Shown here piece by piece: positions 1 through 41,164 of a DNA stretch of 41,164 nucleotides; within the stretch, counting starts at the first letter, position 1, and the number at the start of each line of letters is the position of its first letter. Source of the DNA: a virus; IMG/VR virus record IMGVR_UViG_3300020401_000006, positions 1-41,164 of that record, one strand, 5' to 3'. The notes beneath the pieces were generated by a model that was not told the origin of the DNA, searched no databases, and worked only from the letters and a program-made list of their open reading frames with translations. Made by a program: the position numbers and the translations under genes.

Positions 1-77
1 ACGAAAGGCGCAGCCGTAGCTGCGCCCTGCAAATCAGATTTCGTCGTCGAAAGAGTCGTCATCTGCCGCTGCCGCTG
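1..77. repeat. 77-bp terminal direct repeat, left copy
   Basis: These 77 bases recur exactly at 41088-41164. They run from just outside the SSB-like gene into its acidic C-terminal coding end. The length equals a common assembler k-mer size, so I read the repeat as the join of a circular assembly rather than a packaged terminal repeat. One copy should be removed when the genome is closed. Confidence 0.95.
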
Positions 78-615
78 TTGCTGTAGCAGCAGGGGCTTCT
101 GTTTTAGACGGGCTATCTTCTAATAACTCGTCTGGCACATTGATCCACTTTACAATCTCAAACTGCGGTATCTTGCTTGGACCCTTGCCTATGCGCACTT
201 TGACAGCTGGCAGCATCTTGACAACAGGAACCTTGCCTTCGCCAAAACCAGGTTCAGCTGCTTTGTACAGCGCCTTGATAAACTCAATCATGCCAGCGCC
301 GCTGCTGGACAACTCGCGCACAGGCTCGTCACCAAACAGTTTCGTCGAGAAAAACTTCACAGCAAAGCCCTGCTTGTGCTCCATGCTGGGCCGCTCGACA
401 CTGGTCGGGTCATTGTCTGGCCACGGCTTCCAATCTCTGCCGCCTGCCAGCTTCAACCAGCCCTGCTGTATTTTTTCGATATCGATGACAACTGGAGAAC
501 TCCACTCAATCGGAAGCAACTCCCCATCAACAGACGAGCGTGTCCACTCGTTATCTTCTACAGAAAACCGAATGAACGGTGATCCGCTACCCATATTTAA
601 AAAATTCAAAGACAT
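34..615 (-). CDS. SSB-like single-stranded DNA-binding protein
   Basis: A 193-residue protein with a mixed, probably beta-rich body and an Ala/Thr-rich linker leading to a strongly acidic tail, DDDSFDDEI, at the extreme C-terminus. This layout (DNA-binding core, low-complexity linker, acidic tip) is that of phage and bacterial single-strand binding proteins, whose tips recruit partners. The last residue is Ile rather than the usual Phe. I infer the OB-like core from layout and context and cannot prove it from motifs. It lies between a conserved unknown gene (stop at 615, one-base overlap) and, across the contig join, the PrimPol-helicase, so it probably coats template strands during replication and recombination. 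Confidence 0.65.
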   Translation of the reverse strand: MSLNFLNMGSGSPFIRFSVEDNEWTRSSVDGELLPIEWSSPVVIDIEKIQQGWLKLAGGRDWKPWPDNDPTSVERPSMEHKQGFAVKFFSTKLFGDEPVRELSSSGAGMIEFIKALYKAAEPGFGEGKVPVVKMLPAVKVRIGKGPSKIPQFEIVKWINVPDELLEDSPSKTEAPAATATAAAADDDSFDDEI

Positions 616-971
616 TACAGCCTCCTTTTCTTAGGTTTAGCGCCCCCTTCTGCGTGTGAGGCGAACACGTTGGCCAGGAGTGTGGCCGGGTATCGATTAG
701 CTAGCCATTGCTTGAAGCGCATACTTGCGTAATCGGGATTTTCTCTTGCTAGGTCACAGACCGTTGCAAAATCTTCACTGTTTTCTGACATCCAGACGAT
801 TGCATCTACAGCATTGCGTCTTCTCACCCTGCTTTTGCTGTCGAGATTGTCGGCATCGTTGATCGCTGTTATCAACACTGATTGCCACAAAAGAAGTTCT
901 GGATCTCTTATTGCCCCTCTCTTTTTGCTGGAGAATATAGTTTCGAAAAGGTCACTCTGCTTTTCCGTCAT
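615..971 (-). CDS. Conserved phage protein of unknown function
   Basis: 118 residues, soluble and mostly helical, with a very basic end (KPKKRRL). The central pattern, a DPELLLWQ stretch followed by an Arg-rich turn and an Asp/Glu-Phe-x-x-Val-Cys segment, resembles a protein often found among early genes of alphaproteobacterial phages; I know no function for it. The start overlaps the exonuclease gene by 20 bases and the stop shares one base with the SSB-like start, so it is translationally embedded in the recombination block. A role in DNA transactions is context only. Confidence 0.7.
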   Translation of the reverse strand: MTEKQSDLFETIFSSKKRGAIRDPELLLWQSVLITAINDADNLDSKSRVRRRNAVDAIVWMSENSEDFATVCDLARENPDYASMRFKQWLANRYPATLLANVFASHAEGGAKPKKRRL

Positions 972-1800
972 CGCCGTACAGTTCAGCAGCTATGTGTTCA
1001 GCGCCACTCCAGTAAAAACTATCTGGGTTGTGTGGTATGATTTTCAGAAGGTCAGCTGCATCGCTGCTTACAGATAGCAGCGCTTCGAGCGATATGATTG
1101 TCCGTTTGAATATCTTTAAGTAATAGTCCGGGTCTTCCATTGTCAGCCAGACAAACGGGTCTTTTTGCCGCGTCAAAACATACAAAAACTTTACTGTTGC
1201 TGGCTTGCCAGTCATTGCCTCAACAGCTTTTTTGTAAACAGCTGCTTGGATTCCATGTGATATAGACCAACCTGACGGCGCTTTTGCCGTTGTTTTTAGG
1301 TCTATCACAAGCTGTTTGTCTGGATAATAGAAGTCCAGATAGCCAACACAGTTTATTGTGCCATTCAGAGCATGTTTCTTAAATCTGACAGGAATACCTA
1401 TGTTATGCTGCCTGCTGCCGACGGGCGGCTCTTCCGGCTTGCCCAACTCAACAAGTTGCTCCAGCGCTGTACGCACCATGCGCTCTATAATCGGAGCACG
1501 TTTCTCAAATTCTGCGGCGCTGTCTTTCATCAACTTTATGTCTGAAGCGAAACGATCAAGCGCATGGCTAACGCAATCATCAGCAACGATGCCGTTGTAA
1601 AGGCGCATTTCTACGGCGCTTTCTACAGCCAAGCCTTGCAGCGCTGGATATCCGTATGGCGATTTATACCCATAAAGGTATTGTGCTATCCAAGCATCCG
1701 GCGCTTCTCTCCATTTATTAGCTTGGCTAACACTCACATGCTTGAGGTTGTGTAACTCGAATCCGTTTTTGTTGATTTTGTCAGTCATCACTTTCAACAC
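952..1800 (-). CDS. PD-(D/E)XK nuclease, RecB/Cas4-like exonuclease
   Basis: 282 residues. The C-terminal half carries the RecB-family signature: Glu60 in the helix before the core, Asp156 in GYLDF, Asp167-Leu-Lys169 in VIDLKTT, and the helix motif Gln185-x3-Tyr189. These positions bind the metal and the scissile phosphate in PD-(D/E)XK nucleases. The protein probably degrades one strand of double-stranded ends for recombination with the SSB-like protein downstream. Met5 (1788) is an alternative start; the first Met overlaps the resolvase stop by 20 bases. A helicase-associated or Cas4-type activity cannot be excluded. No Cys cluster for an iron-sulphur centre is seen, which argues against Cas4 proper. 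Confidence 0.8.
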   Translation of the reverse strand: MLKVMTDKINKNGFELHNLKHVSVSQANKWREAPDAWIAQYLYGYKSPYGYPALQGLAVESAVEMRLYNGIVADDCVSHALDRFASDIKLMKDSAAEFEKRAPIIERMVRTALEQLVELGKPEEPPVGSRQHNIGIPVRFKKHALNGTINCVGYLDFYYPDKQLVIDLKTTAKAPSGWSISHGIQAAVYKKAVEAMTGKPATVKFLYVLTRQKDPFVWLTMEDPDYYLKIFKRTIISLEALLSVSSDAADLLKIIPHNPDSFYWSGAEHIAAELYGDDGKAE

Positions 1801-2257
1801 TCAACCCATGAGAAACGCCCCAGTATGCAATCAAAGCAGCATCCGCACGACCATCATCGCGTCGACGCCTAAACTCTTGTGCATATGCTGGCAACAGCTG
1901 CATTGCTCTTGTTCTACTCCCGTCCTTGCCGGACTCGACATGAAGGTCACGCTGCCAACGCTGCGGCGTGACGTAATGAAGCGAATACTCTAGTGCAGCA
2001 ACTACGCCCAGCACCATTCCATAGCTTTTACCAAAGTTGAACATGGAACTTACGCCTTGTCCAGGCCGAGCGCCAACTCTCTCAACGAAAACTGGACCCG
2101 GCAAGTCACGCAAGATGTTTCTGACAAGCACAGGACTTACTTCTTTCTTGCCGCGTACTTCAACAATCGGCATGTCGAATATGTCAACCGCCCCTTCAGT
2201 GTAATCGAAACAACAGATAGCGCCGGAAACGCCAGGATCTATGCCCCAAACAATCAT
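1781..2257 (-). CDS. RuvC-like Holliday junction resolvase
   Basis: 158 residues, the usual size of RuvC. The RNase H-fold acidic cluster is intact: Asp7 in GIDPGVSGA, Glu59 in VFVERV, and Asp135/Asp139 in DDGRADA. The region after Glu59 (GARPGQGVSS) matches the RuvC junction-contact loop. It should cut four-way junctions during phage recombination or resolve branched concatemers before packaging. The start overlaps the upstream stop by four bases (ATGA type). Together with the exonuclease and SSB-like genes it forms a recombination module. Confidence 0.88.
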   Translation of the reverse strand: MIVWGIDPGVSGAICCFDYTEGAVDIFDMPIVEVRGKKEVSPVLVRNILRDLPGPVFVERVGARPGQGVSSMFNFGKSYGMVLGVVAALEYSLHYVTPQRWQRDLHVESGKDGSRTRAMQLLPAYAQEFRRRRDDGRADAALIAYWGVSHGLSVESDD

Positions 2258-2544
2258 TCTGTGTGGCCTATATGATGCACTGGTACTCCGTCTTCCATTT
2301 TATCTGTGCAATATTCGCGGATAGCATTAGATGCAGAGCCAAATTGCAAAACTATATGATATGCTCTTTCTCTCACGTCGTCTGGCATGTTTTTGTTTCT
2401 CATCATTTCACAGCATAAAAATACAAGGTGTGTCCGTTCAGCAGTCCAGTTTTTTGTTTTTTGCAGTTCAGTGTGCAGTTCCGTTAAGTCTTCGTGGTAT
2501 TTGTTTGCACGATGCAAGGGTACAACAGTCAGTGTCTTCTTCAT
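2254..2544 (-). CDS. Unknown small early protein
   Basis: 96 residues, not recognised. It is soluble and helix-rich with a His-rich C-terminus and two adjacent Cys near residue 45. The Met at 2544 follows a GGAGAAG element. The first 77 bases lie inside the 3' end of the winged-helix gene in another frame, and the stop overlaps the resolvase start by four bases, so it is tightly coupled on both sides. No function can be assigned. Confidence 0.6.
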   Translation of the reverse strand: MKKTLTVVPLHRANKYHEDLTELHTELQKTKNWTAERTHLVFLCCEMMRNKNMPDDVRERAYHIVLQFGSASNAIREYCTDKMEDGVPVHHIGHTE

Positions 2545-3046
2545 AACTTTCTTCTCCAGTGTCAGGAATCTTTGACTTTAAGGGTGGAGAACAGTCAGGA
2601 CAATATAAACTAGCTTTACGTTCTGCTGCGTCGTAATTACTTATCGATTGACGGTAGTGAACCACACCTATGTTTTCGCCTTTTTCGAAAGCAAATGCAG
2701 CATACATTTTTATGCCATTTACCAAGGTTTCAGTAGCCTTATAGGTGGGGCAGCGGCCATATTGGTCGACCTCAATCCATCCACCCTCGAGGCACTCTTC
2801 AACCATCACATGCGCTGCTTGACGGGTTATGTGCAACTCCTGTGAAATAGCGGTTTTAGTGTAAAGTGACTTGACGTTAGCTGCGATATACATCAAACGT
2901 GCAAACGCATTTTTTGTCGGCGTTGAGTTAAAGTATTTTTGCATAGCGCCATTAAGCCGTGTTTGCCTGCCGTGATACAGAGTCATTTCGTAGTAACACA
3001 ACTGAAGGGTGTACTTGTCCATTAGCGCTTGTCTTATATAATCCAT
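2468..3046 (-). CDS. Winged-helix (MarR-like) early protein
   Basis: 192 residues. Residues about 50-100 read as a winged helix: a helix, then AISQELHITRQAAHVMVEE as the HTH, then a short wing with GWIEVDQYG. The C-terminal 50 residues are Cys-rich (CPDC, then DCCTLASC) and could bind a metal, though this stretch also lies where a second gene overlaps out of frame. It follows GGGAGA upstream of the Met. As the second gene of the leftward operon it may be an early regulator or a replication-associated DNA-binding protein. The family is not more closely identified. Confidence 0.65.
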   Translation of the reverse strand: MDYIRQALMDKYTLQLCYYEMTLYHGRQTRLNGAMQKYFNSTPTKNAFARLMYIAANVKSLYTKTAISQELHITRQAAHVMVEECLEGGWIEVDQYGRCPTYKATETLVNGIKMYAAFAFEKGENIGVVHYRQSISNYDAAERKASLYCPDCSPPLKSKIPDTGEESYEEDTDCCTLASCKQIPRRLNGTAH

Positions 3047-3076
3047 GTGTCTATCTCCCTTAACACAATGTTTTGA

Positions 3077-3298
3077 TTATTTTTTTATATAATCGTATAG
3101 ATCAAACCTTTGTCCACGTTCTTTTGCAATTAAGGCCAATACGCATAATGTGCTCACTGGCAATGACTGACGACGACGCCACTTATCGACAGCATCACGA
3201 CTGGTCGGCCAGCCATTTGCCGTTAGCAATCTCGAAGTGTTTGTCATCCCGCCGAAATCCTTGACCATACGCCTTAAATCTAGCTGTAAGTCTTTCAT
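3077..3298 (-). CDS. Cro-like small HTH protein
   Basis: 73 residues and basic, with one helix-turn-helix: LRRMVKDFGGMTNTSRLL then WPTSRDAVDKWRRR as the recognition helix, followed by a helix typical of small Cro/CI folds. It is the first gene of the leftward early operon and is divergent from the larger repressor across 165 bases that contain palindromic operator-like sites. This is the classic position of Cro, so it probably represses the lysogeny promoter on the way to lytic growth. The role is inferred from position and fold. Confidence 0.7.
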   Translation of the reverse strand: MKDLQLDLRRMVKDFGGMTNTSRLLTANGWPTSRDAVDKWRRRQSLPVSTLCVLALIAKERGQRFDLYDYIKK

Positions 3299-3339
3299 AT
3301 TTTATTGAGCCTTTCACGCAAAATTTACATTTGTAGATC

Positions 3340-3368
3340 AAAATAGACAAAAATCTACATATTGTCCA
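3340..3368 (-). promoter_or_regulatory. Leftward early promoter
   Basis: On the minus strand a TGGACA -35 box (3363-3368) is 17 bases from a TATTTT -10 box (3340-3345). Transcription would begin near 3333, about 35 bases before the Cro-like start. The -35 lies in the imperfect palindrome at 3363-3383, so repressor binding there would block early transcription. Confidence 0.5.
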
Positions 3369-3385
3369 CATCTGATGTCTACAAT

Positions 3386-3413
3386 TTGTCTGTTGACACA
3401 TTGTCTGTATAGT
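3386..3413 (+). promoter_or_regulatory. Rightward repressor promoter
   Basis: TTGTCT (3386-3391) and TATAGT (3408-3413) are 16 bases apart on the plus strand. Transcription would begin near 3420, giving a leader of about 45 bases before the repressor gene. A TTGACA word at 3393-3398 falls in the spacer but has no matching -10 box. Confidence 0.45.
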
Positions 3414-3463
3414 GTCAGTCTCTCAGCAATCTTGTAATCTTGTAAAAAATTAATGCGGGAAAC

Positions 3464-3883
3464 TTGGAAATGAACAAACACGCTGCGTCACGAAGCGCAC
3501 CAGCACCAGATGACTCCATTGATTTATCTGTTAAAAAAAATCGAAATGAAGAGTTCGGGAAGCGTTTGTATAAAGCGCTTTTGGACAAAGGATGGAACCA
3601 AAGTGATTTGGCCAGAGCAGCTGGCGTAGGCCGGGATTCGATATCGCAATACGTTCGCGGGAAAACAGTTCCAACACCGCAAAATCTTAAAAAGATAGCG
3701 AAGTCTGTAGGATTAAATGAAGCAGACTTGTACCCACATTACGAGTTAGCAGGGTTTGCGGCAGATGAGCCAGCGCATGAGTTTAAAGCTGTGCCTGGCG
3801 ATGCGGAGCATCTTTGGGTTCGTGTAAACATGAAGCTGCCCAAAGCAAAAGCATTAGAAATCTTTGCAATCATAAACGGTTAG
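3464..3883 (+). CDS. XRE-family lysogeny repressor (CI-like)
   Basis: 139 residues. Residues about 30-90 are a classic HTH_3 domain: FGKRLYKALLDKGW, the HTH WNQSDLARAAGVGRDSISQYVRG, then the fourth helix NLKKIAKSVGL. The C-terminal 50 residues are short and lack a LexA-type Ser/Lys autocleavage domain, so induction would not be by ordinary RecA-stimulated self-cleavage. Met1 and Met3 are both usable starts. It heads the rightward repressor-excisionase-integrase operon and faces the Cro-like gene. It most likely maintains lysogeny by binding the palindromes upstream. Confidence 0.8.
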   Translation: MEMNKHAASRSAPAPDDSIDLSVKKNRNEEFGKRLYKALLDKGWNQSDLARAAGVGRDSISQYVRGKTVPTPQNLKKIAKSVGLNEADLYPHYELAGFAADEPAHEFKAVPGDAEHLWVRVNMKLPKAKALEIFAIING

Positions 3884-3884
3884 C

Positions 3885-4187
3885 ATGTTAGTCACTCAGG
3901 CAACCGCTGCATCTATGCTTAACGTGTCGATACGCACGATCCAACGGTTACAACATGCCGGACAGCTACCGACAGTTCGTGTTGGTCGGTCCAACAGAAT
4001 ACCAGCAAAAGCTGTGGAGAATTATTTATGCCAAAAAACAGAAAGCCACCGCGTCTTGTTGAAAGGGATGGGATGCACTATGTCGCGTTCCACGACGGAC
4101 AAAGAGACAGACGAGTTAGCTTACGGACGTATGATAGCGAAATCGCGGTTACTAGGTTTCAAGGCTGGCTCGATGAATACAAATTGA
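3885..4187 (+). CDS. Excisionase-like HTH (MerR/HTH_17) protein
   Basis: 100 residues. Residues about 4-48 match the small winged HTH of excisionases and HTH_17 proteins: TAASMLNVSIRTIQRLQHAGQLP followed by a strand and VRVGRSNRIPAKAVENYL. The start lies two bases after the repressor stop. The last 160 bases overlap the integrase start in another frame, and the C-terminal 50 residues from that overlap look like no known domain. It probably bends DNA at attP to steer integrase toward excision; a purely regulatory role is possible. Confidence 0.7.
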   Translation: MLVTQATAASMLNVSIRTIQRLQHAGQLPTVRVGRSNRIPAKAVENYLCQKTESHRVLLKGMGCTMSRSTTDKETDELAYGRMIAKSRLLGFKAGSMNTN

Positions 4188-5101
4188 ACAAAGATGGTGA
4201 TCCTGATCCAAAAATATCAGATTGTTTAGATAAATGGTTTGATCAATGGATATCTGGCCGCATGGTTTCTGAGAACAGATACCCAAGCATTATAGGCCAT
4301 TTGCGTAAAGCGTTCGGGTCCATGAGGGTAAGTGAGGTCGAGAGGTCACACAGTAGAAAATATATAGCTGACAGGAAGACAGGAAAGTATGGGCGCTGTC
4401 CAGCAGCTGACGGCACTATACGTAAAGAATTGCAAGCTTTACGGGCCTCGTTAAATTTTATGTCAGAAAAGGTAGAGCCAGTATCACATAGGCTGCCAAA
4501 AGAAAAACTGCCTTATATCGAGTTACCGCCACCCAGTCCTCCGCGTGACAGAGTGCTAGACGAATTAGAAATAGACGCAATATTTAACTACGTTGACAAT
4601 TTAAAGGTAGATGGCCAGTTCCGCAGGGCAACCAATCGCTTGCCAAAACTTACTCGCTTTGTTTATCTGGCCCACTACACTTGGCAGCGCAAGTCAGCAA
4701 TATTGCAGCTGCGCTGGAGCCAGGTGAATAACCTGTATTCTAATCGCGCTACAATTAACTTTTTGCCAAGCGGCAGGCTACAAACTGCAAAACGCCGGCC
4801 ATTGCTGCCAATCGACGACAAGCTACTGACCGTGTTGCGTCGCGCTTTTGAAGAGCGCACAAACGATTTAGTTTGCGATACTAAAAGCGACATACACTAT
4901 GCAGTTAAGAAAATGGGCTTTGATTTAGACATTGACGGCTTATCACCACACGTTTGGCGCCATACTGGTGCGACTCATGCCGCTATGGACGGCGTTGCGA
5001 TGGATCAAATAGCTGCTTTCATGGGTGATACAGTGCAAACAGTAGAAAAAAACTACAAGCATCTGAGTCCAGAATACCTAAGAAACGTCATCAATAGATA
5101 A
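4028..5101 (+). CDS. int: Tyrosine recombinase, phage integrase
   Basis: 357 residues. The N-terminus (to about 60) is an arm-binding-like domain, about 60-150 a core-binding SAM-like domain, and 170-357 the catalytic domain. Catalytic positions are Arg221 (TWQRKS), Lys255, His308-x-x-Arg311 (HVWRH), Asp334 in MGDT where many integrases have His, and nucleophile Tyr343 (EKNYKH). The Asp variant of the fifth position is familiar in alphaproteobacterial phage integrases. It integrates and excises the genome at attP. Its start lies inside the excisionase-like gene, and a repeat-rich attP candidate follows directly. Confidence 0.95.
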   Translation: MPKNRKPPRLVERDGMHYVAFHDGQRDRRVSLRTYDSEIAVTRFQGWLDEYKLNKDGDPDPKISDCLDKWFDQWISGRMVSENRYPSIIGHLRKAFGSMRVSEVERSHSRKYIADRKTGKYGRCPAADGTIRKELQALRASLNFMSEKVEPVSHRLPKEKLPYIELPPPSPPRDRVLDELEIDAIFNYVDNLKVDGQFRRATNRLPKLTRFVYLAHYTWQRKSAILQLRWSQVNNLYSNRATINFLPSGRLQTAKRRPLLPIDDKLLTVLRRAFEERTNDLVCDTKSDIHYAVKKMGFDLDIDGLSPHVWRHTGATHAAMDGVAMDQIAAFMGDTVQTVEKNYKHLSPEYLRNVINR

Positions 5102-5334
5102 GATTTACTGGTGGGATATAACCCCTGTTTTGGTGGGATATCCCACCACTGGTGGTGATTTTTGTCGTCTCCTGTCATCTACAGTCGTCTCGACTTTGTT
5201 TTGAGATATGGATTTTTGAGGTGTAGACTGTCGATCGACAAAATGAAAGGTGGTCGGAGTGGTACTAATTACACCCCGATTTTGTCACAATAAAACAATA
5301 TCATAACAAAATCAACACAGGGATATTGGTGGGA
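5102..5334. other. Noncoding attP-like region with repeats
   Basis: No gene. The word TGGTGGGAT occurs three times direct (5109, 5131, 5327) and once inverted (5140-5148). The second and inverted copies form a perfect 18-bp palindrome. GTCGTCTC occurs twice (5164, 5184), and TGTCGATCGACA (5229-5240) is a perfect 12-bp palindrome. TGGTCGGAGTGG (5251-5262) is the complement of CCACTCCGACCA, which looks like the acceptor end of a proline-type tRNA and could be the crossover core. Repeats flanking a core beside int is the usual attP layout. Confidence 0.55.
5131..5148. repeat. Perfect 18-bp palindrome downstream of int
   Basis: TGGTGGGATATCCCACCA reads the same on both strands. As RNA it could form a 7-bp stem with an ATAT loop. 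A second, shorter symmetric element (CCACCA-C-TGGTGG) overlaps its end, followed by a run of five T (5159-5163). It could be an integrase arm site, a bidirectional terminator for int, or both. Confidence 0.6.
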
Positions 5335-8300
5335 TTAAAAAATATCTGGGAAGCTTGACTTAGTTCTACCTTTGCCGCCCCTTACATACTTCTCGCCATA
5401 CACACCCTCAAGGAAAGCGTTGATTGCTTTGTTTCGGACTGTCGACGATGTAGCGTACTGTCCAATGCCAGTGGCAGCTAAAGCTGTCGCTGGGGTCAGA
5501 GGAAGATTTGCAATTGCAAGAGATACAGCAGGCGCAACCGACAGGTTCCATGCTCCGCGCAATGCCCGGTATTCAGAATATAGCGTGTTCGGGCTGTTGT
5601 TAATCCAAAATGAGGCAATATCTTGCATGTTCTGCGCGATGTAACCACCAGTGCCAAGCAGCCCGTTTGACAAATCACGCTGATATTTTAGGCCCGTTAT
5701 TGCTTGGACAATCGGGTCAAAAGCGCCTGTTGCGCCAGCACGGCTGAGTGCCAGCGGCAACAAATAATTTGTGAAAAATTTTAACTCATCCTCGTCTGAC
5801 TCATCCCATTCGCGATCCCAGCGCTCTTGATTGAGCAAAAACTCTCTAGCTGTCGAGACAAGAAAATGCGCAGTGAACAACGACAGCAGCGGCCCTGCAA
5901 CTGTAGATGTTGCATACAAAGCAGCACTGCCAGCTGCGCTTGCTTTGCCCTGCCCTGTTGTTCTGCTTATATCGTATTCTCTGGCTGTCCTTCTAACCAT
6001 AGCTTTCAACACCTTGTCCTGGAAGCTATAGACGAATGACATTATTCCGTAGACCAAACGTCCTATTGGATGCTCGGCATACATGGGTCTGTCTTGTGTG
6101 CGTGGGTCTTGTATCGACTGGTCGGTGAACCGCATCACTGAGACTGCCAGCTGCAACCCCATATCGTTAAACTCGCCGCTATCATCCATGACGTCTTCAG
6201 CTGTTGGCAGTTCTAACTTGCCATCAATCTTTGCTTTGCCTCTTGCATCAGCGCCTATTGCAAAATCACGCAACCTGTTTTTGCGTTTGACATCATTAAA
6301 ACTGAGAACATAATCAACGAATTGTTCCATACGACTGTCAGCTACACCTAAGTCATTGAGGACACGTTTAGCCTGCTCTTTTGCTTTAGGCGTAACTGGC
6401 TTTTTGTATTCGTAAGCCATTTCTGTAATGTATTGAAAACCTATCTTTGCAGCTGACCGTCGTTGCGCATTGGTCATGCCGGATAGTTTTATCTTGTGGA
6501 AGAAAGAAGACAACAGCTTATTAAGGTTTTGCTCTCCGGCAAAGTCACCGCCAATTCTATTTGCAATTATGTCGCCGACTTCCGGGTCGTCGATGACGCC
6601 CATAATACGAGCAAACTGCTGTCGCTGCCTTATGCCTTCTTTGGTCATTTTGCGCAGCCCCGGAAACTCCATCAGTGTCATTCCCCAGGCTCTTATTCCT
6701 TTTTTGACGCTGTTCGAGGCAAGCGCAACAGTAAACGGCTCCGCTATAGAAGCTATTGGAGCACGGATAAGCAGTGTCATAGACAGTAATGCAGTCAATC
6801 TGTTTGCTACTTTTTGCGGATTATTAGGAGCGTAGTTCTCTATGTTACGGCCCAGCATGTTGTTTATTGCGGATTCGAGCATAGCCAGTTCTGATTGCAG
6901 CAGCCTGTCCTGGCTGGCTAGTTTAGCCAGTGTGTAATGCAAATAATCTGTGTATTTATTATTAGGGTTTTCGCCTTTAGGTATGCGCTGCCTGCCAAAC
7001 CTTTTGTTATATTCTGCCTTGCGCACTGCGCCCATGATGTAAGTTGTAAGGTTTTCTATTGGGTCACTGACGTAGTATTTTTCAAGTATCTTGTCAGCTT
7101 CTGGCGGCAGCGCACGTTTCTTCGTAAAGTCTTGCGATGGCCCACCATTAGCAACAGGGTCGCCAACATGGCTTTCTTGTATGCTGGTTCGCCAATTAGC
7201 ACCTTTTATCTCAGAATATATATCAAGCATGTCATTGTAGAACTGCTCGTATATATCTTTCATACCCGCAAAAACGTCTTCTATTTCTGCTTCTATTTCG
7301 TCTTTGCGAGCATCTGTTGTGTTTTCGTTTCTAGCTTCGCGTCGTAGATCCTGTATTTGCTTAAACTCATCAGACCTTATGAAGTTTCTCCATTGATCCA
7401 TCTGCACAATGCCGAGTTTAGCTTCGCGTATAAAATTAATGAGCCTGTCCATTTGCTCGATGCTGTCAGTGTCCAGCTTGCCTACCTCGTTTTCAAACAC
7501 AACGCCGTAAACATCCTTTGCTGCTTTGCTAAACCCTTGTGGATCAGTGTTGATCTCTACATGATCTAGCAAACGCTGCACATAGCCACTGGGGGCGTAG
7601 CCTATGTCTAGTCCTGAGTTGCGGAGATATTCGTACAAAGTGTTATAAATTAGTCTGATTTCGCCAGCTGCTTTTGTTACCTTGTCTGGCGCTGATCCAA
7701 GTGTGTCCTGGCCAATCAATATATCGCGCAGCAGATCAATCTCTTCTTTTGTAAACCCAGGGATGTCATGCCTTACCGAGACATTTTTTAATCTGTCAGA
7801 GAATATTCTTACTTGCCGCATTTGTGCGTTTGTTAGATTGTCACCCTCTGCCATGCTTTGCAGGCTGCCACCTGTGTGTGTTGAAAGCAGCTGCATCAAT
7901 AGTTTGAGTCGTTTGCTTTTCGGGTATCTTTTTATCAGCGCTTTAAGGACGCCTTGTTTCTGGTAGAACAACGGCGCTGTAAAACCATCTTCTATAGTTT
8001 TACGACGACGAGCGTTCAAAACAGGGATTCTACCCTTTTCGTACTTATCGTATTCAGATGCTCGTTGTGCCATCCGCTCCATAAATTTTTTGCGATCTCT
8101 GAACGCTTTTATTTGGTCTTGTATTATTCCTTTCGACTCAGGCTCAGTAACATCGTGCATCCGACGTACATCGAATGTAAAATTATCGCCAGGCATTTTG
8201 CCCACCTGGCCTTCGCCTAGCGCAGTTTCAGCTGCTATTGCATACATCAGGTTTTGCATAGCGCCGAATATTTCCATGCGTTCTGCATCTTTTGGAAACG

Positions 8301-11300
8301 TAAGGGCAAGGCGTGAGTCCATAGCAATCGCAGCATTTGCAGGGTCTGTTAGTTCTGCTTCTGTAACGCCAAGCTGCTCGAGGGTCATCATGTAACCTTC
8401 TTGCGTTCCACCAAGAAAATCAGCGTTCAAGGCATCCAAAGCCATCTTGTTTGTTATGAAAGCCTCGCCAGTTCTTGCAAACATTTCTCGGGGTGACGCC
8501 CAATAGCTTGCGTCAGATCCAGCCATTTGCGCAAAAAACTCCGCGCTTGTTCTGAAGTTTGTTTTCTTGATGGCTGGACTTCTGCCTGTGCCTTCTAAAA
8601 TGCGTTTTCGTTGCTCGACAAGTGCCTTATACGACTTTGAGGCATAAACATCTTTGCCCCTCTTGCCTGCGTTAGCCTCCATCTTCGCCATATCTTGCTC
8701 AATCTTAGCAAGTTGCTGTGCTTCGGTGGCTTTGTCTTTGAACATTGCTCGGGATAGAGCAAGGTACGATTCAACGACACCGACGGGCGCATCATCCTTA
8801 AACGCATCTTTGCCTTCTTTCCTTGAAACATCGCTGGCTAACGGAAACTTGCCTGCGTTCTGACCAAACTTTTCATAAACATAGTGGTCGAGGGCATGGA
8901 ACCATTCGTGCGCAAAGCTGTTTACCCTGCGCGGAACAGCGATAGCCCTTTGTCCTGGGTAATAAACACCGTAAGCACCTATCTCTTTAGCCATAATAAA
9001 GCTAAGTGTGCCGTCTAGGCCAATCGCCTTGTATGGCAAGCCCAGTACATTAGCCATTGCAGATAGGTTATGATAGCCAGTCAGCAGCTGGTCCACAGCT
9101 TCTTTTGTGTTGGCGTTTTCGGTTTTAGTTATGCTTTTGAAGCCGAAACGGTCTTGTACCAGTGTCGACAAAATTCTGTACTGTCGTTCTATCGGTAGGC
9201 TTGTGGCCTCATTAGGATTTAGTCCGGCGTCTGCAAACGCCGTAAACATCAAAGCCGTTTTGTTTCTTTCTTTGATTTTGCTGACCCGCGTACCAGGTTT
9301 TGCAGTTCTCTGGTTGTCGATTTTAGATACTTCGACAACTCTGGTATCTGCTTCAGCAGCGGCTTGACCAGCTTCTTCGGTGGATATCTGTCCATCTATC
9401 TGCGCTTGCCCAGTTTCTTGGGTATCCGCTGTATCGACATCTCTAAGTCCTTCGCCACGGCCCGGGCCGCGCTGACGTTGTGTTTGTTTGCGGCCCGTTT
9501 GATTGCGGTCGCTAATGCCTGTCTCGGGGAGGAGGCTCCCTTGCCCTTGCGTACCATCTGCTTTACTCCTTGCCGCCTCTAAAACGTCTTGCGGTGTAGT
9601 GTTGTCTGTAAAAAACCCAGCGTCACGATCTTGTTTTTTCAACGCTTCTTCAGTGTAAAATTTCAAAACATCAGTTATAAATTTTTGCGACTTTGCTCGA
9701 GTTAGGTCTTCATTATACATTATCTTGACCAAGGCTTCAGCCTCGGGGGATATGGACGCAAGTTCACTGGTCTGATTAAGTACGTCGATTATCTTAGTGC
9801 TTGTTCTCCGTGCTTGGCTAACTATTTGTGCAGCTTCAGTTACAAATGCAGTGATATCATATTCTGGGGATATTAAGCCAGCATCTATATCTGCTTTCAA
9901 CTGCACAAAACTCGGAGCCGCTTCTAACATAGCGTTCCCAATGCCTTTTATGTTGTTTTCAGCGCTATCAAGCATCAATGACAATGTTTGTGTGTCCGTA
10001 TACGCGGCAGCTAGAATAGCTGACTGCATCCTCTGAACACCTTTTCTTGTAAGCATACCATTGCGAGTCATTTCGTTTTGTTCAGCTGGTGTGACCACTA
10101 AACGCATAAACTGACGAACAAAAGGTTGGTTTTCTGCTCTAGTAAAATCTCCACCTTTGTAAAGGTTGATAACCTCAACGCCCATTGCCCGTGCATCTCT
10201 TTGCGACGTTTCTGTATCGCTCATTGTTGCAATGGTGCTTCTGTTAGATTTATCGGCAAACTGGACAAGCTCTTGTCGTGTCATATCTTGGTCGATCATA
10301 AACACAAGCACAGGCTCTAAAAAATTTTGTTCAGTCTGGCCATATTCTTTCAGCGCTTGTTTATAGGCTTCCGCTTTTTCTGGAAACTGCTTGTAAGCCT
10401 CGCGGATAGACATGACCCGGCCATTGCCACTTATAACTGTGCCATCCCGGGCAATAATTGGCGCGCCGCTTTCTGACGTAGGACTGTTTAACAGCATGTC
10501 AGGGGCTAGGTTTGCCGCACGGCGCTGCACCTCAACTTGAGATTCTCGCAAGCTTCTGTCCCTCGGCTGCAAGTCACCAGTTGCTGATTTAAGTTCAGAT
10601 TGGTCTACAAGAACTGGCCTTACTTTTATTTGTATATCGCCATCTGGCGTTCTTATTGTTTTCTGGCCCTTCTGCCCTCTTTCTTTTAAAAACGTAATAG
10701 GCAGCGCCAGGGCTTCCTCAGTGGGGGCTTGTGGGTTTTCTTGTTCAGGTTCCGGCTGCGCAACAGGCTCCGGCGCTGGTTGCGTTACAGGCTGTGTAAC
10801 AGGTTGTGGCGCTGGTTGCGTTACAGGCTGCGTTACAGGCTCTGGTGCAGGCTGCGGCGCCGCACCTCCAAAAGCTTCTACAAATTCTTTTTCTACTTCC
10901 GCCAGTTTTTCCGGCTTAAAGTTCTCATGCCCATTATCTCTTGCGTATCTTTGCGACCTTAGTTCGTGATAGACGCCAGCAAGATTGACAATTTGCGATT
11001 TTAGATCACGGGCTTCTTGCGTTGAGTTACTAGGATTTAACGCTTGTCCTACTTCAAAGCCCATGTCGTTAAGCTGTTTGTTTAGCCTGTTTAGAACATC
11101 TAAAGCTCTTTGTGTTTCTTCAGTAGATATTGTACCAGCTTGTGCAGCACGGGTTTGCCTGCCTTCTAGAGGTTTCAATATTTGAGAAACGTCGGTTGCT
11201 GGGGTGTTCGGTGTCGATGGCGCTCTGCCTTCTCTTGCCTCTTTTGTTGTCTGCGCTTGCTGCAACTGGATTCTGGCAAAAACAAGCGCATCTTGTATGC

Positions 11301-13068
11301 TTTCTGTAGGTATTGTATTTAGCCTTGCTGCTATATCTATATTTAAGCCTTCATCTTCGGCTATTTTTTGCAAGGCAAGTATCTCGGCTGCATAAGCTTG
11401 ACCATCTGCGGTTGCGTAAAACTCTTCTAGCTCCCTTGCTTGCGCTGTCAGCGTTCTGGCTTTTTCCCTCTGTTCTGTCGCATAATTTTCTGCGTCGGCA
11501 CGTAACTCATCGTTTCTTGTTGCATCCAAATCAACAGGCCGTCCTTCAGCAGCTGCTAATCGCCTGTCTGTTTCTTGCGCTAGCCTGGTTGCTTGCTCTG
11601 CTCTTGTGCGCAGCCTCGTAAGTTGCTCAGTTGTTTTTTCGTTTACGTTGGTTGCCGCTGCTTGTGTTTGTGCTTGAAATTCTATGTCAGAGAAAAAATT
11701 ACTTTCTGCTTCTGGGTCAACAAAACCAAACTCAGCACTGTTTGGATTGAGCATGTCGCGCACAATCTTTTGCGCCAGAAGCGAGTCAAACTCAGATGCC
11801 TCCTGATCTTTTGGAAACCTATTAGCGATAGCAGATGCGGTTTCTTTGCCTGCTGAAGTTGCGGCGCTGACCTGAGTACCGACTGCTGCGCCAGTAAGAA
11901 ATGACTCACGCAGCCTAGACTTTATTTCACCTTCTTTAAATTCTTTGCCAGCTATAGCCTCAAGGCCGATTCCAATACTATCTTGCCCCGTTTCTGTTAT
12001 GCCTTCAGTAGCCATACTAGTAGCAACAGCAGAAGCAACCCTTGTGCCGTAATTTTTGTTGACCCAGTTTACAAAATACTGGCCGCCCAACTTGCCAATC
12101 AATTCATCTGGCAGACCTTTGATCAAAATACCAAGGCCCAGGTTTTCCAACACAGCCGCAACAGTGCCGCCGCTTGCTGCTAATGCAACGCGGTCTGCTT
12201 GAGACAGTCCTTCGATTTCTTTAAGGTTTGCGTTAAACTCACCACCAAGCAACAACGGAGACATCCATCCGCCAGAAGCTATAGCGACAATCATAGGCTC
12301 ACCGCTAGCCGCCAGTGATGTTTGCGCCCAATCGAGAAAATCTCCAAAGTTCTTTATTTTGTCTGTGGTGAGCGGACGATAGCCTAGCGCCTCTGCCTGC
12401 TTCATCAAACGCTCAGATGAGTTTCTTGCTCGTTCAGCAAAAGCCCTGCTTTCACGTAGGTTTGCATCTTCTGGCAGCGGCTCGGCGCCAAAAAACTTAC
12501 GGACAGGGTTTATCAGAGGTTGGCGCAGAAAGTTTTGTGTCTTCTGCATCCATTGAGACATTGCAGTGTCGCGTAGCGTTTCTTCGATATCAGCAGCAAA
12601 GCCCTGTGTGTTTGCCCGTGTGTTTAGCTGACCAAACCTAAATGCTGTTCCCATATCTCTTGTAAATCGTGGGTTGCCCTCGAGGTCGATGCCGAGGTCG
12701 GCCTTTAGCTGTGTTGGCCCAGGCTGTTCCATCGCTGCATCAATGATCTGCTGTCGTGGGTCCGGCGGCTGGTTAAACACGCTAGGTGGTGGTGCAGCTG
12801 GCTGTGGATCAGCCGCAATCGGCTGGATCATACCAGCGTCTAACTCATCTCCGAAATCATAAGAAGGTGTCCCCGGCAGCGCCGCCGCATCCAGCTGGGG
12901 ATCGCTTTCGTCGGACAGTGCAACTGGAGTAGGTTGCACGGCAGCCGCCGGGGACGCTGTTTGCTCGTCAAGTTCTTTGAAAGCGTCGAGCATTGAATAA
13001 CCAACAGGTCCAGATTGCTGTGGGCTTACATCGTCTGGCTCTTGCAAAAAATCAAGCATTGACTTCAT
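5335..13068 (-). CDS. Giant polyvalent virion protein with ParB-like and metallopeptidase-like domains
   Basis: 2,577 residues, almost a fifth of the genome. Order: disordered Pro/Ala-rich N-terminus; Gly/Ala-rich amphipathic region (about 245-390); long coiled coil (about 480-620); Pro-Gln-Val repeats (about 737-780); DdrB/ParB-like domain with the GNGR motif near 880; LPD1-like domain with a zincin motif HEWFH at about 1386-1390; long helical region; and an LPD38-like C-terminus with hydrophobic segments near 2085-2125, 2375-2410 and 2510-2550. Polyvalent proteins are thought to be injected with phage DNA and to act against host defences. Position as last gene after the internal virion proteins suggests packaging in the capsid and ejection. 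No lysozyme or transglycosylase motif is obvious. Confidence 0.85.
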   Translation of the reverse strand: MKSMLDFLQEPDDVSPQQSGPVGYSMLDAFKELDEQTASPAAAVQPTPVALSDESDPQLDAAALPGTPSYDFGDELDAGMIQPIAADPQPAAPPPSVFNQPPDPRQQIIDAAMEQPGPTQLKADLGIDLEGNPRFTRDMGTAFRFGQLNTRANTQGFAADIEETLRDTAMSQWMQKTQNFLRQPLINPVRKFFGAEPLPEDANLRESRAFAERARNSSERLMKQAEALGYRPLTTDKIKNFGDFLDWAQTSLAASGEPMIVAIASGGWMSPLLLGGEFNANLKEIEGLSQADRVALAASGGTVAAVLENLGLGILIKGLPDELIGKLGGQYFVNWVNKNYGTRVASAVATSMATEGITETGQDSIGIGLEAIAGKEFKEGEIKSRLRESFLTGAAVGTQVSAATSAGKETASAIANRFPKDQEASEFDSLLAQKIVRDMLNPNSAEFGFVDPEAESNFFSDIEFQAQTQAAATNVNEKTTEQLTRLRTRAEQATRLAQETDRRLAAAEGRPVDLDATRNDELRADAENYATEQREKARTLTAQARELEEFYATADGQAYAAEILALQKIAEDEGLNIDIAARLNTIPTESIQDALVFARIQLQQAQTTKEAREGRAPSTPNTPATDVSQILKPLEGRQTRAAQAGTISTEETQRALDVLNRLNKQLNDMGFEVGQALNPSNSTQEARDLKSQIVNLAGVYHELRSQRYARDNGHENFKPEKLAEVEKEFVEAFGGAAPQPAPEPVTQPVTQPAPQPVTQPVTQPAPEPVAQPEPEQENPQAPTEEALALPITFLKERGQKGQKTIRTPDGDIQIKVRPVLVDQSELKSATGDLQPRDRSLRESQVEVQRRAANLAPDMLLNSPTSESGAPIIARDGTVISGNGRVMSIREAYKQFPEKAEAYKQALKEYGQTEQNFLEPVLVFMIDQDMTRQELVQFADKSNRSTIATMSDTETSQRDARAMGVEVINLYKGGDFTRAENQPFVRQFMRLVVTPAEQNEMTRNGMLTRKGVQRMQSAILAAAYTDTQTLSLMLDSAENNIKGIGNAMLEAAPSFVQLKADIDAGLISPEYDITAFVTEAAQIVSQARRTSTKIIDVLNQTSELASISPEAEALVKIMYNEDLTRAKSQKFITDVLKFYTEEALKKQDRDAGFFTDNTTPQDVLEAARSKADGTQGQGSLLPETGISDRNQTGRKQTQRQRGPGRGEGLRDVDTADTQETGQAQIDGQISTEEAGQAAAEADTRVVEVSKIDNQRTAKPGTRVSKIKERNKTALMFTAFADAGLNPNEATSLPIERQYRILSTLVQDRFGFKSITKTENANTKEAVDQLLTGYHNLSAMANVLGLPYKAIGLDGTLSFIMAKEIGAYGVYYPGQRAIAVPRRVNSFAHEWFHALDHYVYEKFGQNAGKFPLASDVSRKEGKDAFKDDAPVGVVESYLALSRAMFKDKATEAQQLAKIEQDMAKMEANAGKRGKDVYASKSYKALVEQRKRILEGTGRSPAIKKTNFRTSAEFFAQMAGSDASYWASPREMFARTGEAFITNKMALDALNADFLGGTQEGYMMTLEQLGVTEAELTDPANAAIAMDSRLALTFPKDAERMEIFGAMQNLMYAIAAETALGEGQVGKMPGDNFTFDVRRMHDVTEPESKGIIQDQIKAFRDRKKFMERMAQRASEYDKYEKGRIPVLNARRRKTIEDGFTAPLFYQKQGVLKALIKRYPKSKRLKLLMQLLSTHTGGSLQSMAEGDNLTNAQMRQVRIFSDRLKNVSVRHDIPGFTKEEIDLLRDILIGQDTLGSAPDKVTKAAGEIRLIYNTLYEYLRNSGLDIGYAPSGYVQRLLDHVEINTDPQGFSKAAKDVYGVVFENEVGKLDTDSIEQMDRLINFIREAKLGIVQMDQWRNFIRSDEFKQIQDLRREARNENTTDARKDEIEAEIEDVFAGMKDIYEQFYNDMLDIYSEIKGANWRTSIQESHVGDPVANGGPSQDFTKKRALPPEADKILEKYYVSDPIENLTTYIMGAVRKAEYNKRFGRQRIPKGENPNNKYTDYLHYTLAKLASQDRLLQSELAMLESAINNMLGRNIENYAPNNPQKVANRLTALLSMTLLIRAPIASIAEPFTVALASNSVKKGIRAWGMTLMEFPGLRKMTKEGIRQRQQFARIMGVIDDPEVGDIIANRIGGDFAGEQNLNKLLSSFFHKIKLSGMTNAQRRSAAKIGFQYITEMAYEYKKPVTPKAKEQAKRVLNDLGVADSRMEQFVDYVLSFNDVKRKNRLRDFAIGADARGKAKIDGKLELPTAEDVMDDSGEFNDMGLQLAVSVMRFTDQSIQDPRTQDRPMYAEHPIGRLVYGIMSFVYSFQDKVLKAMVRRTAREYDISRTTGQGKASAAGSAALYATSTVAGPLLSLFTAHFLVSTAREFLLNQERWDREWDESDEDELKFFTNYLLPLALSRAGATGAFDPIVQAITGLKYQRDLSNGLLGTGGYIAQNMQDIASFWINNSPNTLYSEYRALRGAWNLSVAPAVSLAIANLPLTPATALAATGIGQYATSSTVRNKAINAFLEGVYGEKYVRGGKGRTKSSFPDIF

Positions 13069-13074
13069 GTTTTG

Positions 13075-14658
13075 CTACCTCACAACATTTGCAACGATTG
13101 CATCAATCTCAGGTGTTTGGTAGCCAAGTTGCGTTAGAAACATTCTTGCAGCTTGTTGTCTGCTGCCAAGAGGGCGTGGCTTTACGTTGCCTTGTGCATC
13201 AGTGATAAATTTTATTTGTTTGTTGTAATTTGCGTCATCCGTTTCGCCAATTATTTGCTGTATTAGGAAAACAGGAATTCTGACTGTATCGTTGCCGACC
13301 AGAGGCAAGCCTGTGTTAGTTCCAAGAGTGCCTGTGTTTGGCACAACAATTTCTTGGTATCCTTTGCGCAGCTGTGCGCTTATGTGCGCAGTTCCTTTAG
13401 CCATATTTTTCTTATTGCCCATAACTGAAGGAGATGCTGCCTGATTTACCAGTAGTAAGATAACCCCGTCAGGAATGTTAGTTATTTTTGCTTTTTGGGC
13501 TGCCTTTGCCGCCACTTCTGTTAGTTGTTTGTTATCGCTTGCTGCTATTGTGAAGCCGCTGCCACTGCCGCTTGTAGTCTTAAAGCCTGCGCCCGGAAGG
13601 ACATATTGGCCTTTGTCATTTACTGGTATGTTTAGCGCTTTTGCGGTTGCCTCATCCATGAAGACATCTTCCTTGCCCACCTTCACAACTACATCGCCAG
13701 GTTTCTTGCCGCCATCGAGAATATGCAATCCGTTGAACTCGCTGTTAGGATCATTAATAGGTGAAACGCCAATCCTTTCAGCTGTCTCTGGATCAAGAAT
13801 AATCATCTTGCCAGGTGTCACGTTGATTTCCACTGGCTTGTTGTCAATTTTATATCGAGCGGTAGCATCAGCTGCTTCATTTTTGTCACGGTCAACTTTA
13901 GCTTTTGCATTTGTTTTATATTTTTCCCACCTCTCCCGTCTTGCATTTTCATCCATACCGACATCTCTAGTGTTTCGGTTTTTCTCCTGGCCAAGTACCA
14001 TTTTTGTGGCTTCTTGCGCTTGTGTATCTCTGTCGCCTTGGCCGCCAGGACCAATCTTCATGTCTTGTTCACGCCGCGCTGTTGCATCGTCAGTCTGCAA
14101 CTCAGTCATTGCAAAGTCAGGGTTGTTGTACTTATTACCGCCCTTCAACATCAACGCTCCGCGTTGGGCCTGGTCAGGGGAGCCGCTCAGTATCATGCTT
14201 TGGGCAAGGCGCGATTGACCGCTTTCTGCTAGATTGCCCAGCATTTGCGATAGTTGATTTGCATTAGACGTACCATCGCCATACATAGAACGAGCCAGCG
14301 CCCCAAGTTGATTGGCAACATCTTCTTGGCTCATTTGGTTTTGGTTTGGTAACAACGGAACTGATTGTTGGGGTCCGCCAGGAAGCGGTCGACGTATCAA
14401 GTTGCCGTTGTCCAGCTGGCCCCCGAAAACATTTGCGACTTGGTTTTGCAAAAGGGGTGTAAGTGCAGCTATGTTTTGCGCATCAAGTTGTTCTTCCAAA
14501 CCTCGGCTTTGCAGCTGTTGGGCTTTGGTTTGTTCGTCGTAATACCTTGCTCTTGCGCTTGCTGCATCGTCGCTTGGTGAGCCTATGAGCGCCCTTGTAA
14601 GATTGGAGACAGTACGCGAAATGGCAGGGTCCATTGCAAAATAGTTTTGTGTTGCCAT
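13075..14658 (-). CDS. Probable internal virion protein
   Basis: 527 residues, not assigned to a named family. It is Gln/Asn/Ala-rich and largely helical, with a charged coiled-coil stretch near 210-270 and a more compact C-terminal half. There is no signal peptide or membrane segment. It follows a GGAG ribosome site and lies between small Cys-start virion proteins and the giant polyvalent protein, the slot occupied in T7-like phages by the ejected core proteins. I infer that it forms part of the internal core or ejection conduit. Confidence 0.6.
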   Translation of the reverse strand: MATQNYFAMDPAISRTVSNLTRALIGSPSDDAASARARYYDEQTKAQQLQSRGLEEQLDAQNIAALTPLLQNQVANVFGGQLDNGNLIRRPLPGGPQQSVPLLPNQNQMSQEDVANQLGALARSMYGDGTSNANQLSQMLGNLAESGQSRLAQSMILSGSPDQAQRGALMLKGGNKYNNPDFAMTELQTDDATARREQDMKIGPGGQGDRDTQAQEATKMVLGQEKNRNTRDVGMDENARRERWEKYKTNAKAKVDRDKNEAADATARYKIDNKPVEINVTPGKMIILDPETAERIGVSPINDPNSEFNGLHILDGGKKPGDVVVKVGKEDVFMDEATAKALNIPVNDKGQYVLPGAGFKTTSGSGSGFTIAASDNKQLTEVAAKAAQKAKITNIPDGVILLLVNQAASPSVMGNKKNMAKGTAHISAQLRKGYQEIVVPNTGTLGTNTGLPLVGNDTVRIPVFLIQQIIGETDDANYNKQIKFITDAQGNVKPRPLGSRQQAARMFLTQLGYQTPEIDAIVANVVR

Positions 14659-14672
14659 TAGGTGTTCTCCTA

Positions 14673-15263
14673 CTATTTAGGCTTTGCAAGCCCGTAATTT
14701 GTTGCCACTTGGCCGCCACCAATAAGCAACTGTGCCAGAGGATCACGGGCTAACTCATTTGCTGCCTGCAATTCACCTTGCAAAGCGCCGCTACTACCTC
14801 TCATAAAGTTGCCCAGCATTTGTGTTTCCGCAGCTGAACTGCTAAGTGCTGGATTGATCTGATTAGCCAAAATACTGCCAAAAGCATTTAAATTAGCCAG
14901 TGCTTCATTTTGTTGTGCATTAAAGTCAGCCGCACCCTGCATCGCAGCTGCCTGCGCATCTCTTACTATTTGTGGGGCAGAGCCAGTAATAGCGGGAGCC
15001 ATGCCTGTGTTTTTCATGCCATCGAAAATTGCTGCAAGCCTTGTCGCTTCATCAGACATAGCCGGGTCAAAGTTTTTTCTGTCCAACATGCCGCGACTTG
15101 TGTCTTGTGCGCCCTGTGCCTCTTTATAAAAACCTTCTTGTCTTTGGCCCTCTCGCCCTATAGCGCCTGTCCTAGCTCTTGAGGCTTTTTTAGCGGCTTG
15201 TTGTTGTCTGTAAATGCCTGCGCCTTGCGCAATCGCACCTAACGCTAATGCTGGATTACACAT
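14673..15263 (-). CDS. Small internal virion protein (gp14-like position)
   Basis: 196 residues starting MCNPALALG. Short Ala/Gly/Gln-rich helical proteins beginning Met-Cys with a hydrophobic N-terminal helix occupy the gp14-like internal core slot in many marine podophages. Helices near residues 5-20 and 160-190 are amphipathic. It shares one base (TAATG) with the upstream gene. It probably helps form the ejection pore; the assignment rests on composition and position rather than a diagnostic motif. Confidence 0.55.
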   Translation of the reverse strand: MCNPALALGAIAQGAGIYRQQQAAKKASRARTGAIGREGQRQEGFYKEAQGAQDTSRGMLDRKNFDPAMSDEATRLAAIFDGMKNTGMAPAITGSAPQIVRDAQAAAMQGAADFNAQQNEALANLNAFGSILANQINPALSSSAAETQMLGNFMRGSSGALQGELQAANELARDPLAQLLIGGGQVATNYGLAKPK

Positions 15264-16096
15264 TATCCTATCACCCTTATGCTGGAGCCTGAGAACGGAG
15301 ACTGTACGCCTCTAGTTGAAAAACGACTTGGTTGGGCCAACGCTGTTCCTAAATCTGATGGCCCTGCTGTGTTAACTGGCATGACATTCGCTTGTGTGCC
15401 TGGACCTACCTTTTCAAATCCCTCAAAAAACGTCATATCGTCTTTTTTGCCAGGAGTTTTAAGCTTTTCAAGTTGCGACCCAAAATCAAAATCTTGTATC
15501 GCTTTTGTTTGCTTATCGATCTCTGCAACAGTTGACGCACCGCCAGCAAGGCCACTTAACTGATCGCCCAGTGATTTTTGTTTTTTTGCAACATCGTCTT
15601 TTTTAAGTTGTGAATAGGCGGCAGCCGCTTTGTCAATTTTGTTTTGCTCGACTGACTTTTGTGCGTCTAACGCAGATAACGCCGCATCAACCTCGCCTTG
15701 TGTCAAAAGACCCCTTTGCTTAAATCCCTGATAGATGCCGCGTACAGAATCGTCGTAGGCTGATTGCAGTCCAGTAGATGCAGCGTCCCTAAAAGCAGCC
15801 TCTAAATCTGCATAGTACTCATCGTTAAAACCGCCAAAAGCGTTTGCTAAAGCTTGTTGCTGGGCTTGTAAGGCTGATGCCCTGCCTGCCCGAGCATTTG
15901 CCAAATCCTGTTTTAATCTTTCAGCAGCCTCTAACGCAGCCCTCATTTCGCTTTGTCCGTCATCCTCGCTGGCTGTCGCTAGCTCGAACGCCATGTTAGA
16001 GGAGCCAGGATATCCACGGTTTGCATTAGTGTCGTCACCGGGAGTAGGTGTGTAATCACCCATAGATGAGAAAAAGTCTTGAAGCGTGAATCCCAT
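15263..16096 (-). CDS. Probable internal virion protein, coiled coil
   Basis: 277 residues, not recognised. A disordered N-terminus (YTPTPGDDTNANRGYPG) precedes a long Ala/Gln/Lys-rich coiled coil at about 50-200, with a Gly/Ser-rich C-terminus. It sits between two Met-Cys virion proteins with one-base TAATG junctions on both sides, so it is probably made with them as a structural component inside the head. Confidence 0.55.
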   Translation of the reverse strand: MGFTLQDFFSSMGDYTPTPGDDTNANRGYPGSSNMAFELATASEDDGQSEMRAALEAAERLKQDLANARAGRASALQAQQQALANAFGGFNDEYYADLEAAFRDAASTGLQSAYDDSVRGIYQGFKQRGLLTQGEVDAALSALDAQKSVEQNKIDKAAAAYSQLKKDDVAKKQKSLGDQLSGLAGGASTVAEIDKQTKAIQDFDFGSQLEKLKTPGKKDDMTFFEGFEKVGPGTQANVMPVNTAGPSDLGTALAQPSRFSTRGVQSPFSGSSIRVIG

Positions 16097-16695
16097 TATT
16101 CTACCACCTTAGATGCCTTGCTTGTTGAAAAAAGCCCTGTGTCGTATCGATTTCGGCCACGCCGTTCTAAGTCTGCTTGTGTTGCAATGCCTGCTGTTAC
16201 ACCTTCAAAAAGCGCAAGCAATGGGTTGTAATTAGGCATTTGTGTAAGTGTTGTGGCCCTGTTCATGGCGTTCTGCGCAATCATCGCTGGGTCTGCAAGG
16301 TTTTGGTTTTGTGAGTATAAGTCGCTCTTAGCAGATTCGACAGAAGACCTAGCTCTGTTTTCAAAGTCCAGGGCTTTGTTGGCAATAGCTCTAGCGTTTG
16401 TGTCATATTGTTTTTGCAAATCGCCAAAACGCCGCGCTCTAGCAGAAGAATTTTGTAATCCGCTTCTTGTTAGCGCGAGCAATAGATCACGGCTTGCGTC
16501 CTTAAACTGATCTTCTAGCTGCGGGCTTGCATAATCTATATAGGACTGACGACGGGCATCATAAAAAGGCTGATCAAACTGCGCGAATGTTTCGTCGATT
16601 TTGTCGCGCCCTTCTCTCACACGTTGCTGACGCAACTCTTCCTGTCTTCTTTGCTCTGCTGCGCCGCCATCACCGACGCCACCACCGAAACACAT
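16096..16695 (-). CDS. Internal virion protein starting MCFGGG
   Basis: 199 residues. The N-terminus Met-Cys-Phe-Gly-Gly-Gly is a recurrent start of virion proteins in marine podophages. The rest is helical and rich in Arg/Gln/Ala (residues 10-150), with no catalytic motif. The Cys2 might be used for disulphide or lipid attachment, but there is no signal peptide, so a lipoprotein is unlikely. Position after the gp13-like gene and before two similar proteins supports a role in the internal core. Confidence 0.6.
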   Translation of the reverse strand: MCFGGGVGDGGAAEQRRQEELRQQRVREGRDKIDETFAQFDQPFYDARRQSYIDYASPQLEDQFKDASRDLLLALTRSGLQNSSARARRFGDLQKQYDTNARAIANKALDFENRARSSVESAKSDLYSQNQNLADPAMIAQNAMNRATTLTQMPNYNPLLALFEGVTAGIATQADLERRGRNRYDTGLFSTSKASKVVE

Positions 16696-16704
16696 TGTAT
16701 TCTC

Positions 16705-17226
16705 CTATTCGTTAATTACGATTTTTCTTGCTTGCCATTTTGCGTTTCCCTCGTTTTTTCTTACCCACGCAAAATTTATGAAATTCTCTCCATTTCTGCC
16801 ATATCCATGAAGCATAGATTCTGGTTTTAATCCTAGAAAGCCAAGCCATTCATGCACCTCTTCGTAACCCACTATTGATTGAGCCTCTACTCGATGAGTT
16901 CCAATCTTTTGTAACATCGGTATTATAACTTTTATTACATGCTTTGTCAGCGGCCTGCCTATAATTTCTATTTTGTTGGTCGCAAAAAGCCCCACATTCC
17001 ACACGCCAGGTCGCATCGATGTAAGTGTTAAACAAGCTATACGTCCTTCTTCTTTCGTTCCAAAAACATAAGTCGCTGGTGATTGTGACCATGTTTTTGC
17101 TATGTAATCACATAATTCGTATCTGTCTTCTGCATGTGTCGTGCATATTATTTCTTGGTAATCACGTTCTCGCATCCTTTGTGCAACATCATAAATATCC
17201 CCAATAGTTGCATGTCCATATATCAT
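16705..17226 (-). CDS. T7 gp13-like (DUF2833/GNAT-fold) virion protein
   Basis: The ATG at 17226 (MIYGHATIGD) gives 173 residues and a four-base ATGA overlap with the nozzle stop; a longer frame to 17292 adds 22 residues inside the nozzle gene and is less likely. The body has the alternating helix/strand pattern of acetyltransferase-like DUF2833 proteins: DVAQRMRERDYQEI at the start, then strands with ATYVFG, GRIACLTLT and VEAQSIVGYEEVHEWLGFLGLKPE, the last resembling the C-terminal part of a GNAT fold. T7 gp13 is an assembly protein of this family. Catalytic activity is not implied. Confidence 0.7.
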   Translation of the reverse strand: MIYGHATIGDIYDVAQRMRERDYQEIICTTHAEDRYELCDYIAKTWSQSPATYVFGTKEEGRIACLTLTSMRPGVWNVGLFATNKIEIIGRPLTKHVIKVIIPMLQKIGTHRVEAQSIVGYEEVHEWLGFLGLKPESMLHGYGRNGENFINFAWVRKNEGNAKWQARKIVINE

Positions 17227-19301
17227 CCAGCCTCCGTAGCATTGTAATGGATAGCTATGTTCCCTATTTTTGCTGGCCCAGGCTGGGAACAAGAAAGTTT
17301 TGGCGCTATGTGTGTGGAATAACCAGTCATAGTAACGCGACCTAGCCCATAAGTTGTTCTGTGAACTGTAGCAACAGGCTCGAGCGTCGTGATGTCTTGT
17401 GGGTCAGTGGCAACGCTAATGTCCCATTGGTTTTGACAAGTAACATCCAAGCCATGAAAGTCTTTAAATGTTGCTGCTTGTCCAGCATCTAGAAATGGCA
17501 TTTGCACCTCGACAGCAGAAGAGTCGTAAGTGTTGCCATCGGCGCCGCCCAGGCTGAAAAGACTATCGCCAGCCCTGCATAGTATTTGCTTGCCGTCGTA
17601 TGCCCAGTTATCGACCGTAAAACCAGGTTCATACAGTGACCATGCACTTACTCTGCTTGACGGAAAATAGCTAAACACAAAAATTTGCGAGCCTATTGCT
17701 AAAAAATACCGCCCATCACGCGGCTCGAGTATTGCCTGACTGCGCTCGCAAGCAAGCCTATTCGATGTGATTTCTGCGGCAAGCAATTCGTCAATCGGGT
17801 TTCCGATGTCGCCAACAAACGCGGCATTTGATGAATCCCTTGCTCTGAGACTTCTAATGCCCGAAAGAGACAGATAGAAAACATCGTTATCTCCAAACTC
17901 AACCACAGAATTAGGCGCAATCGTGCCAGTATTTACAACTACCTGTATTTGCTGATTAAGGTCTTCGTCTGCGTCAACAAACCAAATCTGCACAGCCTGT
18001 TCAGCAAAAACAGCAATGTTGTCAAAATAGTTAGCTATAGCCTTTAGGTCTTCAGATCCTGTCGCATTGTTTGCAAGGTTTATAAAACCCGCACCCAACG
18101 AGCCGTCATTCCATTCATCTGGCTGACTGACTGCGCTAAAATGCAGTAAAGAGTCAGACAGTGCATACATCTTGTTTTTGACTGGACGAACAAAACCGCC
18201 GGGTGTGTAGCCATTTATCGCATTACTTGTGGCCCCGCCGTCCATAAAGTTTTGACTAGTTGGGCTAAAAACTGTTGTTACATTGCCTGCCACCGAAACA
18301 ACAACAGCCTGGTTGTTTGGTGTAGCACCGGGGTCGTCTGCAATTATGTTTACAAAATCGTTAAAAGCCGTCGCTTCAAAGTTAGGCGCTGACGTGAAAT
18401 CATTTATTGCCGCTGCAAGCGCAGTTGCGGTTGCGGTATTGCTTGTTGCCCACTTTACTTGGCTTTGCAGTATAGAAACGCCATTTACCGTAATATCTGT
18501 TATTGCGTTGTCGACGCCGCCAGACATGTTGTTTATAGACGAAACACCGAAACCGCCTTGGGTTGTTACAGCTACTACAAATCCATTTGATCCTATTCCA
18601 ACATCGACGGCTGTAATAGTGACTACATCGTTATTTGCAGAAGCTGAATAGTTTGGCGATGAGGTAAAATTATTTATAGCGTTTGCAACATTTGTGGCCG
18701 TTGTTGCGTTATTGCCAGTGTGTGCAATCGGACTCGCGGAGTCATTTATCTCCACGCCGTTTACACGAACAACACGAATATCGTCGCCAGGATTCGCAGT
18801 GCCAGCGCTAACTGTAAATGACCCTGTTGCAGCTGTGCCGCCTTGCGTTCCAGCAGTAATCTGTATTTTTGCTCTCGCACGACCGTCGAACCAGTCTGTT
18901 ATTCTTACGCCATCATAGTAGTGGAATATACGTCCGTCAGAAAACTCAGCAGCTGCATAGACTCTACCATCAAAGAAATCTACAGAAAGCACCTTAGTTA
19001 AGGCATTGCCAGATGGATGCTGCAATCGAACGTAATTGATATTAGACGGTGTGCCTGCTGCAAAATTTACTGATGATGCCGCATCTGATCCAAAGACATA
19101 TATCTGCCCACCAGCAGCTGCTAGCCCGAATGTATTTGTAGGTAGCGTTGCAAGCGAAACAAAAGCTTGTCGCTTTTCTATTTCACCACCTCGCGTTATG
19201 TGTGCATTTTTGAGCGTAACAAGAGTGCCAGGATTAGCCGTTACATCAAGCCTTCTGGTGTCTAATCCACCTCTAAAATCATCAACCAAAATATAAGGCA
19301 T
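17223..19301 (-). CDS. Tail nozzle (tail tubular B-like) protein
   Basis: 692 residues. The start, LVDDFRGGLDTRRLDVTANPGTL, is typical of the beta-propeller nozzle proteins of short-tailed phages, and the second half repeats propeller-like blades (for example DNIAVFAEQAVQIWF, DVFYLSLSGIRSL, SQIFVFSYFPSSRVSAWSLYEPG). Two similar beta domains of roughly 90-100 residues are inserted at 161-262 and 268-356. It should form the distal tube through which DNA leaves. It lies directly after the adaptor gene (four-base gap). Confidence 0.78.
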   Translation of the reverse strand: MPYILVDDFRGGLDTRRLDVTANPGTLVTLKNAHITRGGEIEKRQAFVSLATLPTNTFGLAAAGGQIYVFGSDAASSVNFAAGTPSNINYVRLQHPSGNALTKVLSVDFFDGRVYAAAEFSDGRIFHYYDGVRITDWFDGRARAKIQITAGTQGGTAATGSFTVSAGTANPGDDIRVVRVNGVEINDSASPIAHTGNNATTATNVANAINNFTSSPNYSASANNDVVTITAVDVGIGSNGFVVAVTTQGGFGVSSINNMSGGVDNAITDITVNGVSILQSQVKWATSNTATATALAAAINDFTSAPNFEATAFNDFVNIIADDPGATPNNQAVVVSVAGNVTTVFSPTSQNFMDGGATSNAINGYTPGGFVRPVKNKMYALSDSLLHFSAVSQPDEWNDGSLGAGFINLANNATGSEDLKAIANYFDNIAVFAEQAVQIWFVDADEDLNQQIQVVVNTGTIAPNSVVEFGDNDVFYLSLSGIRSLRARDSSNAAFVGDIGNPIDELLAAEITSNRLACERSQAILEPRDGRYFLAIGSQIFVFSYFPSSRVSAWSLYEPGFTVDNWAYDGKQILCRAGDSLFSLGGADGNTYDSSAVEVQMPFLDAGQAATFKDFHGLDVTCQNQWDISVATDPQDITTLEPVATVHRTTYGLGRVTMTGYSTHIAPKLSCSQPGPAKIGNIAIHYNATEAG
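18234..18821 (-). repeat. Duplicated beta-domain coding repeat in the nozzle gene
   Basis: Codes for residues about 161-356. Both halves share the pattern VNGV-x-I, a run of Asn/Ala/Thr, AxAIN-x-FTS-x-PN, AxxND-x-V-x-I, and end in M-x-GG or MDGG. The copies have diverged, so the duplication is old. Confidence 0.65.
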
Positions 19302-19304
19302 AAG

Positions 19305-20018
19305 CTACACCTCAGACAGAATGATTGGCCTCGAGCCTTTACCGCCATACCCACTTTCCGGCATACCTCCGCCTATTACAAAGCTGTCTGTTTTGGACAA
19401 TCTCGCTTTCAGACGTGCATAATGGGCTTGCGCTTGTGCCAGTTTGTTTTGTGCATCTGCCTGTTTTTGACGGGCCAAAACCTCGCCAGCTGCATACAAA
19501 ACAATCAGTTGGTCGTCTAAATCAGCTAAATCCGCTTCGGCAACAAACGCACTTAGGTTTTTTATGCCGTGTATGCGGATAGCGCCATCACCGTCGGCAG
19601 AATTTGTGTTCTTATTAGGTATAGGCCAAAATTCTATTTGATTGTTTTCGTAGGCAGCATATTTCTCGATAGGATGACTTGTAATGTTTCTATCGCTGTC
19701 ATGTTGGTTGTATTCGTGCCTGCCTATGCCGTAGCCCAGTTTATCCCAAGTGTGGCCGTTTTTGTACTCAACAACCTCTACACGCTCAAACACCATATCT
19801 GCTGGCAAGTCATAGTATCGTTGACCTGTGTTGATAGTTATGTCTCGCCTTACACGCAGAAACGGCCAGGAATAATCATCCCACAACCTTCTTTGTGTAC
19901 GTTGCAAAGTGTTAATTAGCACATCCCTTGTGCTCTTGCCCAAGCTTGGCTGCAATGAATGACCCACCTCCGAGCGCAAGTCCTCGATAAGCTGGCCCAG
20001 CGACGTGCCTCTTGCCAT
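19305..20018 (-). CDS. Head-to-tail adaptor (tail tubular A-like)
   Basis: 237 residues. The N-terminal half has the helical adaptor pattern LGQLIEDLRSEVG...TLQRTQRRLWDDYSWPFLRVRRDI, with WPFLRV close to the motif in gp11/gp4-like tail adaptors. The middle is beta-rich (YYDLPADMVFERVEVVEY), and the end is a helix with a Gly-rich tail. It should form the ring joining portal and nozzle. It is placed between the small coat-downstream protein and the nozzle, as in T7-like clusters. Confidence 0.8.
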   Translation of the reverse strand: MARGTSLGQLIEDLRSEVGHSLQPSLGKSTRDVLINTLQRTQRRLWDDYSWPFLRVRRDITINTGQRYYDLPADMVFERVEVVEYKNGHTWDKLGYGIGRHEYNQHDSDRNITSHPIEKYAAYENNQIEFWPIPNKNTNSADGDGAIRIHGIKNLSAFVAEADLADLDDQLIVLYAAGEVLARQKQADAQNKLAQAQAHYARLKARLSKTDSFVIGGGMPESGYGGKGSRPIILSEV

Positions 20019-20387
20019 TTAACTCTCCGCTTTTTTAGCCTTTTTTGCCTTAGCTTTTGGCTTTGGCGCTGGCTTAGACTCCATTTCTTTCTTGAACAAG
20101 GGGTCTAGCAAAACGTCTTCTATCCGTGCATCCTGAAACGACTTAGGCAACTCGCCATACTGATTGAAGATTTCGATGATACGAGCATCTCCAAACATTT
20201 TTCCGAGCCTGTCACGCTCACTTTCATCATCGTGATCCCATTGGCCAATAACAGAAATGTTGGTTACAGAGTCATCGCCGTGGATGTGTCGCAGAACAAC
20301 AACCTCTGGAATAGAAACAGGTTTTTTTGTGATAACAGAGCGAGAATCCCCATTTATCGCAATATCACATTTGATTTGCTCAAACAC
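20019..20387 (-). CDS. Small conserved protein downstream of coat
   Basis: 122 residues with a beta-leaning N-terminus (IAINGDSRSVITKKPVSIPEVVVLRHIHGDDSVTNI) and a strikingly basic Lys/Ala/Pro tail (KPKAKAKKAKKAES). Proteins of this sort, with an LRHIHG-like core, sit between coat and tail adaptor in related phages; no function is known to me. The tail could bind DNA or RNA. Head completion or decoration is inference from position. Confidence 0.6.
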   Translation of the reverse strand: MFEQIKCDIAINGDSRSVITKKPVSIPEVVVLRHIHGDDSVTNISVIGQWDHDDESERDRLGKMFGDARIIEIFNQYGELPKSFQDARIEDVLLDPLFKKEMESKPAPKPKAKAKKAKKAES

Positions 20388-20408
20388 TTTTTACTCCTAA
20401 AATTTGGT

Positions 20409-20434
20409 GCGACGGCACATTTCTGTGCCGCCGC
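20409..20434 (-). terminator. Hairpin after the coat gene (attenuator/terminator)
   Basis: On the minus strand an 11-bp stem, with one G-U pair, closes a GAAA tetraloop (loop at 20420-20423). It lies eight bases after the coat stop and is followed by only a short run, ATTTT, so it may terminate partly or protect the coat mRNA 3' end. It is the only clear hairpin I noticed within the late structural block. Confidence 0.6.
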
Positions 20435-20441
20435 GTTGACG

Positions 20442-21488
20442 TTACGCAATCTCATAAACGCCGTGACAATTCAGCTGGAAGGCTGCAAGTGTCGCGGTTG
20501 TTGTGATTGCGCGGAACATTACATATTGGGTGGCTGGACGAGCCGGACTGTGCCGTTTCATCTTTTCACCATCCATGTAATACATGCAAAGCTTGCTGCT
20601 ATCGATGATGTAGCAGCGCTTGCTTGGCGCTTGACCCGAAATAGTAAGGTCGTCCAGCTTTGGATCGTAGACAAAACGCAAGCCATTATAGCTGATTTCG
20701 CCCATGGAAATGTCTTGATTTCCTGTAAATCCAGTCTGGGTGTAGTTACCATTCCGACGCAGTTCATCTGCCAGGCGATCCAAGAAAGCCGAACCACAGA
20801 CTGCAATGTCGGGGCGACCACCGAAACGACGCAGCTGGCGCATTTCAGTGTGCAGCAACTCAATCAACTCCTGACCAGTAGCTGACGTTGTGATTGCTAC
20901 ATTTGCCCGGTTTCTCCACCAAGTATTAGTGGCATTTGACAAACCGCCAACTGTTCCACTGTTATTGGTGTCCTTGATGATTGTCTGTATGCCCTGCAAA
21001 GCATCAGCATCAGACGTACCATCGCCGAACAGAAAGTCGTTCATGCCTCGAGAGTAACCCTCCATCATGTCGTCGAGCTTGTCTTCTAACAAGTTAACGA
21101 GCATGTGAGTGTCACGCTGAGAATGGTTTGAGGTGCTAGCACTATTCAAACTGTCAGTAACGCTCAGACCATCACGCTTTAACTCAGTCAGTGTGACTGA
21201 AATGCCGCTGTGATGTTCTTTCCAAGCATACGCTGCCCGTTTGATGTTTGCTGGATTTGCATAAGCAACAGTGTCGTTATGCGTATAACCAGCAACGGTT
21301 GTGGTGTAATCACCTTTGACCGCTACTGATAACTCGCCCTTGCCGCCAGGGAAAGTCTTTGCTTTAGCATCGAGGCTTTTTAGCAAAGGCTTATCTGCCA
21401 GAGATTGAGTGTAAACATTGCCTTTGTCGATGTAGTAGTCGAGCGCTGCGTTGGCAATGTTATCTAATTCGGCTGAAGTAAAAGCCAT
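20442..21488 (-). CDS. Major capsid (coat) protein
   Basis: 348 residues. Features of HK97-fold coat proteins are a helical N-arm (MAFTSAELDNIANAALDYYIDKG), an E-loop-like beta segment (about 45-100), a long spine helix near 120-150 (HMLVNLLEDKLDDMMEGYSRG) and a P-domain strand set. Position directly after scaffold, and before adaptor and nozzle, is the standard coat slot. It has its own upstream promoter (before scaffold) and a hairpin after the stop, consistent with high expression. The exact capsid subfamily is not settled. Confidence 0.88.
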   Translation of the reverse strand: MAFTSAELDNIANAALDYYIDKGNVYTQSLADKPLLKSLDAKAKTFPGGKGELSVAVKGDYTTTVAGYTHNDTVAYANPANIKRAAYAWKEHHSGISVTLTELKRDGLSVTDSLNSASTSNHSQRDTHMLVNLLEDKLDDMMEGYSRGMNDFLFGDGTSDADALQGIQTIIKDTNNSGTVGGLSNATNTWWRNRANVAITTSATGQELIELLHTEMRQLRRFGGRPDIAVCGSAFLDRLADELRRNGNYTQTGFTGNQDISMGEISYNGLRFVYDPKLDDLTISGQAPSKRCYIIDSSKLCMYYMDGEKMKRHSPARPATQYVMFRAITTTATLAAFQLNCHGVYEIA

Positions 21489-21512
21489 AACATCATCCTT
21501 CTAAATCTAACG

Positions 21513-22463
21513 CTACCCAGTACGCAAAGCGTTTTGCACAGCCTCCATCAAGCTGCTTGCTTCTGGCACGGGAGTACCGCCTAGTTTACCGCCAGATGCC
21601 GTTTTCATTGGACGCTTGTTACCAAAACGAGCCTTTTGCCTTTCGTTGACTTCTGCATACGCCTCTTTTGCAAGCTCGATTGCGGATTCAACTGTTTGCG
21701 GTCGGCCACGTTCACTAACTAACACCCGAACACGGTCATCTATTTCATCTGCTTTGAGATCATAATCCGGGTCAGAAGACCTTGTACGTTCTTCCCAATT
21801 GGTCACAGCATCAGCGAGAATATTTAATTGATTAACGCCTTGCGCTTGATCCCTCTCAGACACAAGCCTGTCGTTTATTGCCTCTTGTCTGGCCTTTTCA
21901 GCCCTGACTTGTGCAAGTTCACGACCAGTTTCCTCGTCCATATAACCGTCATCGACTTTGCTACGAATATCATCAGGCAGTGTTTGCCCGGTGGCCAATG
22001 CAAGCTGTTGCAAATATGGTTGCAAGGCAATAACGGCTTCTTCTGGTTTGCTCTTCATCAGAGCCATAATCCTAAAACCGTCTGCTGCCTCTTCAGCTGA
22101 TAAGCTGTTTTCTCTTAAATAATTAGAGATTTGCTCAAATTGCTGATGGCCATGTTTGTATTCGTTGCGTTCCTCGATTAACTGTTTGAAACGGGGATGC
22201 TTGTTAAACGGCACATCCTCGAAAGACTCATCTGCTTCGGTGTCCTCGTCAGATACAGCCTCGAGAGTTTCGTCCTCCTCATCGTATTCAACCTCATCGG
22301 ATTGCGAGTCCGTTTCCTCAACGTCATCTTCTGTAATAGCTGATTGAACTACTGACAGAAGCTCGTTTTCGGTTTCGCTGTCTGCGCTAGACGACTGCGC
22401 TTGCTCGTCCTGGTTTTGCACTGGAGCGGTGGACGGTTGCTCCAGTTCAGTCTCATCGACCAT
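21513..22463 (-). CDS. Capsid scaffolding protein
   Basis: 316 residues. The first about 85 residues are extremely acidic and disordered (many DE/EE/SD pairs), then helical coiled-coil stretches (about 90-235) end in a basic segment (ERQKARFGNKRPMK) and a short C-terminal helix. Acidic N-terminus, coiled coil and basic coat-binding tail between portal and coat genes are hallmarks of phage scaffolds. It should guide procapsid assembly and then leave. No protease domain is seen. Confidence 0.8.
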   Translation of the reverse strand: MVDETELEQPSTAPVQNQDEQAQSSSADSETENELLSVVQSAITEDDVEETDSQSDEVEYDEEDETLEAVSDEDTEADESFEDVPFNKHPRFKQLIEERNEYKHGHQQFEQISNYLRENSLSAEEAADGFRIMALMKSKPEEAVIALQPYLQQLALATGQTLPDDIRSKVDDGYMDEETGRELAQVRAEKARQEAINDRLVSERDQAQGVNQLNILADAVTNWEERTRSSDPDYDLKADEIDDRVRVLVSERGRPQTVESAIELAKEAYAEVNERQKARFGNKRPMKTASGGKLGGTPVPEASSLMEAVQNALRTG

Positions 22464-22487
22464 ATTTAGCGTCCTTCCTTGTAGATA

Positions 22488-22516
22488 ATTGTATGCTTGT
22501 TTGTCGCATGTTTCAA
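22488..22516 (-). promoter_or_regulatory. Promoter upstream of scaffold and coat
   Basis: Minus-strand TTGAAA (22511-22516) and TACAAT (22488-22493), separated by exactly 17 bases, match sigma-70 boxes at five of six positions each. It lies in one of the few late-gene gaps (22464-22529). The scaffold gene follows after GGAAGGA. The word TTGTAGAT (22479-22486, plus strand) at the expected start point resembles a lysogeny operator word but may be chance. Confidence 0.6.
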
Positions 22517-22529
22517 CACCTTGCCCTTA

Positions 22530-24584
22530 CTAAACTTGGCCAACTGGCGGCAAGGAGCCAGATGGAAGCATATTAGGCGAGTTATCAGCGCCGCCTTGTT
22601 GTGGCCCTTGTAGCGCTGGATCGCCTGTTCCTGGCCGCTGCATCTGGTTCATAGACACAACGGACTCTAATCCTTCTGCAATAGCAGCTGATATATCTAG
22701 CTTGTCATCGAGGCGCTTGAGCAGTTCTTTTGCAAGCCAGGCTGGGTTGATGCCCGGTATTTGCAACAAGAAAGGCATAATTCTTTCGATGTTTGCCAGT
22801 TCAGCAGCCCTGTTAGGCTTGCCTGTCGAGCCAGCTTCTATCTCAAGAAACACCTCTTCCATAATCTCTTCTCTAGTCATTTCCGGCCAAACAGCGCCAG
22901 GACCGACAATTTTTTTAACTTCGTCTATGCTTAGTTCTTGCAGCATAATCTGCCCAGCTGCACGGGCAATCTCTGACATAAAGCTGTCTAGCTCATCGAT
23001 ATTAGCGCCCAAACTAGACATTCTTGCGCTTTCAGCAATGCTTGTTTCTGTTGCTGTGGCTTTAGATATGCCGCCAAACTGCGCTTCTTGTGCGCCAACG
23101 ACAAGCTGAATATCGTCGAATATTGTCTTCACCTCGTAAAGATTGGGGTCGATTCCTATCTGCGATATCGGCTGCACAACGTCTTGCACTCTTTGACCAG
23201 CTGCTAATGCTTGTAACTCAAGGATTGCATTTGCCGGGTGTGTCGCCAGTTTTTCCTTGTCTGCTTCTTCTAACATGCCTGCTGGGGCAGCATATTTAGG
23301 ACGATTTGCACGACGATGCTCACGCAAACCTTGCCTTGCGCGATTATATTCATGTTGCATAGGCAGCAACAAGCCAATATCTGATGGCGGATACAAGTGA
23401 TCTTTGTGCTCAACTTCGTTGAAAACAAGCGTAAATATAGGCCAAAATGTTTCGACTTTGACATCTGGGGCCATAGGCTCACGCAGAAAATCATCATACC
23501 CATCTGCAACACAATACTGAACGCCAGCCTTACGGTCATAATATTCTACAACTTGGACAAGACCCTCGCCATTATGATCACTTTGGTAGCTTTCTACTGT
23601 TGTTCTGTTAGTTCCGTAAGTCTCGCCAGTTATGTTGCCCTTCATATCATACTGTCGATATTTGTTATTGAGATCGACGTTGTATATCTCCTTAACCTCA
23701 TTCGGCGTCAGAAACATTTTATGTGCAACCCAGCTAGCGCCTACAAAACCACGTAACTGACGGCACATCGGGTCAACTATTATGCTATTCGACTCAGGAA
23801 AATCAAAAACAAGACCCTCGCGGATGGTAATCATAGGCTGATCCATCAATGATTTCATAGACAGCATCAGTTCTTCTATTTGCGGGTCGTCTTCTCTAAT
23901 ATCTCCGTCAGCTGCCTCGCTTGCTATGCGTCTTATGTAATCAAGCTGGGCCTGTATGTCAGCAAGCTTTGCCGATACCTCTGGCGATCTGTCCATATCA
24001 CGCTGGAAACCAACTTTTACAAAGCCAACGCCAGTGGTTATGACACGCCTTACCAAAGCTTTCATCTGTGACTTAAAGCTAGGCTGCTGTTCTGCCATAT
24101 AGTAATCGAAAAGCTGCTCTAATGTTTTCGCCACATTATCCAGCATCTTTCTGTGTGTTTGGCCAGCCTGATAATCTTGCAGAACCATCGAGGCGCTCAT
24201 AGGTATAGGCATACCCTGCTGTGCAGCTGATGCAGACTGCATGTAAGCTTCTTTTAATGTCTCTTCATCGCCATCCCAAACCGCGTAATCCATCCTTGTG
24301 CGCCGTTTTGCCAGGGCTTTTGGATTTTTTGCGTAAAGAGTAGCAGTGCGCTGCTGAACATGGCGCTGTAGTATGTTTGCTACATACTGGTCTGCTGACC
24401 ATGACTTATCGTCATACCCATTTAGCGCAGCATTCATATCGCGAACCATGTTTTTGTAAGATTTTTCGTGGAATTTTTCGGCCTTCTTTACCTTTGCCAG
24501 CAAAGAAGTAACAAGCTTTTTCCGGCGCTCAGTAGGTTCTGGCTTTTCGGTTTCGGCTGAAACGATGGTTATTTCTTCGTGCAT
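22530..24584 (-). CDS. Portal protein
   Basis: 684 residues from the ATG at 24584, which follows GGAGG by six bases and overlaps the large terminase stop as TAATG; a TTG two codons upstream is not needed. The protein shows podovirus portal features: a helical N-terminal wing with an ILQRHVQQRTATLYAKNPKA stretch, a central beta domain, FDFPESNSIIVDP, the stem-type segment LLLPMQHEYNRARQGLREHRR and a Gly/Pro-rich C-terminus. It forms the 12-subunit channel for DNA packaging and ejection, and docks large terminase and later the tail adaptor. Confidence 0.88.
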   Translation of the reverse strand: MHEEITIVSAETEKPEPTERRKKLVTSLLAKVKKAEKFHEKSYKNMVRDMNAALNGYDDKSWSADQYVANILQRHVQQRTATLYAKNPKALAKRRTRMDYAVWDGDEETLKEAYMQSASAAQQGMPIPMSASMVLQDYQAGQTHRKMLDNVAKTLEQLFDYYMAEQQPSFKSQMKALVRRVITTGVGFVKVGFQRDMDRSPEVSAKLADIQAQLDYIRRIASEAADGDIREDDPQIEELMLSMKSLMDQPMITIREGLVFDFPESNSIIVDPMCRQLRGFVGASWVAHKMFLTPNEVKEIYNVDLNNKYRQYDMKGNITGETYGTNRTTVESYQSDHNGEGLVQVVEYYDRKAGVQYCVADGYDDFLREPMAPDVKVETFWPIFTLVFNEVEHKDHLYPPSDIGLLLPMQHEYNRARQGLREHRRANRPKYAAPAGMLEEADKEKLATHPANAILELQALAAGQRVQDVVQPISQIGIDPNLYEVKTIFDDIQLVVGAQEAQFGGISKATATETSIAESARMSSLGANIDELDSFMSEIARAAGQIMLQELSIDEVKKIVGPGAVWPEMTREEIMEEVFLEIEAGSTGKPNRAAELANIERIMPFLLQIPGINPAWLAKELLKRLDDKLDISAAIAEGLESVVSMNQMQRPGTGDPALQGPQQGGADNSPNMLPSGSLPPVGQV

Positions 24585-26164
24585 TACCAACCTCCAGTTG
24601 CTGATTGCAACCTATCTTGTTTCTTTCTTTGCTCACTGTCCCATTTAACCCAGGCCAGTGTGCCTATTTTTGGTCCTTGGTTTTGATTTTTGATTGCACC
24701 ACCTGGCGTTGCAATCCTCTCAAGGCCCAAGCCCACCCATGCGATTGTATCAACAAAATCATCGTGCCGCGAGTTGGGGAACTTTAATAATTCATCAACG
24801 GCTTTTTGTGTCCACGGCGCTGTTTTAGGCAGCAGCACCTTCTTCATGGCCATACGGCCAAGGATTGACTGCGCTCGTTGCACTTTGTTTGCTACCGGGG
24901 TGACTTCTTCTATCCGGCAATAAACACGCTCTTCCGCCATTCGCTTTTTAAGAAACGGGCCTATCGATTTACTTATATGGCCCTTCTCTGCCCACCATAT
25001 TAGTGGTTTCCAGCGTCTGATAAGGTCTATCATAGCCGTCACAACCTTATCTGACGGCTGTTTCTCCCACCAACAGTCAAGTAAATATATGTCGTCATTT
25101 TCATCCACGCCGACAATCATCAGGCATGATGCGTCATTCCTGGTCTTGTCAACGCCAACAGCATGATCGGATGCAGCATAGATCCGTAAGTTTTTAGGTT
25201 TGTCTTCTTTTTTGTAAAACACTAGGTTTTCCCTAGCAAACAAGTCTCCGTCTTCTGGTGTCGGGCGCTGCTGGTACAATGCAGTAAAGCCACGGCTGTC
25301 TAATCTGCGCTGCGCCTCCATAAAGTCTGTGTCAAACCGTTCTGGCCATAGCAATTCGCCTGGTTTACGCTTCAGAGGGTCGTTTTCTTCTGCAATAGCT
25401 GGCAAGTTGATAATTTTCCACTTTTCTGCTTCTTCTTGCGTAAAATGTGGGTTTGTCGGGTCTGTGAGACGGCCAATCAGGTCATCTTCGTGCCATCTGG
25501 TCTGCACAATCACTATACTAGCAGATGCTGTCATCAATCGAGTCATCAACACCTGTGTAAACCATTGCCACAGCTGTTCTCGCAATGTCGGGCTGCCAGC
25601 CTCGAGGCTGTCTTTGATAGGGTCGTCGAGAATAACAAAATCACCACCACGTCCAGTTATAGATCCACCACGGCCAACAAAAACAGACATTCCGCCTGAC
25701 CCTGACTGTATTCTTGACTTAGACGCACCGCCTTTACGGAACGAAAACTGCGGAAAAATCGTCTTGTACTGCGGCAAACTCATTATATTTCTGCAATCTG
25801 CGCCAAAATCTTTGGCAAAATCTTCGTTATAAGTCGCAAAAATCACGTTTCTGTAACTATCTTTGCCCATCAACCAAGGTATAAAACGCCTTGAAATGAG
25901 TTCTGATTTGCCGTGACGCGGCGGCATACAGACGATCAGACGCGGTATATGGCCTTTTTCGACCTTCTCCAGCACTTTTGCTAATGCACGGTGGTGTTTT
26001 GCGTCTTTAAACAGTGAAAGTTCAATATCGTTAGGGTCATCGGGGTCAGGCATTGTAAATTTGACAAATTTTAGGAAGTCCTGGCGCGACTCTATAGCCA
26101 GCTTTTGCCTTTGTGCAGCTGCTATCTTGCGCTCGATGTCGCTTATTTGCTTTGCCTTATTCAT
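24584..26164 (-). CDS. terL: Terminase large subunit
   Basis: 526 residues. The ATPase half has Walker A PPRHGKSE (Lys86), Walker B VILDD (177-181) and the coupling segment QTRWHEDDL (about 221-229). The C-terminal RNase H-like nuclease has Asp333 (YAASDHAVG) and HDDFVD (467-472). It pumps DNA into the procapsid and cuts concatemers. It lies eight bases inside the endolysin 3' end and directly before portal, far from its small subunit at 34078-34530. Confidence 0.96.
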   Translation of the reverse strand: MNKAKQISDIERKIAAAQRQKLAIESRQDFLKFVKFTMPDPDDPNDIELSLFKDAKHHRALAKVLEKVEKGHIPRLIVCMPPRHGKSELISRRFIPWLMGKDSYRNVIFATYNEDFAKDFGADCRNIMSLPQYKTIFPQFSFRKGGASKSRIQSGSGGMSVFVGRGGSITGRGGDFVILDDPIKDSLEAGSPTLREQLWQWFTQVLMTRLMTASASIVIVQTRWHEDDLIGRLTDPTNPHFTQEEAEKWKIINLPAIAEENDPLKRKPGELLWPERFDTDFMEAQRRLDSRGFTALYQQRPTPEDGDLFARENLVFYKKEDKPKNLRIYAASDHAVGVDKTRNDASCLMIVGVDENDDIYLLDCWWEKQPSDKVVTAMIDLIRRWKPLIWWAEKGHISKSIGPFLKKRMAEERVYCRIEEVTPVANKVQRAQSILGRMAMKKVLLPKTAPWTQKAVDELLKFPNSRHDDFVDTIAWVGLGLERIATPGGAIKNQNQGPKIGTLAWVKWDSEQRKKQDRLQSATGGW

Positions 26165-26609
26165 AAATTTCCCAATGAGGCCCGTCTAGAAACGGTCGCC
26201 TGTCTTCTGCCCTGCGAATATCTATGTATTCATTCATCATTTGCTCACATGTGCCGTTAAACTCGCGGCAGTCAGATATATGCCACGCACAACCCCAGCG
26301 CAGTGGCACGTCAACTTCTTTTGCTGCGCTAATCATCGCATCGCCAATATCATCGTAAAGATTTAGCTCCCAGCTGGCCCTGTTGCCGATGTAGGCCATC
26401 AGATCAACAGCTTTGCCCTCTAAATGCTTGGATTTCATTGTTTTGCTTGCGCCCTTTTCGACCAGAGCTTGTTGCTCTTCCGTTGTTCGCAAACCGCATA
26501 TCACTCCAAAGTCTACTTTGGTGCGCTGTATCGCCAATGTAACCGTAAGAATTAGGCGCTCGTCTACACCGTTTAGCTTGGATAGGCTGCTGCCGGATAA
26601 CGTAAACAT
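26157..26609 (-). CDS. Endolysin, M15 peptidase
   Basis: 150 residues. Zinc-site residues of M15 peptidases are present: His62 and Asp69 in SKHLEGKAVDL, and His145 in DGPHWEI. ICGLRTTEEQ near residue 40 matches the usual G-x-R-T motif. Such enzymes (L-Ala-D-Glu or D-Ala-D-Ala peptidases) cut peptidoglycan stem peptides. There is no signal peptide, so release depends on the holin encoded just upstream, whose stop shares one base with this start. Confidence 0.9.
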   Translation of the reverse strand: MFTLSGSSLSKLNGVDERLILTVTLAIQRTKVDFGVICGLRTTEEQQALVEKGASKTMKSKHLEGKAVDLMAYIGNRASWELNLYDDIGDAMISAAKEVDVPLRWGCAWHISDCREFNGTCEQMMNEYIDIRRAEDRRPFLDGPHWEIYE

Positions 26610-26968
26610 TATTTTTTACCCTTTATGCTTTCAGCAAGGCCACCGCCAAAATAAAACGAAACGATAACCAGCATTATTTCGCCAATCCAGAAATCACCTA
26701 ATATTGATTTCACGCCATCGATGTCGCCCTTCCCCGCAAGCGTCATTCCCAGTGTAATTGCAAAACAAAGCAAGAAAGTGAACGCAAACATAAGGGCAAG
26801 ATACCTCTGGGCCAGTTTGAACGGTTGGTACGCCGTCAATAAGTCTGTTTTAGCTTTGCTAGCAGCAGCAATCTCTTCCTCTGTAGAGGTGTGCATCGAG
26901 TCAATTAACTGCATCCCCTGCTTAACAACATCACCAGAACCCAATATTTTAGACAGTATTCCGATCAT
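26609..26968 (-). CDS. Holin, GTA/3TM-type
   Basis: 119 residues from the ATG at 26968, which overlaps the upstream stop as ATGA and follows GAGGAG. Two clear hydrophobic helices, YLALMFAFTFLLCFAITLGM and FWIGEIMLVIVSFYFGGG, follow an amphipathic N-terminal region; the C-terminus is basic (SIKGKK). The layout resembles the 3TM holins linked to gene transfer agents and alphaproteobacterial phages. With the endolysin immediately downstream it should form the lysis pair. Confidence 0.8.
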   Translation of the reverse strand: MIGILSKILGSGDVVKQGMQLIDSMHTSTEEEIAAASKAKTDLLTAYQPFKLAQRYLALMFAFTFLLCFAITLGMTLAGKGDIDGVKSILGDFWIGEIMLVIVSFYFGGGLAESIKGKK

Positions 26969-27180
26969 AAACACTCCTCTTTAGCGACACATGCGGGGTA
27001 ACATTGTATCAAAAATTTGTAATATTCGTTGTTATTGTGATGATCCCACATGTTTTCATCTGCTAGCTGCTGACACTGAATTTCATTAAAAGTGTGTCTC
27101 ATTACTGATTGATTACCTATAAAAAGCCATTCTGACCCTGTGTTTCCCCACATGCTAATAACAAGCACAAATTCTTTCAT
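26965..27180 (-). CDS. Small conserved phage protein
   Basis: 71 residues from the ATG at 27180, in a four-base ATGA overlap with the EF-hand membrane gene; a frame from 27195 adds five residues inside that gene. FVLVISMWGNTGSEWLFIGNQ is followed by a Cys/His-containing helix, with Cys at the start and end of the compact part (IQCQQLAD, IQCYPACVAKEECL) that could pair. Similar short proteins occur in lysis regions of marine phages; function unknown. Confidence 0.6.
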   Translation of the reverse strand: MKEFVLVISMWGNTGSEWLFIGNQSVMRHTFNEIQCQQLADENMWDHHNNNEYYKFLIQCYPACVAKEECL

Positions 27181-27497
27181 TTTCGGTCCATCCAACTGGT
27201 GAACCCCATATAGGCGCCCACCACCCCAGACAAACTTATGTATAAAAGTGGGCTAACCTCCTTAAGCAACATTATTCTTGAGTCAGGAATAAAAGGCATG
27301 AAAAGAAGAATTGTGTAAATTCCAATACCAATCAAAGAAAACCGTGCTAGCCGCAGCTGCGCCAGGTGTTTGCGTGACCTGTCTTCTGCTTCTCTGATTT
27401 CTTTTGCTTTTTCAATTTCACTATCGCTTACCGTGCCATCGTTATTTAAATCGTAGGCCGCATATTCACTGGCAGGCTCTAGTTTTTTCTGACTCAC
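27177..27497 (-). CDS. EF-hand membrane protein in the lysis cassette
   Basis: 106 residues from GTG at 27497. Residues 16-27, DLNNDGTVSDSE, form a perfect 12-residue EF-hand loop with Asp/Asn/Asp-Gly ligands and the final Glu. A charged helix follows, then two membrane segments (about 54-70 and 81-103). The single EF-hand would sit at the membrane face, able to bind calcium. Members of this general type occur in phage lysis regions, but no role is established; a regulatory holin-like part is a guess. Confidence 0.7.
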   Translation of the reverse strand: MSQKKLEPASEYAAYDLNNDGTVSDSEIEKAKEIREAEDRSRKHLAQLRLARFSLIGIGIYTILLFMPFIPDSRIMLLKEVSPLLYISLSGVVGAYMGFTSWMDRK

Positions 27498-27510
27498 GCT
27501 TTCTTACCCT

Positions 27511-27969
27511 CTATCTGTTTTGCAAAAACCAAACCCAGCCGACCAGCATAGTAACAGCTGTAGAAATAACTAGGATTGCCATAATTATTTGAACCATTTG
27601 CTGTCTTTTGTGCTCCGCAAGTCGTAACTGTTTCTGCTTCTCTGCCCTTTCTTCTGCTATTGTCGCCTGCAACCTTTCCCATTGCCCTGGCGAGCCGTAC
27701 AACATAAATAGTTCCCTCATATCTTTCCGCAGACGCCTAACCTCTTCTTGCCTAAAGTGTTTTTCTATAGCGCTTTCGTCAGTCGCACCTAGCTTTGCAA
27801 ATATTCCCCTCTTCTTTTTAGCAGCGCCAAACTGTAACTCAGCTTCAGCTTTTGCGTATTTTGTAATCGGACCAGCAAGGCTGCTTAGATCACGACCAGC
27901 TTTGACTGCTGCTGAAATAGAGGCGCTGGCCGTTTTGATGGCCGCAAAAGCAATAAGTGGGTCTACCAT
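27511..27969 (-). CDS. Unknown coiled-coil protein with C-terminal membrane anchor
   Basis: 152 residues. The N-terminal half is Ala/Lys-rich (AAVKAGRDLSSLAGPITKY). A charged coiled coil (about 70-125) leads into one membrane helix, IIMAILVISTAVTMLVGWVWF, at the C-terminus. Proteins of this layout lie in lysis regions of many marine phages and have no known function. A spanin-like or holin-modulating role is possible from position; no lipobox or N-terminal signal is present. Confidence 0.6.
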   Translation of the reverse strand: MVDPLIAFAAIKTASASISAAVKAGRDLSSLAGPITKYAKAEAELQFGAAKKKRGIFAKLGATDESAIEKHFRQEEVRRLRKDMRELFMLYGSPGQWERLQATIAEERAEKQKQLRLAEHKRQQMVQIIMAILVISTAVTMLVGWVWFLQNR

Positions 27970-28048
27970 GTTGAACTTTCCTATTTTGTTGATCGCTCAA
28001 ACCAACACCCCAAATAAAAAAACACTCCTCACAATAATTAAAGACACA

Positions 28049-28198
28049 TTACTTTCTTTTCCTAGACAGCCATAAGTTTCTTACAAGCATAGCTATAGTC
28101 AATATAACCGCTACTAAACCGAGCCATTCATTTACTACATTAAGCCATAGAGGTGCTGATAATCCTCCGGCTGCTAATGGTATGTTGTTCTGGTTCAT
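28049..28198 (-). CDS. 49-residue single-pass membrane protein
   Basis: A short gene of 49 residues, starting MNQNNIPLAAGG and ending WLSRKRK, with one membrane helix (WLGLVAVILTIAMLV). Its ATG is three bases after the fibre chaperone stop. A hydrophobic helix followed by a basic tail is typical of small phage holins or antiholins, and the neighbours are other membrane and lysis proteins. The 79 bases after its stop contain no gene. Confidence 0.65.
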   Translation of the reverse strand: MNQNNIPLAAGGLSAPLWLNVVNEWLGLVAVILTIAMLVRNLWLSRKRK

Positions 28199-28201
28199 TT
28201 T

Positions 28202-28462
28202 TTATGGCTGCTCCGGCCAAGTTATATTAACAAGAGACTTCTGTGTTTTTGTAATATCACGCAGCTCTTGACGATACACCTTCCACTCTTCTTTTTTTGC
28301 GTCTGTTAAAGGTGCATCTGCTACTTGCGTCCAATCACTTGCCATAAGCCTACTGTTACGAAATAGTCTCAGCTCTGTCAGATGATCCTCTTCTGACATT
28401 GTATCAGTGGATGCAGTCACATCTTCGACTTTACCTGTTTGTACATTCAATGCTTTTGCCAT
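28202..28462 (-). CDS. Tail fibre/tail assembly chaperone (Phage_TAC_12-like)
   Basis: 86 residues. The C-terminal half, LRLFRNSRLMASDWTQVADAP followed by KKEEWKVYRQELRDI and ending NITWPEQP, is the signature of the small chaperone family represented by PF16778. Such proteins assist folding or assembly of tail fibres and normally follow the fibre gene, as here (ten bases after the fibre stop). The N-terminal 25 residues are acidic and disordered. Confidence 0.8.
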   Translation of the reverse strand: MAKALNVQTGKVEDVTASTDTMSEEDHLTELRLFRNSRLMASDWTQVADAPLTDAKKEEWKVYRQELRDITKTQKSLVNITWPEQP

Positions 28463-28472
28463 TTGTCACACC

Positions 28473-29255
28473 TTATAAATAAAATATTCTTGCAAGACCG
28501 CCTGTGATAGTACCGCCACTAAAAAACTCAATGCCATCAAGATGACCAGAGGTAGTAAATAGACTTGTTATATTTTGTATTCCACCATATGTGCTGTAAT
28601 CTATAGGCTGGTTTGTTCCAGTCATGACATAGGCTTTACTTGCACCGTTATCCAATCTAAGAATTGTTGCATTTCCAGTCTGTCCAGTACCAACTCCCCA
28701 ATTTCCAAAAGAAAGCGCACCTTGGGTATAAAGCGCACCAGCGTATGAACCGAAAGAATTGGTCCCAGTGCTGTAATGATGCATAACTGCACACTCAGTA
28801 CCTGTTTGGGTTGTGCCGCCTACTCTATATCTGACGGTTGAATAATTAGTGGCTCGATAGTTATACCACTGGATGTGCATAATTTTCCAGTCAGTTGGAA
28901 GACCAGTTATAATCGCTGTTGAAGACAAGTCAGTCAGTTCGGCTGTTGTAAATGATTCCAATCCTGTCAATGCAGATCCATCAAGAGCTGGCATTGCACC
29001 AGTAAGTTTTGATGATGCCATGCCAGTGATTTTTGCATCTGTAACCGCACTATCAGCAAGTTTTGCTGTTGTTACATTACCATCTGCGATAGCCGCTGCT
29101 CTTACTGCACCATCATCTATCTTAGATGCGTTAACAGCGTCATTAGCGATCTTAGCTGTTGTTACGCTTCCAGTAGGAATAGCATTTCCTAATGCACCAA
29201 GAGGCAAATCATGTTGCCCACTAATAACATCTGCAAAGTCTCTCGCTCTAGTCAT
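28473..29255 (-). CDS. Distal tail fibre/receptor-binding protein
   Basis: 260 residues from the ATG at 29255; GTG at 29267 is an in-frame alternative. Residues about 20-100 contain repeats of the type VTTAKIAND, AVNASKIDDG, NVTTAKLAD, AVTDAKITG that form trimeric fibre shafts. The C-terminal 130 residues are beta-rich and aromatic (IMHIQWYNYRATNYSTVRYRVGG) and probably form the receptor-binding knob. It is followed by a matching chaperone gene. The target receptor cannot be predicted. Confidence 0.75.
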   Translation of the reverse strand: MTRARDFADVISGQHDLPLGALGNAIPTGSVTTAKIANDAVNASKIDDGAVRAAAIADGNVTTAKLADSAVTDAKITGMASSKLTGAMPALDGSALTGLESFTTAELTDLSSTAIITGLPTDWKIMHIQWYNYRATNYSTVRYRVGGTTQTGTECAVMHHYSTGTNSFGSYAGALYTQGALSFGNWGVGTGQTGNATILRLDNGASKAYVMTGTNQPIDYSTYGGIQNITSLFTTSGHLDGIEFFSGGTITGGLARIFYL

Positions 29256-29256
29256 A

Positions 29257-29487
29257 TTATTCACCACCCTCCTCTACAGGCTTTGCTGCTGCTGTTCTGG
29301 TCTGCCCAGCAGACAAAAACGATGGAGTGCCACTGCCAGTCTTCAGATGCGGCGGCAATATACTGAACACGAGGCCATCTAAATCTGCCTCTGTCATATC
29401 TGCATTAAGTTCCAAGAATGTCCACGTGCCATCGCTAAATACAATCTTAGCTACGTTGTTGTTAATCTCTTCTACTGTATACTGCAC
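29257..29487 (-). CDS. Small tail-associated protein
   Basis: 76 residues starting at GTG 29487, sharing one base with the adhesin stop. The N-terminus is a small beta segment (YTVEEINNNVAKIVFSDGTWTFLEL) and the C-terminus is disordered. Short proteins of this pattern lie between fibre genes in related phages; function is unknown, and assembly or fibre capping is only positional inference. Confidence 0.6.
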   Translation of the reverse strand: MQYTVEEINNNVAKIVFSDGTWTFLELNADMTEADLDGLVFSILPPHLKTGSGTPSFLSAGQTRTAAAKPVEEGGE

Positions 29488-30500
29488 TAGACCGTACTCC
29501 CTAAGGTTGTTCCATTGTCTGTGTATGTTATATAGCCAATGCCTATGCCTTTCACTGCTTTACCAGCAGCGTTTCCCGCTGTGCCATTAGTGTAATTACC
29601 GTTGAAGCCAGTGCCACCAGTTTGCCCATAAGAGCCGCCAGTGCCGCCTTGCCCACCGTTTGTGCCGCCAAGAGTGCCAGCAGAGGCTGCCTGATTGTAA
29701 CCCTGGCCAGCCCCGCCGTATCCGCCATTAGAATATGATGTTGTAGTCCTCGTGATGCGATATTGCCAAAAACTGCCGCTAAATGTTACAGCGCCTGCAC
29801 GAGAATATTGACCAATAGAAAGTGCAGTTGTGTATTGATTGACAACATATTGACCAGCCCACTGTGCTACCTGTCTATTTCCTGTATTACTAGAGGCTCC
29901 TGTATGGTAAGACATCCATCGATAAAGGCCAGACCAGTACGGAGTACTAGAGCTAGAGTAATAACCCTGACCGCCTGACCCACCAGTGCCGCCACCAGAA
30001 CGTATTATGCCATTATTTATTAGGATGCAGGGAGTGTTTGCCTCAAAAGCGTCGCCGCCTACACTGCCGAAAAAAGCTGCGCCAGCCCCCGACAAAGTGC
30101 CGTTGTTGGTGACAGTAATTCCTCCAGAAGCACCAGAATCTACTTGCAACGCTTCTTGTGTAACGGTCGTTGCGCCTAGTTCTACCCCTGCGTTAATAAC
30201 AATCTCTTTCGGATAATTAACAGCATAGTCATCGCCGAAAAGATTACTCGCGTCTTGATTGGTTGCTCCACTTGTGTAGGTATATCGAAACGCCTTTGCT
30301 GTGCCGCGAAAATTGTCGAAAGAAATTGTGCCTGTTGTTGGGACAGATGCGGCAAGGTTTACACCATTATTGTTACTAGCTTTAGTCCTGATGTTTGAGC
30401 CACCACGGTACAAGCTGGAAATAGAAATAGCGGCAGAGCCACCTACAAACTCCGTCCGTAAGTCAGAAAAACTAACTGCGCCGCTCGATGGTATAGCCAT
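29487..30500 (-). CDS. Glycine-rich tail adhesin (gp38-like architecture)
   Basis: 337 residues. The N-terminus (AIPSSGAVSFSDLRTEFVGG) is a repeated opening of marine phage tail proteins. Gly-rich runs near 165-180 (GGGTGGSGGQGYY) and 255-320 (GGYGGAGQGY, GGTNGGQGGTGGSYGQTGG) alternate with variable aromatic segments. This resembles the polyglycine sandwich of T-even gp38 adhesins, in which loops between glycine helices set receptor specificity. It probably sits at the fibre tip. The assignment is by architecture. Confidence 0.7.
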   Translation of the reverse strand: MAIPSSGAVSFSDLRTEFVGGSAAISISSLYRGGSNIRTKASNNNGVNLAASVPTTGTISFDNFRGTAKAFRYTYTSGATNQDASNLFGDDYAVNYPKEIVINAGVELGATTVTQEALQVDSGASGGITVTNNGTLSGAGAAFFGSVGGDAFEANTPCILINNGIIRSGGGTGGSGGQGYYSSSSTPYWSGLYRWMSYHTGASSNTGNRQVAQWAGQYVVNQYTTALSIGQYSRAGAVTFSGSFWQYRITRTTTSYSNGGYGGAGQGYNQAASAGTLGGTNGGQGGTGGSYGQTGGTGFNGNYTNGTAGNAAGKAVKGIGIGYITYTDNGTTLGSTV

Positions 30501-33034
30501 TAGATTGTTCCAAATGCAGTTACATCATCAACAGTTACAATTTCACCGTCATCTGCAAATTTTATCTTTGCAGTGCCGTTGTATTTGAAGAGCAAATTGT
30601 TACCGTCTAACTCTATGGTCCATTTACTTGTGCCAAACTGAATTGCCTGATTATTGGTGTCCAATGTGCCGCCCAACTGGGGAGAAGTGTCGTTTACAAG
30701 GTCTGATGGAGGCACTGTTATTGTCGTCGGCTCAAAATCACCGCTGCTACTGTTATAAGCGAGAACCTGGCCGTTCGTTACGCCAGCAGAGGAAACATCT
30801 GATAAGTTATTTGTCGAAAGAGTCTGAATAACAAATGTTCCATAACCAATAATAGATACTGTATCATTTGTTTGTGCAGCAGTTAACAACTCTACGTTTG
30901 TTCCGTTTGTTGCTGTAAAATCTGCTGGTTGCAGCTTAACACCATTAAGATAGACGTCTACAAATCCGGCATCATACACAGCCGGGAAAATTGTAGTTGA
31001 GCCTGTGTAACTGCCCTGTGACGTGCCGACAACATAATCCTTGCGCTCTGATGTGCCATTTACAGATGAGCCAGCATTTACAAAGCCAGTAGACGCTTTT
31101 ACCTTCATTACGTCATTGGTCGTGTCAAACCACAGATCACCGAGCGTAGTCGGGCTAGGCTCTGTTGCGCTTACATAATAGGTTTCCCCAAAGCTTTGCA
31201 CTGAACTTAGGTTGGTGCTGACGTTGTTAATTGCAGTTAAGGCGCCTGCTACGTTATTTATGTTCGTAATCGCGCTGCCCACAGAGCCTATAGTGTTTGA
31301 GCCAGTTAAGTCGGTGGCAACAGTTCCTATGGTGTTCGAGCCACCAATGTCAGCTGCAACCGTACCTATGTCTGCTGCATCGCCAGCTACTGCTGTGATG
31401 TTTGCTAGATTGGTAGAGTTTGCAACTGTGTTAACGCTCGTTATGTTTGATGCAACCAAAGACAGGTTGCTGTTTACAACGGTAATGCTATTGCCCATCG
31501 CATTACCGTGAACTGAACAACTATACACCAGCGACCCTGGCGCATTAGACGCAACATCGATTGTAACTGTTGCGTTAGATTGGCCAGCAACACCAGAAAC
31601 GGTTACACCCGTGGTATAGCTGTTTCCGCTAGTATCCTTAAAAATTAAGGGGTGGTTAGCGTTTGTGTTATCGGACTGATCGAAAATATAAGTGTTGCCC
31701 CTGTCCAAGGTCAATGTGGGGTTTGCAACGCCGTCAATATAAAACACATTGACGCCGCCACTTTGCGCAACAGTTACTGTGTATGTTGTGCTCACGCCAA
31801 TCGCGTTTGCCAAACTGGTTATGTCAGAGGTGATGGCTGCTAGACTCTGTATGTCGGTGTCTCGGGCCGCTACTGTACCTATATCGGCATCTCTCGAGGC
31901 AACCGTTCCTATATCTGTGTCTCGCGCAGCAACTGTCCCCAGGTTGTTTGTAGGGCTAATCTGACCCGCAACTGTCCCTATATCAGCATCTCTGGCGGCA
32001 ACTGTGCCAATATCAGTGTCCCGCGACGCCACAGTTCCTATATCAGCATCCCTGGACGCAAGTGTTCCAATGTTGTTTGTAGGGCTAATCTGCCCAGCAA
32101 CCGTGTTTACATTAGTTATGTTTGTCGCAACTGCGCCGACATTTGCATCTGTTGCGTAATATTTAGCAGAGTATTCACCGCTATTTCCTACGGTTCCGCT
32201 AGTTTTTGTGGCCCAGTCCTTTGCAGATCCAGTGCCTGTATCAACGCCAGTGCCGCCTATCGCGTGTGCTTTTGCGGAATACTCGCTGCTGCTGTCAACG
32301 TCACCGTTAACCTTGCTAGCCCAGTCTTGCGCTGTGTCTCTAAATGCCTGTGCATTTGACGATGCAGACTCCGCAGCTGTTTTGGCAGCCGCAACAACAA
32401 CAGACGTTCCCCAAATGATAACATTCTCGTTACCAACAACTGACGGAGAAGACGGTGCGGTTACAAAAGTAATTGTTGTGCCAGATAAAGTGTAATCGTC
32501 GCCGGGGTTTCGCAGAGCGCCATTTACAAAAACCAAAGCATCTGTATTTCCAGTGTAAGCATAAGAAAGCGTAAACGCAGTCGTGTTGCCATCACCCTCA
32601 AACTTGTCGACCGCTGAAGCAGTATTCGCAATAGCAGCATTAGCTATCAATAACCATTTAGATGCGCTCAAATCTGTTTGGAAAGCGTTAGAAGACGTAT
32701 GTGCAGAAGTTGCATAGTAGGTTGCGTTGTTAAAATTAACAATGTCACCAACAGCAAAAGCAGTACCAGATGCCCAATCGCCTCTAGGATTAAAGTTACC
32801 AGACGAAATTAGAGCTAAAGCATCAACGTCAAAAGCATCTTTGTGGACAGACTGGTTCCTGATCTTGCCGTCATCGCGCTGAATAATGCCAATATTTGTA
32901 TTTAAATCATCGAGCGTAAGCTTTACAGCATTTAATTCATTATCAACTTGTTGGCCTGGCAGTGGTGAAGCCGGGCTTGTTGTAGCAAAATCGTTAAAAT
33001 TATGCTGTCTCGAATAGTCACGGGGTTGCGCCAT
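30500..33034 (-). CDS. Major tail fibre with cupredoxin-like domain
   Basis: 844 residues. Order: an attachment-type N-terminus (to about 70); a short WASGTAFAVGDIVNFNNATYYATSAHTS module (about 87-115) resembling small carbohydrate-binding domains; a beta domain; a shaft of Ala/Ser helices; tandem 10-residue repeats (322-395); an inserted domain (417-520) with His461, Cys506, His509 and Met513 in a plastocyanin-like pattern; more shaft repeats; and a C-terminal beta region ending near a fibre tip. It overlaps the upstream small gene by 17 bases. Confidence 0.78.
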   Translation of the reverse strand: MAQPRDYSRQHNFNDFATTSPASPLPGQQVDNELNAVKLTLDDLNTNIGIIQRDDGKIRNQSVHKDAFDVDALALISSGNFNPRGDWASGTAFAVGDIVNFNNATYYATSAHTSSNAFQTDLSASKWLLIANAAIANTASAVDKFEGDGNTTAFTLSYAYTGNTDALVFVNGALRNPGDDYTLSGTTITFVTAPSSPSVVGNENVIIWGTSVVVAAAKTAAESASSNAQAFRDTAQDWASKVNGDVDSSSEYSAKAHAIGGTGVDTGTGSAKDWATKTSGTVGNSGEYSAKYYATDANVGAVATNITNVNTVAGQISPTNNIGTLASRDADIGTVASRDTDIGTVAARDADIGTVAGQISPTNNLGTVAARDTDIGTVASRDADIGTVAARDTDIQSLAAITSDITSLANAIGVSTTYTVTVAQSGGVNVFYIDGVANPTLTLDRGNTYIFDQSDNTNANHPLIFKDTSGNSYTTGVTVSGVAGQSNATVTIDVASNAPGSLVYSCSVHGNAMGNSITVVNSNLSLVASNITSVNTVANSTNLANITAVAGDAADIGTVAADIGGSNTIGTVATDLTGSNTIGSVGSAITNINNVAGALTAINNVSTNLSSVQSFGETYYVSATEPSPTTLGDLWFDTTNDVMKVKASTGFVNAGSSVNGTSERKDYVVGTSQGSYTGSTTIFPAVYDAGFVDVYLNGVKLQPADFTATNGTNVELLTAAQTNDTVSIIGYGTFVIQTLSTNNLSDVSSAGVTNGQVLAYNSSSGDFEPTTITVPPSDLVNDTSPQLGGTLDTNNQAIQFGTSKWTIELDGNNLLFKYNGTAKIKFADDGEIVTVDDVTAFGTI
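31850..32071 (-). repeat. Tandem 30-bp repeats in the tail fibre gene
   Basis: Seven units coding for IGTVASRDAD, IGTVAARDTD and close variants, with one interruption (GQISPTNN, which itself occurs twice in the shaft). Unit length is 30 bases, in frame. The coded repeats fit a trimeric beta-helix or coiled shaft, and copy number could change by recombination. Confidence 0.8.
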
Positions 33035-33272
33035 CTATCACATCCTCTTCCGTTTCGCCTATATGAACAAAAACTGGCGTGTGCCTGCCGACGTAAGCGC
33101 CAGCAACATTAAAATCCATGTACTCAACCGAGTCCGCGTAAGTAAAACCCTGGTCACGCTGCAAAACCTCAATACATTTTTCATAGTCATAGGCATAAAC
33201 ATGTTCGCCATGCACCTGACACATTCCAATTATCGCGTCGTCAAAGCCGTCTGCTTTCAGCAAATCACGCAT
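33018..33272 (-). CDS. Small conserved phage protein
   Basis: 84 residues from the ATG at 33272 (MRDLLKADGF), which overlaps the preceding stop by eight bases. A longer frame to 33365 runs through the preceding gene and is less likely. DDAIIGMCQVHGEHVYAYDYEKCIEVL and SVEYMDFNVAGAYVG match a family seen before tail genes in many phages; function unknown. It overlaps the fibre start by 17 bases. Confidence 0.7.
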   Translation of the reverse strand: MRDLLKADGFDDAIIGMCQVHGEHVYAYDYEKCIEVLQRDQGFTYADSVEYMDFNVAGAYVGRHTPVFVHIGETEEDVIDGATP

Positions 33273-33423
33273 ACCCCATAGATTTGGCCATAGTTTTCTT
33301 GCGTTTTGGCTTTTTGCGTAACACAGCAAAGTCTGCGCCCGTAATTTTATCTCGAGGCTCCGCAACTCTGGCTATCTTCATCTGCTTCTGCGAAAGGCTT
33401 TTATGCTTCTTGCCCTTGTCCAT
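33265..33423 (-). CDS. 52-residue basic protein ending MAKSMGYA
   Basis: A short gene of 52 residues: MDKGKKHKSLSQKQMKIARV, then a GADFAVLR helix and a Lys/Arg-rich end. Small proteins with an SxKQMKIAR-type start are common in marine podophages. The start overlaps the preceding stop (TGATG). Its last eight residues are identical to those of the gene just upstream. The strong basicity suggests nucleic acid binding; no function is known. Confidence 0.7.
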   Translation of the reverse strand: MDKGKKHKSLSQKQMKIARVAEPRDKITGADFAVLRKKPKRKKTMAKSMGYA

Positions 33424-33596
33424 CACGCATATCCCATAGATTTAGCCATACGGCGCTTGCGCTTGGCCTTGTTCTTTTTGCTGTTAGGAAACCCAGCCTG
33501 CATGTTTGCATAGGCTTTGTCAGAAATCGTGGATTTGGATTTTGGTCGGCTAGTGCCTGCCCGTTTTCTTTTGTTGATGTTTTCATAGAGGCTCAT
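33423..33596 (-). CDS. 57-residue basic protein ending MAKSMGYA
   Basis: A short gene of 57 residues starting MSLYENINKRKRAGTSRP, an opening found in small proteins of many podophages, with a Lys/Arg-rich C-terminus ending MAKSMGYA. It overlaps the upstream stop by four bases. A competing frame at 33401-33586 is a shadow. Function is unknown; position between small terminase and fibre genes suggests a packaging or assembly helper. Confidence 0.72.
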   Translation of the reverse strand: MSLYENINKRKRAGTSRPKSKSTISDKAYANMQAGFPNSKKNKAKRKRRMAKSMGYA

Positions 33597-33859
33597 GCTA
33601 AGTTACATCGCCAGCGCTTTAACGCTGCGCCTTTCCTGGTTAACTTGCCGTCCTTGCTCGTCGGCCCCTTCATCCCGGACATCCGAGCACAGAACGACTT
33701 TTTACGGGCTTTCGCCTCGCCTTTAGGATTCTTTTGCGTAACTGGTGCTTTGAGATTTGAGCCAGTAGCCGCATTGTATTTGCGTCTACCTTTAGCCGTT
33801 AAGCCAGCGCCTTGGCTGACTGGCAGCTTCTCACCCCTTCCAACACTTAGAGATACCAC
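33593..33859 (-). CDS. DUF6321-like phage protein, start uncertain
   Basis: Taken from GTG 33859 (88 residues), preceded by GGCGG at five bases. The frame is open to 34036, but its first 50 residues look noncoding and lie upstream of a likely promoter. TTG at 33871 is another start. The body, GRGEKLPVSQGAGLTAKGR, KYNAATGSNLKAPV and KSFCARMSGMKGP ending with RKGAALKRWRC, matches a small basic family common in phages, here called DUF6321-like. The function is unknown; packaging-related use is inferred from its neighbour, the small terminase gene. Confidence 0.68.
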   Translation of the reverse strand: MVSLSVGRGEKLPVSQGAGLTAKGRRKYNAATGSNLKAPVTQKNPKGEAKARKKSFCARMSGMKGPTSKDGKLTRKGAALKRWRCNLA

Positions 33860-33880
33860 TTTAACCGCCAAAGAAATCCA

Positions 33881-33925
33881 TGTGTTGACTAAATAGTACA
33901 GCAATAATCGACAACTATCAACACA
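33881..33925. promoter_or_regulatory. Late promoter flanked by an inverted repeat
   Basis: On the minus strand TTGATA, then 17 bases, then TACTAT form a sigma-70-like promoter (about 33895-33923). Perfect 8-bp arms TGTGTTGA (33881-33888) and TCAACACA (33918-33925) flank it: one arm overlaps the -35 box, the other covers the expected start point. This would let a dimeric or looping regulator control the small basic genes and the tail fibre genes. Confidence 0.5.
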
Positions 33926-34040
33926 CCTCGAAGATTGAGTTTTGCACAAAATTTGTACGCGAGGCCATAATACACAAGCAGCGCGTCGTGCGACCAGGCC
34001 GGGGGGTGGGTCGGGCCAGCAGCCGTCGGCCCACAAATAA

Positions 34041-34061
34041 AATAGTCCGGCTGTGACTATT
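34041..34061 (-). terminator. Hairpin after small terminase gene
   Basis: AATAGTC and GACTATT form a perfect 7-bp stem with a 7-base loop, 17 bases after the small terminase stop on the minus strand. TTTTATTT overlaps and follows the stem. A partial intrinsic terminator is likely, separating this gene from the next promoter. Confidence 0.5.
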
Positions 34062-34077
34062 AAATCTGTGCTGCTGC

Positions 34078-34530
34078 CTACGTTTTGCCTGCTTCTGGTG
34101 TGATATCGGTGGCAAGGCTAGCTCGTTCGCCTTCCCACTTGTCTATAAGGCTTGCCAATTCATCCGGCGACATCTCAGCCAGCTGCTTACTGCTTGTTAT
34201 GTCATCAGCTGCTTTGCCGATATCTCCAGCAAGCTCGAGAGCCGTCCGCGCTGCTGAAACCTTGGCGGACGCTGGGGCGTCGTCGTCACGCATGACCCGC
34301 TTGAGAGTGTCAACGGACAAACTGGCCAGCTCGGACTGGTACACTGTTTGTCTAGCCTGCCGCACGGCCGCCATAACATGGGGCGTCCGAGTCAATATAT
34401 ATGCCGACTGTTTCGGATGAGCATAGCCTGCCTGTCGCGCTGCTTCTGTTGGCGTCGATACATTATTGACTAGGTAATCAATAAACGCCTGCTGCTGCTC
34501 ACTGGGTCCACGCGTTTTTATGTTTGCCAT
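34078..34530 (-). CDS. terS: Terminase small subunit
   Basis: 150 residues. The N-terminal half has the HTH of Terminase_2-type small subunits: SEQQQAFIDYLVNNVSTPTEAARQAGYAHPKQSAYILTRTPHVMAAV. A central helical oligomerisation part and an acidic, disordered C-terminus (the large-subunit-binding side) follow. It should recognise the phage pac or cos site and stimulate the large terminase ATPase. It is about 8 kb upstream of the large subunit, with fibre and lysis genes between them. Confidence 0.85.
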   Translation of the reverse strand: MANIKTRGPSEQQQAFIDYLVNNVSTPTEAARQAGYAHPKQSAYILTRTPHVMAAVRQARQTVYQSELASLSVDTLKRVMRDDDAPASAKVSAARTALELAGDIGKAADDITSSKQLAEMSPDELASLIDKWEGERASLATDITPEAGKT

Positions 34531-34663
34531 GTGCTGCTTTTCCGGCTGTTTTGCTTGTTTGTAGATTATGTTGATTTTTGTCTTGTGTATATACGGACAA
34601 TCTGGCAGTATCTAGGTGTGACTTTGTTGGTCACAGGTATCAACATGTAACGGAGTGATAACA
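34531..34663. promoter_or_regulatory. Divergent control region, small terminase/right cassette
   Basis: 133 bases between the divergent gene starts. It holds TTTGTAGAT (34558-34566) and GATTTTTGTCT (34573-34583), both also present in the lysogeny control region, and an inverted repeat TGTGAC/GTCACA (34617-34622, 34630-34635). TATATA and TATCTA are possible -10 boxes, but no well-spaced -35 partner is clear, so promoters here are likely yet not placed. Confidence 0.55.
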
Positions 34664-34882
34664 ATGAAGATACTCAACACAATATCAAAAACGCTGACGT
34701 TCTTTTTTGGCATGTCTGGCTTTGCTTGTTTTATGACAGCAATCTTTCTGGGCTTTGTGGATATGCCTTACGACGCTTTTGCTTTTGCATTGACTGGCAA
34801 CCTTGCGCTGCTGTGCTGTGGTTGCGCTTTTTTGCTTTCTGACAGCACCGACCAAATCATATGGCAGCGGAGGCAGAAGTAA
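34664..34882 (+). CDS. Small two-helix membrane protein
   Basis: 72 residues from the ATG at 34664, eight bases after GGAG; GTG at 34655 is unlikely. Two hydrophobic helices (TLTFFFGMSGFACFMTAIFLGFV and FAFALTGNLALLCCGCAFLL) with a Cys-rich second one, and a basic end WQRRQK. First gene of the rightward cassette, ending in a TAATG overlap with the next. Function unknown; superinfection exclusion or membrane stress roles are possible for such early membrane proteins. Confidence 0.65.
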   Translation: MKILNTISKTLTFFFGMSGFACFMTAIFLGFVDMPYDAFAFALTGNLALLCCGCAFLLSDSTDQIIWQRRQK

Positions 34883-35205
34883 TGTCACGCAGCTGGCAAC
34901 CATTTGGACCGGGCCGGGTCAGTTCTCGGACATATAGAGCAGCAGCATGGTTTTACGTGCCGGACAATAAATTGGTTGTCCGGCACTGCTGTCATCCGAC
35001 AGCGCTGCGCCCATACTATGCCGAATATGCTGACGTCGGCCTGACTAAATACGACCTATGCCGCAGCATGGCCGTTGTTAACGGCTGGCCATCAACAGAA
35101 AAAGAGTTTGCAGCTGCTGCCCGGCAGCTGCTGGCAGTTAGAAATCTCAAAAACATGCAAGACATTGCAGCGCATTGGCTGCACACAAAGGAGCAATCAA
35201 AATGA
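34882..35205 (+). CDS. Unknown cassette protein
   Basis: 107 residues from the ATG at 34882 (MSRSWQPFG), in TAATG overlap with the membrane gene; a frame from 34861 runs into that gene. SRTYRAAAWFYVPDNKLVVRHCCHP looks like a beta hairpin with a Cys-Cys-His cluster, followed by helices. I do not recognise it. Its stop overlaps the next start as ATGA. Confidence 0.6.
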   Translation: MSRSWQPFGPGRVSSRTYRAAAWFYVPDNKLVVRHCCHPTALRPYYAEYADVGLTKYDLCRSMAVVNGWPSTEKEFAAAARQLLAVRNLKNMQDIAAHWLHTKEQSK

Positions 35206-35474
35206 CACCAGAAGAAAAGCAGCATATTGAACAGCAGCAGTATGGCCTGACAATAGCACAAGTCGCCCAGCTAGTCGCTAATCACGACGGCTGCGCAATC
35301 GAATACAGCGCCAACACAGCAAAAATAGCTGCGCAGCGCTTGGCCAGCATTGTGGCTTATCACAATTTTAGCCCGGCAGCTGTCGCAGAATTGGACGGGC
35401 TGCGTGTTTATCTTAACCGCATCCAGCTGGCGCTTAATGAATTAGACAACATCGAAACACGGGAGGCATCGTGA
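35202..35474 (+). CDS. Unknown helical cassette protein
   Basis: 90 residues from the ATG at 35202, after AAGGAG; a frame from 35175 is inside the previous gene. It is wholly helical and Gln/Ala-rich (EEKQHIEQQQYGLTIAQVAQLV). The end NIETREAS is coded by the 18-bp junction sequence repeated at 35824-35841. Not recognised. Confidence 0.6.
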   Translation: MTPEEKQHIEQQQYGLTIAQVAQLVANHDGCAIEYSANTAKIAAQRLASIVAYHNFSPAAVAELDGLRVYLNRIQLALNELDNIETREAS

Positions 35475-35836
35475 TGGCCGTTAATTGGGACATTGAAGGC
35501 TGCAAAGATTGGAAGCAGCTGACTGAAACAGACAGCGAGCGTACAGCGCTGAACACTGTAATCATGATGACCATGGCTTTAGACATCGGGCAGCTCACAG
35601 ATGACAATCTGCAAGACTGGCTCGACCGGGCGCGAATTGTTGAGGCAATACGAGGCCCAGCATATCACAAGCCCGGAGAGCGGTGTTTGCTGGGGCAGCG
35701 CGAGTTTATGCAGAAGTATGTCGGGCTGCGCACGAACGTCACAACCAAAAAATCGACGGTTGCTTGGTTTAAGGACTTTTATAAAGACCTAGAAATTGAC
35801 CGCAAATATAGAAAAGAATTGGCGGAGGCATCGTGA
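35474..35836 (+). CDS. Unknown cassette protein
   Basis: 120 residues from the ATG at 35474, which overlaps the preceding stop (GTGATG); GTG 35471 is less likely because GGGAGG is better spaced for the ATG. Helical, with a Trp-containing N-terminus and a basic C-terminal part (TTKKSTVAWFKDFYKDLEIDRKYRKELAEAS). The pattern is compatible with a small DNA- or RNA-binding protein, but no family is recognised. Confidence 0.6.
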   Translation: MAVNWDIEGCKDWKQLTETDSERTALNTVIMMTMALDIGQLTDDNLQDWLDRARIVEAIRGPAYHKPGERCLLGQREFMQKYVGLRTNVTTKKSTVAWFKDFYKDLEIDRKYRKELAEAS

Positions 35837-36054
35837 TGGCCAACCATAATCTCAAGCCAGTGGAAGGCTGCGAGGAGTGTGATTTCATCGTAGCCGAGGG
35901 TTTAAGCGATACAGCCTGCCTAGAGTGCAGGCTGTACGCTGACGCCCCAGAGCCGACAGAAGAGCTGACGCCGGAAGGCATCCAGTATGTGCTGCCCGGC
36001 GCAGAACGTGAGACAACCCCCAGCAAAGAAAAGGAGCAAGGAAGCTTATGGTAG
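35836..36054 (+). CDS. Small Cys-rich protein (possible zinc knuckle)
   Basis: 72 residues from the ATG at 35836. CEEC (about residues 12-15) and CLEC (about 28-31) form two CxxC pairs 12 residues apart, as in a zinc ribbon or knuckle; the rest is acidic and disordered. Acidic metal-binding mini-proteins of phages often bind host enzymes, but no target is known here. It overlaps the next gene by seven bases. Confidence 0.58.
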   Translation: MANHNLKPVEGCEECDFIVAEGLSDTACLECRLYADAPEPTEELTPEGIQYVLPGAERETTPSKEKEQGSLW

Positions 36055-36272
36055 ACAATCAAACACAAGCGGCAGCAGCCGCCCAGTTAATCGAAACTTG
36101 GACAGAGCAGCAAGTTGAGGCTGATTATTATCAAGGCAAGTGCGACGGCCTAATGACATGGGCCGACGCCGTGTCGCTGGTAGATATAGCCTGCCAATTT
36201 GCATCAAAAAACGGATTTGACGAGCAGCAGCTGCGGATGGCAATGCGTGTGATCACAAAAGGCTGCCACTAA
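36048..36272 (+). CDS. Unknown helical cassette protein
   Basis: 74 residues, start overlapping the previous gene by seven bases and ten bases after AAGGAG. Helical throughout (AAAAAQLIETWTEQQVEADYYQGKCDGLMTW). Not recognised. The stop overlaps the next start as TAATG. Confidence 0.58.
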   Translation: MVDNQTQAAAAAQLIETWTEQQVEADYYQGKCDGLMTWADAVSLVDIACQFASKNGFDEQQLRMAMRVITKGCH

Positions 36273-36439
36273 TGGAACAGCCAGAAGATCACAAGATGCT
36301 AGCGTCGTTCGAGCATTTCATGGACAGCATACGCGACAAATTTATTTTTGATATTCGCAAAGACGAAAAGCTGAAGGCAAAACTCTGGGACTTGTGGCAG
36401 CAGCATGTCCGTTTTGTCGAAACCAAAGACAAACATTAG
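36272..36439 (+). CDS. 55-residue cassette protein
   Basis: A short gene of 55 residues: MEQPEDHKMLASFEHFMDSI, then a charged helix with FDIRKDEKLKAKLWDLWQQH. One amphipathic helix pair with many Lys/Glu is visible. It is coupled to the previous gene by TAATG and followed by a strong hairpin. Not recognised. Confidence 0.6.
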   Translation: MEQPEDHKMLASFEHFMDSIRDKFIFDIRKDEKLKAKLWDLWQQHVRFVETKDKH

Positions 36440-36445
36440 CCGAAA

Positions 36446-36472
36446 CGCCCGGCAGCTGTCAGCTGCTGGGCG
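36446..36472 (+). terminator. Strong hairpin inside the right cassette
   Basis: A near-perfect inverted repeat, CGCCCGGCAGCTG and CAGCTGCTGGGCG around one T, seven bases after the stop at 36439. It has only one G-U pair. No T run follows, so it is better read as an mRNA stability or partial termination structure than as a full terminator. The next gene has its own GGAG and ATG. Confidence 0.45.
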
Positions 36473-36533
36473 TCGTCCGGGCGTTGTGGTCCGGGCCTGA
36501 TGAGGCAGCAACCTCAATGATGGAGAAAACAAA

Positions 36534-37082
36534 ATGAGTGCATATTTAGTGCAACCCGAGCATATCGCAGAGATGTGCAAATGGGCTTTTAACCGTAGCA
36601 GCAGCTATAGAGACAAGCCGCATTGCGTTAACATGGTAATGGGCCATGAGATTAAGTGCGGTTTTGGTAACCCACTCAAAGCACACACTGCCGCCGAGAT
36701 ACTGGCCCGAGGAAACATCGAAAGCATCGAAGCTAGATATCCAAACTGTCCAGACATGCTGCAAGATGACTTTATGGACCTTGTGGTTGGGCTTTCCAGA
36801 AAGGTGGGGCGCCAAGACCTGAGCGCAGCAGACATCTATAACATGTGCCTTTGCCTCGATTATCAAAGCTGCGAAGTCAAAAACTGGGTAAGCAAAGATG
36901 CTTACTGGCTTATTAGGGCAATCATGGCCGAAGCGTCTCGGGTTATGGCCAGCGCATTGAGAGCGCAGATTAACTGGGAATTCGATAATGAGAACTGGGA
37001 GGCTTTGCAGCGCAAAAGACGAGACAAGCACAACGCTGCATGGCAAGAGCACCTCAAACAGCGCCAAGAAGCATTTAATTAA
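36534..37082 (+). CDS. Conserved protein with YQSCE motif
   Basis: 182 residues, the longest of the cassette. It opens MSAYLVQPEHIAEMCKWA; a middle segment IEARYPNCPD and then LSAADIYNMCLCLDYQSCEVKNW follow, with a charged helical C-terminus (RKRRDKHNAAWQEHLKQR). The MSAYLV opening plus the CLDYQSCE-like segment recalls a family found in phages and bacteria with no known function. There are six Cys. The antisense frame at 36546-37067 is a shadow. Confidence 0.68.
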   Translation: MSAYLVQPEHIAEMCKWAFNRSSSYRDKPHCVNMVMGHEIKCGFGNPLKAHTAAEILARGNIESIEARYPNCPDMLQDDFMDLVVGLSRKVGRQDLSAADIYNMCLCLDYQSCEVKNWVSKDAYWLIRAIMAEASRVMASALRAQINWEFDNENWEALQRKRRDKHNAAWQEHLKQRQEAFN

Positions 37083-37177
37083 TGTGGGATTGGATTTTTG
37101 ACGTACTGGCCCTGCTGGGCTTGTTTGCAGTAGTTTGCGCAGCGCTTATCATTAGCGCTGCGCTTGGCATTACATAG
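37082..37177 (+). CDS. 31-residue membrane peptide
   Basis: A very short gene of 31 residues coupled by TAATG to the previous stop: MWDWIFDVLALLGLFAVVCA then a second half of the same membrane helix. A single hydrophobic helix with a Trp-rich start is typical of small membrane regulators or toxic peptides. The next gene's GGAGG follows directly. Confidence 0.55.
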   Translation: MWDWIFDVLALLGLFAVVCAALIISAALGIT

Positions 37178-37188
37178 GAGGATCACAA

Positions 37189-37395
37189 ATGTGGATCACG
37201 TTTTGGATCAAAAGAAATAAACAAGGGCAGCCGGATCAGATGTGGGCGCACGGTGTTTATTTAACGGATCATTTTGAGGTGCATGAGAGCAAGGCGGAAG
37301 CCGTAAAACAATATAAGTACCTTATCAAGCGCGATTATTGCCACAGCGCTGGCATCGCGCCGATTGATGAAACTTATGCGACGGATTGGAACTAG
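37189..37395 (+). CDS. Unknown small cassette protein
   Basis: 68 residues with an excellent ribosome site (AGGAGG, then eight bases before the ATG). WITFWIKRNKQGQPDQMWAHGVYL suggests a beta sheet of about four strands followed by one helix, SKAEAVKQYKYLIKR. Not recognised. Confidence 0.62.
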   Translation: MWITFWIKRNKQGQPDQMWAHGVYLTDHFEVHESKAEAVKQYKYLIKRDYCHSAGIAPIDETYATDWN

Positions 37396-37398
37396 GCA

Positions 37399-37587
37399 AT
37401 GGTTGAACGACATCATATCTGGGTCGAAATAGAAGGCGATGTCCCAGAAATTGCCTTCACTTGGCGCGGCTGCGCAAATGATGGCATAGCCCGGGCCAAG
37501 GCAGAAGCAGCTGGGCGCGATTATAAGCTGCTGCGTGTGTGGGCCGAAAAGACAAAACCTTTTCAACCGCTGCCGCCATTTAATTAG
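37399..37587 (+). CDS. Unknown small cassette protein
   Basis: 62 residues, starting four bases after the previous stop. HHIWVEIEGDVPEIAFTWRG is beta-like, followed by the helix DGIARAKAEAAGRDYKLLRVWAE and a Pro-rich end (QPLPPFN). Last gene of the cassette, 25 bases before the terminator stem. Not recognised. Confidence 0.6.
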   Translation: MVERHHIWVEIEGDVPEIAFTWRGCANDGIARAKAEAAGRDYKLLRVWAEKTKPFQPLPPFN

Positions 37588-37612
37588 CAGCTGGGCCTAA
37601 ACGCCCCAGCTG

Positions 37613-37646
37613 ACAGCCTTGCCTATCCGGGCAAGGCTGTTTTTTT
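37613..37646 (+). terminator. Strong intrinsic terminator of the right cassette
   Basis: An 11-bp perfect stem (ACAGCCTTGCC with GGCAAGGCTGT, 6-base loop) is followed by seven T. A second stem, CAGCTGGG/CCCAGCTG, lies just before it (37588-37612). It ends the rightward cassette. The convergent minus-strand gene's stop codon lies inside the stem. Confidence 0.9.
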
Positions 37647-37976
37647 GTTCCGGCTGCCGAGCGGCCTACCTCGTTTTTTTGGTTGGTGGGTCATCTCAAA
37701 GCCGAGAGCAGCATAACCAGCGACGTCACGCCAGCTGTCCGGGCTGTCCTGATTTTCTGCCAGCCTGCCCATCTTCAACACGATTCCCATCATTGCCACG
37801 TCGGCGGCGCCCAGGGGATCAACAAGGCGCTTCCCTAAATAGGCGTTGAGCATGGCCGCTGTCCGTTCAAAATTTTCTTTTGGCTCACCGTACTCACGGT
37901 TGCGCTTTTGTGTGGTCAAGGTGATTGCCTGCTCGAGCGCAAGCTGCCTTTGTGGTTTAGAATGGTATTTCGTCAT
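37623..37976 (-). CDS. DUF6378-like early protein
   Basis: 117 residues. YGEPKENFERTAAMLNAYLGK followed by DVAMMGIVLKMGRLAENQDSPDSWRDVAGYAALGFEM matches the DUF6378 pattern common in phage genomes; similar helical folds occur in nucleotide pyrophosphohydrolases, but the DUF role is not established. The last five codons (TALPG) and the stop are coded by the terminator hairpin. It is the last gene of the leftward operon, overlapping the previous one by 20 bases. Confidence 0.72.
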   Translation of the reverse strand: MTKYHSKPQRQLALEQAITLTTQKRNREYGEPKENFERTAAMLNAYLGKRLVDPLGAADVAMMGIVLKMGRLAENQDSPDSWRDVAGYAALGFEMTHQPKKRGRPLGSRNKKTALPG

Positions 37977-38565
37977 CGAATAGATCCTTTCCTTCTGACT
38001 TTGGGTTAATTTTTGTTACTTCGCTGCCGGGGAACGCATCTTTGATACCGTTCAACAAGGTGCTTGACTTGTGCCAGTCCTCCATGATCCTCGTGACTTC
38101 ATCAAAAGACATAACACGCACGTCTGGTCCGTATTTATCCGCAATAAGCTTGTAAAGGCCGCTCTCGTTTGTGAAAGCGTACTTTTGACCGCTATCTGCG
38201 ATATGCAGAACAACACGCTCGTCTAGCGGCTTACAGCCTGCTTCTGTTGCTTTCCTATCGAGCAACCGCCAGCCCTTTGCCATGTTCTCGCACTTCTGAA
38301 TAACAAGGTTGTGGTCATCGCCATCACAGGCTGCCTGCAAATTTTCCTTTGCTCGGTTGAACTTTGCAGCAAGGTCAGGTGATGCAAGGCGCTCTAACGT
38401 GCCATAGCCCCACTTCTGTTCCATCGCTCGAGCGACCTGATCCAAGCTTTGCACAGCTGCATTTAACGCTTTACCTCGTTCGTCGCTCCACATATCGGGT
38501 GACGTTCTGGCTTTATAGGCCAGATCCCTTGGTTTTTGCCTAGCTTTGCTCCACTTACCAGCCAC
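37957..38565 (-). CDS. Early protein with SSB-like C-terminal tip DDEIPF
   Basis: 202 residues from GTG 38565, six bases after GGGAGG. The body is helical and mixed (KWSKARQKPRDLAYKARTSPDMW, then NAAVQSLDQVARAMEQKWGYG and a C-terminal MSFDEVTRIMEDWHKSS helix), with no OB fold I can see. It ends GKDLFDDEIPF, a perfect match to the bacterial SSB partner-docking tip (DDxIPF). It probably binds one of the host SSB partners such as PriA, RecO, RecQ, primase or the clamp-loader chi. The gene sits beside a phased repeat array. Confidence 0.65.
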   Translation of the reverse strand: MAGKWSKARQKPRDLAYKARTSPDMWSDERGKALNAAVQSLDQVARAMEQKWGYGTLERLASPDLAAKFNRAKENLQAACDGDDHNLVIQKCENMAKGWRLLDRKATEAGCKPLDERVVLHIADSGQKYAFTNESGLYKLIADKYGPDVRVMSFDEVTRIMEDWHKSSTLLNGIKDAFPGSEVTKINPKSEGKDLFDDEIPF

Positions 38566-38566
38566 G

Positions 38567-38701
38567 CTATACCTCCCGGTTCAGCGTTACGCACCGCCTC
38601 GCCAACCGCCAAGGTGGCGTTGCGGAAGTAAACGCCTGGGGTATAAGGGGTTTTACTTCCGTAATACTTCCGTTCATTTCCGTTCCATTTCCGTAAGTCA
38701 T
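38567..38701 (-). CDS. Possible 44-residue ORF across the repeat array
   Basis: An open frame of 44 residues starts with an ATGA overlap of the zinc-ribbon stop and ends one base before the next gene's GTG. It opens MTYGNGTEMNGSITE and ends NREV. Junction spacing looks genic, but the sequence also holds the out-of-frame phased repeats, and the product shows no known fold. It may be real, or just open reading through a cis element. Confidence 0.35.
   Translation of the reverse strand: MTYGNGTEMNGSITEVKPLIPQAFTSATPPWRLARRCVTLNREV
38623..38694. repeat. Phased TTCCGT iterons with inverted repeat (candidate origin)
   Basis: TTCCGT occurs four times at 38657, 38668, 38678 and 38689, spacings 11, 10, 11, which puts all copies on one face of the helix. 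A perfect 10-bp inverted repeat CGGAAGTAAA (38623-38632)/TTTACTTCCG (38652-38661) adds an oppositely oriented copy. The spacings are not multiples of three, so the pattern is not a protein repeat. Location among replication genes suggests an origin or operator. Confidence 0.6.
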
Positions 38702-38898
38702 TTTAAGCTGCCTGACTTATCTGAAACATCGAAATGACAAGCTTGCTCACCTTGGCAACATTCGCTGATAACCAGATGACAAACAGAGCACTGCAAGTGT
38801 CCATGAACATCCACCGGGGGCATGGTTGTCTGGCATCTGGGGCATTGATTGTTGTTGATTAATTGCTGCATCGAGCCATCGCCTTTACTAATAGACAT
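38698..38898 (-). CDS. Small zinc-ribbon protein
   Basis: 66 residues. CPRC (19-22) and CSVC (37-40) form a classic zinc ribbon, with further CC and CxxxxxCH downstream. It overlaps the PrimPol-helicase stop by 11 bases, so it is made with it. Small zinc ribbons next to phage primases may help template recognition; here that is positional inference. Confidence 0.65.
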   Translation of the reverse strand: MSISKGDGSMQQLINNNQCPRCQTTMPPVDVHGHLQCSVCHLVISECCQGEQACHFDVSDKSGSLK

Positions 38899-41062
38899 GT
38901 CTGCCCTCCAATCGTTTTGCTACTCTGATTCCTTGCCGCTTTGTTGCTGCATCGTGTGTCGCTTTTTGCAGATATCCTTGGTCAAGCCATGCTTGCATGT
39001 AGCCTTTTGCAGCCCGGGGCGGCATTCCGTATTCGGTTTTGAGGTATGCAAGAAAGCTTCTGGTCGTGTTGCTACCAGCTGCAAACGGCTCATCGCTGGA
39101 CCATCTACGGTCTACCTCATCGAATATTGCTTCTATTTGCTGTGTGTCGAGCTTCGCGCTAGCCTCGAGTATCGCGTCAACTTCCATCGATCTATCTACC
39201 AACAGACCATTTTCCTCACGGATAAACGCTCTGGTTGTTGCATCCGCTGCATCATTGACCTTAACGACCCCGCCCATGACGCAGTTGCCAAGCCCCGGCT
39301 CGAAACCCATACGCTGCGCAATCACCATTTCGTCTGCTTCTGGCATCTGCCACAGGCCATAGGCCCACCGGGCGCCGTCCACCAGTGCTGTCGTGCCACG
39401 GATTGCCTCACGGGCCTGCATTGATTTCCTTATGCTGAACGTGCCTTCTTTGCGCATGTGGTGGCTAATCAAGATGTTTCCGTTGATTGCCACGCATAAC
39501 TCAGACATCAGTGACCACCAGAACTGCGCAGCTGCTGGGTCTGTGTTGATATCTGCGTGAGCAAAAGCTTGCAGCGGGTCGATGACCAGCAGCGCGACAT
39601 CACCCATATCTAGCAGCTGCTTGCGAATGTCTAAGTAATCGTGACTGACGCTGTAAGCGCCCATGTGTGCTGATATTAGCGGTATCGGGCCGCCTGCGTC
39701 CGGCATAGGCACAACAATGAGGTTGTCTGCCGCCCTGTCGCGTAAGGTCGGGTCAGCGATTGAGTTAATCCGTCTGTGCATCGAGGCAGCGCTGTCTTCT
39801 GCCCCCAGGAACACAACTTTACCGTTATGCGCCACCTTACCGCCCAGCGCTATCTCTGTGTGCATGTTTTGGTCGCCGCCTGCTACCTTCATAGCTAGAT
39901 CCAGCAAGATGTATGACTTACCGAGGCCGCCAATCGCTGCAATCAGACCCGGTATACGGCGCGGCAGTATGTTTTCTATGAGCCACTCTTGGGCTGGAGC
40001 CTCGCCTGCATATCGTTTTAGCGTCCAATCAGTTAAAAGAAGCGGCAGTTTTGCCGTATCAAGCACCGGGCCTGCCGCTTCAGTTTGAGCGTGTGCAACC
40101 TCATAGGGAGGCCCAGATGACTGAAAACTGGGTGGTTGCCGCTCTGCCTTTTCGGAGCCGGGCTGTACTCCGTCAAGGATTCTTAGTTCTTTATTCTTTG
40201 CACGTTTCAGCTGATATCTGGCTTTGTACTCGAACAACTCGATACCCCGGTTGTCCATCGACAAGTTCTTGCCACGGGCCAGCGCCTTTGCTTCGTATGT
40301 GGGCCACGCATCATCTATTAGCTGCTCGAACGTCGGCAGAACGCCCTTCTGCGCCCACCATGTACGAATAGTTCCAATAATGAGTTTGACCATGTAACCT
40401 TCACGGCCATCGGCTAACTCGCCCCATCGATTTACAGTTGTATCTTGTAGGCTGCCCTCGCCGTTCACATAGCCAGCAGACATAACGGCCATCTCACGCA
40501 ACCAGTCCGGGCTTTTCTCGATGTGTTGTATATGCGGCGATACAATATATTCGTTGCCTGATTTATGGTTGCTCGGAGCAACAACCACAAAACCGCCCTC
40601 GCCCCGTGTATCTATCCCCTCACCCAGCACGTTCTTGCCTGTAGTGATGCTCACACCGTCAGGCGCTTTGAAGAAGTAATGCCTTCCGCCACTGCCTGTG
40701 ATCTGCTGCATTGTTTCTGGCAAGTCGTCGTTTGCCATGCACAAATCGTCGAGCGTGTCAGCACCCGGCTTGCCTTCAGCTATGTCAACATCCACCACAA
40801 ACACGTTGTTACTGATGCTGCCAGTGACAACACCCATATTGTAATCTCTAAATCGTCCATCGAACCACATTTCAAGCGTGTCCATGTCTGCACGTTTGTC
40901 CTGATAATTCTTCCATCTTGAAGGCGCAGGGTGCTTGCCTGGACTCGGGCAGTTCTTGCCTAACGGGCAGCTGCAACTGCCGTCAGGCTTCACATAATGC
41001 ACTGGCACGACGCTAAAGCCTAAGTCATACCAATACTTTGCCCACTCAAACTTTGTTTCCAT
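38888..41062 (-). CDS. PrimPol primase-polymerase/helicase fusion
   Basis: 724 residues from the ATG at 41062 (METKFEWAKYW), preceded by GGGAGGG; a frame to 41149 adds 29 residues from the SSB end region and is unlikely. N-terminal archaeo-eukaryotic PrimPol domain: Cys/Gly-rich loop (CSCPLGKNCPSPGKHP, 30-45), catalytic Asp91-Val-Asp93, and SGGRH (124-128). A linker is followed by a RecA-like hexameric helicase: Walker A GGLGKS (378-383), GAED (420-423), Walker B LLVID (491-495) and ISHH (533-536). A winged helix closes at about 660-710. It should prime and unwind at the phage origin. Confidence 0.9.
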   Translation of the reverse strand: METKFEWAKYWYDLGFSVVPVHYVKPDGSCSCPLGKNCPSPGKHPAPSRWKNYQDKRADMDTLEMWFDGRFRDYNMGVVTGSISNNVFVVDVDIAEGKPGADTLDDLCMANDDLPETMQQITGSGGRHYFFKAPDGVSITTGKNVLGEGIDTRGEGGFVVVAPSNHKSGNEYIVSPHIQHIEKSPDWLREMAVMSAGYVNGEGSLQDTTVNRWGELADGREGYMVKLIIGTIRTWWAQKGVLPTFEQLIDDAWPTYEAKALARGKNLSMDNRGIELFEYKARYQLKRAKNKELRILDGVQPGSEKAERQPPSFQSSGPPYEVAHAQTEAAGPVLDTAKLPLLLTDWTLKRYAGEAPAQEWLIENILPRRIPGLIAAIGGLGKSYILLDLAMKVAGGDQNMHTEIALGGKVAHNGKVVFLGAEDSAASMHRRINSIADPTLRDRAADNLIVVPMPDAGGPIPLISAHMGAYSVSHDYLDIRKQLLDMGDVALLVIDPLQAFAHADINTDPAAAQFWWSLMSELCVAINGNILISHHMRKEGTFSIRKSMQAREAIRGTTALVDGARWAYGLWQMPEADEMVIAQRMGFEPGLGNCVMGGVVKVNDAADATTRAFIREENGLLVDRSMEVDAILEASAKLDTQQIEAIFDEVDRRWSSDEPFAAGSNTTRSFLAYLKTEYGMPPRAAKGYMQAWLDQGYLQKATHDAATKRQGIRVAKRLEGRHVY

Positions 41063-41087
41063 TGTGCCAGACCGCCCTCCCAAGCAG

Positions 41088-41164
41088 ACGAAAGGCGCAG
41101 CCGTAGCTGCGCCCTGCAAATCAGATTTCGTCGTCGAAAGAGTCGTCATCTGCCGCTGCCGCTG
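41088..41164. repeat. 77-bp terminal direct repeat, right copy
   Basis: Identical to positions 1-77. Closing the circle here puts the PrimPol-helicase gene (start 41062) directly downstream of the SSB-like gene on the minus strand, making one continuous early operon. Confidence 0.95.

Follow-up and report, generated by a model that had tools for sequence, protein, structure and literature searches.

The giant gene of the window—the window being the whole stretch of 41,164 nucleotides analyzed here—probably encodes a gp16-class ejection protein (internal virion protein D) of a T7/LUZ24-type podovirus, which is enlarged by a payload, delivered, and released from this payload by a built-in zincin. 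It is read as a gp16-type ejection protein with a ParB domain and a zincin in place of the transglycosylase because of the homology of its C-terminal chassis, the virion proteins among its relatives, and the lack of a lytic transglycosylase (SLT) domain. The open reading frame occupies 5335–13068 on the minus strand, starts with an ATG at 13068, and codes for 2577 amino acids. It takes up 7734 of the 41,164 bases, i.e., 18.8% of the record, in agreement with the first-pass annotation, which had described a single gene of almost one-fifth of the genome and left its strand unstated. The plus strand across the same interval is packed with stop codons. Homologues are found in more than 70 contigs, and the gene is real, far beyond chance.

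The gene closes a cluster of internal virion protein genes, as had been proposed from the first reading of the sequence. The order on the minus strand is terL, portal, a scaffold-like gene, capsid, tail tube A- and B-like genes, and a GNAT-like internal virion protein, followed on the same strand by proteins of 199, 277, 196, and 527 amino acids and, finally, the giant:

17223–20018, minus strand: tail tube B-like gene (17223–19301) and tail tube A-like gene (19305–20018), by synteny with phage Mae-Yong1326-1
16705–17292, minus strand: GNAT-like internal virion protein in the position of T7 gp13 (phrog_308 "internal virion protein," 4e-6)
16096–16695, minus strand: candidate internal virion protein of 199 amino acids (synteny, 52 loci)
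15263–16096, minus strand: candidate internal virion protein of 277 amino acids (synteny, 15 loci)
14673–15263, minus strand: candidate internal virion protein of 196 amino acids with the position and size of T7 gp14 (synteny, 51 loci)
13075–14658, minus strand: candidate internal virion protein of 527 amino acids in the position of T7 gp15 (synteny, 27 loci)
5335–13068, minus strand: giant gene (open reading frame and homologues)

Related contigs were searched with the phage's own genes, and the order ending in the giant is kept in about 50 loci among those reaching far enough, including contigs from alphaproteobacterial genomes and one Vibrio contig. Prophage-like loci occur in contigs from Devosia, Sphingopyxis, Siculibacillus, and Novosphingobium genomes. 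The giant shares with the gp16 class its place as the last gene of a gp13-14-15-16-like cluster. The likeness of its neighbors to T7 gp14 and gp15 is one of position, as a simple HMM gave no match; the 527-residue protein has no Pfam match. The counterparts of both tail tube genes in Mae-Yong1326-1 are annotated as tail tubular or packaged-DNA stabilization proteins. Since Pfam identifies an integrase gene at 4028–5101, downstream of the giant, the phage is probably temperate. A separate lysis cassette at 26157–26974, immediately upstream of terL, comprises an M15 endolysin and a small membrane protein resembling a holin, and a Prim-Pol plus AAA protein of 753 amino acids at 38888–41149 is the probable replication protein of the phage.

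The giant is composed of the following parts, listed from the N terminus to the C terminus:

11719–12501, minus strand: Gly/Ala-rich helical N-terminal module, residues ~190–450 (74–100% identity per 50-residue window to the closest relative)
10693–10860, minus strand: Pro/Gln/Val repeat linker preceding the ParB domain, residues 737–792, seen in the sequence
10303–10632, minus strand: DdrB-like ParB domain, residues 813–922 (Pfam and ParB fold)
9388–10302, minus strand: conserved helices extending the DdrB module, residues 923–1227 (phrog_5143 match over 830–1227)
9298–9543, minus strand: disordered linker at the edge of the exchanged cassette, residues 1176–1257 (pLDDT <50; identity profile)
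8230–9261, minus strand: predicted zincin metallopeptidase, residues 1270–1613 (fold matches; partial CLCA_X match)
8896–8910, minus strand: HEWFH zinc motif, residues 1387–1391
8230–8514, minus strand: LPD1 (Pfam), residues 1519–1613, the probable C-terminal half of the zincin
5338–8148, minus strand: gp16-like ejection chassis, residues 1641–2577 (model and T7 gp16 profile)
6742–6798, minus strand: sole strong transmembrane-like segment, residues 2091–2109 (hydropathy)

As judged by sequence profiles and a structural model, the chassis is homologous to the C-terminal part of T7 gp16 (gp16-C). Residues 1641–2577 are modeled as a single all-helical unit with a pLDDT of 84.9 and a pTM of 0.82. 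Profile–profile comparison with the T7 gp16 family, represented by 60 rows, aligns 387 columns with a score of 62 (P 5.6e-6), and reversed as well as 15 column-shuffled control profiles reach at most 27.5. The register of this alignment is similar to that of the structural one. The top PDB match of the chassis model in Foldseek is the T7 core protein (E 0.01). In VIA-align, four gp16-type chains from three phages top the PDB ranking—T7 9jyy_I with Z 7.6 over 279 residues (model 59–691 on gp16 509–1209), PhiM1 8vb2_A with 7.3, E1004 9vvp_L with 6.8, and T7 7eyb_I with 6.0, the next unrelated row having Z 5.3—by values that lie below the caution line for helical proteins and are weak taken alone, and the likeness is clear only in the middle of the chassis. 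Many of the BFVD matches are labeled "internal virion protein D" or "internal core," and the family HMM detects KPP25 ORF088 (5.6e-44) and LUZ24 gp50 (5.5e-27), each of which bears a virion protein annotation; a direct sequence search of the PDB yields nothing credible. The LPD38-like hydrophobic C terminus of the first-pass annotation is not supported, the C terminus being T7 gp16-like instead: Pfam LPD38 gives no match in the giant and its relatives, in a search in which no positive control rang, and only one transmembrane-like segment is present.

The homology of the C-terminal third with T7 gp16 and with the virion proteins of LUZ24 and KPP25 lends indirect support to delivery of the giant along with the DNA, more than the letters alone could give. 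Alternatively, the giant could be an undelivered structural protein of the virion, serving as core scaffold or in DNA packing, with the ParB domain as a mere assembly aid like P1 DdrB, which "Aids DarB addition to capsid" (PMC9024508). The annotation of homologues as just virion structural proteins would agree with this. We consider it improbable, as the gp16-class proteins of T7 are ejected (PMC8954989) and the exchange of payloads described below resembles a counter-defense cassette rather than an assembly part.

The DdrB-like ParB domain is recognized by PF18763 with 101.1 bits against a cut-off of 27.6 (E 5.9e-29). The DNA-acting-like domain with a GNGR motif near residue 880, which had been noticed from the letters alone, corresponds to this domain, GNGR being residues 881–884. 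An AlphaFold model of residues 800–1640, built on 61 sequences, has a pLDDT of 85.8 and matches ParB N-terminal domains with Z 9.1 (rmsd 2.4 over 91 residues) and sulfiredoxin with Z 6. Both folds on which the earlier proposal depended, ParB and zincin, are matched by Pfam and AlphaFold models, so that the proposal is not refuted on this point. Traits of DdrB-type ParB domains are the active-site Arg, the residue ending strand 2, and a Tyr in the extra helix (Iyer 2017, PMC5512222). R836, R838, and R884 are invariant in 39 sequences; D822 terminates strand 2 in the giant, with Asp or Glu at that site across the family; and Y902 in helix 896–909 is present in 39/39. The helical extension that follows is modeled with a pLDDT mostly above 90 as far as residue ~1170. 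With ddrB-ParB, zincin, and LPD1, the giant combines several unrelated effector or LPD domains with a metallopeptidase (MPTase), which characterizes polyvalent proteins (Iyer 2017, PMC5512222). DNA protection may be ascribed to the giant by analogy with P1 DdrB only, which is tied to EcoB/EcoK restriction phenotypes in one account (PMC12810830); a counter-restriction role of the DdrB-like payload is, by the same analogy, plausible and not specific.

The zincin motif HEWFH, earlier placed near residue 1386, is located at 1387–1391 within a zincin fold in the AlphaFold model and is invariant in 61 sequences. Known zincin catalytic domains are matched with Z values of 10.3 (213 residues, rmsd 7.8) and 10.2 (191 residues, rmsd 5.0), and the MtfA-like 3dl1 with a Z of 7.9 (165 residues, rmsd 4.3). 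The toxin among these matches indicates likeness of fold only, and nothing points to an animal toxin. NCBIfam CLCA_X partly covers 1304–1414 with 8.2e-15, well under its cut-off. With HExxH inside a zincin fold, the giant carries, as modeled, a zincin-like metallopeptidase for which proteolysis is predicted. The main scan for loci made use of NSFAHEW, and conservation was re-tested with C-terminal patterns alone, avoiding the zincin sequence: HEWxHxxD is intact in 46/46 relatives found in this way (32 clusters at 90%). The peptidase motif is, hence, retained whatever the payload.

Gluzincins have their third zinc ligand on a helix that follows the HExxH helix toward the C terminus. E1528 occupies such a helix in the giant and, together with Y1522, A1531, R1532, and E1535, is invariant in 61/61 sequences inside the zincin fold match. 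We tentatively propose E1528, rather than E1535, as the third zinc ligand. These residues belong to LPD1 (PF18796, 36.2 bits against a cut-off of 27), which was listed in 2017 among domains of elusive function and which, by alignment and fold match, is probably the third-ligand half of the zincin.

Zincin and chassis are constant among the relatives, and the payload in front of them varies. The ParB domain is present in 39 of 57 full-length proteins, with at least 7–8 changes of presence on the chassis tree. The closest relative (L001) shares with the giant 94% identity in the zincin, 93% in the chassis, and 50% in the ParB domain. Along the sequence, identity is mostly 84–100% over residues 1–450, which for this relative lie on another contig from its metagenome, 16–23% at 601–750, and ~42–69% over 751–1250, climbs to 94% at residue ~1251, and stays at 84% or more per 50-residue window from 1251 to the end. 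Hence, the center of the giant looks like a cassette that has been exchanged while the flanks on both sides stayed nearly the same. A milder case is the pair L009/L011 (chassis end 98%, zincin 93%, ParB 71%), and in other close pairs the ParB domain is no less similar than the rest of the protein. One relative carries an ART-PolyVal payload. Two giants without ParB domain have a DnaN/β-clamp-like stretch in the payload position: residues ~1132–1307 in L044 (open reading frame 5750–13633) and ~1257–1340 in L078 (4931–13648), with the letters DIRYYLNG...VTDGHRLA...GKFPD. Their scores are low (1.3e-4 and 8e-4) and their identity is uncertain, as a RusA-like PHROG matches nearly the same stretch with 1.8e-13. 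In L029 (5546–13714), residues 1196–1270 between ParB domain and zincin resemble a C5-cytosine methyltransferase by PC and ENPVGR motifs, a weak, motif-level likeness with an E-value of just 0.006.

The N-terminal Gly/Ala-rich module may interact with membranes if the N terminus of LUZ24 gp50 is a guide; an iterative profile built on the module strayed into the chassis and was set aside. The linker behind the ParB module opens with QGSLL (residues 1176–1180, 9529–9543). This QG-x-L-L/F motif resembles a clamp-binding peptide and occurs in ~16/50 relatives—too patchy a presence for interpretation as a sliding-clamp peptide.

The first-pass annotation saw no lytic transglycosylase, and this holds: none is found in the whole record by an SLT search in which control genomes are positive. 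SLT is likewise missing from the giants in 19 further phage records of the family, the T7 gp16 control being positive, and the sole SLT across these records is a separate open reading frame of 271 amino acids. Pfam detects no SLT in 41 N-terminal halves and 52 neighboring internal proteins, among the latter of which a lone M15 peptidase is found in an internal virion protein of one relative. As SLT is absent from the record, the giant is, by sequence, a variant of the gp16 class and not of the T7 type. The zincin could then be the wall opener that replaces the T7 transglycosylase by cutting peptide cross-links at entry, with ParB as a separate cytoplasmic factor; its invariance across the family and its position N-terminal to gp16-C, where SLT resides in T7, fit with such a role as does the missing SLT itself. 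This is nevertheless unlikely. The top fold matches belong to zincins that cut proteins and to an MtfA-like hydrolase rather than to wall peptidases, and M15 peptidases are already at hand, in the endolysin for lysis and in the internal virion protein of the one relative. Moreover, LUZ24 gp50 has neither SLT nor the family zincin and P22 gp16 is reported without a hydrolase domain (PMC8954989), so that no wall enzyme is required on the giant. Since P22-type phages manage without a transglycosylase as well (PMC8954989), its absence from a gp16-like protein is not mysterious by itself, and the "unknown route" through the wall suggested earlier is not supported.

The favored reading, an ejected protein with a releasable payload, would proceed as follows. 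The giant would sit in the head, above the portal, until its ejection along with the DNA. Its gp16-like part would lodge in the inner membrane or cytoplasm—T7 gp16-C is modeled in the host cytoplasm and binds DNA, and gp16-N holds the transglycosylase (PMC8954989). The zincin at the junction of chassis and payload would cut the linker and set the ParB module free in the cytoplasm, where it could act on incoming DNA or on defense proteins. The N-terminal part of T7 gp16 remains periplasmic (PMC8954989); by analogy, the payload could end up on the wrong side unless released or unless the topology differs. Release by the zincin is favored because the zincin abuts the chassis and a long linker joins the payload: across the relatives, the zincin always directly precedes the chassis with a median gap of 22 residues, and the linker between payload and zincin has a median of 152 and up to 547 residues and is disordered in the model of the giant. 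Processing by such MPTases was proposed by Iyer et al. (PMC5512222). Self-processing would be a candidate mechanism, which we infer like injection and antirestriction: no cleavage-site motif is found in the giant, and N4 vRNAP, with a zincin in the corresponding place, is a counter-example in that it is reportedly packaged uncleaved (PMC5512222, PMC12633501). The uncleaved N4 vRNAP would also suit a zincin that cuts a host protein, e.g., of defense or envelope, after delivery of a giant that remains whole. Retention of an intact peptidase alongside many different payloads agrees with this option, which we regard as doubtful because the fixed place between payload linker and chassis fits processing better.

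In a broader and more tentative reading, podoviruses would own a general platform for protein delivery, in which a gp16-type chassis and a built-in zincin release swappable N-terminal payloads with the DNA—ParB, ADP-ribosyltransferase, methyltransferase-like, and clamp-like modules—as cassettes exchanged among phages that hardly differ elsewhere. Polyvalent giants of the virion are already known (Iyer 2017, PMC5512222; JC1 gp69, PMC9144972). Within the part of the literature covered, three points appear new: a polyvalent class riding on a gp16 ejection core, payload exchange over a constant zincin–chassis unit, and the completion of a zincin by LPD1. They join two fields that have been pursued separately: polyvalent conflict proteins, which lack an explanation for their delivery, and ejection proteins of the T7 type, with their poorly understood inner-membrane gp16. 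If true, polyvalent proteins would gain a concrete entry mechanism; Pfam LPD1 a function as half of a zincin; and the chassis–payload boundaries would be natural and testable. With an exchangeable DNA-acting module and a metallopeptidase where T7 has a wall-cutting enzyme, the giant suggests itself as a vehicle for bringing proteins into bacteria.

T7 gp16 and its counterparts in PhiM1 and E1004 feature a C-terminal helical core homologous to that of the giant. T7 gp16 is likewise large, of low hydropathy, and the last gene of its ejection cluster. However, it has 1318 amino acids and an N-terminal lytic transglycosylase, whereas in the giant ParB domain and zincin precede the core and ~1250 more residues are present in all.

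LUZ24 gp50 and KPP25 ORF088 have the chassis in common with the giant and show no match to the family ParB or zincin profiles. LUZ24 gp50 consists, at 1055 amino acids, of the N-terminal region—Gly/Ala-rich as in the giant—and the chassis only.

P1 DdrB belongs to a myophage, unlike the giant of a podovirus. It shares the DdrB-ParB domain with ~30% identity over residues 832–1113 and, as in the giant, an MPTase domain C-terminal to it (Iyer 2017, PMC5512222). It is a head protein with a reported role in DarB loading (PMC9024508) and, with 108.7 kDa, seems too short for a gp16-like chassis.

Microcystis phage Mae-Yong1326-1 (L004, OP028995) has the same gene order, and its ORF38 aligns with the giant over zincin and chassis at 29% but has no ParB domain. 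ORF38 is annotated as peptidoglycan transglycosylase, and SLT is not detected in it. A flexible tail of 340 nm is reported for this phage (PMC9503304), yet its tail tube and internal virion genes are of the podovirus type, several with best matches in Alphaproteobacteria.

The DarB-like giants of Bcep22, JC1, and BcepIL02 likewise occupy about one-fifth of the genome and close the same gene order: GNAT, small, ~500-residue protein, and giant. JC1 gp69 with 4515 amino acids was detected in virions by MS (PMC9144972). BcepIL02 gp70 matches none of the family ParB, zincin, and chassis profiles and is not taken as a homologue.

N4 virion RNA polymerase gp50 is, like the giant, a large ejected protein encoded by the last gene of its cluster. 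The parallel is architectural, as no profile match to the C1–C2 part is found: a payload, an HExxH subdomain, and a large helical C-terminal part follow each other as in the giant (PMC12633501)—the payload being an RNA polymerase instead of a ParB domain.
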